Of a DNA stretch of 64,000 nt, positions 1 through 64,000 are shown piece by piece; the stretch's first letter is position 1; each line of letters opens with the position of its first letter. The notes beneath the pieces are model-generated. The model was given only the letters and a program-made list of their open reading frames with translations, did no database searches and was not told the DNA's origin. This stretch comes from Branchiostoma floridae. Lineage: Eukaryota; Chordata; Leptocardii; Amphioxiformes; Branchiostomatidae. The translations under genes were made by a program, and so were the position numbers. Where the stretch lies: NCBI RefSeq assembly GCF_000003815.2, contig NC_049983.1, positions 11,976,283 to 12,040,282 on the forward strand, given 5' to 3'.

Positions 1-590
1 ATTTTTGTCAAAAAACTTCTGACGAGGATAACTCAAGAAGGGAACAACGGATTTTCATGATTTTTGGTATGTAGGTACCTTTGACAATGTTGTACAAGAT
101 AAAATACTAATTATGCAAAATAGAAGTACATTTGCATAATTAATGAGAATATTCTATCATAGCAGTTTTTTCAATGTATCTCTTGTCCCGGACGTGATAT
201 GGTCTTGACATTTAGGTGGTAGATAGCTTTTAGCGTCATGACAAAGTGGCGTAAGTTTCAGTCCCCCTAACATTTAATTGTGGAACTGCAGGGGCGTTTT
301 TGTCAAGACATTCCAAAGAGGATAACTGCAGAAAGGAACGACAGATTGCCTGCATTTTAGGTATACATGTAGCTTGGGCAAAGATCTTCATAATGATATG
401 CATTTTATGCAAATGAGGACTTAATTTGCATAATTAATGAGGAAATTGTATAATTCCATTGTTTGCAATAACTGGACTTCGATAAATGGAACACTTGTTA
501 ATTATAATCGGTGGAATATATGCAGGTATCAAATAAGCAAATGAGGAACTTCTTTGCATAATTTCTGCAAAAATTGCAAAACAACTTAAT
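1..590. repeat. degenerate tandem repeat, period about 294 bp
   Basis: Two diverged copies start near 1 and near 294. Both carry the words GAGGATAACT, GGAAC(A/G)AC and CATAATTAATGAG in the same order. A weaker third stretch follows at about 520-590. No coding frame is preserved. It looks like an old interspersed or satellite repeat, but I cannot name a family. Confidence 0.45.
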
Positions 591-829
591 GATTAATGAT
601 CTGAATTGGGAATTTTACTTGTGACATGTGTACTGTACGTTATTCAATGATGAACAACACCATGCATAAATCATGTTAATGTTAAGTCATTTGCATGAAA
701 TTAACAAAAGCTCTAAATTTTCATGGAGGTATGAGGTCGCCGAACTCTAGTTCTGTTTTGTTCTGCTGACTGGCGTCCTTGACTTGCTGACATGATTGGT
801 GTTATCATGTTAACAACGGCCAAGACAGT

Positions 830-1960
830 ACAGCGGTCATCAAATCGCTCTCAAGAACTGTGGAAACCTGGGAGTTAGGTACTGATACAACTGTTTTGAA
901 CCTTACTGACTCAAATAAATTGATTAAATGATGCCAGCAACTGAATCTGGTATCATTCAACGATTGATTTCTTATGATACGAGTCAATGAAATAAAATAA
1001 CCAAGGACATTATACGTTATAAAAGAACAACAGAGAGCGATGACTCAAGTTTCCAACCTATTTTGGAAACTTGCCCTACACCTTCACCAACATTTTCTCA
1101 TTGCCTATGCAAGTTTGCATTAGTGTGCACTATTATGTGTAACGATGTTGACATAAACCGAACTTATAGCCGTCAATAACTTTTCATCAATTACCCCGTT
1201 CGCAACTCGTTTATACTACGCAAATAAGGCCCAAATGATAAGTATTGTATCTACACATATTGTTATAAGACTGGTCTAATACCTGAACAATGCACAGCAG
1301 AGATCAGAGTGGAATCACAGACACATCAATCTTTAGTTCCGGCACCTTTATTGTGCTCTTCCTCACAGAAACTGTGAAATCATTTTCCAAAGTACAGTGT
1401 AATGACAAGTGCAGTGTACTTAACATATCTGGAGTTGGTTACATGTCAATGAGATCATCAAGTTACACAATTTTGATTACAATTGGGGAGCTTTAGGGTA
1501 GTAGCACACTGTGGGGTAGTAGTAAATACATTCTTCTTCAAAACATGCATATGTGTCATAAATAGTACTGCACAGATCCAGTACTGCATGGTGCCATGAG
1601 AAGAAACACTTTACTTCTGCCAATCAACCCCAATGTGGAGTAAGACAAGAAGCCTTATACTTCTAGATTATGCATAAAACTATCAAAACAGGTTTTACTT
1701 CATTTTATGCTATTAGGATGTCCTTTGTCTCCACAGAAATTACCCAGATTCACCAAAAAGCAAGATAGAATATATTTAAGTATTAGGAGTAAAATTAGTT
1801 TCTAAGTCAGTTTAAAAATCATGCCCAAAGTCTAGATATTACCCTAAAATCTACATCCACATCAACAATAGCATAGTTACACACATCTTGTATATTCCAT
1901 ATAGTAATATCAGAACTACTCTGTAGCTCGTATTCACATCATTAGAGTCGGATCACACCA
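830..1960. repeat. left copy of a segmental duplication (partner about 7100-9545)
   Basis: Blocks at about 870-970, 1140-1290, 1350-1480, 1532-1640 and 1850-1940 recur in the same order and orientation at about 7130-7210, 7495-7600, 7880-8010, 9155-9262 and 9430-9530. The most similar block (1532-1640 against 9155-9262) is nearly identical. The right copy holds about 1.1 kb of extra sequence at about 8020-9140. No gene is seen in this copy. Confidence 0.7.
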
Positions 1961-2268
1961 TAAAAAATGGATCACACCATCGGAAAACTATACTATAGGA
2001 ATTGCTGAAAAGCAAAGCTCGTTGTTTCATGACGTTGACATGAATGTTCAACAAGTAGTAACATCTCTTATGCTCTTTTAACATACTGATTAACATAAAA
2101 TGCGACACAGATTAGTATGTTTTCTTCGGTTTGTGCTCTAGCATAAAATATATTCCTAATGCCTTTCTTCCTACAGAGAAATCACGGTTTAGTCTCTTAA
2201 GCTTGTCAACAAGATGACGAATCAGTCAAATCCCAAGAGATAAGTTACAGTGGAGACTGTAGTTAAAG

Positions 2269-2660
2269 CTAACGCTGGAAAGCAAGATCGTACAAACCAA
2301 GCGCACACTCCTCCTGCTGTTCTATGACAAGACAAAGAGCCTTCCAGGCGATGCCAAAAGAGGCGGGAGCCGTCACTAGACCACCGACAAAGGGGATTAC
2401 AGTGTCTATGGCAACATCCACCGCAATGGCTGCCGCAAGAACTCCACCTGCTCCCGCTACAACAAGGGCCTGTTTAAGATTTTGCCGATTGATATCGCCT
2501 TGGAAGAACTGTGTGATCTTCTTGACAAGAGACAGCCTGTCATCCACGAAGCGCTGTAACTCCGTCACGTCCTTGCCTGTCAGGGTAGCCAGGTTACGCA
2601 CGGAATCCTCGTTAAGACCGAAACCTCTTTTGAACAGCATCACCGTTGTGATCACAATAC
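2269..2660 (-). CDS. IRG-like GTPase, last coding exon
   Basis: 130 codons including the stop, entered in phase 1 after the acceptor ttaag at 2661-2665. It encodes the helical C-terminal domain: FGLNEDS, then an amphipathic helix, then a glycine/alanine-rich hydrophobic segment (VAGAGGVLAAAIAVDV) typical of membrane-contacting IRG tails. Confidence 0.75.
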
Positions 2661-5247
2661 CTTAAATGTATGACAAACGGTACATTCCTTCATCATCAAT
2701 TTCATACATCAAGAAAAAAATCGCAGGGCATAAGCAATATCCTCTTTCTGACGGTGACATTTTCTACCGTTGTGGATCCTCTCTTTGCTCCTAGGCAATG
2801 AATTGTAGATTATATGCTTAGCAAACTTACTTCATCATCCAAGCTGGACGTTTGGCCACGTCATGAATCACATAACGTAAATTACTTTTTGCGTGTCCCA
2901 CTACTACCTAAGGAGGGGAAGCTAGGATTTACGCTCTTAAAAAATAGGACCCTCATCGATATTACAGTTGCATTGATTCATCTGTCCCTTTGTATATCTC
3001 TGCTAGTTAATTTTTTTGTTAGATGGCGGCAATGGTATAAGTAAGTTCTTAACTTTAGTGCGTCCTCATCTTGTTTGTATTTGTTTATTTCTGTTTGCTC
3101 AATAAGAAAAAAAGAAAACCGTCTCATTTACTTAGGCAAGTTAGCTAACTGAACGTTTGGCAAGTATTCGAGTTAGCTTCGCAAACAGGGTTCCCTATTC
3201 GACNNNNNNNNNNNNNNNNNNNNNNNNNNNNNNNNNNNNNNNNNNNNNNNNNNNNNNNNNNNNNNNNNNNNNNNNNNNNNNNNNNNNNNNNNNNNNNNNN
3301 NNNCAGATCGTGATGAATAGCATCTGCTGTGGGATGTTCAGCTGCTTTAACATAGCTTCCTTCAGGGCAGTGGCATCCCAGCGGCCGCGCTGAATGTTCT
3401 CCACTATGCCACTGATGATGAAGACATCCTCAGGGGCTACGCGCCCATATCCCATCGTCTCCAGTTTGGTGACGTAGTCCTGCCGATGGAACTGAAGGAG
3501 TCGTTCTTCACCTTCCTCCTGCCCCCCAGCGAAGTAGGTCTTGTCGTCACGTCGTTTGTTTGCGACATCCTGGTCGAACTTGGAGCGGACGAACAACACC
3601 TTTTTTCCAATTTCTCTGGCCTTTGCTGCGATCCACACGGCGTTGTCGTGGACACGGTCACTTGTGAAGACGAGGAAAACATTGCATTCCCTCATCTTTT
3701 CGCCAAATTTTCTTGTGTATTCTTTCATATCAAATTTGGCAGATCGTCGACGTCCGCCGTCCTCTAGTTTGAAGAGAGCCCCTGGAAAGTCTACCAGGAT
3801 GACGTGGTCGTGTTCGGGATGAGGGTACTCTGCGGTGTCTGCCGTGGTCTCGATGGTGTCAACCGCTGCTGCCCCCGGGTCGCCAGCCTCCAGCCCCCGG
3901 AAGGAGTTGATGAAGGTGGATTTTCCCGCACCCGTGACACCGACGATGCCAATGCGGACGTACGCTTGCCCCATCCATGCTTCCTCATCAACGTGTTGCC
4001 CAACCTCCTCGTGGAGGGTTTGTATCATCTCTGCTGAAGATTGATCATTCGCATTCTTGACCTTGTCGGCAAACATGCGCAATTTCTCCTGCTCCTCGGG
4101 ACCAAGGTCGTCTTTTTTAATCTCCACACTGTATTAAGGAAGAAACATTTGAGGGTTGAGTTCGAAAATCGTAAACTTCGCCTATCCAGAGTGTGGTCAT
4201 TGTGTGTAACATTTCCAACCATATGGCTTCCACATGAGAATTTGAACCTCGAAACATCGCAATTTCGTTGAACTGGCCTGTTTCCACCATATAATTACGC
4301 AATCGGCTTCGCCCTGAAGGTGTCGCCAAAATTCACTTAAAAATCAGTATGTTTCAAAGAAAAATATTTTCTTTCGCGGCTAGATCATCTTTATGCATAT
4401 GGTAAATACATGTATGATATGTATGATAACAAGGCAAAATATTTACATGTAGACGATAAAAGGTGAATTTGTATCTGTATGATGAAATCGTTGATGAAGA
4501 TATGAGTGAAACATGAAATACTCATAGCTTTTGAAAATGTTTGATTTGAACAAATTTGCACAAATGCTGCAACTGAATCATCAACATGTTCGCTGAATAC
4601 TACTTCATTTGCCCCTGACCCACACCATCCGTTATCCAGAACATAAGTTATATATCTAGTAAGTACATGTGATTTTAGTGGTCTCTGTCGTTAATTATCG
4701 GAGATATAACCACCTCATTCGAGGATAATACCAATCAGTTTGGCATGCCAAAAACTCGCCTGAGAAACATGTATTTACTTTGCAATGGCTTGTTTTTAGT
4801 TTCACAGGTTGGGTAATTCCCCATACCTTGTTCCGCTTTCAGTTTTAAAATAGTCCTTTATAATGGCGCAGTTTCACATGTTGAGTCATCCTGATACTTG
4901 TTCCGCTTTCACTTTCAATGGTTATGTGTTAAATAGGGTGCGTTATGTGCACTTTTCCCTGCTTCAGCTGTAAGGATGGTTCATTTTTTGTTTGTTTTGA
5001 GGTTAGGATCTTATCCTGCGACAACCTGAAATTGGTTCGCGGGCAACCCAGCTTTTGACTAAGGTTGCCCACTAAGCAATCAGGCTATAAAGTATTTCGA
5101 ACCCTGCGTATTCACTATACCAGTACGATGACATAATGGTTACAATACTAGTATTCACCGTCCATCTGCAGATGTGGTCATAACTTCTGTCTGGTCAGAA
5201 TCTGGACTTCCTTGGGGTTCACAGGATTTGGACTGGTTGACTCCCAT
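2269..5247 (-). CDS. IRG-family (immunity-related) GTPase, interrupted by assembly gap
   Basis: Seen: three exons, 5247-5159, 4128 to the gap edge at 3304, and 2660-2269, with stop at 2269. Exon 1 ends in phase 2 and exon 2 supplies the missing base, so the frame is continuous. The protein starts MGVNQSKS, a myristoylation-type MGxxxS motif. The G domain has G1 GVTGAGKST (about residues 93-101), the IRG-like YPHP before G3 DFPG (about 143-146), and G4 SKFD (about 212-215). The last exon carries the helical C-terminal domain, with FKRGFGLNEDS and an alanine/glycine-rich hydrophobic stretch. Known: IRG proteins are GTPases that act on membranes in cell-autonomous defence. This one is of the GKS type. 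Inferred: about 435 residues are visible, near the family's usual size. Codons hidden in the gap, and whether an intron lies inside it, cannot be judged. No UTR exon was identified. Confidence 0.85.
3204..3303. other. assembly gap, 100 N
   Basis: Exactly 100 undetermined bases, probably a gap of unknown true length. It begins directly after the last readable codon of the GTPase exon on the minus strand, so any protein model read through it has an undefined stretch. Confidence 0.98.
3304..4128 (-). CDS. IRG-like GTPase, G-domain exon (cut by gap)
   Basis: The exon opens at 4128 after an acceptor cag and stays open to the gap. The first in-frame triplet is GTG, so this is an internal exon and not a start. 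It contains all the nucleotide-binding motifs of the protein and ends at the boundary with the helical domain. Confidence 0.88.
5159..5247 (-). CDS. IRG-like GTPase, first coding exon with myristoylation motif
   Basis: The ATG at 5247 follows a good acceptor (ttgcttacag at 5262-5271), so part of the 5'UTR lies on an upstream exon that was not found. It encodes 29 residues starting MGVNQSKS and ends at a GTGAAT donor in phase 2. Phase matching to the G-domain exon supports the join. A longer ORF starting upstream at 5349 reads through the acceptor and is probably not used. Confidence 0.65.
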
Positions 5248-5261
5248 TGTTTCCAACTTCC

Positions 5262-7080
5262 CTGTAAGCAACGCCAGTAAAACAACTAGTATCAATGAAC
5301 ATACACTACAAAGGTGAACTGAAGCCGTTAAGTTATACCACATGTACAAGCACTGTGTCCACGTTACATGACATGAACATTTCTTGTAGGCTATTTATAA
5401 ACATAACTTATAATACGCGGCTTATAACTCATACATATTAAGGCATCAATAGGTACAAAATCAAATTGCGGAACAATTCAGAAACAAAGACGCTCGTGCT
5501 GGTATCACGAAAATGAAAGCGCCACGATAGTGTCACGAAGGTGAAAGTAGACATAATCGTTATTCTTTTCCAACACTATTGAATAGTGCAGTACAGGGGC
5601 CATTTCATTAGTTTGAGTCAGATACAACATTTCAATCAAGTGTATGGTTGCAGAAACGAGCAGAAACCACACATCCCCGTAAAGATTTGTGTCAGGACGT
5701 CGGTGTGACTGGACAACCCAGCCGCCGCCGTCTACCTGCGGAACTAGTTTGTTATATAAAAGACGGTATAAAATACGGTATGACAATCTAGAGATCCACG
5801 TACGAGTACACCATGGCAAGACATTGCAAAACAGATTCAGAAAAGAGAGTCTGAACCAACCTTTCTCAAAGCTATGCCAACGCAACAGACCACCTTGCAC
5901 AATGAGTCAGTTGTTTGTCACGGTGAGGGGAGGTGTAGTGTAAAAGTTGTCCTATTGGCTGGTATTTTTACCTGGGGATTTTTTTATAATAGCAGTGAAT
6001 TTCCCATGACAGAGGGCATGGTGGCCTTAAACAGTGTGGATCACAGATTTACTAGGCTCAAATACATATATCCCATCCCACTGAAATAGCCGACCTGTCT
6101 GTTCATGACCTTTTAGCTTCAGGTACATGCGTCATCAAAGAGTTCGTGTAGACAAATTACCGCGGCCCTTCACCAGGGCATTATTCTGTTTCTGTACTTG
6201 GTAACTAAAACCGCCTAACTTATTTCCCATCGCCCGTCACATGTGGGAAATGATGCGTTAACGCTTACCCTCGCCCGACAAGTTCAACAAAAACAAGCTA
6301 CGTGATTGGCTATATAGAAGTATGACCTGTAACCTGTAGGTGCGTTGGGACAGGTATGTTCATTCCACATCCGATTGACATATAACGTCAGCAACAAAAC
6401 CAGCCATGGCTTAACTTCACACAAACAAACCTTGCATATAGTGTAAAAAGTGACCATCGGAACGTTTCTGCGTCACGTCGAATGGGTATGTAAAAAAAGA
6501 ATCCGAAGTTGACTTTTTCTTTACGATATAGTCGAAGAAACGGAAAATATGTGTCATTTCGTGTAACATGTTCATTTTTATGCTGCTTTTACCAATTTCA
6601 AATGCGAACTTTCATATTTCATGGTTATCGCTCAACTTTCCACTGCCAGAAATGAACTTTCCTGCGTTTTTGTCATTACAGGCAACAAAGCACCACAAAA
6701 TGCTCGGAACGACTTTGCTTTCGCTCAAGCTCTGGAAGTATTTGTTGCGTGCCAGTAACAAAAGGGATAATGGGATACTAACCCGTTACATTGCAACGGC
6801 TGAGGAATGCGTGTTCATCGTTTCATGTCGACATGTCACCGATAAATTTAAAGGTGAGTTTGCTCTTCAGTTGCACCAATTTAAGACAGAACCCTAGAAT
6901 GTGAAATGTTACTGATCTGTGACCTGTCGGAAGGTTTTTGAATTTGGAAAGAATTTGATCAGCCTCCGTATCTATGTACGCGAGGTTCATGTATGCCCTA
7001 AACATCGCTGTTGCAATTTCATTTTGTTCCGATGAATGGCGTGCTTGACAGGTTGACCTGACAGCCTTGCACCAAAAGTA
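5262..7080. other. no gene identified
   Basis: Upstream flank of the IRG-like gene. Only short frames without recognisable domains are present on either strand. It should hold the promoter and untranslated first exon of the GTPase, but I could not place them. Confidence 0.5.
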
Positions 7081-7099
7081 GGAAAACTTGGGAACATAA

Positions 7100-9545
7100 A
7101 ATATTGCTACAGTTGTTTCAGATCTGGCCATAACTTAAGTTTTGAACCTTATTGAGTTCAGATAAATCGAATGAATTGATTACATTTACATTATTCCAGC
7201 AACTGATACTGACATTATTTAAAGGCCAACGTTAGTAACTTAAGATAACATTATAAACTATGTTGCTATTATGATGGAATAACAGAGACCATGGAAATCA
7301 AAATTTCCTATTTTCTTATAGGATACTAGTACATGTCAACATCATCATAATCCTATAGTCCTAGTACATGTACACGTATAAAAAAAACAGTACTCTTAAG
7401 TGTTGTAAGGTTGGCTTCCAGATAACATTATAACAAAAGTTGCCATTTTCTCATCAACTATGTAGCTTTGCCTTAATTGCATAATTTTCATTTAACGATG
7501 CTGACCTGAACCTTACTTATAGCTGTCAAAAACTTCGAATTCCCATCACTTTTCATTCTCACTGATTGTGCAAACAAGGCCAACAGACCTTCCAACACAC
7601 TACGCTTCCTTCGCCAAGACGATTATGTTTCAACAGCGTTCGTGTAGCTGTTAGTGACCAAGATAACTCGTGAATACCTGGATGGGTGGTTATGATATTC
7701 AATATGTTGGTAGGTCTTAATGAGACCTAAAACGTACTAGCTTTTGGGCCCCCCTAGCCATATTCTCAGTTCAATGATAAACATTGTATCTGCATGTATT
7801 GCTATAAGACTTATAAAATCCTTAGATTGTACACAGTAGACATCAGAATGGAGACGTAAACACATCAACCTTAGTTCACTTTTATTGTGCTCTTCCTCAC
7901 AGAAACTGTGAAATGTTTCCAAAGTAATGACAAGTGCAGTGTACTGAACCTACAAAAGTTGGTTACATGTCAGTGAGATCAGCAAGCTACACAATTCAAT
8001 TACTACTAAAATGTGAAACCGAAACAAACAAAAATTCTAAATAACCAGGGAAATGAAAGGTTTACTAAGGGTAGATTTTTTGTAGTTGGTTTGATCAACA
8101 GTAATTAAGTTAATAAATTGTTACGCTGGTGAGGTAAAAAATTTACGCAATTAGTGAGTGTTACATGAAAAAGTGAAACATATAAAATTGCAAATAATCT
8201 AAGAAATTAGAATTTTCTAAATTTTTTTTCACAGTTTTCCACTTGACAACATGAATCAATAGAACTACAACATTTAAGAATGTTCATCACTTTGTACATT
8301 TTAAACTTATGACAATTATTTCCTTACCAGAGCAGGGATGTTATACATACTAATGTAACAAACTGTATGTTTGCTGTATTGACCAACAGAATATTCAACT
8401 TGTCAGAGACAGTCTTTGATTAAGAGATAGCAGAAATGGAACATTACTTATAAAAACTGTAAATTATGATCATACTCCTTGACAGTTCTCAAGCCATTAA
8501 GTAAAACCAGTATAAGTATACCAGTGATCTGACTTGTCAAGTAGTTCCCTTCCTCTGTGGCCAGTCATGTTCAAACCAAATATCAAGTTAGTTAGTTAGT
8601 TGCCAATAACAGTGATTTTTTCCAGTTGTTTGACAAGTACTGTATATACAATTCTACAAAAATACTGCTCTACGGATCACCTATTTATACGTGGAAGTTC
8701 TACTAGCTTTTGTTCATCTAGACTTTCTACAGTTTCTTGCTAAGACGAGCACCTATTCAGTAAATGCTATTTACAAGCAGGGTTTCCATGGCTGTTACAT
8801 GTACATCCATCGCAGACCTCATATCTTAAGATTTCTTAAGGATGCAACAAGTTCACCTTGTGTATTCATAATTCTCATACAACACAGATCTGTACACCAA
8901 CTACTTTTTAGACTTCCCTTTGCATTGCTCAGACACATCTGACATACAACAATGGGTTTTGTACATGTCAATCAGCAAGTTGGACTTGCCTACTATCCAC
9001 ATTAAATGATCACAGTTACTCCCTTTACTGGAGTGGACTGGTCATAAATAATGTTGTACAAAGTTTCATCTAATACCAGTTTATCCCAGGGATGGACAAC
9101 TGGTGAGTGTTACTGTAATGTAACAACATACTGTGTGCATGTGGCATTTCCACTTCTTCAAAACATGCATATGTGTCATAGATAGTACTGCACAGATCCA
9201 GTACTGCATGGTGTTATGAGAAGAAACACTTTACTTCTGCCAACCAACCCCAATGTGGAGTAACATAAGAAGGCTGATATTTCTGGATAATGCATAAAAG
9301 GACCAAAATTACATGATATTAGGATCTCATCATTCACCACAGATTACCCATGTTCACCCCAAATAGGCTAAAATATCTTCATGTTTTAACAATAGAAATA
9401 GTTTCAAAGATTTTAGAAATCATACCAAAAGTCTAGAGATTACCCTAGAATCTACATCCACATCAACAACAGCATAGTTACACACATTGGCTGTATATTT
9501 TATATAGTAATATCAGAACTACTCTGTAGCTCATATGCATCTCCC
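7100..9545. repeat. right copy of the segmental duplication, downstream of MITF
   Basis: Partner of about 830-1960, with an unmatched 1.1-kb stretch at about 8020-9140 that was inserted here or lost from the other copy. It lies just past the MITF stop codon, and the blocks at 9155-9530 could be MITF 3'UTR. A minus-strand AATAAA (plus TTTATT, 7881-7886) sits in the duplicated block, but no polyadenylation site can be proven. Confidence 0.65.
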
Positions 9546-10073
9546 ACTGTATTTACATCAAGAGTCGGATCACACCACTCCATATAATCACATCAAACAT
9601 TTCAATATTCTCATCGCCTCAATACCAACACTTCACTCAGTCAGACATCTAGCCATGTCTGCCACAATCTGTTATCTTCCACTTTCAATCATATATATAC
9701 AACAACATTTGTTAACCTCTAGCATTCTAAGTTCCCAGGTAACCAGTACAAATGTGGTGCAATCTGCCACCTGTAGAATGCTCAGGGTTATACCTGCTGT
9801 CTGTTTTGAGATGGAAAGTTTGTCAACAGTGTTGCATGTCCTGTCATTCACCAACTCAAAGTCAGCTTGTGGCCCATTGTGTTGTTGTCCATTCTTGATT
9901 TTCCCAAATCACCATCTTTTTCCTCTATCGCATGATTCTATGAAGTGTCATTCTTGTACACCTGGTAGTATTATTCAATGCTAATGTCTAGTGTAGTCAC
10001 AAAATATCAGTAGTCCTAGTGGTTTGCCTTTTTAAGCCTGTAGTTCCAGTATGATTTGATAGATGGCTCATTG

Positions 10074-10373
10074 TCATTGGAGCTGCAGGAGATCAGGATG
10101 GTCTTCCATACTGTTGATGCTGCTGCGTCGGCTGCCGTCAGGAGACACTGTGGCCGACAACATGGGGTCTCCGCCCGGGCCTTCGTCCATCATGTCCTCT
10201 AACGTGATTGTGATGGCTGGAGCCGGGGCTTCGGATGGTGAGACTGCACCTCCCCCCTCAGCCAACAGGAGGCCCTCGTGTCTCATGAACTGTTCGGTGA
10301 TTTGTGACGTGGAGGTGTCGTTGGTGAGGGGCGTCGTCGGGATGCTGTGGGCACGACAGTGCATCTCCAACTC
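10074..10373 (-). CDS. MITF: MITF exon 8, C-terminal domain and stop
   Basis: 99 residues from ELEMHCRAH, including an acidic [14 protein letters not shown] stretch and the conserved serine-rich SRRSS near the end, a regulatory phosphorylation region in the family. Stop TGA at 10074-10076. The tail is shorter than in vertebrate paralogues. Confidence 0.95.
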   Translation of the reverse strand, partial: ELEMHCRAHSIPTTPLTNDTSTSQITEQFMRHEGLLLAEGGGAVSPSEAPAPAITITLEDMMDEGPGGDPMLSATVSPDGSRRSSINSMEDHPDLLQLQ

Positions 10374-13300
10374 CTGGAAAGAGTGACACAAACAACAGAG
10401 TTGATATATAACTGTACAGCAGCTAAATGTAGATTATCAAAATGCTATTGGTCTTGACTTTATTTGGACCCACAATTAGCTTGGTCAACAGACAGTGTAG
10501 CTATACTATGGTACAACCTACAATGTATTCATAATTCTGTCAAAAAACAGGCTATATGAACAATCTTTATTATACTTTATTATATATATTAACACTTTTT
10601 CTGATAAACATTACCTTTACAGTTGTTGCAACTAGTATTAGAGATCGTCTGTTTGTTTACCTGTATTCTGAGCAACATTTTCCTGTTCATCTGCTCCATC
10701 TGTTTCTGCCTCTCCTCCATGTGCCTCATACGCTCGTGTTCCTTCTTCAGCCGCCTGATGTAGTCCACAGAGGCCTTCAGGATCGTGCCCTTATTCCAGC
10801 GCATGTCACTAATAAAACAAATTGCAGAAGATTGTCAACACCAGCAATAACTTTTATATCTTTTTTCATTCCGAAGAAAACCTGCAAGGTACAAATGTAC
10901 TTTTAAAAATATTTGATTCTACCATTAATATCCTGCCTTGATTTCTAGTAATTTTTTCAGGGAATGTCTTCTTTGGATGGTCCAGAGACTATACAATCAG
11001 CCATTTCATGAGAATATTGGCATATCTCTAACTTCCATTTCTTTCATTGTCCACAGATGTGCGTGAAGATGTGTGTGTTGACCTGAGTCTCATAGGAATA
11101 GAAACTGAGTACTTTCACAAAAACTGTATACTAACTACTGACTATAGGACACTTGTATGTTGGCTTAAAACAGCAGGTATGATACTTACGGGTCTGCTGT
11201 CTTTGGCAGCAGAGTTCCCAGCTCCTTGATTCGGTCATTGATGTTAAATCTTCTCCGTCTCTCAACTGGAATGATGATAATATTGTTTGGTTCTCAAAAG
11301 ACTTCAAACTCCAGATAAAACTTGCTGGTAATATACACTGTTTCCTTACTCTATCAGTGTTCCATAGAATTTTAAATGAGAGGTACCTTTCATCTTTGAG
11401 AGGGATGTATTCACCAAAACAAAAAAATTCAGAACACTGATAGATATGATATATACTGAAAGGGCCAACCTTACCCCCAATGCCTTAGCTTACACCTGTT
11501 AAACTATCACCAGTTTAATATGATTACAGTAATGTGGGGCACCATGAATACACCAGGCCTTCACCAGTTAGTTGGCAGAAACACAGGGTTAACAATGGCC
11601 TTCAGCCACAAGGGCCACAGCCTTTCTGTTGACATTGTATGCTTGTGTAGAGGGACAGAAAGACGGAGACATGAAGACAGAGCAGTGGGAGAGAAAATCT
11701 TATACCAATGTGGCATGTCTCCACTGTATAACAAGGACATGATTAGGCAGGCAGGTAGGCAGGATTAGAGACATTTTTTTGTTATTCGAAAGAAAGAATA
11801 CCTTGGTGCCTTTGATACTCTTATGTCTTTCTTTTTAATTTTAGCATAGAAAGGAACAAAGCTGAAAATGAATGACATGATGTTGGGGAAAGATACAGCC
11901 AGGGGTGAGAGGGACTAGCAGGGCTGTGAAAAGAGAACATGACCTACAGTTGACTCTGTTGTAAGGGTAGCCATAGTCAGGGAGGGTAATTGGACAATAG
12001 GAGGGGGGTGATAAGCCAAGGTAGGAGGGATTAATTATGAACTGAAGACAGGTTAGTAAGAAGGCTGATTAAACAGTTTCTGAAACTGTGACAGCAAAAC
12101 ATTACAGGTTTATGGAACAAGGAATGAAAAGAAATGAAAGGAAAAAAACGCAGGAGTGAGAGGTGGTTTGAAGATGAAGGGATGGGCTGATGAAAGACAA
12201 GAAGTAGATGGAGAAGGATCAGGATAGAAGGTTGGATCAGGGTAGAAGGATGGAATCAGGGAGTGTGAGTATGGAAGGATGGTCTGCATACTTATGTTGT
12301 GGTTGTCTTTCTTCTGCCTGTCCTTGGCCAGAGCCATGGCCTGTTCAGGTACCCCACCTATCCACCCCACCATCTCAGAATAGCCCCACTCATCTGCAAT
12401 GGAAGGAAAGGTTGGCCCATGTCAAATAACACACCTCCATCCCCCCTTCTAGCACCATCCTTGAGATGTAGACATCAACATGATTCTACTACAACAAGTG
12501 AGGACATACAAGACATTCTCCCTATCTATCTCCTTTTCCATTGTTATATAATACATAAATGCATACACATCTGGGAAGTCAAAAAGTGAATGATATTCAA
12601 CGATAATGAGGAGTGAAAAATTCTGTAGACAGTTGGAAATTTCAAAGAGTAAGAAATGGAAAGAAAGAGAACATATTCTGACAGCACTTTCTTGAATTAT
12701 TACTTTCTAATACATGATTCTAAAACCTGAATTCATTACCATGCTCATAATACTTACTTAACAAAAAAATTATCAACTCTGAAAGCTAATTTGTGATTTA
12801 GCTGAAAATCAGACATTGATCAAAGTTTTTTCCCCAAAGAGTCTTGAATTATGACTGTAACAGCTGTGTCTACATGGTACTTACTCATGTTATGGTTGTC
12901 CTTCTTCTGTCTGTCCTTTGCCAGAGCCTTCAGCTCACTCTCGCTCATCTGTACCGGCTCCTTCTTGATGTTGGTGAGGTCAGCGGGACAGGACGCCGAT
13001 GTGTTGGCGGTGACCATCGGGGTGAGGGAACCCACCGTACCGAACCCATCCAGCAGGCTGGACGTGAGCGGCATCTACAGAACAAACAGAACCAATCAGG
13101 ACATGTTATGAGATGTTGTAGGTGTCATCACATTTGTCTTCTTTAACCTTACCATTATGTCAGGTTATATAAGAAATATTTCTTGACTTGGCCTGGTATG
13201 TAACGGTGACAGCATCAAGAGAAATGAAGGCAACACTACGGGTAATTACCTTTAGCTTCTGAGAAAAATCAATAATTCTAAATAAGGCCACACCGATTTA

Positions 13301-16300
13301 ATTTCTTGATTCACGGATTCGCTCGCTCCTATTTTTTGGAAAATAAAATAAAAATGAAAATTACCACTTAGCAAATTTTCACCATTAATGAAACCATTCA
13401 CCAACTTTCTTGTGTAGCAAATTGGGCTTTATATTATAAGCTCCTTAAAGTGTGGGTACAGGTGCTGTTACTGTACAAAAATAGTGTTTTTGTACTTTTT
13501 TCAAGCTGAAAACTTTTTTCTTTATGTTTTGGATTAGCCGTTACCTTTACCCCAACAGTTTTACAATTTTTATTTTCATTTTTATTTCGCCCTCTCGCTC
13601 CATATTTTCTATGAAAAAATCCGTGAACCAAGAAATTAAATTGGTGTGACCTAAGTCACTGATTATAAGATAACAAATGGGTACTGTACAGTAGCTAATG
13701 CTTCTTATGACTGATTATTCCCATGACTGTTGGTTTATCATATCATGTATATTTCACATCCTTGAGCTGTTGACTTAAATCATTTGAGGATTATCCCATC
13801 AAAACACCTGGTTTACACACTTGTTTGAAATTCAATTGGAGCAGTATATGCATGTCAGTCACTACTGAACGAAAAATTTCTCATTATACAAATTATTACT
13901 GGTAGAAATGCAGTCTTTTGGTGCATAATCACACACTGAGTCGTGTTGTTTTCAAGCAACATATATCATGCTAGTGCTGCAGCTGTATGTACTGTTTTGC
14001 CACAGGCAATACCGACATAAAAATGTTGCACAAAGCATGGTAGCTGCAGGCAGGTGTTGATGGGACAGGACTTGGAAGACAATAAGTTATGTTTCCCTTT
14101 GTTACACCTGAGCTGGCAAACCCTGCACAAACCCTAAGATCTTGCCATGTGTCTAGCCTTACTAAATCACTTTTCTAGTTGCTAGCCTTCTCCTAGCCCC
14201 AACAGGCTGGTCAGAGAGAGGCAGCCAGACAGCAAGAGATTGTGTAACACAGGCTAGCCATGTGCCCCAATGCCTTACTTCTTGTCTTTACTGTTTGAAT
14301 GTCTGCACGTGTGCTCGCTACACGTGCTTGTCAGACTGCACCAGTGACTACACAGAACTGACTCTTACTTCATGTACTTTGTACTTTTATCGGGGTCACA
14401 GTCCCGAACACCTAAGTTCCATCCTAAATTATGGATCAATCAAACTTTCAAATCATTCTAATTTTTCTAATTTCATGTAAAATATATGGCATTTTGCTTA
14501 CTATTTTTTCCTGGAGAGGCCAAGACAATTCAAGAGCTGTAAAGTAATTATGACTTACTATCTAAATGACAGCCATCAATAAGACAATTCATTAGAGTCT
14601 GCAAATCTAAATATGAAAAGAATTGTAAACTTAGACTACTTACTTCGACAATGACTGTTGAGACATGTTTGGATATGTTGGAAGTACTATGTCTCCTGGA
14701 ACACAGGATGGCCTTGTGTACAGGCATGGTGGAAGCCTGCCTGCGTGTACTACTGGTTCAGTTTACACCTATCCCACCCCCTGTACTTTGTTCATCTTTT
14801 ATTGTTCTGCCAACAGTGTGATAACAGTGCAAACACCTGGTTGGCTGAGATCTGACAGCGGTGGGGGCGGGACTGCTATACAAACTTTGACCACTGGGTA
14901 CAAATAAAGCTGCAGAATGGATCAATCAATGGGAATGTGTGTGGAAATGTTAGTCAATTTTTTCAGCTTACACGATGTCTATTTTTGTTTCTGCTCCTAT
15001 TTATAAAATTCATTCTTGTTAACTTCTGCAATTACTTCATGATCCCCCAGGGACAGATTTGTGTCAACTTATCCACCCCTAAATTCCCATTGGTCTATTC
15101 CTGATCTGATTGTTTAAATTCACAATGTACACATCTGCTGGGGACATGGGACTTGTCTCACTTTATGATTATAAGAACACTTCAAATAAGTCTGTCATCT
15201 TTAAACAATGATGTAACTTTTATCCAAAGCTCACATTTCTGTTTTAGATACTGGATTTGCAAGTTGGTTTGAAACTTACACACAAACTGTATTTTTCACC
15301 TGTATACCATCCATGTAGCTGTCACTGGTCATAGCTGTATATGCTGTTTGCAAAACAATAATCAACTTACTCAAATTTAGTTTGTGTACATCTGGCTTGC
15401 AGAGAACAATGTAACTAGAGGGAGGCACTGGCCAACACCAGCAATTACAATCAGTCAATGAGGTTCCTTCCCTAACTTTGATGTCACTTCCAAACACTCT
15501 AACTGTAGCCCTGTTAAGTGTCTTCACTATACTGTATGTATACATCTTCTAACAGCTAACAAGAAATTTGACTTTACTTTCTTCAATCCCATGTTAACCA
15601 ACTAGATCAATTCTTTGATTTCCACGTGAAGATCCTTCACAGATATGGACATTCCATGCAAATCATGTCCTTATCTTCCCATTGGGTGGGTGCTGTGCAG
15701 TGTGTCTACTATCAGCAGGATTATGCAATCATATTGTGCAATCAACAGACAACTGTGTTTCCACACCTCTATGCGAAATACTCTGATCATCTCTCAAAAC
15801 ACTTTTTATTTCTTTTTCTATCGACAATTGCACAGCCAAACCTTATTTCTTTTTGCTTCTAAACAAGTGTGTCTACTATCAGCAGGATTATGCAGTCACA
15901 TAGTGCAATTTACAGACAACTGTGTTTCACAATGTGTGAAATACTCTGAACATCTCTCAAACACTTGTCTTTTTCTATGGACAATTACACAGCCAAAGCT
16001 CCTTTCTTTTGCTTCTACACAATCTGGCAACAATTTTGGAGCTGAAGCTTATTTCTTAGCCTGATTTAATCTCACTTATAGCAGCCTGCCCAACATTTGC
16101 TGGCCTCCGCGGGGAGGGGCCAGTTACAGCCCCGGACAGCAGAGTTTGTGTTACACAGACAACTTATTTCTCTGCTGTCCAAATCTGTTCAGCTAACCTC
16201 AGCACAACCTTTACCCTACCAAAGGTTAACGAGAACGCACTAGGTGAGGCCCCAGGCCTTCTCAATGTCTAAAGTCCTCTATGTTTGGTGCTCAACAAAT

Positions 16301-19300
16301 CCACCTTTGGACTGACATGTTTGTATGAAACATCCAACACAAACAATAAACACATATTTGTTTAGGCCTGTTCTCACAAATAACCGATCACTGCCAACTG
16401 CATATACATATATATGCACATATCTTGCACCTATTAAATAAAACAGAAAGGCTAAAACATTCTGAACTTCGATGATGATTACAGCTACACAATGTTGTTT
16501 GCTTGTTGTTGTGTAAAGATTAGACATGTTTGTGTGTGATGTTGTGAAAGTGTTACTCACCGTGGATGAGATCTGCTGCATGGGAGCGTCCAGGAAGTTG
16601 AAACTGTCGTCGAAGCTGGACTCCAGGCTGATGATGTCATCAATAACATCGTCCATCTACAGGGCACACATCGAAAACACAATTGTCAGATACAGACAGT
16701 CTCATCACACATATTGATTCATCATCAAATAAACTCTGCTTAAAGATGCTACAATATTTGCCTATTTTAGTATTTACCTAACTTGAAGCTTTTCCGCTGG
16801 AACATAGAGAAGCTAATATGATACTTGATTTTCCCCGCTAGGTGTCACCTTGCCAGGAGGTGACATTGGGAACAATCACACTCACCACAATTAATACTGT
16901 ATCCTCACTGATGTTCTTCACAACCAACTATCTTCTGGTACAGAATTTGCTGATCTACTTTAGATTCTGAGAGGCGAGTTTGCTTATTTTCTGCTAGGTA
17001 AATCACTATGATAGAGATAACAACAATCTAATCAGAGCTGCTGACAGCTGCTCATCAGTCAACCCTGGCAGCAACAAAGTCCTGCTTACCTCAGAGTAGC
17101 ATGTCTTCATATCACACAGATGATACAAAAGCACATCAACATGACAAAATTTAGAGATAGGAGGCTAATATAACAACAGAAGGCCCTGAGATCTTTACAA
17201 TCTATGCTGTGGTTGTTTCTACGAGCGTTCAAACCTGGCACAAATAACAACTCAAGAGTATTAGACGCACAGGCCAGTTAAAGTTGATAGTGCATGCCTA
17301 GCACATTTTCGTACTTGATATGAGATACACTACACTCTATTACTTGCCAACCAGTGAAAACATGCATGTCAGTGGCCTTGAAGATCATCTGCGCATCTGA
17401 ATATCATTTGTGTAAAATGAGTACCAACAAGGCAGCTAAAATTTCATCACAAAGTAAATCATTGTTGCTATCTTTTTGATCAGCATTTTGCAACACGTCC
17501 ATAAAGCTCCCAAAACAGATTTGAGTATGATGATATTTAAAATGTGTCCAGTTAGATGACATATAGCCTGATAAGGGGAGGTTTCTATTTGTGTGAGGCC
17601 ACCTGTGACCATTACAGCGATGTAAACAACTTTGTCCTTGAGCACATGTCCTGGTCACCTCTAGCTACACCCTTACTACAATATTATCTCTCGTGAATCA
17701 TAGCTAACCTCTTCCATGTACACTAGACAGATAGCCTAATTATAAGCATGGCAAAATATGGCAGGTTCAATGACACAGTAGTCTGAGTAAAAGACATTGA
17801 AGGTTTTACAAGCAACTAACTTTTTACCAATATTTCATAAGTTACAGTAATTTTCACATTATTTTAGTACTTAGATCAATATGAAGGTTTTACAAGCAAC
17901 TAACTTTTTACCAATCTTTCATAACTTACAGTAATTTTCACATTCTCTTATACTAAGATCAATATCAAGAGCTGGTACAATTGAATTTATAACACCTTGT
18001 CCCATGAAGTAACAAAAAGATCTTCCAAACCTGGCCATAATTGCAGATATGCTCCACTACCTTGTTGAGAAATGCTGCTCTGGCTGTTCCATAATATCTT
18101 TCATCCATTCTTATGATTCTATCAGGATCAGGTTGTGGTAACTGCTGGGTCTTCAGTTTTGGACCTATGTGTATGACTGACTGGCTCTGGGCAAGCAGCA
18201 GCCTAGACTGACACCTGTTTTCAAGATACCATAACACTTGCTGTCCATCAACAGACAACCAAGTCACCTACTGTTCACAGACAAACATGTTGCACGTATT
18301 TACATAAATTACAGCAAGTAGAATTGCTAGAAAACCAAGACAGGAAAAAATACAACCAGAATAAAAGAATTCAAAGTCAGAAGGCAAGGGTCAGCAGCAG
18401 TATGTATCCAACAAATGTCCAAAGGATAAAATAGACCTCTATCCATTTTGTCCACTTGGATGCCCCAGAACCCATTAAGCCATTAGTGTTAACCTTGAAC
18501 AGTAAAGGACTTGTGGGATATATTCAAATTGCAGTTTCACATTATGCATCCCTTGCTATTGAAATTTTGCCACCATGAAAAGAAAGTGAATGACAGTTTT
18601 ATTTGGCCTCTTGTCTGTTCAAAGTTTGTCTACAACGTCTGCCAAGCTTAATTGTTTCCTCAACCAATTGCTTAATTTACAATAACAAAGGCTTAATTTT
18701 CATTGTTTGGCATCATTTGCCTAATCCCAGAACAAAAATAAAATTTTCTGTCTTGTTAAAGGAAGCGATTCCCAAGTTGATAACAAACAATATACATATA
18801 TTCATATTTCTTTTTTCATTAATATTATAATAGCAATCAATCTTTGGTAGACGAGTAATTCTACTAGCAGCCTATAACATAGTTTGTCCACACAGAATGG
18901 CTAGTTGCTTGAAATGCTGTCCATATGGCATTCAAATACATATAACATCAAAACCAAGGGTAAACAGGTCTCCTGATATATTTTGTCACCCAACTCATTT
19001 ACCATGGAACTATGCAATTATCTCTTGTATCTTATAATAAAGGAGCCTTATTGCTGTTAAAAATGTCTAACCTAAAGAACTCTGGTACTTTCAAAAGGTG
19101 TGTTATCAAACAAGAAAATAAAATGTTTGTCATTTTACCTAAAGGGAATTCCATATGTTAGATACAATGTACAACATGACAAAATATCCCTTTAAAACAA
19201 TCCAATTTTGAGAATAGAGTAGCAAGGTGGCCCTTTTTTGCACATGTTTGTACATTAAGCAACGTACCTCAAGTTTGAGGTGAAGCAAATGAAATGGCTG

Positions 19301-22300
19301 CATTTTCTTTTATTAGAGACCTCATGCTTTGCTACCTACAGTCACAGATACATATTAGACAGTATAAACATCTCTGCCCTTCAGGAAATGTCACAATGTC
19401 CTCTACAAGCCCTTGAACTCCTGACTGTAGAAACTCAAAATTTTCAACCATACAACTTATCATAAGACCTGAGGCCAAGAGATTGATTATCAGTAAATGC
19501 TTCATTCCCATTGATATCATTTGAATAAGGTCCAATATCATTTACAAACAGATGAAAGTAACAAGCTGACATTTGTGACTTAAAACATCCACTTGAAAAT
19601 ACTCTAAACACCATCTTAGACACTAATGGGGCCGTTTAAGTGGCATGTTGGGGCTCCATATGTTAGGAATTTAGATGTTTGAAAGAAAAAATAAAATAAT
19701 ATTTGTTTTGACAGTCAAGAGTCTACACATCTGATATTTGCACCAATACACTACTATTTCCCTTACTAGCAACTAAAATCATGCATGCTCAACTATACTT
19801 CGATGACAATCCTCAATTTATACTCTCATCTGATACATCCAGGATTCTGATCCATAACCATCATCATCATGCAGCAACAGAATATAATGTATAACCTACA
19901 GCATGACACAAGAACGAAGCACACTCCACATCCCTACCTTCTTCAGACAGAACTCCACACCGTTCTTCTGCATGTCATACTCTTGTAAGATGCTAAGCCT
20001 GATCCACTTTCTGTTTTCCTCGTCAATGGGAATCTCTTCCATTTTTTTCTCCAACCAAAAGGAAGCTGTGGTGCTCACACAAATAGATACGGTAGAATGT
20101 GGCTTTCTGTAAGCCGGGCACCCCGTTTTTACTACGCATCCTGCAGGGATTGGCCGCCCTAATCTAGTCATGATCAGATGACCTTCATCCCTTTGCTAGG
20201 TCGTTGTCGTGGCGATCCATCTACCATTAGTAGGGTAATCTAGCTGCTCTGTCCAATGGATGGATGGCTCGCAGACACGCCCACTGGCACCCAAGGGACA
20301 TGTGTCCAAAAGACTCATGTGGGCATGAGGAGAGGCATACCTACCATATCATAAACAGGAATAAGGGCAAGTGAATGGAAAGGACAGGAAAGTTTCCACT
20401 GAGAACCGTGAAGGTTATGTCGGGTGAAAAACCCTCGAAAGGTTACCCAAGTTTAAACATAGTTTCCTCTCCAGCAGTAACCTTCTCCTCAAAATCAATA
20501 GACATTGAGGACAAACTTATCTACTCCCTCCTTAATATTCCTTAAAAACAACAGTTTAAATATCTAAATCTTAGACAATGTCTCAGAAGAGAAAATTGCT
20601 TCTCTAAAAAAACCCAAGTAAACAACCCTCAACAACTAACAGTGAAAAGAACTGAATCTTTGTAAAAGGGGAGGTATTTAAGTTAAAGCTTTTGAATTTG
20701 TAGAACATTGGGTGGACAATTAACCAACTAAATGCTTCAAGTTCAATAAACTCTCACAAATTCTTTTGTTATATTTGGTCAATCAACCATATAAATGTGT
20801 TGTTTGCTTGCATTGCTTTGAGTGAAAATAACTTTTGAATGAAAATAGCCCTATGTATATAGGTCTGCATAGCTTGAAGGGTAACGACTTCAACCAAGCC
20901 TTTGACTCTGAAAGTTATCTCCTACGATTGGCTATGATGTGGCTTTGGCCTTATGCTTATGCTTATGGATTAGACAAATTGTTCTTGGATCAAGACCATA
21001 CCAATGTTATCCACTTGGTCCCTTGCTAAACAACATTGACTAAAGAATGGAACATTTCATGGAGTATTTTCTAGAACAAATACATGGAGAAAATGTATGG
21101 TAGTTCTTGCACTGATTTCCTCTTGAACTCTCATTTCATGTGACATAAATATGTTTTTTTCACTCCTTTGTCAATCCTTCCGTTGAAAAATCTGGATAAG
21201 ATAAGCACTGACTGTATATGGCTTAATTAAAACTCGGTTAGGATACAAGAAAAAAATACCAAAGGGCTACGACCTGGCATAACCTCTACATGAATGGAAA
21301 CATTTTGAACATTAATATGTGATACGCATATGGCAGACAATAATGAGTGTCCTTGTTCCATACAAGAGGGGACCAATTGCCAAAAGTCTGCCTTTCCAAG
21401 TGAAAAATCAGCTCCCATTTGTTTCTGGCATGATCAATATTTAATCGCTGAAAGTCAGGGGTTACATTGGACATTGGTCCTGGCAGCCACTGAGCTGGAA
21501 ACAACACGAGTTTTCCACCCTAGGTAATTTTCCTGATGGGTAAGTATTCCTGATCCTATGACGCACATTCCTCTACACCCACGTTTGACGAAGAGAGCGT
21601 AATAGCTTCAGAAGATGTGGTCGAGTTGTAGGCTATTCCACTTATTGCAGGAGACTTCTTTGAAAAAGATCTGGGCATACAAGCAACTTCTGCATATACC
21701 AAACATTAAATTTGGAAAAATACATTTCTGAAAACCAATATGCCAAAGAGTTGTAATTTTGCTCAGTAGTACATTCAGACTTCTTGATATGCATGACTGC
21801 ATACATTTAGGTTCAAAAAAAGTGGGGCGATTCGGGGAGAGTTTCATAACAACAGCTACGATACATATATCAGAACAGGTGACCTACCTTTCTTTGGGGC
21901 CTTTTGACAACCTTTAATAACATTGGAGGGTGGCGCTTCTTGACCACACCATTGGACCATATGTTTCTGCTTCCATAAGTTTTGCGGAGTGTATATTCCC
22001 CTGTATGAGATGGACTCTCTGTTGCTACTTTCTTTTTACCTCCACTTCCCGTAGCAATGTTAAGGCCTATAAGTATGTGGTTCTTTGCTTCCCTCACTTC
22101 ATGATGCATTTCTGCCTCACTCCTCCTACCGCCATTCTTTCCTGCTGCCATAGGATCAACTACTCTTTTCTTTGCTGAATTTGACGAGTCAATTTTACAA
22201 GTGCCACAAGCACACTGTAATCTACCTTCTGAATGTGACATCGCTCTAGAGACAGATCTTAATATCTAGCAAATGAGCTGGTGACTTTTCTGGGAAAAAG

Positions 22301-25300
22301 TCATATCATTTTCCCATACCGTTGAAAAGTGTACAAACTAATAGGTAGAAAAATAATACCCACCAAATTAAAAATACATCCTGCCTGATTTGCAAAACTA
22401 ACTCTTCCATGACTTTCCCATCTGGACTAGTACTACTACTATGACTACTACTACTGCTACTACTACTACTACTACTACTATGATAACTAAAGAGTGTATA
22501 CTATGTGATTCTTGTGTATGTGTATCTGTATTCCAGCTTACAATCTTCCAGTATACTACACCACTGATCTCTACTTATATATAGAAAACTATTATTTTCT
22601 GAGTACACATTATTTTTCTAATTTGTCATGACTTTCAAATACAACAATCGATCTAGTATATATCCCTTCCCTCATGAAAGACTTTCAAGGACAAATGTAT
22701 TAACCTCGTATAGCCATGAAGGAAGAATGGAATTACAGAGATGTCATATCTCAGTGTGAAAATGTGAAAGGTATTGATTTTTGCAGCTGCATTCAGGACA
22801 CCTTAAGGTTAAATCAAGCATTATAATCCTGACTTCATATAGGTGGTAATTTTCCCACGCGTCCTAGGCTAACTAGAGAAGGAGTAAGCTAGACGTATTA
22901 TCAAAAAGGTACAGAGGGTATGTGAAGTGAACCTATTCTCTCTTCTTCAGGCAATACATCATGACTTGTCAGTTATATATGTTCGTATTCAAACCAATCT
23001 GTCATACCTTGTCACTTGTGTCGTGTTGAATTTGATATGCACAGTACACACACACTGCCTGTCCCTACTGGAAAACCTATTGGCCCTTCTTCAAATTCAT
23101 GCTTTTATCATAATCAAAAAGACAGCAGAATACACAGTAAGGAGCAGTTCAAGATCATGTCTTTACAGTTCGAAGACCAGGTAACAGTAAATATCAATGT
23201 TCAATGTTATAATGTCAATATCACCTAAAATATTATTTGGACTATATAAAACTGAAGTTTCTTGCTGTTTAGTGGTTGTTTTCCTGCCACAACCTGCACC
23301 CCCTGAACAATCCTACTTAGCAAAATTAATGATCAAACTATCACTTATTAAATCATACTATAGCTGCAATGTTCTTGCCAATGTGAAAATCAAATACAAC
23401 AGCCTTACTATTTGCAACCTAACTAATTCAGTACCCTCTTAATTATGATTTATTAAATGTTTACCAATATAAAGTTCCGGGTAGTTTGTGCTCTTCTATA
23501 AAAGGTTTCGTTAGGATCGTTGTGCATGCAAAACAGGTACTGGCTAAGGTGCCAGAACTTCCCTGTTGTGATATTGGAGATCAGATGGAGAAATCCGATA
23601 TATGGGCGATTTTACGTTTGACGTCATTATAGTATCCGCCTTTGCAAAGCACCAGGACAAATTGCAAGGTCATACGCGGGAAAATCTCAGTGCCTATACT
23701 GAGGCAACTCAGCACGATAACAAGGAATAGAATTATGCAGGAAATATGCTAATGCAAATATAAATGTACACATGCATTTGGATCTATGTGCTGAACATCA
23801 GTATTCTGGCTTATGACTTCATAACCATACATGGAAGCTTGTAGAATTAAAGCAAATCTACCACGAACCCTTGGCCCTTGCATGAGAAAACTGAGTTATG
23901 TCCTGTTTTATGGTTTCAGAAACAAATGAAGATCATACTCTGTAAGCTATAGGACGTCACCCTTATACATCAACATCTATTGAGAACGAGAAAGAATGCA
24001 TTGCCAAGTGTTCTTCCAAACAATAGAAAAAGAAGAGTTGTAGCAACATTGCTAATTTGCTACTGTGCATACAGCTTGACTCACAGTCCATGAATCGGAA
24101 AAGATTCAGATGTCTTCATGGTATTAAATGCTACATCAAAGGACTACAAATATTTCAAGATATTTTTCCACAATTTCACACGTGTAAATCACAAGCCTAA
24201 CAGAAGTATTGAGACTATCTTCTTAGCTGAAAGGTCTCTATGTGTAGCTGTACATACAGAAAAAAGCCAAAGCCTCACCTCTGACCCCGTAGCGCCGGAT
24301 CCGCTGAGCAGACTCATGGGACTGTCGGGCGGGAAGTCTCCGGGAGGTTTGGTCGGTGACGGAACAGAGTTAGTGGTCGTCTGGGTGACGGTGATGGTGG
24401 GTGACGCTGCCTGGATGGGCATGCCGCCGCCGGTGGGTGCAGACCGAGCGGTGCTGGTCTCCTGTAGGTACTCCTGCACCTGGCGCCGCTGGTTCTGCTG
24501 GATGTGGTACCTGGTGGGGTGGGCCAGCTTCGTCTCCACCTGTACAACAACAAAACTCAATGTCACTTGACTTGACTCGATTTTATTCTGATCCACAATT
24601 AGTTTGACATCTCTGTTAGCTATTCATCCTGCGGTCCTCCACATGAAATACATGAATTGAATATCACACAACGGAAGTCACTCCTGTACTTCAGCAGTCT
24701 GTATATTGTCATGCCAATATTGCTTCATTTCATTCAACATACATGAACATATAGCTTCTACAAAGAGACAACTATAATAAAAAGTCATCCTGAAGACATC
24801 ACTACAAGTTTCTCTGCTTTCATACCATATTTGGGTTTAAGCTAGATGATAGGCATGACTTAGCCAACAAGGCTGCTGAAGAAAAAAATCATAATAAGTA
24901 CTTTAAACACTTTCCAAGGCTGATATCATAATAACAAGGGGCACATTGCTTTTTGAAGCCGTGAAGGAGAGGCGAGCGTTGTAAATTCAGGTTCAGAAAT
25001 ACAGCAGCAATCTTATTTGACCAGACTGAAGAAACTCTAATCCCCACCATATCAGAGCTGCCAGGAATGGCTTCAGTAATGGCTGACTGATGGACCTTCC
25101 TTACCAGAATGACAAAATCTTTACCCGAATGTTGGATGCCTTCTGGCCCGATGGGTACATAATCATTTGTCACTGCTGCTGGTTATAGCTGCTTCACATT
25201 TGTAACTCCGAAATTTTCAATGTGATGAACTTAACGGCATGTTATGTTCTAAAACGACCAGAGAGAAATGAAACTCAAGGTGAAACATACATTTGACTTT

Positions 25301-28300
25301 GCTCATTCAAGTAACAGTGAAATGACCAAAATACTAACAACCAAGACAGAAGACTGACTAACTTATTCAACCCTTGATGACAAGTATACTAATCTTTGTA
25401 AAAAAATTTAAAAAAAAGATTCTTTGAAGAAACTATGAGAAAGACATGATTGACAGACTCCCTTTTACCTGAGCAGCCAGATGAGCGGAGTAAGCATCAA
25501 ACCACCAGGGCTCTGGCAAGTAAGGCCCCTCCATCCCGGTACTCTCACCAGTGTACTTCATTTGAGAAAGTTCTAGTACTGACCACTGCCTGACAGAGAA
25601 CCTTCCTTCGTACCAACCCACCGCAGAATGAGGAAACTCGGGATGGGCCGTCATATTTCAATAAAACTGTCGGTCAATATTTGAACTGACAGTCCGGCAC
25701 GTCAAAGCGACAGAAATGTAATGACCACAAGAGGAAAGTTTCCCAGAGGATAGTCCTTGACACAAGTGAGGTTCAGACGCTCTTTCTCATGCCGTTTCTC
25801 ACGATGTAACGTGTCAGGAAATCATGAATTTTCAACAGCTTGAATTTGAATGCATATCATTGCATATCTGGGAAGGGTGGATCTGAGTACCACTTGCCTT
25901 CTCACACTTCTAATGATGACTGATATTGGGAAAAACCCACAGTCGTTCTATTTACAGACCCCAGGAACCAATCAGCCGCTTCCTGTCAACGATAATCCCA
26001 TGATGCATTGCTATCTACTTTTTGAAAGCGCCAGATGGGATTACTGTAGATTAAATCAATGCAGCAGCTCTTTGTGAAGTTTGAATGTTCCCACATTTCT
26101 ACACAATGCCAAACTTCTGGGAAAAACCTACAGGAAAACATTTGCCATTTGCAAGCTGACCAATCAGATGGCATGTTCTAAGACCTTTCCTTTTACTTCT
26201 GACCCCAGGGCAATCCATTGTCTGTGACAGAACTGCAGCATGCTTGCAAGATATTGCACATCCAGTATAGTGAACTCAGGGCATTATTGCTGCTTACATT
26301 TGTTTCAACCATACTTTTTTTTCATGTCCAAAGATTGTATTTCTATCACCTTTTTTTCAATTTGATTGTTCCTAGTTTTAGTTTGACATTGATGGTTGTC
26401 ATCCTCAAGCCTCTGGCCCTAAAAGCATAACCAACAGCCAGGAGAATTTACTCTAATATATCTAGAGGTACACTTACCACAATAAGAAAATAAAGTATTA
26501 CAACCAATACAAATTACCTCTTACCATAAGTTACAATCAAGCTCTTTCAATCTATACTACCGGTATGGCTAGTGTAGGATACAATTTTCCATTGGCTACT
26601 TCAATTTTAAAAGATGAGTAATACAACTGTAAAGGGTAATTGATCACAACAGGCATCATCTTATTCCTAGATGGTTAACACAGTATGGTGGGAAAGGACT
26701 TGGAATCTTTACCCAAGCCTGTGTGGTCACTCGGGGTTGTCTTACCTCAAACAGATGGCAAAGGGAAGTTTTTAAAAGAAGCAACCCTATTTACACTTCT
26801 CACAATCAAAGACCTTGTCTACAACAGTTTCTCTTTTGCCTTTCAGTCCTCAAGTATCCCTTACAAATCAATAGGACAGTGGAGGACTTGTCACTTCTAG
26901 ACAAGGACAGTTGCAGTGATTTGCATTTGAAAGTGAATGACTATCAAAGTAATTTCTCAGTGTTTCTTCACTTGTAAATTTGATCAAGAGAGAGGGGGAG
27001 ATCACTCAATTACATGTAATTAGCCAGTCTCAAGGGAGGGACATAAAAATGTTCATCATGATACACAAAACCATATGAACTGCCCAAACTGCATTGAATT
27101 TCTTCGAGTAAATGTATGCTGCCATGCAGCTGATGTAACCATCATTCCATCAGAAAGCAGATACACGTTATGCATAGTTCTGGTTTATTATTCAGGTACA
27201 TTTTTTCAATCTTATTTTCTTTCATATCAAGATAATGAACTTGCTACAGGTCAATAAAATGAAAATAAAACAGATAATGCAACAAAGGATGACAGAAGAA
27301 TCATCTGAAGACAAGCTTGAGGTATCTTACATGCCCGTAGCCAGGATTTTGTTTGGGGGGGTTCTTTTTAAATTAGTACTTGTGGGACCATCGAGCGCCG
27401 CAGGCGCGAGACTCACGCCAAAGGCGTGAGCTGCCTAGGGGGGTCCGGGATGCTCCCCCGGAAAAGTTTAAAGATATTGACCCTCTGAAACGCCATTTCC
27501 TGCATTTTGACGGGCAAAATTTGCTAAGTTTAATAGAATTTCTATCAAAATACACAAGGCTTTTGGCATAAGTCTTTGAGGCAGTTATTTTCACCATGTC
27601 TAACACCAAAGGCGCGAGTCATCGCAATGGACTGAATGGAGGTCCGGGGAAATTTTGAAATCTGGACCCTCTGAAAAGCCATTTCCTGCACTTTCTTGGG
27701 AAAATTTTGCTGATAGACTCACTAAGATCGAATGAAATGTCTACAAGTAAAAAATGGAAATCAGTCATGCCTTTGAAACAAAATCTTGGACATGAAAAAG
27801 AGGACCTTCATGCATGAAAGAGCGGACCTTTCCAGCGCGTGGGGGGTTCTTCCGAACCCCCCCTGGCTACGGGCATGTCCTAAGACATTAGTGACTTTGA
27901 CAGAACTATTATCAGTTACTTTTTAGGCAAGCAGTAGACATTGATGGCTCCTTTATCTGGCCTCTCTTGACCTGATGGCAGCTGCCATTTGTCAGCCTGA
28001 GACAATCTGCAAACACTTCAGCTTGAGAACTCCACCCGAATGCGACAGACAGGTCCTGGGCTATGGGAACTTCCAGGCTATATCTACACTTGAGAGTGTG
28101 CCTGCAGATCCCATAGCTGCTATTGGACAGAAGGGATGCTTCCAGCATGTGTATGCTGGCTTGCCTGTGGAATGAATACTGACCACACAAAGATTGACAA
28201 GAGAGCTAGTCAGTGCAATATCATACCATAGTGCAACAATGGTAAACTATCTCTTTTATCCATTGTCAAGGTCCTTCGGTAATCCATTTTGTCCTTCGGT

Positions 28301-31300
28301 AATCTATTTTGACAAGGGATCTATCTGTTAAGATTCAATTTGACAATTTGTGTTTTCCATCTGATCTGTTTTTTTCACTGAAGGTACTTTCTGATATGCG
28401 ATTCAGAAACAAGAAGTATAGCTAATGAATGACCTGTGCTGCTTCTCTTCAGTTGCTAACTAGATTTCCACCTTTAAAGAATTCGACAGTCCTTTACAAC
28501 TCATCCTCACCTTGAGAATCTGCGCAGGAACCTCTGTGGTGGTGGGGAGGGAGTGAGGAACGTTGATGGCGGAGGCCTGTGATGAGTTGATCTTCACGGC
28601 GGACGACTGTTGAACCTGAACGATCCGGTCGCGCCGCTCCTGCTCCTGCATCTGCTCCCGCATCAGCTGCATCTTCAGCGCCGTGCGGCTCGACATCGTG
28701 CTGGTTTTGAAGGTAGGCTTCCCACTGCAACAAGAGTTAGGTATGATTAAACAACAACAACAAGACATAAACATTGCACTGGTTTTGAAGGTAGGCTTTC
28801 CACTGCAACAAGAGTTAGGTATGATTAAACAGCAACAACAAGACATAAATATTGTGCTGGTTTTGAAGGTAGGCTTCCCACTGCAACAAGAGTTAGGTAT
28901 GATTAAACAGCAACAACAAGACATAAACATTGCACTGGTTTTGAAGGTAGGCTTTCCACTGCAACAAGAGTTAGGTATGATTAAACAGCAACAACAAGAC
29001 ATAAACACTGCGCTGGTTTTGAAGGTAGGCTTCCCGCTTTAATAAGAGTTAGGTATTATTAAACAGCAACAAGACATAAACATTGCACTGATTTTGAAGG
29101 TAGGCTTCCCACTGCAACAAGAGTTAGGTATGATTAAACAACAACAACAAGACATAAACATTGTGCTGGTTTTGAAGGTAGGCTTCCCACTGCAACAAGA
29201 GTTAGGTATGATTAAACAACAATAACAAGACATAAAAACATCATTCATTAGACTTCTTTTAGAGCAAAATGGACTCTCAAATCTTTTCCCTTTCCATGAC
29301 ACCTAATGCTGTCTTTGCTCTTTTACCATTTAGTATAATTTTGCAGTCATTTAGCAGAAAAATTAGTTAGATGACAGGTAAGTCCCAGACAGGGAGATTG
29401 TGTAATACCCGTCACATTTGGCGAAAATCGATCGGACGACAATTCTGCGGCAATTGCCCGAGCATCGCTTATAATACATGTAATAACTTTATTGCACAAC
29501 AATTGTGCAAGGTACAAAGTATGACTTATATGTGACAGGGACCGTTTTCAGGTGAAAAATAAGCGCAGCCCTCTGTCGATCTTAAATATGGCCGATCTTC
29601 CATCGATGCGCCCGAAGATTGTGGATAATGTGACAGGCGTATAAGCCCTTTCTCTATGACAGAGATTCTGTCAACTATGTATAGACAATCATGATTGAAT
29701 GCTAAAGCGATTTGCATGATGACGACTCTGTATGCTGGCATATTACATTTCCTTCAATCATCAAATCATCATTTTTCTACATTTGACAATAAAAGTGTGA
29801 TGAAGTCTTGAAATGTCTTCCTAGACTCCCACTGTGTCATCCACTTAGACCACAACTCATTTTCTTATTGTCAAGCATGGGACAAATGGTGCGGAAGACA
29901 TGCTTTCTGTGGTGTTTACAATTCAAAAAGAAAGTTCTTCTAGAGCTCGAGGTCTCGCTTGTTTGCCAAGATGATGACCCACTAATTGACAAATTTTCAT
30001 AGACTGGGTAATCCTTCCCTGTGATTGGGACAGCTTGTACATAGACCATGGAGCATGAATACATAAGCTTATAGACAAAGCAAAAAATACTCCAAACACT
30101 CTTCTTAGTATTATTTATTGCAAAAGTTTCAAGTTAAGTATTGGATACATTTAACAGTAGAATGGGTTGATATATTATGAGCTTCAGGGCCGTGAGACTA
30201 GTTATACGAAAAACCTGTTTTCCACAGCAAATTTATTGACATATTCTACAAATGAGACATGAAATAAATGTTAAATTGTATGTTTTAAAATGACCCAAGG
30301 ACAGCCTAGAATGACCCTGCTATTACTGAACTATGTATGTGCCTGCAGGTGTACAGGTGGCCATTTGGTACCCCAGGATTCAGGAATTCTTTTCTGTCTA
30401 CATGTATATTATGACATTAAATTGTACTATTTGTAGATGAGTTTCCATGTATCATTAGCACTACATGCAGAAGATTACAGTATATCAATCAGTTTTAAGG
30501 GCAGCACAAGACTATTTCGCATGCCAATTGTTCGCACATCAGTTAGACTTTGGTCAACTCCCATTGTATCTTTGCTAGGCCCACTGTTAGCAAGTGCTAT
30601 TATCATTAAACATTGAGCCAGCGGTTACCACTACATTTTGTATGGATGGTACCCATGCTAAATCTACCTATGGATAAAGATGTCAAAGCAAAATTAACAC
30701 CTGATAATGATTGTACCACCAGTAAGCGACAATCACAATGGAATATTTTAGACAGATTTACAACTTGTCTCTGCAATTACCTCAATTGCTGTACCCTAGA
30801 AAGACTACATTAGGTGAAGTTACCTTATTCTTATGCTTACTTAGAATTGAAGAATGTGGCACTGGTATGTTCATAGTGATAAACATACATGGCTAAGGGC
30901 ACTGCATAGTCTTTTGGCTGAAGCACATAGCAAGAAATACACACCAGAATAAAATTTACACCTGCAGTGGACCTGCTGGTTTCTCCAGAAAATATATGTA
31001 GACCCCCAACAGGGAGTGGCCTTTCACCAACTTTGTCAGAAAAACTGACCACATACTTTCACTTATTCACATTCTCCATAAAATTAATAATTGAACCCAT
31101 TTCAGGTCAGCCATGGTCAGTTCTTTCCCCTTAGAATAGTGTAATATACTTACGTGAATCAAAATACAGATTTGGACAGACAAGGTGCATGCTTTAACTT
31201 GGTTTAAGCACATCTTCTTTGACTAGATACACTGCCCACGAGAAGTAACTACTAAAGAAGCAAGAAAGATGAAATCAGTTGGGATGATATAGAAGAGATG

Positions 31301-32376
31301 AAAAAGATATTCTGGGTTCATCAACATAAACATTTTTGCCCCCCGTCAGTATGTACTGTACTGAAGCAGGCAGTCAGTTCTCTTTTCCCTCCCACAGTCA
31401 CAGGTTACTTTTCACATATGCATAGCAGCACTCATTTCCACCTCAAGACAACCAAATAAGTGTAAATGACACATACCGGTACCAAAGTCCACAATGATTG
31501 TAAAACCGCTCCATTTTAGCTGCACCGAGGAGCTCTCCTGTCAGTTGCTCAAACTCCGAGTCAAACTGACCCACTCACCAGGTGGAAAGGGGTCACATAG
31601 CCCCAAGCCAGGAAGAGACACTACCATTTGGCACTTCTTTACCAACCAAATCACCCTTAGTTAGTATATAATCACATCATTAACCTACACAAGGCAGGTG
31701 GTCTAGAAAAAGTACAAAGATTAGAACGTTTAAAGGATTCTTTTTTTAAGCTCCTTATTAGTAATACTAATAGTCTAAGGCACTACAGTGCCTTGTCAGC
31801 AGTATTTTGTAACACATATTAGGATGCCAAGGGATAGAAAATTAATGTTGCATTATTATTTCGCTATTATATCGCGATATTGACAAAATATGACCCTACT
31901 AGGAAGCCAAAATCTAAGCCACTTTATCCTCCTATGCCACCCATACATCCCGAAATGAGCTGGACAAAAAATATATTGAAAAAAATCTGTAAATACAATT
32001 TCCTCACTAATAATGCAAATAAAACTAATAATCCAAAAATTTTTGGTGCACCCAATTTTTTTAAGCTGGGTGTACCCGTGCACCTAATCCCCAAATTGTA
32101 TTTCGAGCCCTGTCCACTAGTCCCTTCTTGCATAACCACAGTATCCTCTTTCATAACATAACAACACCCACAACATACCAGATCTATCTACTAGTACCAC
32201 TCATAAAATTTTGTGACCATATATTCTTTATTACGAAAGATAAAAAACTACTGCAATACTATAAGAAGCTACGAGGGGGTCCAAAATCTATATTTTGTAC
32301 ACACCATTAAATACTGGTATCAAGACAATCCATCCAGGCCTTCTTGATAAGGTATCATGCTGACTGAGATACACAG

Positions 32377-32463
<87 letters not shown>

Positions 32464-35400
32464 AACAAATACAAACACAGCTGCCTTAAACATATCTTCC
32501 ATGTTTAAAGGAGGTAATGACGCAGCAACAGAAATATGTAATGTTGTAAAACAATGATATTTATGTTTTCATCATTCAGATGTCATAACAAAAATTTGAT
32601 GTCCCTTGGCAGCAGTTGACCCAAATAAGGTGGGTTTGGCAGGTTTTTGCTAGGGGCGGTTGAATTACCGGAAACACAGCTTTTTTTAAGACTACTTCTT
32701 CTTAAACATCTTCAATTGAGGTAAAGCAATACGCTTTTTTTTTCAAATAGCTCAAAGTACAAAGTAGCTTTGCTGCAGATTGGGTTTTCAGCCAGGCACA
32801 CCAGGTCACCTCTACTCTTCTCAATAATTGTGTATACAGTAGAAGCCGCTTAATTGCACGGCCCATTTGCCAGTAAATTTTGTGCAATTATCCGGCTGGT
32901 GCAATAATGCGAAGTTATCTAGCTGGGCCGCATTGTTTGGGGATTTGGGGATTCCGTGCAGTTAATAGAAGTGTGCGTTAATCCGGTGTGCAATTAACTG
33001 GCTTCTACTGTACTATGCAGAGGTTTGACACCTGAGTATAACAGCTGAAATGCTGCCCCCTATCGGTACTGCAGATAACATGTCATTCTCTTGCACATAA
33101 CCGCTAGATTCAGCGTGAGCTGATGAATCTAACATTTTCAGCAATCGAGGCTGTGTTATATTTTGGAAGAATTTTTTTTAGTCCAGGCACATTCAAACAA
33201 GTTAACTATGGGTGAAAAATAATGGAAAAGTATCGGTAACTTATCAATTTGTTTGGTTGATGGTTTATTTCTGTGTTTTCATAGAAAATTTATGGGATTG
33301 AGTGTCTGCGTGAGTGTGTGCGTGTGCACGTGTGTGCTGCTGTTCTGTTCTTCCGATAATGTCCATCTGCCGAGGAATCGGCAATTACTGACATGTTTGC
33401 CAGATATGAAACAGAGCTGACTTGGTCCATTTATTTCTTCCAAGTAAATTGACAACAAAATGGAGTTCTGAGGCTCAAAATCTAGGTTGCACCCTGTGCA
33501 ACCTGAGTTTAGCAAAAAGTTGCACCAAGCAAAAAGTGGTTGCAATGTGGGTATTTTGCATGCTGTTAAGTGTGTGCACTTATCATTTCTTTGAAAATAA
33601 CAGTTTAGCAATGTGATTTTGATGACCTAATACCTCCTTGAAATAGATTTTATGCAAATTATTTGTTTTCCATCATCAACATCTATCCACATACCAAAAA
33701 TCATGAAAAGTCATCATTTCTTTCTGGAGTTAACGTTTATAATCCTCTTTGGAAATTCTTGACCAAATGCTCCTTCAAAAAACATATGTCACTTCCTACC
33801 GAGGACAAACGTGCAGTACCAAGGAAAGTCGTTAGGCGGTCAAACCCTACCAATACAGCAAATATGAAGACTACATAATAACTTTATTGCAAGATCATGC
33901 CGTGGGCTAATTGCAAAGTAAGACAGTGGTATACAGAACATGAACATGTCACATATGTGGTATACAGACTATGAAACCAATCTATCCCGCTGCTGCTCAT
34001 CTGATCATCATCATCATCCTTACTGCTCAGCCCGTAGAAAAGCAGGATACTAGCAGCTGCACAATGACCAATGTTAGTGCAAACCAAGGGAAGGAATGGA
34101 GAATAATGAGGACATGTACCAAAACAGGACATGTGAAATTTAAAGGGGCATTCCACTCCAGAAGGGAGTCTTGTTTTCCAATAGATAATGTGGCAATGAA
34201 TACATAATCAGCCGAATTCTGTGGAATTCACCATGGGATGAATTACGTGATGTGTACAATAATGACACTCACTAAACCCATGCAGACCCTACCCATGCAT
34301 CCCCTATACGCATAGACACTGTGTTTATCGTACATATTTTCGAAATAAATGAGGTACGCTAAGCATACCGAGAAGGCAAATTGCTCATAAGATAGCAAAG
34401 AATACAAGAACAAGACGAGTTTCTAAGCGAACCTGAAATTAGTTTTGTAACCTTACCTAAAAGTTTTGCATTATTCAGCCATAGGATTAATTCAATTAGA
34501 GGGTACTTGGGGAGTTTAGTAGAAGACTGAATGCTTTTGAGCTTGTGGAGCAACTGGGTACTTTATTGTATAATGTGAAGTAGTGACTAGTATGTAGTTA
34601 TCACTTCCTAAAATTAATATCTATCGGAAAATAACACTCCCATGTGGAGTGGAATGCCCCTTTAAGTGGTGTTCAAATTCTACAATACAAAGGACGGGGG
34701 AGGGGGGCAGCTTGGAGAATCTTGTTGACTGAAAGACAAACACTACAGAAAATATACTACCTTAATGAATTTTAGTTTTATTTTTCATGGAGGTTATCCC
34801 CATGGACTGAAAATAACGTACTGTTGGCTTAATTTGCAGAAAAGAACAAATTATGAAAGACTACATATTTGATGCAAACCTCAACTGAAAATCTCAACGT
34901 TAGCATGTAGAAAAAAACTGCTGTACAAAATTGGAATTTGGTGACAACTTTGGAATCTTAGCCACAGTTTATTCGTTTGTGAAACTTAAAAATCGTGATA
35001 TCGTGTCAACTGCTATAATATACACAATTGTTTATGGGTGGCATGGCAGAAATCAAAGAGAAAGAGGAAGTGACCACTGTTTCGTGACTTCTCCTTCCTA
35101 ACAGTTGAGTTAAAGAATAAATGTTAACAAGAACGTTTAAGTACTGCATATACCATGCATTCAGATAATAAGATGAAGGAGAGGTGGACAAGGCAGTGTG
35201 AGGTAAACATGGACATGTGGGAGGGGAGGGGGAGGGCTGTTGTGAAGTCCACCTGCCACCATGTCCCAGTTGGGACGTCCCAAAAGGAAATAGACGACTC
35301 GTGTTGTTTGATCATCCGTTATAGGAGGTGTATCATCTATAACTGGAAGCAAATTCACCGCGCTATGATCCTCTTCGCCAGTTCTGTGCTGTTTTACCCC

Positions 35401-38069
35401 TGCCATACCCTCCCCCCAACAAAGAAGTCATATGATCACAATGCATTGCAACATACACGAAACCACAAACATTGCACTGCGTACCTTGGCTGGACTTGCC
35501 GACTCTTCAATTCGTGAAACACCGAGTCCTGCCCCGACTTACTAAGATCTGGAAGATCCCCTTCGTTTTTGAGATCAAAGCTCAGATCAACACCTGACTC
35601 GTCTTGCATCTGAAATCCTTCTTTACGTGAATTTTGAACCAAATGTTTTCACTTCCTCCCACTCCCCTTGTAACTCTATATGCCGACTCTGCTACCTTAT
35701 TTTTCCATGCTTGGGAGGAACGAAAATTCTTTCCGTTGATTGGTGTATTTGTACCACGTGGCTTAGAAACGTCATCTAATCAGAAGCGATGATTGGTACA
35801 TTTAGAGTCACAGGACTTCCTGTGTGGTGACGTTTCTAGTCCGAAATAGGCATGTGACGTAAATTTGGCGGGAGTTGCGACTACTGGACGATGAACTTTT
35901 GTATTTCGTCAGAGCTCTATTGTTCATGAAGCATATCCATTTTTATAGCCCAAGCAGATTTGAGTTCGTACCGACAATGTCGTAACACGGATTTTCGTTT
36001 TTATTGGGAGAGAAAGAAAGAGACTATAAATAGGTATGACGACAGACTAGGGGAGGTCCGTGCCCTGTACCACCCGGACCTGGGGTCAGGCTGATACGTC
36101 ATGGACGTACCCTGCGATCAATGGAGCAAACAGGTGGAGCCAATTTCGATGCGCAGCTGCAAACGAATATGAGAATACTACCGTTAGTACTGCATAACAA
36201 AGGATAGAAGGAGTGAGGCCAACGAATATAGAATGATGATGAATTCAAATGTTTTGCAATACACGGCTTTCTGCTTTTTGGTCATCGATGCATTCGCGTC
36301 GCATCACTTCAGATCCAAAGACTTGTCATCAATTCGCTGCAATTGCCATTTTTAATTGTTAATCTTATATTGTTCAAGCAGAGTTCACACTGTCTTGCTT
36401 TCACTATCACAAGGCTGTAACGTTATACATATACCATCCAAGCAGAGGTTTAAGCATAACCTCCAGCCAAACTGGCTCCAAAAAAGAAAACCAACAGAAA
36501 AACAGAAAGAAAAAAGAGAGAAAAAAGACTTCGAAAACAAGCCGGAGCCTAAAGTGGGTATCGCAAAAACCGGCGCATGCCCAGTGAGATACATCTGCTT
36601 GGACACTCTTTAGAGAGTGGTCTGCTGGTTTGCTACTCTGGCTACGCTTTGTTTCATAAACCTGTTTCGGTGCGACACCTTGCGGATGGCGCTTGAAATA
36701 TAACCAGTGCTGGTTGATTGGTTGATAAAGGCATATGGTATTGAAGGGCAGGTCGTGGGTGGTATGCTGGTTGGAGAGTGTAGGGGTCCTTTCCGGTGTC
36801 CAATGGTCGTACACCTTGCTGGGGAGCTACGTATACTGAAAAGGCGACGTGCTTCGACTTGGTAGAGGATGACCACTCCGCTTAAAAGTCAGGTTATAGG
36901 GCCATGCGCTATCTGGAGGATGTCCAAGACGTTCCACGATATATTAAAATCGACCATGAAGTCAAGTGTTTGTTTAGCTTATGATCAAAGGCTCATCTAC
37001 GCCTACGCCAGGTAACGTTGCCCACACTAGCTAGGTTGAGGATTCTTGAGCCCTCCTTGGGGTCAAGTGCCCTCCAATAAGTGCACGTGTGTCTCTTTGA
37101 TTTCATCATACAATCATGTGATCAAATTTATAGCCTCCTTCGCAGACTTCTTAGAGTGCTAACGTTTTTTGGGGGGGAGGGGGGGGGGGTATCGGTCATG
37201 ATTTTACAGGCTACTCCAAGGAAACTATCTCTCCCGGCATTAGAGTACCTAGCCCATGTGTTTGAACTTCGCGAATCGGCGCTCTCACATAAATAAACAC
37301 CGGAGCTAGTGCGTACTCTGAGAAGTCAGCGAAGGAGGCTACCAAACGCACTCGGTAACGCCAAGGACGTTATATCAGATATCGTCCTTGGTAACGCGAA
37401 GTCGTATTGCACAGCATTTCACTTAGCTTGCTGAGATATTGACAATTTTGGTTCGCCATGAACACCGGTCTGTGTGTGTATATCCTGCATACCTTTACTG
37501 CCATTATCATCAAGTACCTGATGGGAGCACACATACTACGCCTTTTCGCTTCATATTTTCTACTTACTTATTTTTCTTTCCTATGACGATTTCCTTTATC
37601 AACCGTATAGAATAAAAATGATTCTATGATGTGAAAACAGCAGTGAGTGCCAGCGACATTTTAACAGCAATGTCTGGTTGCGTTGTAAACGTGTGTAGTT
37701 AAAGCTCGAGCGGCATAACAACTTTAATAAATTATATGGCATTTTCTAATTAACAACTTCTTGCATGACTGACTATAGGTTATACCTTACTTATAACGCT
37801 AAATAATAACAATGGTCGACCACACAGTTTGATGTATATACAAAAAACAATTCCGCCAGAACTCCGACTGATTTATTGAAAGTCACTGTTGACACTCACG
37901 TGTTGTGTTGGAACAGGTCAACCTTCTTCCCGTCTAGCAGGGACGACAGCAGCGAGTTGGCGCCTGCTTCAGTCTTGCCCCCGGGGACGGAATCACCCCC
38001 TCCTCCGCAACATGCTTGCTTTTCCTCCGGCTCTGCCTTCACTTTTACCCCGAACGGTAGTTTCACCAT
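10074..38069 (-). CDS. MITF: MITF/TFE-family bHLH-leucine zipper transcription factor
   Basis: Core exons: 35609-35485 (first), 28700-28511, 24539-24279, 16656-16561, 13074-12885, 11265-11190, 10808-10661 and 10373-10074. Their 1386 nt give 461 residues, and every junction is in phase. The alternative first exon 38069-37900 gives 476. Seen: the Rag-docking segment [10 protein letters not shown] (from residue 45, TFEB S3/R4/Q10/L11 equivalents), SPMSLL around Ser178 (TFEB S142-like), the acidic activation motif [13 protein letters not shown] (194-206), SASCPADL around Ser252 (TFEB S211-like 14-3-3 site), a psi-K-x-E SUMO motif at Lys261, basic region [12 protein letters not shown] plus IERRRR, helix-loop-helix, leucine zipper, and C-terminal SRRSS. 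Known: MiT/TFE dimers bind E-box/CLEAR sites in the nucleus and link lysosomal nutrient sensing to transcription. Inferred: a single pre-duplication MITF/TFEB/TFE3/TFEC orthologue with its nutrient-control sites intact. Confidence 0.96.
10661..10808 (-). CDS. MITF: MITF exon 7, helix 2 and leucine zipper
   Basis: Encodes [20 protein letters not shown] followed by the zipper up to LLRIQ. It aligns without gaps to vertebrate MITF across the zipper, so the register shift that limits dimerisation to the MiT family appears to be kept. Confidence 0.96.
11190..11265 (-). CDS. MITF: MITF exon 6, end of basic region and helix 1
   Basis: Entered in phase 1 (A+TT makes Ile), left in phase 2. It encodes [20 protein letters not shown] and the start of the loop, nearly identical to vertebrate family members. 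Arg/Glu contacts with the E-box are preserved. Confidence 0.97.
12292..12393 (-). CDS. MITF: candidate duplicated alternative basic-region exon of MITF
   Basis: The frame encodes [18 protein letters not shown] and ends at a donor (GTATGC) in the same phase as the main exon. A strong acceptor (ctttccttccattgcag) at 12394 gives a 102-nt exon, symmetrical in phase 1, that could be inserted after exon 5. Weaker acceptors before 12373 or 12340 give phase-0 entry and could replace exon 5. Over 14 shared codons there are five base differences, all at third positions and four of them silent, which indicates selection on the protein. Use in RNA is not shown. Confidence 0.6.
12885..13074 (-). CDS. MITF: MITF exon 5, 14-3-3 site, SUMO site and start of basic region
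   Basis: 63 codons plus 1 nt. It contains [15 protein letters not shown] (14-3-3 serine and psi-K-x-E) and [14 protein letters not shown], the first part of the basic region. The donor is GTAAGT. A near copy of its last 14 codons lies 590 bp further on at 12292-12333. Confidence 0.95.
13286..13651. mobile_element. MITE with long terminal inverted repeats and TAA flanks (Harbinger-like)
   Basis: Ends are GGYCACACCRATTTAATTTC and its inverted counterpart, about 33 bp with few mismatches. The element is flanked by TAA on both sides (13283-13285 and 13652-13654), a 3-bp target duplication typical of PIF/Harbinger. No transposase. It lies in the MITF exon 4-5 intron. Confidence 0.7.
15701..16025. 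repeat. two-copy tandem duplication, period 167 bp
   Basis: Copies start at 15701 and 15868 with TGTGTCTACTATCAGCAGGA and stay similar for about 155 bp. Intronic, no coding frame kept. Confidence 0.85.
16561..16656 (-). CDS. MITF: MITF exon 4, acidic activation domain
   Basis: 32 codons, phase 0 at both ends. It encodes [13 protein letters not shown], the conserved p300-contacting activation helix of the family, followed by a short linker. The preceding intron is 7.6 kb and holds several exon-like frames. A counterpart of the small vertebrate exon between this one and the SPM exon was not found. Confidence 0.95.
17799..17966. repeat. two-copy tandem duplication, period 84 bp
   Basis: Copies start at 17799 and 17883 with GAAGGTTTTACAAGCAACTA. 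Intronic in MITF. Confidence 0.9.
18061..18267 (-). CDS. cassette-like ORF in the MITF exon 3-4 intron, function unknown
   Basis: 69 codons, open between an acceptor (acagtag) and a donor (GTAGTG), phase 0 at both ends and without a start codon at its 5' end. It begins [15 protein letters not shown]. It could join the exon-like ORFs at 20042 or 22241 to MITF exon 4. Evidence is limited to splice signals and frame. Confidence 0.2.
19938..20042 (-). CDS. exon-like ORF in the MITF exon 3-4 intron, function unknown
   Basis: 35 codons from an ATG at 20042, starting [20 protein letters not shown], to a GTAGGG donor in phase 0. The composition is coding-like and acidic at the start. It is phase-compatible with MITF exon 4. 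No homologue is recognised. Confidence 0.3.
21888..22241 (-). CDS. exon-like ORF in the MITF exon 3-4 intron, function unknown
   Basis: 118 codons from an ATG at 22241 to a GTAGGT donor in phase 0. The product is basic: an N-terminal CACGTC with paired cysteines, then lysine/arginine-rich segments. It could be an alternative start for a short MITF form joined to exon 4 (phase 0), part of a nested gene, or chance. I do not recognise a domain. Confidence 0.25.
22429..22481. repeat. (CTA)n-type triplet microsatellite
   Basis: Imperfect run of CTA/TAC triplets with single GAC and TGC interruptions, in an MITF intron. Confidence 0.9.
24279..24539 (-). CDS. MITF: MITF exon 3, conserved VETKL...PTRYHIQQ block
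   Basis: 87 codons, phase 0 at both ends. It begins [15 protein letters not shown], the block at which vertebrate MITF-M joins the common transcript, and ends with DSPMSLL, the equivalent of the mTORC1/ERK site TFEB Ser142. The middle is threonine/proline-rich. Confidence 0.95.
25105..25173 (-). CDS. MITF: candidate internal first exon of MITF (M-like position), 23 codons
   Basis: The ATG at 25173 starts [17 protein letters not shown] and ends at a consensus donor GTAAGG in phase 0, compatible with exon 3. Short, and supported only by start, donor and phase. Confidence 0.3.
25469..25654 (-). CDS. MITF: candidate internal first exon of MITF (M-like position), 62 codons
   Basis: The ATG at 25654 starts [17 protein letters not shown] and ends AHLAAQ at a donor GTAAAA in phase 0. 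It lies 0.9 kb upstream of exon 3, which is also phase 0, so the join would read ...AAQ-VETKL. The position matches vertebrate exon 1M. No sequence similarity to known first exons is recognised. It could instead be a chance ORF. Confidence 0.4.
27330..27877. mobile_element. MITE with CATGCCCGTAGCCAGG ends
   Basis: The 16-bp terminal inverted repeat CATGCCCGTAGCCAGG at 27330 is matched exactly by its reverse complement ending at 27877. The interior is G/C-run-rich with short repeated phrases and no transposase frame. No clear target duplication. Non-autonomous DNA element in an MITF intron; class not assigned. Confidence 0.75.
28511..28700 (-). CDS. MITF: MITF exon 2, Rag-GTPase docking and glutamine-rich segment
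   Basis: Entered in phase 2, left in phase 0. It encodes [20 protein letters not shown], matching the N-terminus of TFEB that docks on Rag GTPases at lysosomes. PAQILK before the donor matches the PxEVLK of vertebrate MITF and TFEB. Its acceptor is the last copy of a 78-bp tandem repeat. Confidence 0.95.
28698..29238. repeat. minisatellite, seven copies of 78 bp, containing a 3' splice site
   Basis: Units begin at 28698, 28776, 28854, 28932, 29010, 29085 and 29163. Six spacings are 78 bp except one of 75 bp, which lacks one CAA triplet. On the minus strand each unit holds a pyrimidine-rich stretch, TGCAG and a terminal CCAG. The CCAG of the first unit in plus coordinates is the acceptor of MITF exon 2. 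Because 78 is divisible by three, frames stay open on both strands. Confidence 0.95.
29406..29644. mobile_element. short inverted-repeat element (probable MITE)
   Basis: The left end ATACCCGTCACAT is mirrored by ATGTGACAGGCGTAT at the right. The ends are imperfect (13-15 bp). No coding content. Confidence 0.4.
31990..32117. mobile_element. partial copy of the GTGCACC-rich element
   Basis: Shares TTTTTTGGTGCACCCAA, GTGCACCTAATCCC and the end ATTTCGAGCCCTG with the fuller element at 62367-62737. Only one end is recognisable. Confidence 0.55.
32378..32462. repeat. (CA)n microsatellite
   Basis: About 42 uninterrupted CA units in the first long MITF intron. Likely polymorphic in length. Confidence 0.97.
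32837..33010. mobile_element. 174-bp pogo/Tigger-like MITE, copy 1
   Basis: The ends CAGTAGAAGCC and GGCTTCTACTG are exact inverted repeats flanked by TA on both sides, as for Tc1/mariner-pogo insertions. The interior repeats TGCAATTA and GCAGTTAA motifs. An equal-length copy lies at 62033-62206. Confidence 0.8.
34140..34665. mobile_element. MITE with TTAA target duplication
   Basis: The termini AGGGGCATTCCACTCC and GGAGTGGAATGCCCCT are exact inverted repeats, bordered by TTAA at 34140-34143 and 34662-34665. This is the signature of piggyBac- or Kolobok-type movement. Non-autonomous. Confidence 0.8.
35485..35609 (-). CDS. MITF: MITF first coding exon, A-type
   Basis: The ATG at 35609 starts [14 protein letters not shown], with FHELKS near the end. 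This parallels the vertebrate MITF-A start (MQ-ESG and YELKS) and the ESG/YELKS stretch of TFE3. It encodes 41 codons plus 2 nt and ends at a GTACGC donor. A ttcag directly precedes the ATG, so a spliced 5'UTR is possible. Confidence 0.85.
35650..35900 (-). promoter_or_regulatory. putative promoter of the A-type MITF start
   Basis: Upstream of the ATG at 35609 there is a palindromic E-box CACGTG at 35755-35760, two inverted CCAAT boxes (ATTGG on plus, near 35739 and 35792), and a TTTGGCGGGA E2F-like site near 35868. No TATA box is evident. An E-box here would allow feedback by the MITF protein itself. This is inference from short motifs. Confidence 0.35.
37171..37189 (+). other. guanine run, possible G-quadruplex
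   Basis: Seven G, one A, then eleven G in a row on the plus strand (a C run in the MITF transcript), between the two alternative first exons. Confidence 0.7.
37900..38069 (-). CDS. MITF: MITF alternative first coding exon (upstream)
   Basis: The ATG at 38069 opens 56 codons starting [16 protein letters not shown], with a VKAE SUMO-type motif and a later NSLLSSLL. The exon ends in phase 2 at a GTGAGT donor (37899-37894). It joins the Rag-docking exon at 28700 in frame, but cannot join the exon at 35609 in frame, because that reads into a stop. The two are therefore alternative, not consecutive, coding exons. GC-rich and coding-like. Confidence 0.7.
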
Positions 38070-39994
38070 CACGGTATCTTGGTCGGCGTGTCTTTAGTGC
38101 AATATCATGCAAGGAGGACTTAGAAAAACAAGTTGGGGTCCAAAGTTTCGTCTGGAGTTATTTATAAAGGCGCCGGAACTTTCATTGCTTGTTTTCAAGG
38201 TGCAGGTGGATAAGGTGGGGGCGTGTCTGTTTACCTTTATCACATGCCGTAGGTTACGTTACACGAACAAATTATTGCAACAGCCTGAACAGGTCCGGCA
38301 CCACGATTCAGATACTCCAAAACATTTGGCACCGGCTCAGGATTAAGCAAGAGTGTCCATATAAAACTCTAAAAGATGAACCGGATGAAAACGGGCCAGA
38401 CAGTAGATTGCAGGCTTCCTCTGTGTGACCTATTAGATCATAGATTCGTCCACAGATGTAGTTCAAATCCAACCCAGCCAACGAGCGTCAATGGAGCCTT
38501 CGAACAATGGAATCTGATCACGTGTATACAGTCAGTGAAAATTCCATAGCTTTACGACTTACAGCAGCTCGTATTTCATACTATTGAAATGCCAATACAA
38601 CGTTACGTGACCGTAGACACCTTGAACTAAGCTACCCAACATCAGAACACTGGACGTTCACTCGGACGTCCATTCGGACGTTGCACGGATTGGGTCAATA
38701 CAGACAGAGTCATCTCCAAGCAGACGTTGGAGGGATAAGTCGATTGATCGAATGAAACGGAGCTGTAAGAAAACGTTTCAACCTTTCCTTCCTGTCAGGC
38801 TGGAGGATAGGACGAGGGGCGTTTCTAAATATTGGCCATGAGAAGTTACCGGAAGGTCAACGCAGAGGATGATTATGTTCTTGACGTCTGAAATATTTGC
38901 GTCTGGAACATTTTAATGCTCGAGATCAGAGGTACGAAAAGACACGTGACATGTGCATGAAGAATAGCTCTTTTTAGATTTTATTGAGCATATATTTTGT
39001 GCTTCAAATCCAATATGATGTTCGCAGATTGCCCTTTTCTTTAATTGAGGACATACAGGTGTGTTCTTACGGTGCATTTGGCTTTTTATGAGCATAAGGA
39101 GCAGTATGTGGAAATACTTGCATACTAAACTTGCACATGCTTTGTAGTCGAACGTGATAAAGCTAGTGCAAGATAGCAAAGCATATCTACAAGTTTCTGG
39201 CTGCCCTTGAATAGACAATGAGCTTTGTTTAGTTTGCAAGTAATGGCATACAGTCAACGCATCGGCAGGAAATGTCAATAAGCGCATGATCGTACTGTTT
39301 ATTTAATTCGCCTGACGCCAAATTCCTACACAACATCGCACGAGTGGCCGGAGTGCGTACTGAGATTGCTCACAGTTGTGTCCGGCCGTGTCAGCCAATT
39401 AGCAACCTTGGCAATATGTAGGTTCAAACAGCATTGAGGAAGTACAGTCTCACGGGTAACGTCTTATCTTCTATGCCAGCATGTCCTCCTTCTACAAGAT
39501 TTTCACCATCTAATAAGAAATGGAAGATGTTGGTAGCCCATGACTAGCTTGCTCATTGTTGTTGCTACTTGCGTGTGGTCTTATTTAGGGTACCATGAAA
39601 GAACATGGTTAACCCGATCAGTCGCTAACTGACAAAACAAATACTTATTAATAAGTCGCTGTTGCAGCACATTTCGTCAGCCTTGAACTCGCTGATGCCA
39701 GCTGGAGGTCAATGACCTGATACTGGCATCACATTTTGTAGACTAACACCAATTTGATGGTACATATACCAAAACCTTTACTGTCAGTCTTTTTGCCTTT
39801 TTAAGTCTAAGTTTGTTTTTACTTTTAGACCAAAGAAAATTGCAGCGAACGTCCTCTAGCGTATCCGCAATCAATTGCAGTGTCGAGCGTCTGTCGTCGG
39901 AGAAAAAGGTAACGTTAAGTTAAGGAAGTTCCTCAGTTCGCTTTCTTGTTTTTTGCGCGGTTGTCAAGAACATATTACTGCCTTGAAAATACCA
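38070..39994. other. no gene identified; MITF upstream flank
   Basis: Region between the upstream MITF start and the stop of the orphan gene. It contains CACGTG at 38519-38524 and 38943-38948 and a minus-strand AATAAA (plus TTTATT, 39298-39303) that could end the orphan transcript. The MITF transcription start probably lies in the first few hundred bases. Confidence 0.4.
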
Positions 39995-40890
39995 TCAGCT
40001 TTCTCCGGAAGTCTCTGCCGCGGTCACCTGTGCTGTATCTAAGGGCCCACTGTCAATGGTTGCCATCTTTCCTAGGCCTTCTACTGGTTTCGTTTCCTCT
40101 ACACCCTTTCGCAACTTCCATTTTTGCCCATCTTTCATCAGGAACTCTGGGGCCACATCCGCGGCCACGTACCCGGCTCCCTTCCCGATCATGTTGCCGA
40201 TGACGCCACCGATGACCGCCCCTAGAACCGGGACGGGAATCGCCATCTGTCCCAGCGTGGCACCTGCCACGGTCCCGCCTCCGGAGAACACCCCCTTCGT
40301 TGCGTGCTTCGCCATCTCTCCTGCAAACTGTCCACCTGACAGCTTCTCCTCACGCAGCTTCTTGACAGAACCAGCCGTGCGTCTGGCGAAGGTCACCCCC
40401 TCGAAGGCGGCAGTGAGCCCGATTCCCGCCGCGGCACTCGCGCTACCTGCCTGCTTCTTTATCAGTTCTTTTCCAACAGCCTTCACGGTGACAAATGTTC
40501 CCTCACCTGCTATGATCTTGATTTTCTCTTTTGCACCACTCCCAGTAATAGTCTTCTTTTTGGGTTCCTCCTTTTCCAGTATCCAGTTGCCTTCTTCTTC
40601 GATACATTTTGGGTATTTTGCTTGTTCAGTTGAGCATTGAATGATGGAATCTATAGACCTTTCGTACAATGGTGAAGCACAAACCGTTTTCGGTGTCTGA
40701 CTCTGTCCGGTGTCACTGTGGACAGATTCCTGATCTTGGTCTTCTCCTGTAGTTCTGAGGTTTGCCGCCAGGATGAAGGACCATGCAGGTGGTACTGAAG
40801 ACATGACGTTGAGCCCGGCGACTACAGGATTGGTGCTGTCCAGCAGGACGAGGCAGTGTCTCCGGACATAGTCCTGTACTGGTCGGATAT
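39995..40890 (-). CDS. orphan gene, exon 4 (glycine-zipper C-terminus)
   Basis: 298 codons including the stop, entered after tgtttcag. A helical start (DYVRRHCLVLL), a charged linker (KEEPKKK), two glycine/alanine-rich hydrophobic stretches, and a polar tail ending SGES. Confidence 0.85.
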
Positions 40891-42337
40891 CTGAAACACA
40901 GTAAAATAAACAACACAGTAACATGCTATTAAAGCTGTAACGGTCCTTATCAAGTTCACAAAGTCTGTAGTTATCAGTTTCTGTCGTTCCAAACGGCATA
41001 AAAAGGATGATACAGTGAATGCCTATAAGTTAAATGGGATTTATCATCGCGGTGGGGAGAAAATGGAGTGTGACGGTTACACGTTCCCGTTGACGCTATA
41101 GTCACATACTGTACAGAAATGGAAACACAGCTTTTAAGTTCGCGGTGATGTGTGAGCACGAAACCATCGCAAAAAGAATTACCTGATTGAAGATTATCGT
41201 CATAGATCATCTGTAAGAAACACGTGCAGAGATCCTGTAGGCATATACAGCTCCTCAGCACAATAGTCTCCACACCCAGACACCTCAGTAGCTCCTCAGA
41301 CACAAGTGTCTTCTGTAGCATCCTATCTAGCCGGCCAGTTTGATGAGCACTCCATAATCGATGCAGAGCCTCCACGAACTCGGGAACAACTTCAAGGACA
41401 ACGTCTTTGTCTACGGTCAAGTTCAACACAAGTAGGCCGTTGTATTGAAAGCGGTAGACCACATCGTCCAAGTCCGGCAAGCTCTCGGCAAAGTCATCGA
41501 GCATGAGGTCTGTCGGTGCTGGAGCCAGGCTATCGTCATCCAGCTGTCGGTATGCAGACACTGTGATCTGTAGAACTGAATATAAACTTGACATTTAGGT
41601 TTGTCAATGATGGTTTCAAAATAACTTTAGGACAACAATCATAAGATACCGTTTAACTGTTGATTCATTACTCCATGTGCTGATCTCTGTATGACAAGTT
41701 TGGTTTGAAAGATAACAAAATCAGTTGTTTCAACCCACCTGCTGGTTTCCTTGACGAGATGTTGATGTCATCCTGACACTGGTAATTCTTCGTTGAAAAC
41801 ATTCCGCCACAATAGTCATATTCTCCGCTATCCTCGGAGGGAGGGTTTCTTCTAGACCTGCTTCCCACAGTACCCGACATAAGGAGATTTTCACCTAGAA
41901 TGAATCGTAACGTTATGTTTGGTACAGGTAAGCATGAGATGGTGATTGAACTTTCTCCGGAGATGTCGCTTGGTCAGCTCGGGAGGGCTCAGACTCCTTG
42001 TCTTTTCGTTCGTAGAAATTCCTCCAGCTGTTGCAAATCGATCTTCAAAACTGATAAAGCATGCAAAAGAAGCACATCTGTAAAAGTAGTCGTTCTTTAC
42101 AATTCCTACAACACTACGATGATGGCATCACTGGTATGTCAAAAACGATCACTGAGCTAGAACCGTTGTTACGATTTAATATCCAAACATCTGCTTGAGG
42201 ACTATTCTGAAATATGCCATCCTAGCATCCTGGATGAATGGGAGCAATAAACCAGTACAAAAGCTGCATGTCTCTCAAAACTAATCCTTACCTTCGGCAC
42301 CGGCCTTCGCTCCTTCCGACTTCCTCGCTGCTCTCAT
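39995..42337 (-). CDS. orphan 496-residue protein, possible TRADD-N-like domain plus glycine-zipper segment
   Basis: Four exons, 42337-42292, 41894-41739, 41575-41183 and 40890-39995, total 1491 nt, all introns in phase 1. The start at 42337 (MRAARKSEG) is favoured because that exon joins the next in frame; an ATG at 41880 is the fallback (476 residues). Residues about 105-191 have the spacing YNGLLVLNL...LHRLWSAHQTGRL...LVSEELL...VLRSCI, which resembles TRADD-N-like modules of invertebrate immune proteins. This is a judgement by eye. Residues about 347-370 and 400-445 are glycine/alanine-rich, the second with a GxxxG-type repeat (GAVIGGVIGNMIGKGAG), so membrane insertion or oligomerisation is possible. 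A charged linker separates the halves. Function unknown. The gene sits between MITF and Wnt2. No signal peptide. Confidence 0.75.
41183..41575 (-). CDS. orphan gene, exon 3 (possible TRADD-N-like domain)
   Basis: Starts after ttcag and ends at GTAATT. It begins with an acidic, low-complexity region (LDDFAESLPDLDD). The compact alpha/beta-looking domain then occupies the rest, with several cysteines near the end. Confidence 0.8.
41739..41894 (-). CDS. orphan gene, exon 2
   Basis: Acceptor ttctag, donor GTGGGT. It encodes polar sequence with EYDYCGG and no predicted fold. It holds an internal ATG at 41880 that could be the start if exon 1 is untranslated. Confidence 0.7.
42292..42337 (-). CDS. 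orphan gene, first coding exon
   Basis: 15 codons (MRAARKSEGAKAGAE) plus 1 nt, with donor GTAAGG. The frame is open further upstream to a TAA, so the true start is not certain. In-frame joining to 41894 supports it as coding. Confidence 0.5.
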
Positions 42338-45120
42338 TGCGGGGACAGTTGTGGCCGCCACTCCGTCTGGGAGTCCGTTAAACACGTAGACCACTTACAC
42401 CTTGTTACACGTCAAGTCATCTGAAGGTTGGACCGGGTCCAGTCATACCAACTCACAAACTGCAATCAGGAAGATTACATCCACTTTCTGCATACATCTA
42501 TGTGGGCGCATGGTGCACAGCCTATTCATCTTTACAGTATGCAATACGTCTGTAACTTGGACTGCCTTGTTTTTCTTTTCACCCACATGGCAAGTTTGGC
42601 CTGTCAGCGCCCCGATCGATGCAGGACGCTTCGATTTCATTAGTGTAAAAGCTTTGCGGACTAAACTCAACACTCAGCAGCTGGTGGGTTTTCGTTTATT
42701 AGAAGCGGCATAAACCAGAGAAACATTTATCCGCACATAATAGGACAGTTTACGTCCGGCAGTTACTGATGTAATCTTTTTGTTGGATGAAATGTGTATT
42801 CCTTGATAAGACTTTTTCATCTCAGTTTCGAAGTTGCTGGTGAACACCAGCGTAGCTGCTTTATATTTGTTATGGCCAATGAACCGGTTACAAGTTTTTC
42901 TTACACATGATGTGAAGATCACACATTCGTATTACTTTATAAATGGGGTTCTATATTTGTTTTAGCCGGTGCGTTTTTTCCTTTTTCGTTTTCTTTCTAA
43001 TGCTGTCAGCAGTCAATCAGAGCTCAGGATAGATATTAGTTATCCAGAAAATATGAGCGATTTTGACCAACAAGAGCTTACGTTAGATATCAGCCGTTCG
43101 GCAAAAATACGAGTTTCTACTCGCACTATAGAATTAGTCTAATGGTATAGCATGATTCTGTTAAGAGCTAGGTCAAATAAAAATAAGCAAGGAAGTGCTC
43201 TGTTATCATTTCTTCCGAATATTGTAGAACTACAGCAATACAATGACATGTCAGTACTTTATGTTCTTTGGTGCTACAATAAACAAGGGTCCTCGTGACT
43301 TTCACATCCACAAAACTGTAACATCTTTAATATCATCCATACTTTAATTCATTGCACCAGTACATTCTCTTAATTGATACATCAACAACTTGTCTAGATT
43401 ACGTTTACTTTCTTTTATCCATTTTGTTCTTACGCATGTATGTTGACATTGTATTTTCAACTGTTGTTTTATAATTTATGTCTTTACATAAGCATCGTGC
43501 TTGCAGCCTAATGCTCACAAAATATATGTGAATAAATAAGAATCAAGCAGATGTCGCTTTTTTACTCGCACACAATACTATAGGTTAAGTCTTGTGGTAT
43601 AGTATTGTGTGCAAGTAGCTTGACAAAAGCTACAGGGAAAACATTCTGCATTTTCGCGAGAATGTTGCCTTTTTACTTATAATATAAAATTGCCAGCAGA
43701 AAACATGGCCCACCATATGGTAACTCGTTCTTCGATGCCGTTCTTTTAATGTCTATGAAAACAAATGCCATATACAGGCGGTTTTTCGGTAACCTCACGT
43801 GAAGTTCACCTCTCATGATCAACTGCTCCCTTCGCTGAATTCGTCCTATTTGCGGCTCCTAGCGGTTTAAGCAAACATAGCAACATACTGGACCAGACAG
43901 GTCGACAAACTTTTTTTCTTAAATTGAACACCCCAACCCAAGGCTGATTTACGATCCATTCCCAGCACCGTATGTTGCATCTCAAGCCCCTCTCCTGCTC
44001 GTGGGTCTGTTGACATGTTTACTCCTCCGCGCCTGGATGATTTGCCCAGCCTCCATCCGTCTCCATTGGCGGGGTAACACAACGCCTCCTCGCCCCTGCG
44101 CCATGTGCACCCCGCCTGCCCCGCGCCAACGTGACGGACGTGAGTTTGCGCTGAAATACGAGAGACTCTTGCATAGTTGTGGTTGGAAGAGAGAGGACTG
44201 AATCAGTCAAGGATCTGGACAGCTCCGACGAAGGACACGCTGTGTAAGATGTTCACTCGGTAAAAGCATCTAGTAGTGATCGACACTTATTATAAGCAGT
44301 TCTGTCCACCGTACTGATACACAAGTATCAGCTCATACAGCTCTTCACAGTTACGTCTCGACCAAGCTGCAATGAATACGGACACCGACGAATCACGCGC
44401 CTGACTCAGAGAGATTCCTGCGGATCCCTAGGAGTGTTCTCAGTGATGCTGAATGTCTTCATCAGTACCTGCTAACTGACGGATACAGTGGTGAAGCCGC
44501 ACACAGGAGTGGTGCATGTTGTTGCTGTTGTTGTTGTGAAAGTGGAGATGACCTCTTAACAAGCTGCTCTCTTATCCTGTGTTTTGTAACGGAGGAAAGT
44601 AGTTGGGCGTTGACTCAGACAGCGTGTGTCGGTGAAGTTTTTGGAACGACCAAAACTTTCTCACGACTGGATGTGGAAGGAAAACTTTAGCAACTGTGCA
44701 ATTTTACGGCTGGCTATTCAACCGTCTGAACCGAGGAACCGTTTAAGGGAAACCATCGGAATACATAACGGAATACGGAACGTTCAAAACTCATCTGGTA
44801 ATATTACTTTAAAAGTTCTGAAGAAGTGATCAGCTTTCCCTGCCAATCAGAGCCAACCCTACCGCCGGCCGTGGACAGCGAACTTCTGCTTTCTCACATT
44901 CCTTTGTTTGATTGTTCAGGGATTCCTGCTCTATCGGATTAACCCAGATATCGAGCGGTCAGAAATCACCCAGTGGTCAGATCGAAAGGCAACACTTCTC
45001 TGTCTTGCACCACTAATATCCGTTGGAGTAACCTTGTCGTAAGAGATCAAATTGACCAGATCTAAGGTCTAGAGGAAGATCGTAAAACTTTGAAGAACAA
45101 ACTCCAACGTGAAAATCACC
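42338..45120. other. intergenic: divergent upstream region of the orphan gene and Wnt2
   Basis: Head-to-head spacing of 2.8 kb between the orphan start and the Wnt2 start. It contains a 15-bp perfect hairpin (43568-43582 with 43598-43612) and a TTG-rich run near 44517-44540. The 5'UTR and promoter of Wnt2 probably lie within 44200-45120. No gene is seen. Confidence 0.5.
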
Positions 45121-45197
45121 ATGCGGGCGGAGGAGATGGTTGTGTGTGTCCTACTGCTGGCCACGTTCTGTATATCTACGGTGGACACGAGTTGGTG
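45121..45197 (+). CDS. Wnt2: Wnt2 exon 1, signal peptide
   Basis: ATG in good context (tcaccATGC). Encodes [20 protein letters not shown] and the TSW before the phase-2 donor GTAAGT. A second ATG at codon 6 could also serve. Confidence 0.93.
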
Positions 45198-48100
45198 GTA
45201 AGTTCTTTCTTTGATTCTTTCTTCCCACGTTGATGTTCCAGGATTCCACCATACGGAGCCTGGTGTTGGTCAGTGGTGTGTGTTTTGTCAATGGCCAAAA
45301 GCGTACACTGATAAACATGTTAGTTGACAACATCTGACCGTTTCGTACATGTTTTGGTTTGGCGTTTGTTGTGATCTACTTTTGTTAAGACGCAGTCGTC
45401 CCCTGGGTTCCGATGACTAGGTTTTGGTACGGATGTGCCGTGAGTCATCTTGTAATTTCTTGAGAGACGGAGAGAGCGAAATCAGAAATATGTTACAGAC
45501 CGTTTCTTTGTGACTTATCTAAGTTCTTCAAACGTTTGCGCAAACTTAAGGTCAGTTCTAGGCATACCATGCTCTTCGGAAAACACTATTTTCCACAGCT
45601 TTCTAAGTTTACTGCGCCTAGAATAAAGGGCATAGCATCATACATAACATACATACGTTACAAGAAAACTAAATCTTAAGTGTAGGATTAAAGTCTAATG
45701 GTAGAATGGTGACTGACTTAGAGACCGAGATAGAGTCTAGCAGTAACATATCGTTTTCCAGCATAAGTGGGCATTTTGGCTTTCTCTTTCCTCGCCACCT
45801 TTTCTGGCAGTTTGGGTCAACATCTCCTTAGCAATGCCAAACACGCGGGGAATCCTGCCCTGGAAGTTTCGTTTGTGTGCGAACTAGTGAGACAAGAACA
45901 TCAGATTGGCAGGGCAGGGCCCCAGATTAATTAGCGATTTGTTACACGATCTCTCAATCAACCAATTAGTGCGATTGATAAACAATGGGCACTAACGCTA
46001 GTGTCATAGGGCAAAACAGGCGACCAAATAGGGAATGATATGTTCACACACTGGGTTTTGTCCATATGAAGAACTATTGAACCTGCATACAGTTTGAGTT
46101 AGCGGTTTGTTCTTAGGACAAAGCTTCGCAAAGATGTTGATACACGGGAATGTATAAATGTCACTTTTCTTTTGATTTTGTTTCTGATCTGCAATATCTG
46201 TGATAGCCGGTGTATATGCTATATGCATGTACTTAGTATTTGTTGTTCTTCTCGCTACATTTAAGAAGTCCCATGTGTCAGATTCGGTATTCGAGTACTC
46301 TTTCGAACATGGTAGACTGAGTGGAAATATTTCTTTATATACCAAACAACCATATCAGAAACAATGTACTACAGGCTCTGATTTAATTTTCAGATACTAG
46401 TACTCGTTTTCGTACAATATAAAACAGTCCTGGAGACCCTCTTTATCTTATAATGTGACTTTGCGATCCGGGCTGGCCAATGTGACGTCCCGTCCTGTCA
46501 CGTCTTAGGCTCTGAAGACAAGAACGGGACGGGTGGGATAAAGGAGGAGACAAGCTGTCAGGGAGTTCTCCAGGTCCGCAAGCTGAACAAATATCTCGTT
46601 TGTACCACAAACAACTTCAGGACCGCATAAACTTCTACCCTTAACGCTTAGCAAACCACAGGCCCCCCGCTGCACGGGCACTTGGTCCGCTTGTCTTTGG
46701 CTAAAGATACAAAGTAGCTGTCTGAAGTGAACTACTTCAGTCAATTAGGCGTCTCCCGATGTTGATAATCCTATGTTAAGTGGAAGACAAGTAGCGACGT
46801 TTTAGCCCTCTTGCTATTGTCTATAAGCTGTTGACCTACTAGCTCTTTTCATTATAGAAGACAAAATGCTTCTGGGGGTATCCACGTACACGTTTCGTTT
46901 CCTTTATTACTAGTACTAGTATGATGTCGACGGTCTACACTGTCATGTATTATCATTGGATTTCAACGGGTGCGCCCTGAGAACTGCACTGATGATATTT
47001 TGTGTGAATGTGCTTTTTCCTGTTGCCGTTGTCCTTATGTAAACGCTAACAAGGATTACATAACTTTAATAAACGAATATATCAAGGACAACACAGAATA
47101 TGTATTTTGCCATACACATCAATATTTCAGTTCTAAGAAACTTTCCTGCAATGATTAGCTTCTGTCTAAAGATCAAGTTACTGAGATAGCGGTTGTCAAC
47201 CGAGTTGTCTGGCGTCCAGGCGCTTACAATGCGATTTGAGGAGTCTCAAATTTTGGGCATAATTTTAGTTATACATAATATGCTACCATAATAATGATCA
47301 ATGTGGCACAACTTTCCTCACTGCTATGGCTTGAGTAGCTTAAATCTCCACCATGGCACCATGGTCCCTGAAGCCAGGACAGACATAGGAAAGCCTGGTT
47401 TATCGGTAAGTCTCATCTATCCACTAATGGAGTTACTGGTCGTGACATGATGTAATCTTCTGCATCATCTCGTGCAGTGTGGTAGACTGACTCCCACACC
47501 GCGCAGCCGACTAGTAATCCTTCTCCCATCACCTCTGTCATCAGGTTCTTAAGCAGGCTGGACATCAACGTGCTCGGTGCCCGCACCATCTGTGACAACA
47601 TCCCTGGCCTGGTTCCCAAGCAGCGCCACATCTGCCAGACCCACCCCGATGTCATGGTGTCCATCGCGCGCGGGGCCGAGCTCGGCGTGCGGGAGTGCCA
47701 GCACCAGTTCCGCGGGGACCGCTGGAACTGCTCCACGGTGGACAGGGACGCAACAGTCTTCGGCAAGGTGATGGACAAAAGTGAGTACGAGAGACAGAAG
47801 CTTGTATGCCCTGGTCTTCAGGTTGGAGATTAGCAGTCAATGAAAAAGTGCAAGGGTCAAGTCTAGTTTACGTGACAAGGATGCTTTTAGCACCGTGGCG
47901 TTGATACGTGCAAGAATGTAAGGATGACTCTTCAACAGTCTCTGAAAGAGGCTAGGGCAGGTATACTGAGAAACATATAACTCATTCACTGTCATGTTGT
48001 TTTGGAAACAACTCTGAGGGTCATTTGAGCCATTAAACAGGAAAAAGGGGATTTATTGGATTGTTTTATTATCCTTAACATTACCACACAAGACACATTC

Positions 48101-51100
48101 GGCTGGTGTCCAAATACGTGACATTTAGCTTGCTCCAGATGTGCCACCTACATAAACTAGGAACAATGTTGTACGTTTTGTACACGCACCAAACTATTAA
48201 ACACCAGCGTGTGCGGCCGGCACCTTTTGGTTCGGCCAACATCAAACTTTCACCGGCACCAATCTATAAGACATTCCGCGAAGTAATACAAACACATATG
48301 TGCAGCCCAAATGCCAAATCATCTTGTCGACATGGCAACGGGGTAGGCCTCAAAAGGCAGTGCCGAAGAGATAGAATGAGTTGAAATGTTTTGGAAGCAA
48401 AAAGTCACTCTGCACCCCCGGATGGGTGTACCCCTCCCATGTACAAGGTTAAGATAAACTTCACCATGGGTCAGTAAGTTTTCCACAGGGGTATTTCTTC
48501 ACGTGCCACAGTGCTTGTCATCATTTTCTTGGCAACCCAAAACGATGCATTGGTCAAAAATGTACCACTCTAGTTACAGCACGCGCGGTGTAATAGGTAA
48601 CATAATGCATTACCTGTAGATCAAGGTTTAACTACTCACGTCACGATTTGCCCTATAAAGTATATGTTTACACACGATACAGAATTTGGCCCCCAACAGG
48701 TGACCTAAAGATCTCACAACTGGCAGCTCGAGCTTATTGTAGATGATTCAGTCGAGGCCCGAATGAATCATTTACAAATTGAATGAGATTTCGAGGTAAC
48801 TGTTTTACCTTGGACAACGACTGGGTCAAATTATCACGGAAGCTCATCTGTGTTGGTAGTAATCATAGTACATGTACAATGCTAAACTTGTTTCCATCAC
48901 TACGGTGTACTTGGATCAAATAGTAAACAACCACTGTCACTAATGACCAATCACCTCAGAACGTGAACGCGCGATAGTTACAGACATGTGACCAATGTTC
49001 AGCTCGTCTCCAGAGGCTGTCCGTGGTGATCCTTGACCTGATTCTTCATGATGTCCTGCAAGTGGTACCCAGAGTTAACGGTCCCACCATGTACAACATG
49101 AACATGTACACGTGTTCTTGGCTTATGTGTAGCGAACAGCATCGACACACGCAGCGAAAACGTGCGAAATCTGTGGTACCTCGGATGTAGGAGGATTAGC
49201 AGGTGAATTTCCTAAGGTCTTCATTTAATCCCTTGATGACTACAGCAACCATCTGGACTAATCGGTAGCTTAATAGCATCGGTTTTAAGGCTCCTAAGTA
49301 GTATGCAAAGCTGTGAAACCGCTCGATCAGTGATTTGAATCATCGAAAAAAGGGCGAGGCAAAAAGACCGAAAACTGTCTCATCATACATGGACGTTTCA
49401 TATTCAACTTCAGCTAATGATTCGAATTTCGATTAGGCCGCATTAATTGGTCCTCAGTTACGATGCAACGATGCAAGAACTGACTGAATGAGTACAATCT
49501 GACTGGGCAATCTTTGGGTAATATGCGAATGAATGAATACTAGTGCATTGTAGTTTCGTATGTTAGACATTTTCCTCAGCACGAATATGATGGGAATTGT
49601 TCTGCAGCAGTGATGGGAAAAGCTGCCTGTGTATGTAAAATCGGTTTGACCCAGAGGGCGTGGTGACAGCTTATAGACAAAGGCTAATCCCCCTGGCTTA
49701 CAGGATACTAACAGTGGCTAAATCTCAGGCCAAGTATTCACTAAAACTAATTCAAAGAACAATGTGACTGTCGTCTTTGAAATAAACGGAATTTAAAGCT
49801 TTTGGTCGATATAGAGTCAAGGATGGGTCGTCACTCATCCTTTTTTTCTTTAATCAGTATCTAGGTATTGGCTGTCACCCCTTAAGCCCCCTTCACACGA
49901 GAGCACGAATGAGCCGGAATGCCGTCGGAATAAAAATTATTTTCTATTCGTGGCAATTCTTGGCAATTCGTGCTGTAATCTAAACATTCGTACTGCATTC
50001 CAGATATACGTCCCCGTTCTTCTGGCTGGCTCGAAAGTTTTTGACATGTCAAAAACCGTCGAGATGCATTCGAAGTGGAGAAATATCGAATGGCATTCAT
50101 AGTGGATTCTAAGTGTATTCTAACTATTCTAACTACAGTCTGGCCGCATTCTACGGCATTCCAACATTAGTCGAAACATTCTTATCTCATTCGATGGAGA
50201 ACCGAAACGGCAAGCCATCTCGAATCCTGCCAGAATGTGGCCGAAAGAATATCTCGAATGCAGTGAGAATGTCTAGAATACACTACGAATTCACAGGAAT
50301 AGAAAAGGATTTTCATTCTTACAGCATTCTAGCTCATTCCTTCTCGTGTGAAGGGGATTTAAGGCCCATTTGGAATACCCACTCGGAATGGCACCGAATG
50401 CGGCAAGAATTTTGCAAAGTCTTCATACTGGCTAGTTCGGCTTGATTCCAGCTAATTCGATTTCCGTGTGAAGGCCCTATTAGTGGTGCCGTACTTGTTG
50501 TTTACGCTACTTGATAGGTGATACCTACTCCAAAATATTACAAGGTTTCTTCATTTATCTAATTTTTTTACTGTCATATTACATTGCACGGCATGAGAAT
50601 CAACAGTGAAATGACTATGACAAAATTATGTACGGATACGGATATGCCGCTAGTGACGCTGAAAAACAGTTATGTATGTCACTCTTAACGTCCGGAAGTA
50701 AGTATCCGATTTTTATCCAGTTGTAGATATTGAATTGCGTTCAAATATGGCAATAATGTGGAAGTATACAAGTTATGAGGAAATTCGTCAAAATCAAACC
50801 AGACTGGATCGAAATTGTCGTAATCCCGTGCAATGAACTGACATCCAGCTGTACTTCTTTAAAAAATACAGACACATATATTACTTTCTTGGGTTAAACA
50901 TTGTAATTTTCGAAACAGCTTAAGTACAACTTCGGTATAAATTTCAGCAGCAGCCTGTCACTGACGACGGTCATTACTCAAGGTTAGAACAACCGCGGCT
51001 GTGCTTGGTTGCACTTTTAACTACATGTATACAGAGCAATAAAACGTACTGTTCCTCTCCGGGCAACACATGTATTACCATGTAGGAACAGTTGAATGAA

Positions 51101-54100
51101 GTACGAAACCCTTACTGACGATTGCCCCCATTATAGTATTAGTTTGCAATGCTGAAAGGACCATGTTAAAAAGCTATCTATCTAAAGCCAACATCTGGAC
51201 AAGAATTGGAGTGTTTAAAGACAGATGACTATAGACTTTGACACCCTAAACCCATTTTCGCGAGTGTTTCATCAGTAGTACTACAGTGCGAGTGCTTTGG
51301 CGCTGTGGTTCTGGCGAGAAGCCAGTGTGCTGCCGTCCAAGTTCTGGAAGTCCTGAAGGTACTGGAAGCCCATCTCGGTTGATGAATAGCTCGTGGCGCA
51401 GGTTCTGTGGTACAGCAACACGGTCAACATGTCCCCGCTCTGACCCCCGGCCGGCCCGGCCTGCATCTGTCAACAGCCGCGGTAAGGGTGCGCTTCGGGC
51501 AGAGCGTTGGGCAGCCCTGGCGGTAGTGCCGTCTTTCTTGTGCCAAACCATTCCTGTCTATCCCGACATGGGATAGGCCATTCGATATATACAACGCCGT
51601 TCTTTGGAGCATCTTTGTGATAGTGAATTTTAGACTCGAAATTGAAGCTGCAAGTTGGTCTGGTGCTGAATTGCAACTTTTCAGATCGGTAGGACATTGG
51701 GCCAGATTTCTGCGCTGTCTCGGATACATTATCATTGAGAAAACACACTGAGACAAGATTTGAGAGGATATAATATTTTACACATCAACGAGACATTTCC
51801 ATCTATGCCATGTGACAGTTTTATGGGTGCCTTTCTGCAGGTAGCCGTGAGGCAGCGTTCGTGTACGCAGTCTCAGCCGCCGGAGTCATGTTCTCCATCA
51901 CCCGCTCCTGCAGCCTGGGCGAACTGCTGGACTGCGCATGCGACCCCAAGAAGCGGGGATTCAGCGAGGACTCCATGGTCAGTCCATTTGTTAACGTTAT
52001 CAAACATTGTCTCTCTTTTCCCTATCACATATTGTTACCATCCTTAACCGTGCCATACAATATCTTCCCGATCGATTCTATGTTGTTAATCAACTTTAAT
52101 CAAATGATCATATGATTGACCAGGTTCCACGAATCGTTAGGATAGAACAAGGAGGTTAAAAATCAAGGATAGAACAACTTAACACGTAAAACTTTTTGAT
52201 AAGCGATGTCTCCCTTGAAGAGTTTGAGAAGCATCTGAGTCTAGGTCTAGGCTTTGTATATAACTTTGTAAACACCGGGATCAAGCTAGATTATGGCGCC
52301 ATAACTTATAGTCCCTCATTGACTTAACGAGTAGCCGGTTGAACGTTTAATACCTAATCCTCTTCGCTCCCTTTGGTGGAGCATAAGACACTGACTTCCT
52401 CCAGTCCTTCCTATCTTGGGGCATCCATCTAACTTAGCTTCGTGCCAGGTCTTTCGTCCTGCCTTCATCTCCCCTTCTACAGTCTTCCCCCAGCTCCCTA
52501 GAGGCCTGCCTCTGATCCGTTTTCCTTGAACGTTTAGTACCAGGTCTATATCCCTAAATTGGTAATTGCTGTATTCCAGGGTGAGTTCGAGTGGGGAGGC
52601 TGCAGCGACAACGTCAAGTTTGGGGAAGGCTTCACGAGGAAGTTCGTGGATGCGAGGGACCGGAGCCAGAGGGACGCCCGAGCGGTCATGAACATGCATA
52701 ACAACAGGGCAGGGAGGAGGGTGGGTACGTTTTGCCTCACTACATCGTCAGGACTTCACTCAAGTCTCAGGAGATTCTAGCTGATGCGGCAACCGTCTTT
52801 AACAAACCGCTGGTTCATTATGCTTGCAGGTCATGTATGACCATCCCGCAGGCTATATGCCGATATCTAAGGGGGCCTACTGAACAGTTTAGCCGATGAT
52901 TTGTGGATCTAGTTTTAGACACGATCTATCAGAGTTGTCCACTGGTGTTGAAACCTCGCGTGCAACACATGGCTCTTATAACCACCTGTAATCTTGGTTT
53001 TTCATCCGTATATCCTGTTGTGTACAGGGCGTTGCTAAGAACATGAAGATGGAGTGTAAGTGTCATGGAGTGAGCGGGTCCTGCACTCTCCGCACCTGCT
53101 GGAGGGCAATGGCGCATTTCAGGTACGGTCACCGGCACACTCAATAACTCTTCCATTAGTATTACAGTCACATCTCTTATCATCTTTCTTATCATCTCTG
53201 TCTTTAAAATAATTCCATACATGAGTTCCACTTTGAATTCTATACACCTGTCAGGAAGGTGACGGATTACCTGAAGCGGCGGTATGACGGGGCGGTCGAG
53301 GTGACCATGAACCAGGACGGCACCAGACTCATCGTGTCCGACAGGAACCACAAGACTCCCACCAAGTCCGACCTGGTCTACTTTGAAACTTCCCCGGACT
53401 ACTGCCTAGCTGACGATGATACAGGTACATCCTGACGAACTTTTGAATAAAGCTAGGGAGGCAGAAAAAAAATCAACATTCAGAGTTCACAGCTGTGCAA
53501 AAATATATGTAATCTTCCACCTGATGCTGTAAATCCATTTAAGTCCAGGGGGATTAAGTTTCGCGGTAGCAAGACAATGGAGTGTTTGCGGTGGTTTTAA
53601 GTTCGCGGTAGCGCCATATTCTCTAGTAACACACATTTGTAGATCTTTGTACTGTAATGGAAATATTCGCGGTGGTTTTGAATTCGCGGTAAAGCGGCTA
53701 CTGCGAAAATTGCAAACATAAAACCAACGCGAACATTTCTGCAGTATTGGGTGGGAAGATCTTGAAGTTTACCTGCCTTGTCTTTTGACAGCAAGATGGG
53801 CATGATCAGCTGTCAGAAAAGTAGTAGTGTATGTCATCCCTCACCAATTCGACGGACGTAGCTGTTGACATTTCATGATCACCATACATGTGCATTTTGG
53901 CTGTAAAAATGCCGCATGAACGTGGCCATGTTTAATACCAATAGGTTTTATCATCCCCTTTGATTGCCTATTACCTATTGTTTGAATTTTTGTATATCTG
54001 CATGCAAAAGTTCATGAACACCAAGATAAAATCTATCCTGGCACTCACTCAGTCACTGGCTCTCTTCCGAACAGGTTCCCTTGGTACGGTGGGTCGGCAG

Positions 54101-54445
54101 TGCAACCGGTCGTCCCTCGGAACTGACGGGTGTGACATCATGTGCTGTGGTCGGGGCTATGACACCACCAGGGTGAAAAGGTCGCGAAAGTGTGAGTGCA
54201 AGTTCCACTGGTGTTGCTTTGTCCGATGTAAGGAATGCTCCGAAATCATCGACGTCTTCACGTGCAAGGGACCCAGTAACGAATTTGTCACGCCCAATCA
54301 GAGGCAAATCAACATTCCAACGTCAAGAGTTATCGACCAATCAGATAACATCTTCCATGGTTCTTTTCATGGTCCAGGCCAATCGAAGGCGAGCAATGCG
54401 TTGGCAATACCTCGCATCAGCCAATCACAGCATGAGGACACGTGA
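45121..54445 (+). CDS. Wnt2: Wnt2 secreted signalling ligand
   Basis: Seven exons, 45121-45197, 47545-47780, 51841-51977, 52580-52720, 53028-53122, 53255-53424 and 54075-54445, total 1227 nt (408 residues), every junction in frame. Seen: signal peptide ([13 protein letters not shown], about residues 7-19), SWW at the mature N-terminus as in vertebrate WNT2, CDNIPGLV, the Wnt2-type CDPKK, the lipid-attachment block CHGVSGSC with Ser213, CCGRGYD, and the cysteine-rich C-terminal domain (CKFHWCC). Known: Wnt ligands are acylated on that serine by Porcupine and bind Frizzled/LRP to activate beta-catenin or other branches. Odd: the tail after the last cysteine (349) is 59 residues, about 12 in human WNT2. 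A possible poly(A) signal is AATAAA at 55735-55740. It converges on ST7. Confidence 0.97.
45198..47544 (+). other. Wnt2 intron 1
   Basis: 2.35 kb. No second gene or clear repeat recognised. Short ORFs only. Confidence 0.8.
47545..47780 (+). CDS. Wnt2: Wnt2 exon 2
   Basis: Acceptor catcag, donor GTGAGT, phase 2 to 1. Encodes [20 protein letters not shown], then [13 protein letters not shown], the N-terminal Wnt signature with an NCS glycosylation site. Confidence 0.97.
47781..51840 (+). other. Wnt2 intron 2
   Basis: 4.06 kb, the largest Wnt2 intron. It contains the TTAA-flanked MITE at 49882-50362 and related sequence to about 50480. The ORFs near 51250-51750 are not recognisable genes. Confidence 0.8.
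49882..50362. mobile_element. MITE with TTAA flanks, GAATG-rich interior
   Basis: Terminal inverted repeats CCCCTTCACACGAGA...GAATGAGC and counterpart, with TTAA at 49882-49885 and 50359-50362. The interior is made of many short GAAT/ATTC phrases. A further right end (TTCCGTGTGAAGGCCC) near 50460-50480 suggests a nested or tandem second copy. Confidence 0.75.
51841..51977 (+). CDS. Wnt2: Wnt2 exon 3
   Basis: Acceptor ctgcag, donor GTCAGT. Encodes [20 protein letters not shown] through CACDPKK, strongly Wnt2-like. Confidence 0.96.
52330..52565 (-). pseudogene. remnant of a non-LTR retrotransposon reverse-transcriptase tail
   Basis: The minus-strand frame reads [20 protein letters not shown] and then TWHEAKL. 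This resembles the C-terminal GRP-x-RW-x-D-x-VE...TWEEA block common in RTE/CR1-type LINE proteins. No endonuclease or polymerase core is present, so it is a dead fragment inside Wnt2 intron 3. Confidence 0.55.
52580..52720 (+). CDS. Wnt2: Wnt2 exon 4
   Basis: 47 codons, phase 0 at both ends. Encodes [12 protein letters not shown] and [15 protein letters not shown], the central helical region. Confidence 0.97.
53028..53122 (+). CDS. Wnt2: Wnt2 exon 5, acylation motif
   Basis: Contains [17 protein letters not shown]. The serine after CHGV is the palmitoleoylation site conserved in Wnts. Leaves in phase 2. Confidence 0.98.
53255..53424 (+). CDS. Wnt2: Wnt2 exon 6
   Basis: Encodes [17 protein letters not shown], then [11 protein letters not shown], the linker and start of the C-terminal cysteine-rich domain. 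Confidence 0.96.
53535..53750. repeat. TTCGCGGT-rich interspersed repeat in Wnt2 intron 6
   Basis: Several copies of (T/A)TTCGCGGT(A/G), with the ends ACTGTAATGGAAATATTCGC and GCGAACATTTCTGCAGTAT forming an imperfect inverted pair. Probably a non-autonomous DNA element. Confidence 0.55.
54075..54445 (+). CDS. Wnt2: Wnt2 exon 7, cysteine-rich domain and extended tail
   Basis: Encodes the Frizzled-contacting C-terminal domain ([19 protein letters not shown]), an NRS glycosylation site at residue 296, and a 59-residue histidine/serine-containing tail to the TGA at 54443-54445. Confidence 0.96.
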
Positions 54446-57385
54446 GTGACAGCAATGTGCTCTGAGGGTTGGAGAAATGAAGGAAAAAGAACTTGGTGAA
54501 CATAATCTAGCAAAATGTGTAAAATATTCCCTTGAGGTTATTTTCATATTATTTATTTCTTTTCCCTGGTCTTCATTGTGTGGTTTGACTCCTGAATTAA
54601 TTGATAACTTTTTGCATCATGTCTTAACTTTGCATCATGACTTAACAGTCACAGACAGAGAAGCAAACTTGGTTTACTTTAACATTACATCACAAACGAT
54701 AGATGAGAAGAAATATCATTAAAAACCTGCACTGGTTCCTGCTGTCAAGGTAGCAGTTCAATCAGTAAATGGGTGGCTGTAGTATTTCTACATTTTAGTT
54801 TTATCTACCTTTATACCTTTGGTAGACAAGGCTATGTGATTGGTCTATTATAAGCTTGAAACACATTTAATGTCATACTACACCATAACAGCAGTCTACT
54901 TTTCATCAAGACGGACGGAAGCAAGGTAATCAAATTTGTGTATATTGTGTTTTTGAATGGAGGTATCTACCCAGAGTTGGGATGTTCCTGGGAAAGGTGT
55001 GAAATGTTATAATAACAAAAATAATGACCTAAGCAAGTTTAATCTAACTGCCTCATCATTACACATATAACTTTACAATAATGTAACCCCAAGTAGTGCT
55101 TGGTCATATGTACAACTGCTGTTAACATTCTATAATATGTTGAGTTCTTTAGGGCAGACGGTATGGATTGTGTGGAGAGACTTTAGCAAGACATGGGTGT
55201 GTAAATAGTGATTTTCTTGCAGTCATTACTGAACCATTTCTTCCTACTTGTGTTGAATGAATACAGTCATACTTACCTTTAAACGAGATGTGAAAATGTT
55301 TTGATGCCCTCAAGTTTTTGTTATGCCATCTATGGCCATCATATAGTGAGAAATACTAAGTAACAAGCAGCTACTTCCACTCCATAACTAGATGGTCAAC
55401 ATATAACTAATGCCACAAAAGCATGACAAGGTAACAACATTCACACTTGCATTGATTTGGGCTTCTTCCCAAGACAGATGGGCAGGGATATGCAACAATA
55501 GTCACATCCCAATAACCAACTGCCACAAAATGAGATAAGCACCTCGTAAAGCTGCAGCAAAATGAGAATATGTCATCATTCTAGCGAAACTGTTCCATAA
55601 GCAAATGCTGTTAACTCTCCCATCACGAAAATCGCTATCAAAATTTGTTGCTTCTTTTCTGCACTTTTGGGACCTCTGGTAACAGATGTTATCTGTAAAA
55701 TAATGTACTAGTATCTCTCAATGTAGCCTGTAATAATAAAGAGGTCAAAATTATTTTCAAGCATCAATCATCACAACAATGATAATTCATGGATGTCCAC
55801 TGGACAACCTGTTTATTGAGTGATCCATCTCCATCCCATATTCCACATCTCCCATATCGCTACACAACAGTTTTATTCTCCACCATGAGCATGTGAAGGG
55901 AGAGACAATCTACACATCACGACCCACGGGACGATCAGTAAACAAGACATCTTCATAATATCAAATAAGCTGGAAGTTTGTCTCTGGTAAATCTGGGGTG
56001 CCTTGCACGCTTTCACTTGATTCAAACGTTATGATACCAACACTGAAACTTGTCTTCTTTCTTGGCCCATCGACCAATAAAACAAAAGTTGGTTCTTTCT
56101 GTTGAAGACTCACTGGTACTTTCCATCAGTCTCCATAAACCAATAATTCTATATAAGTCACATTTTTGTAGTTCCCTGTTTTCTATTGTGAACTGCCATA
56201 CATGATCTATACTGGGTATAGATAACTGGCACACTAGAAACAGTAATGGTATGTCTTCCTCTGTAGCCCAGTCGGAGCACATCACTATCCAGGTCTGAAA
56301 ACATTGATTCCTTCTACAACTCACAGCTGCCAATCACAGAACTAAAACATCACTTCCATCTAATATGTAGATTTAACAAGCACAAGGAAAATGGAAGCTG
56401 TAGTGCCCATTTCCATTGATATGAGCAATAAGTCTGATGTTGTACTCTCACTGAGGTATTACCTTGTTGTACATGGGTGTGCTCAGGATGCAAAATATAT
56501 AACTTAAAGTCTCCAATGTCTGCTGATAGCATGGAGAAAGGTCAGAACAGTTCCAAAAGTACTTTAAGGAGAAGGCTAAGGCTTACAAAATCTCTGAGCA
56601 GCCAGGCCACATAGCAAGGTGACAAATGAAGCTACAGAAAGTGCAGCTACATGTTCTTAAAAGTCAACTGTTTTACAAGACGTCATCACTAGTTACAGTT
56701 GAAAGCACAGCACATGACAAGAAGAACATATTTGTACTAAGCACAACATCAACTTATTTCTTAAGAGCACTGAGCACAATCATCCCAAGATTTTGGCAAG
56801 AAAAATTGTTCTCATATAATGTTGCAATATAGAATTCACAGCTACAAGATACCATACTGCTCCAGATAACCAACAGAAGGCCACTGTACTATGCAACATA
56901 ATTTATTGTAAACAGAAGAATGCTCTGCTCTGTAACAAGAGTATCAGGCAAAGGCACATGCAAGGACTCCACACTGCAAATTAACCGTTTTCTGGTGATG
57001 ACGAAGTTGTCATTCATGTGTGAGGGGACTGAGAAGCAACTGTGCCAAAGCAACACAAGAGTCATGAAGTAACCCAACAAGCTTCTGCATGTGTGAAGAA
57101 GGCTTTTCAAAAAGGCTACTGACAAATATCACGTGTACACTTGTGACCTGTATGAAGATGGCAAGCATCAGAAGTAGAGAGACTAAAGGGAACAAATTTT
57201 TGGTGTTTAATGGCAGATAATTGCTGATGTTGTAATGGCTAGTTGTGGAATCCCAGAATGTGCCAAAACCTCTCCTCTCATAAGTACGAACTTAAGAAGT
57301 TAAGCATCAAACTCCTTTATCCATGGCACTTTGTCTACTGATAGAAGAAGACGTGTTTTCAGTACTGGAGGGTGGCGTGTCTGCA
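54446..57385. other. convergent 3' intergenic region between Wnt2 and ST7
   Basis: The 2.9 kb between the two stops holds both 3'UTRs. Candidate poly(A) signals are AATAAA at 55735-55740 for Wnt2 and minus-strand AATAAA (plus TTTATT) at 56902-56907 or 55812-55817 for ST7. If the distal ST7 site and the Wnt2 site are both used, the transcripts nearly abut. No gene is seen. Confidence 0.5.
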
Positions 57386-57481
57386 TCACAGCCGAGTCAG
57401 CTGGTGCCACAGGTTGGAGGGCAGCACTCCCTCCAGCTTCTCCACCAGGAAGTTGAAGGGAGACGTGATGGTGTTCAGGAA
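57386..57481 (-). CDS. ST7: ST7 last exon
   Basis: 31 codons and TGA at 57386-57388. Encodes [15 protein letters not shown] and ends NLWHQLTRL, the conserved ST7 C-terminus. Confidence 0.95.
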   Translation of the reverse strand, partial: FLNTITSPFNFLVEKLEGVLPSNLWHQLTRL

Positions 57482-60400
57482 CTGCAGGAACAACAAACAG
57501 GCAGGCACTAAATTAGTCTGGCGCGTCAGCCACACACAGGGGGCCTGGTGTTACCCAAGGGCAAGGCACTTGGCAAACTGAATGAGGAACGTGTTAAACG
57601 TCAAACATTTAAAGGGGATCCTGGACACATCTGTGCAGGGCTTTCTCCAGATTTAAATTCTTTTCTGTAACACTCATTGTTTGGGAGCCCATGTCATTCA
57701 TTTTCCTTGTTAAATATTTCATTTTCAGCTTATTAAGACACATTTTCCAAAGCGTCCTGCCTTTAAGTTCAGATTTTCTTTTGACAGACAGGGTGACATT
57801 TTTGTCTGTCCCTACAAGTTGATTTCTGTTTCGGGACAGAGGGACTGGTCCTGGAGAGAGCCCTGCATCTTTGGAATCAAGAAGGGCTGCAGCATGCCAG
57901 AAATAGATAAATCTGAGTAGGTACAAACATGCAGTGTCATAAAGCTTGAATGTAGAGCCCCAAATTGGCAATCTCCCATCTACATGGAATCTGTTCTACA
58001 TACCACATGCAGACCAATAAACTGAAATAACCCTGAACCCTCAAAAACTGGCTTAGGCCAGAGCTGTACTCAAGGCTAAATAAAGGTTGAAAATAAAATA
58101 GCACTGATACTACACTTACAGGTTTGGCCACCATAACACGGAATCTATCCTACATACCACATACAGACCGATAAACTGAAATAGCACTGACACTACACTT
58201 ACAGTTTTGGCCACCAGACCCATGGGCTCAGGGAACTGGTGTGTGAGGAGAGCGAGCAGGGCTGTGACGGAGCACAGGCCGGCTGTGAAGAGGATGAAGA
58301 ATGGCAACTCCTTCTTAGGGTACACTGACACCTCATGGAAGGCTGCAGGAGGAGAAGCAAACCTTACATGTTGATACTCCACTCTTGTTACGTAAGCAGA
58401 CATAAAAATGAACAATGTGGTTTAAGTATCACAACAAACAAGTGAATGCAACTTTATTGAGACTATACCAAAAAAGTAGTTACTCAAGCAACTGGATATG
58501 GTTTTGGAAACAGTCAAAACCAAACCATAACCGTTTCCAAAACCATATCCAGTTGCTTGAGTAACTACTTTTTGGTGTATCTTATTACCTGGATGTCTAA
58601 CCTACATCGATGTATCGAGACTATAGTTTAACAAATAGCACTAGGTTTATCTTTATTTTCTCACCATCAATATGCAGTAAAGTAAATGACCCTTTTTCAA
58701 TATAACATATGGAAGCCAAAGAAAGCTCAACTATAGGCATCTGGTGATGGATGATAGTAATGAATCTTAGGTAATAAAGATAATGAGTCTGGCACAGAGA
58801 CTAAACACTAGGACAAAATCTACAGCAAAGATTTCTATCTTCAAATCCCCTGTTGTCTAAACAAAGTTGGAATGTCAAATTTACAATTTCCGTCAGTAGC
58901 ACAAACATATTACATTAACTACCCCTTTGCCATTTGACTCCCAAGCCTTGAGTTGTTTTGATACGTTGCATGAAAGCATGATTCCGTGCAGTTAACAGAA
59001 GTGTAATCCATAGTCTAATTAACTGGCTTCTACCGTACCTCGACATGTGCACAACAGGAGGTAAGGAGACATGGTGAGGACTTACCAGGCAGGAGCTCCC
59101 GATCTGCAGACTCCGTGCAGCTGGGGTAGGGGTAGAACAGGTGACCCTTCTCCAGAGGATAAGGGATCATCCGGAATGCTGGAGACAAGAAGAACACAGT
59201 TAGGAACACAAACATAATATCATGGCGTATCTATCAACAAGAGGATGGAAGGTCTTACAGAGTTTATTTGCCTCAAAACAATGATCCTGCCTACATTTGT
59301 TTCTTGTCTCTGGAGAGGAATAGTGATACATGTGCTGCTTGATGTCTGCCTTATTTAGCATTCTAAACAAGCCCCATCATATACTGCTTAGAGTTCTTAC
59401 ATGGAAGGAAGGATTGATATAGAGAGAACACACGATTTGACATTATGCAGTGATGTACTATCATTATTTGTAAAATATGCCAATATGAAAATATGCTGTT
59501 TAATGGGATCAGATCACGAGTCAAACCGAGCAGACTAGAAGGTTCTCTGATCAAGCAATACATATTTTACAACGCCGCAGGTATTGTAAAATTTGTATTT
59601 TACTGTCTGCATTTCTGAAAACTACCATGCAGGTCTCACTTCAGTGGACACATTTCAACTTGAGGTATAACAAAAAGCCTTCAATGATTGATATCTTAAG
59701 CCAGCAGGTATTAAATCAAAAATTATAAAAATGTTTACTTCTGTTGAAACAACATCAGTATCTTTCAGATCAGTACGAAAATATTATGGGAACTGACGGT
59801 GATGCAATGCACATGCCAGATCTGTCTCTCCTTTTTTTACATATTCTAGGTTATGACAATAGGTTCTACTCTATATTGTTGAATGGATAAGACCAAATGA
59901 CAGCATTTTAAGTACAGGTAAAAAGCAGTGTTTGACACATTTATGAACCTTACAGCCTTTTTGAATTTGCAAATCATCTCCAGGACGTTTCTTCCCAAAT
60001 TATGAATTTGCCAGACAGAGAAATAAATAATGTCTATAAAAAAGAGTAGCTAAGATAAAGGAGGAAATCACAAGTGTGCCCAGACCACACACTTGAGTCC
60101 AGATAAGGACGCTGACTGCCTCTACTTTAGATGTCAGCCTTGTTTATAGCAATGACCTGGGGATGTCCTGGGCCACATGCTCTGTAAGCCAGGGATTAAA
60201 CAAAGAAACAAACAGGAGCAGGATGAAAGGGACTGGAAACAAGTGTGAACTAAATCTGATGGCTTCTCTGGAGCCAGTTCTGCTGATTTATGTCTTCTGA
60301 GTCAGGAATTTTGTGACAGGAAATTGTGATGACTCTGTGCAATTATTTTGACGAGGCTGACTTTGCGATGAAATGATAGATACAGAAGGAATGTGACATA

Positions 60401-63400
60401 ACCATGGGCATCCAACCATGGCCATGTCAGTCTTATTTTTGAAGGAAAAAAATATCCAAACTGTCTGAATCTTTCTGATTCTTATCATTTTATAATTTTC
60501 TGCCAGAAAAAACGGTGCAGATGCAATATATGTATCTTTTCTACCATTCACTTGAGTAGCAAAACTTTCTTATATCAAAGGAATAAAACAGAAATAAGAA
60601 GTTGTGTTCCGAATGTTTCATTGAACATCAAGGATAAGGGCACAGAAAAGTAACCATTCCCTTTTCATAAATACCAAAGGAAACAAACAACATGATAGTT
60701 AACCACAAAACTTGAGTCTTGACTGGTTGTAAAGCACCTACGTCAAGAACGCAATGGCCATCTTAAATAAATGTATAAGTTTACTTATAAGGTGACTGCA
60801 TCCAGAATGACGTCTAAAGCAACAAATTTTGGCAACTTCATACAATCAAAGTGACTGTCAGGACATTTGCAAATTATAACTTAGTCTGAACAAAAGCTGA
60901 ACAAATAATATACAAACTGTCACTTCACATCAATTTATTCCAAACTCAATTCAACGTGTCCGTCAACAAACTGTCCAAACAAACTCAAACATTATTTTTT
61001 CAATGTCTGTCAGAACTGCATCTATCATTTGGAGCAACATTATGCCACACCAGCTATTCCATCCACCATGAACGAAATAGCCCACTGTTAAAGCTTAGTT
61101 TGAATCTAGCATCTTCAGAACATGCTTACAAAAACGGAAAATTTAAAAGTTAAAACTGAAAGGAACTCATCCGAACAAGAAAGCCTTCACTGAACTACTA
61201 ACCATGGCATGGTGCATCTCCTACTGCTGACTCACCATAGGGGCCTGTTTGGGAATGCCAGAGAAAATGATGTCCTGACATCAACGTATGGACCAAACCT
61301 TCTTGCTATCATAACAGAGAATCTATGTGGGCCAGGACCAGATCAGGTCATCACATAGTCTACGACTTACAGCAGACAGCCTTATAACATTACAGTATCT
61401 ATAGATATGCGGGCTGTAGATACATGTATAACCTTCTTTTGTTTTACAGTTAGAGGCTGTTCCTCATGTATCAGCCAAGTCTATAATCAACAATATTTTC
61501 TTTGAAGTAACACCATTAATGGGTTTGTCAGACTCTGTCTCTTGGCTTTCAAGCATCAAGGATTAATCTATCAAAAAAGTGCACAGAAATGTGTTAAGAA
61601 ATACAAGAAGGATGTTTCCATTGTAACAGGTACATTGTACTCACTGTTAAATGATAAACAGATCAGTTATAGACTGGTGAAACACTGTTTGAACAGAAAC
61701 TGTTTCTGATAAAATCATTTAAATTTTCATTCATGTTTCCAAATATGATCGAGTTGATTCTGGAAGCATCTATTGTTTGTACAGGGGTTATCAGAGTGGT
61801 ACTTACTGCCCTCCCAGGTGCAGTGCAGCAGGTTGAGTGCTCCATCCACTCTCTTCCAGTGTGGGAGGTGGAAGAAGGCGTATGCGATGGCCTCGCTGTC
61901 CCCTCGCTTCAGCAGGTGCTCCGGCGGGAGGATCAACGACTTGGTCTCTAGTAAGTACTGCAGAAACAACACAGCAAAATCCACGAGATTAGGGGACTTC
62001 TTTACATTCAGGTATGTTTTTTAACCATACTACAGTAGAAGCCATATAATTCTACATCACATTTGCCAGCGTTTTTCTTGCAATTATCCAGATAGTGCAA
62101 CAAAGCAAAGTCATCCAGCTGGACCACACCACCATGGGATTTGGTGATTCCATGCAATTAACAGAAGTGTGCAGTTATCTGTTGTGCAATTGACTGGCTT
62201 CTACTGTACTGTAACCCTCCAACACTTAAATGGCTGATGATACACAAGGAATCCAGCCTTCTAAAGGCCCAACATTATCTATGCTGCAATCAGTACAAAT
62301 TTGCTGATGGAGGTAACTGTAAGAACAATTTCATGGAAGCTTTGGGGCCTAGCTGGTATAATACAGCAGGGCTTGAAATTCATTTTTGGGATTAGGTGCA
62401 CTGGTGCACCCAACTTAAGAAACTGGGTGCACCAAAATTTTTTTGGGTGCACCACTTAAATTGAAGTAATAACCTAGTAATAAAACTTAGTTACAAGCTA
62501 TCAAATTCTTACAGAAGTACCATGAATAATGATGATAGACATTTTTATTATCATTTCTAACACTTAGACTCGTTAGATGTCAAGAATATGACATATACTA
62601 GTATACTTTGATATCTTTACATACACAATCTAAAAAAATATTTAGGTGCACCCTGTGCACCCACAGAAAATAATTGGGTGCACAGCTCCAATTTTGGGTG
62701 CACCTGGGTGCATATGCACCCAGTATTTCGAGCCCTGTACAGGGTAACAAGACTAGTTTGAATGATTTTTCCTGTCACCTTTAGGAGCTCTAGATAATCA
62801 GCTTTACTTCAGTGTCAATATTAAATGCACCTGATATAGTCTGAGGGTAACCACTCACTACTTATATATATCAGATACCTGACATTTAAGTGCAAAATGT
62901 AACAAGAGAATGACGAGAATTGTTGCCTCACCTTTGGCACGTGTGGGTTGAACTCCACAGCTCTGTGTATGGCTTCCACCGCGTTCATTTCTGCCGTACT
63001 CAGCCCCCGTTTGGACGCTATCTCCGGCGAGAATCTACAGGATGCAAAAGGGAAGCTTCTGGTCTAAATATAGCATAAGGGTAAACTGCTGAAGCAGGGG
63101 GTGGGCCAGGGCAACTCAGGAAAACATATGAGCATAATGGTGCATGCAAACAACATTGGATCAATAGGCATCAATTTCACTCAAACATCTACTCATTGTT
63201 GGTAACAGTTATCAGGCTAACATTAGTTATCAACATGGCAGCAAAAATTGGTGTGGTTAGACATACAACTGTCCATGTGCAAATCAAACAAATGATGTGG
63301 AAGTCCTCAATGGTGTTATCTGCTTCAAATCTCTAAAAGTAGGCCACTAGAATAATAACTCTAACACAAAGGACAGCTTGTCAAACAGGTAACACATGTA

Positions 63401-63831
63401 ATCAGTAAGGCCCCCATCTTACCAACAAATTAAGGAATTACTGTACTTTTTTTTTCAACATATCTGAAGTACTGTATCTATACACTTTGTATTAAAATGC
63501 AATGCACATACACAAAATGAAAGTGAAAGGGGAAAGATACATACAGGAGGGGAGGAAATGAAGAGTGTCTATCTTAATGCATGCAGACATTGCCTAGGGG
63601 CAGTACTTGTTTGATGTCAGACATTCAAAGTGGACGCTAAGAGAAGAGTTCTTTTGCAGCTGGACTTTTGAGGGATTCCCATAAAGTTGCCCATTAACAA
63701 CATTTCACTCTAAGGCTACAGAAAGTCTTGAGGGAGGAGGCAAGCCCCCTTAACTCACTTGTCTGCGACGGCTCGAGCCTTTAGCAGTGCTGCTGTATAA
63801 CATATGGTGGCTGACTTTGGTAGGCTGATGT
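57386..63831 (-). CDS. ST7: ST7 (suppressor of tumorigenicity 7), C-terminal part
   Basis: Six 3' exons, 63831-63759, 63034-62932, 61957-61807, 59178-59086, 58342-58203 and 57481-57386, total 656 nt, every junction in frame. The 5' part lies beyond the right edge. Seen: [96 protein letters not shown] and the C-terminal [12 protein letters not shown], all very close to vertebrate ST7/ST7L. Known: ST7 is a conserved multipass membrane protein with TPR-like segments. Its biochemical role is not settled. The hydrophobic stretch [19 protein letters not shown] is one membrane helix near the C-terminus. It is convergent with Wnt2, as in vertebrates. Confidence 0.96.
57985..58216. repeat. partial tandem duplication spanning an ST7 5' splice site
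   Basis: The sequence around the true donor (TGGTGGCCAAAACTGTAAGT on minus) recurs at about 58095-58135 as GGTGGCCAAACCTGTAAGT. The block ATACCACAT(A/G)CAGACC is present at about 58000 and about 58155. This yields a decoy donor in the intron. Confidence 0.75.
58203..58342 (-). CDS. ST7: ST7 exon with transmembrane segment
   Basis: Encodes [20 protein letters not shown] and the rest of the membrane helix, ending AKT at a GTAAGT donor. The donor region is duplicated about 80 bp into the intron. Confidence 0.97.
58467..58576. repeat. 44-bp near-perfect inverted repeat (foldback)
   Basis: The left arm 58467-58511 and right arm 58533-58576 are complementary over about 44 bp (GTTTTGGAAAC facing GTTTCCAAAAC at the loop), with a 21-nt spacer. 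No TSD or coding content. Likely a foldback DNA element in an ST7 intron. Confidence 0.9.
58980..59036. mobile_element. truncated copy of the 174-bp pogo-like MITE
   Basis: The right-hand 56 bp match the ends of 32837-33010 and 62033-62206 (TTCCGTGCAGTTAACAGAAGT ... AACTGGCTTCTAC). Confidence 0.7.
59086..59178 (-). CDS. ST7: ST7 exon
   Basis: Encodes [20 protein letters not shown] and DRELLP. Phase 1 to 1. Confidence 0.97.
59179..61806 (-). other. ST7 intron, nothing else recognised
   Basis: 2.6 kb of A/T-rich intron. Short ORFs without domains and no clear repeat. Confidence 0.7.
61807..61957 (-). CDS. ST7: ST7 exon
   Basis: Encodes [20 protein letters not shown] through LLHCTWEG. Acceptor ttctgcag, donor GTAAGT, phase 0 to 1. 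Confidence 0.97.
62033..62206. mobile_element. 174-bp pogo/Tigger-like MITE, copy 2
   Basis: Same length, ends and TA flanks as 32837-33010, with scattered substitutions inside. It lies in an ST7 intron. Confidence 0.8.
62367..62737. mobile_element. GTGCACC-rich DNA element with CAGGGCTTGAAAT ends
   Basis: The left end CAGGGCTTGAAAT pairs with the right end ATTTCGAGCCCTG (one mismatch). Both flanks read TACAG (62362-62366 and 62738-62742), a possible 5-bp target duplication. The interior has about ten GGTGCACC words in both directions. A partial relative lies at 31990-32117. Confidence 0.7.
62932..63034 (-). CDS. ST7: ST7 exon
   Basis: Encodes [20 protein letters not shown] and [12 protein letters not shown]. 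Leaves in phase 0. Confidence 0.96.
63759..63831 (-). CDS. ST7: ST7 exon (first seen in window)
   Basis: Acceptor cttccag, donor GTGAGT, phase 1 to 2. Encodes [20 protein letters not shown]. Confidence 0.95.
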
Positions 63832-64000
63832 CTGGAAGGCAGGAGAGACAAAATATGGTTTTACACACAGGGGAGTGCCCTAGGATACTGCATTATATGC
63901 TACGGTTGCCCATGAAAGTCAGCATATCCCTTGTGAAACTGAAAGATCTACGCCTTGGTAAATGTTCTTTGAAAGTGCCTTTTCCTCAAACATTACTCCA

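Follow-up and report, generated by a model that had tools for sequence, protein, structure and literature searches.

A predicted optional exon with a duplicated first half of the basic region in the MITF/TFE gene of a lancelet

Introduction

MITF is a gene linked to pigment cells and lysosomes. Its vertebrate product occurs in (+) and (-) forms, which differ by the optional exon 6a encoding the six residues ACIFPT. Like the lancelet exon predicted in the present study, exon 6a adds residues optionally, immediately N-terminal of the basic region, and keeps the bHLH-zipper intact. Unlike the lancelet exon, it arises from two acceptors of one exon (PMC2839965, relevant section), comprises 18 nt and involves no duplicated sequence. 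Slightly higher DNA affinity is attributed to the (+) form in a passage of a review (PMC7140685), and in one study exon 6A was reported to be without effect on localisation (PMC11467436, relevant passage).

TCF3 (E2A) is also a bHLH gene, whose DNA-binding region is encoded alternatively by exons 18a and 18b (E12 and E47), according to the pertinent sections of PMC12324280 and PMC5852603. The G-rich exon sequence described in the former (PMC12324280) is shared with the lancelet predicted exon. At TCF3 a whole bHLH exon is swapped in a mutually exclusive manner, whereas in the lancelet gene the first basic half only is copied and addition is the mode supported. The third related system is the tandem duplicated exon substitution, with 236 human cases annotated; these also involve a tandem copy within the gene with functional residues conserved, and the changes are described as mostly conservative in the corresponding text of PMC9741552, in the main text of which MITF is not named. 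The human cases substitute homologous regions, whereas the lancelet copy is partial and is preceded by new sequence and a new acceptor.

Amphioxus Mitf is described in pigment cells of the frontal eye (PMC7417673, relevant passage). The text of a lancelet paper, PMC3626940, holds neither 'exon' nor 'splic'. The listed literature on amphioxus MITF/TFEB, splicing and tandem exons did not yield the predicted exon, which does not prove its absence from print. Here, a duplicated part of MITF exon 5 is described together with the splice signals around it, and the ways in which it could be used are compared.

Results

An MITF/TFE gene is located on the minus strand of the window, the whole 64-kb stretch of DNA that was analysed, at 11976283-12040282 of its contig. 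The assembled model covers exons 4 to 8 only, at the coordinates listed below, and these exons when joined give a single open protein to the stop. Among solved chains, part of this protein matches MITF (6g1l, E 9.4e-44) and TFEB (7ux2, E 3.8e-43); against Pfam HLH it scores 56 bits. The SCPADL region aligns with TSSSCPADLT of TFEB. An acidic MDDVIDD segment is present, which we take to be the counterpart of one in vertebrate MiT/TFE proteins. Judged by its sequence, the gene is a bHLH-zipper member of the MiT/TFE family (MITF, TFEB, TFE3, TFEC), and the role of the serine in the aligned region is a predicted one. The features, all on the minus strand, are as follows.

Exon 4: 16561..16656, minus strand, 96 nt, ending in ISST with a phase-0 donor ranked 1st of 469.
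Exon 5: 12885..13074, minus strand, 190 nt, starting with MPLTSS and ending in a phase-1 donor.
Original 14-codon block with phase base: 12885..12927, minus strand, 3' end of exon 5.
3' splice site of the predicted exon: 12394..12413, minus strand, AACCTTTCCTTCCATTGCAG, sixth best of 512 AGs.
Predicted optional exon: 12292..12393, minus strand, 102 nt, 34 residues (20 plus the copied 14).
Non-duplicated 5' part of the predicted exon: 12335..12393, minus strand, 56% GC, with three GGGG runs.
Duplicated 14-codon block with phase base: 12292..12334, minus strand, 38/43 identity, the donor GTATGC following.
Exon 6: 11190..11265, minus strand, 76 nt, containing IERRRR, which completes the basic region.
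Exon 7: 10661..10808, minus strand, 148 nt, HLH/leucine zipper.
Exon 8: 10074..10373, minus strand, C-terminal region and stop.

Exon 5 carries TSASCPADL, with a 14-3-3-type serine by the TFEB alignment, NIKKE, with a SUMO-type lysine, and the original basic half. The codon split at the junction of exons 5 and 6 specifies the Ile equivalent to I212 of MITF.

The initial annotation had described a recurrence of the last 14 codons of exon 5 at a distance of 590 bp downstream. The recurrence was confirmed at a spacing of 593 bp: the copy at 12334-12292 is identical to the end of exon 5 at 38 of 43 bases (14 codons plus the phase base). The alignment also bore out the claim that the differences are confined to third positions and that only an M/I change alters the protein; the copy differs at five bases, position 3 of codons 3, 6, 9, 12 and 14, with 13 of 14 residues kept. 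When exon 5 was compared by blastn with the 64-kb window, the copy was the sole non-self match at E<=1 (E 1.9e-11). The two donors share their phase, as had been stated; each is in phase 1 and each gives ATT (Ile) with exon 6. The block is thus a genuine duplication. It has the similarity and the shared donor phase of a tandem duplicated exon, and the match extends over 43 of the 190 nt of exon 5 rather than over the whole exon. For the non-copied 59 nt of the predicted exon, the best non-self match in the window had an E of only 0.35, and the leading 20 residues are without homology to the gene.

Outside the block, identity of the flanks is 12-40% in the bins examined, except for 5 of 8 bases at the donor. 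Gapped searches of flank against flank returned nothing below E 0.1 besides the self-overlap of two of the chosen segments. The flanks being dissimilar, the match reaches no farther than the coding requirement does, the donor (5/8 bases) excepted. Loss of similarity in the flanks with retention of the coding positions points, on sequence grounds, in the same direction as protein-level selection.

Splice signals of the predicted exon were scored with a weight matrix of the vertebrate type rather than one trained on lancelets. On this scale the 12393 acceptor has a score of 6.0, the sixth highest of the 512 AGs in 17000-9900; the acceptors of exons 4, 5, 6 and 7 rank 23, 11, 72 and 62, and among these known exons only that of exon 8, ranked 1, is stronger. 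Acceptor strength alone is no proof of an exon, because three AGs of the same intron (11923, 12570 and 12186) score as high or higher. The donor of the copy (GTATGC) is off consensus at +4 and +6 and ranks 90 of 469 with a score of -1.4, compared with rank 48 and a score of 0.8 for the exon 5 donor; it is also outscored by donor-like sites within the predicted exon at 12358 (3.8) and 12371 (3.2). The segment thus has the features of a cassette exon, namely a length that is a multiple of three, an open frame and consensus-like splice sites, with a donor only 90th of 469.

The chance occurrence of these features in combination was estimated at points sampled in steps of 3 and 7 bases outside known exons and N stretches. 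In MITF introns, 6 of 1851 points had a comparably strong, phase-matched acceptor with an open frame upstream of them; over the window, both strands included, 163 of 17635 points did. The frame of the predicted exon is open in the phase compatible with exon 5, a property shared by 0.3-0.9% of random points. Base composition of the non-copied 59 nt is exon-like: their GC content of 0.56, which is reached by 135 of 5384 intronic 59-mers, falls in the range of the exons (0.48-0.60) and not of the introns (0.32-0.41). The three GGGG runs in these 59 nt (12335-12393, minus strand) form a possible site for a splicing factor of the hnRNP H type. Across the window, GGGG clusters of that kind begin at 54 positions of the minus strand and at 0 of the plus strand.

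Protein-level selection on the copy had been proposed in the initial annotation, and the pattern of constraint supports it. Comparison of the original with the copy gave dN 0.029 and dS 0.97 (NG86, 14 codons). Occurrence of five of five differences at third positions had a hypergeometric p of 0.0024, the Fisher test of synonymous versus non-synonymous change gave p 0.0015, and one amino-acid change or fewer remained after five random substitutions in 0.8-1.0% of simulations; these values are optimistic and overstate the case, because the copy was picked by its conserved protein and 14 codons make a small sample. For pS the 95% interval is 0.17-0.88, and at 0.17 the chance of one non-synonymous change or fewer is 0.011. 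This last value, taken at the lower bound, counts against the view that the copy is a relic, used once or never and now decaying, which is conserved by chance or is younger than it appears. A strong acceptor, a suitable phase and an open frame are also rarely found together by chance. A relic would explain the off-consensus donor of rank 90 and the first 20 residues without homology, and the 14 codons are a short stretch on which to judge it; on balance such a relic is rather unlikely.

Use of the predicted exon depends on the phase of the exon that precedes it. Exon 4 ends in phase 0 and exon 5 in phase 1, and entry at 12393 keeps the frame only if the preceding donor is in phase 1. When exon 5 is joined to 12393, a 102-nt cassette adds 34 residues and the frame holds to the normal stop, as the initial annotation had proposed; the acceptor used is the 6th of 512. 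The protein bearing the copy scores 58.6 bits against Pfam HLH compared with 56 for the original, the two query proteins differing in length. Joining of exon 4 to 12393 leads to a stop after 11 codons, whereas its joining to 12388, 12373 or 12340 gives proteins in frame to the normal stop. These three phase-0 acceptors rank 228, 320 and 106 of 512. Addition is favoured over replacement because the strong acceptor at 12393 fits only exon 5 and the in-frame entries from exon 4 rank poorly. The segment 12393-12292 is probably a real cassette exon which is predicted to be used by addition.

The initial annotation had also considered that entry from exon 4 at 12373 or 12340 replaces exon 5. The frame is indeed kept in this arrangement; the acceptors are poor, at ranks 320 and 106. 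If exon 5 were passed over and exon 4 spliced into the copy at 12388, 12373 or 12340, the product would be an MITF that lacks both the 14-3-3-type serine and the SUMO-type lysine and has a complete basic region, a choice of the E12/E47 type. All three entries are open and in frame to the normal stop. Outright skipping of exon 5 breaks the frame, as its length is 190 nt, and a frame-breaking length is a common trait of exclusive exon pairs. Substitution by tandem duplicated exons is moreover a known class (PMC9741552, relevant sections), and bHLH exons are swapped at TCF3, as the corresponding parts of PMC12324280 and PMC5852603 describe. Against replacement, each of the three acceptors lies 5-53 nt beyond a much stronger AG, that at 12393, entry into which from exon 4 ends at the early stop.

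Enforcement of a mutually exclusive choice was also considered. The intron from exon 5 to the predicted exon is 491 nt, which is too long for exclusion by crowding. RNA pairing that might enforce exclusivity was not detected between the copy or the end of exon 5 and two parts of intron 5, the pairing being no better than that of shuffled sequences (z -0.1 to 1.75 in 4 comparisons). Folding of 12440-12150 likewise showed no signal (z 0.98). An inverted repeat of 21 nt (81%) between 12303-12323, within the copy, and 12180-12200 was unremarkable in the pairing tests. The arrangement of a mutually exclusive pair, with either exon alone in frame and flanked by good splice sites, was not found. Replacement is thus an unlikely mode of use, and the form insensitive to mTORC1 that had been suggested on its basis is a weaker model than addition.

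It is quite improbable that the segment acts chiefly as a poison or switch exon, joined mostly from exon 4, or used with other sites, to bring about premature termination and nonsense-mediated decay, with the coding copy serving a minor isoform. The stop 11 codons after entry at 12393 from the phase-0 exon 4 would suit such a role, as would the three GGGG runs in 59 nt, a cluster rare in the window; binding of HNRNPH1 to G-rich exon sequence controls TCF3 exon 18b according to the relevant section of PMC12324280. A poison role alone would not keep 13 of 14 amino acids, however, and G-run clusters occur elsewhere too, for example near 44151. Least credible of all is an alternative start at GCCATGG just before the copy, giving a short dimerising MITF without the activation domain: the ATG is directly 5' of the copy in a context that is strong by the Kozak rule, but a strong acceptor and an open, phase-matched frame are present upstream of it.

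Origins of the copy outside the gene were examined in the assembly (513,431,437 bases in 431 contigs). The region of the copy (361 nt) has a single place in the 513-Mb assembly. Misassembly of haplotypes was rejected on the basis of this one place, the unlike flanks and the match of only 43 nt. A mobile or repeated element is unsupported by the assembly search, in which simple repeats and very common words were skipped. A second MITF/TFE gene was rejected, as the exon 7 peptide had one match in the assembly; the exon 5-6 peptide (36 residues) also had one among six candidates, to exon 6 alone, in a search that returned neither the exon 5 block nor the copy and so gives no count of copies of the block.

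Several other features were observed in the window. Intron 4 of MITF contains an imperfect tandem duplication at 15699-16010 with spacings of 157-167 bp, the pairs being of 63 nt (92%), 43 nt (88%) and 42 nt (79%). Near exon 5 the same intron has an inverted repeat, 13285-13319/13618-13652, with arms of 35 nt that are 91% complementary and 298 nt apart, an arrangement that resembles a hairpin or a small inverted-repeat element. An open frame at 3304-4133 (minus strand) matches the family of interferon-inducible GTPases (Pfam IIGP, E 2e-24) and is adjoined by a run of 100 N at 3204-3303. Two exon-like stretches on the plus strand, 47486-47830 and 51816-51980, match Pfam wnt (E 9e-18 and 2.5e-12), and at least part of a Wnt gene is therefore present in the window.

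Discussion

The best explanation of these results is an optional exon, which would have arisen by an old tandem copying of the 3' end of exon 5 together with its donor. On skipping, exon 5 would be joined to exon 6 and ordinary MITF would be made. On inclusion, 34 residues would be inserted into the DNA-recognition helix at its midpoint, precisely where the two halves of the basic region meet. An insertion at this point would be expected to ruin DNA binding unless its final residues supplied a functional first half, as those of the cassette should. The last 14 inserted residues are the copied first half, ending in I/M, and together with IERRRR would re-form the helix. At the protein level the insertion would thus be shifted to a position just N-terminal of an intact basic region. 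Selection on the 14 codons on the junction side, with the preceding 20 residues unmatched, would follow because the copied half must re-form the basic region. We tentatively describe such an event as a 'self-restoring' splice insertion, in which the exon splits the recognition helix and brings its own replacement for the displaced half; this reading is plausible, and we hold it with less confidence than the presence of the exon itself.

The residues involved indicate what inclusion may alter. Counted on from A187-T192 as numbered in the relevant section of PMC2839965, the copied block corresponds to A198-L211 of MITF-M, and by residue count it holds the equivalents of human MITF K206 and K201. 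K206 is described as contacting a phosphate of the DNA backbone, its acetylation shifting the choice of targets (PMC10539308, pertinent passage), and K201 as potentially ubiquitinylated (PMC11467436). I212 is reported to contact a flanking base of the CLEAR box in the part of PMC6355916 that deals with this residue. The likely effect of inclusion would be that DNA binding is tuned and not destroyed, with an additional basic patch. The 14-3-3-type serine and the SUMO-type lysine would be retained, 34 residues farther off. Their MITF counterparts are S173, reported as a cause of cytosolic retention in osteoclasts, and K182, as given in PMC11467436.

The initial annotation had pointed out that vertebrate MITF is alternatively spliced at this place. 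The comparison holds for the segment and not for the exact site: counted from the junction, the six-residue insert is 19 codons upstream, and lancelet exon 5 is continuous through that position. After the shift described above, the lancelet insertion would sit a few residues from the position of the vertebrate insert.

DNA affinity and growth control are reported to vary among vertebrate MITF isoforms whose sequences diverge just before the basic region (PMC7140685, relevant passage). If lancelets, in which one MITF/TFE gene was found, alter this segment through another kind of exon event, the segment would stand out as one used repeatedly for control. One chordate MITF gene would then yield a form with two tandem half basic regions, in which the sites of nutrient control are spaced differently from the DNA-binding domain. 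This form would have been invented independently of the exon 6a switch of vertebrates, which affects the same protein segment, and duplication of the interrupted half-helix would be a way to tolerate an insertion within a DNA-binding helix.
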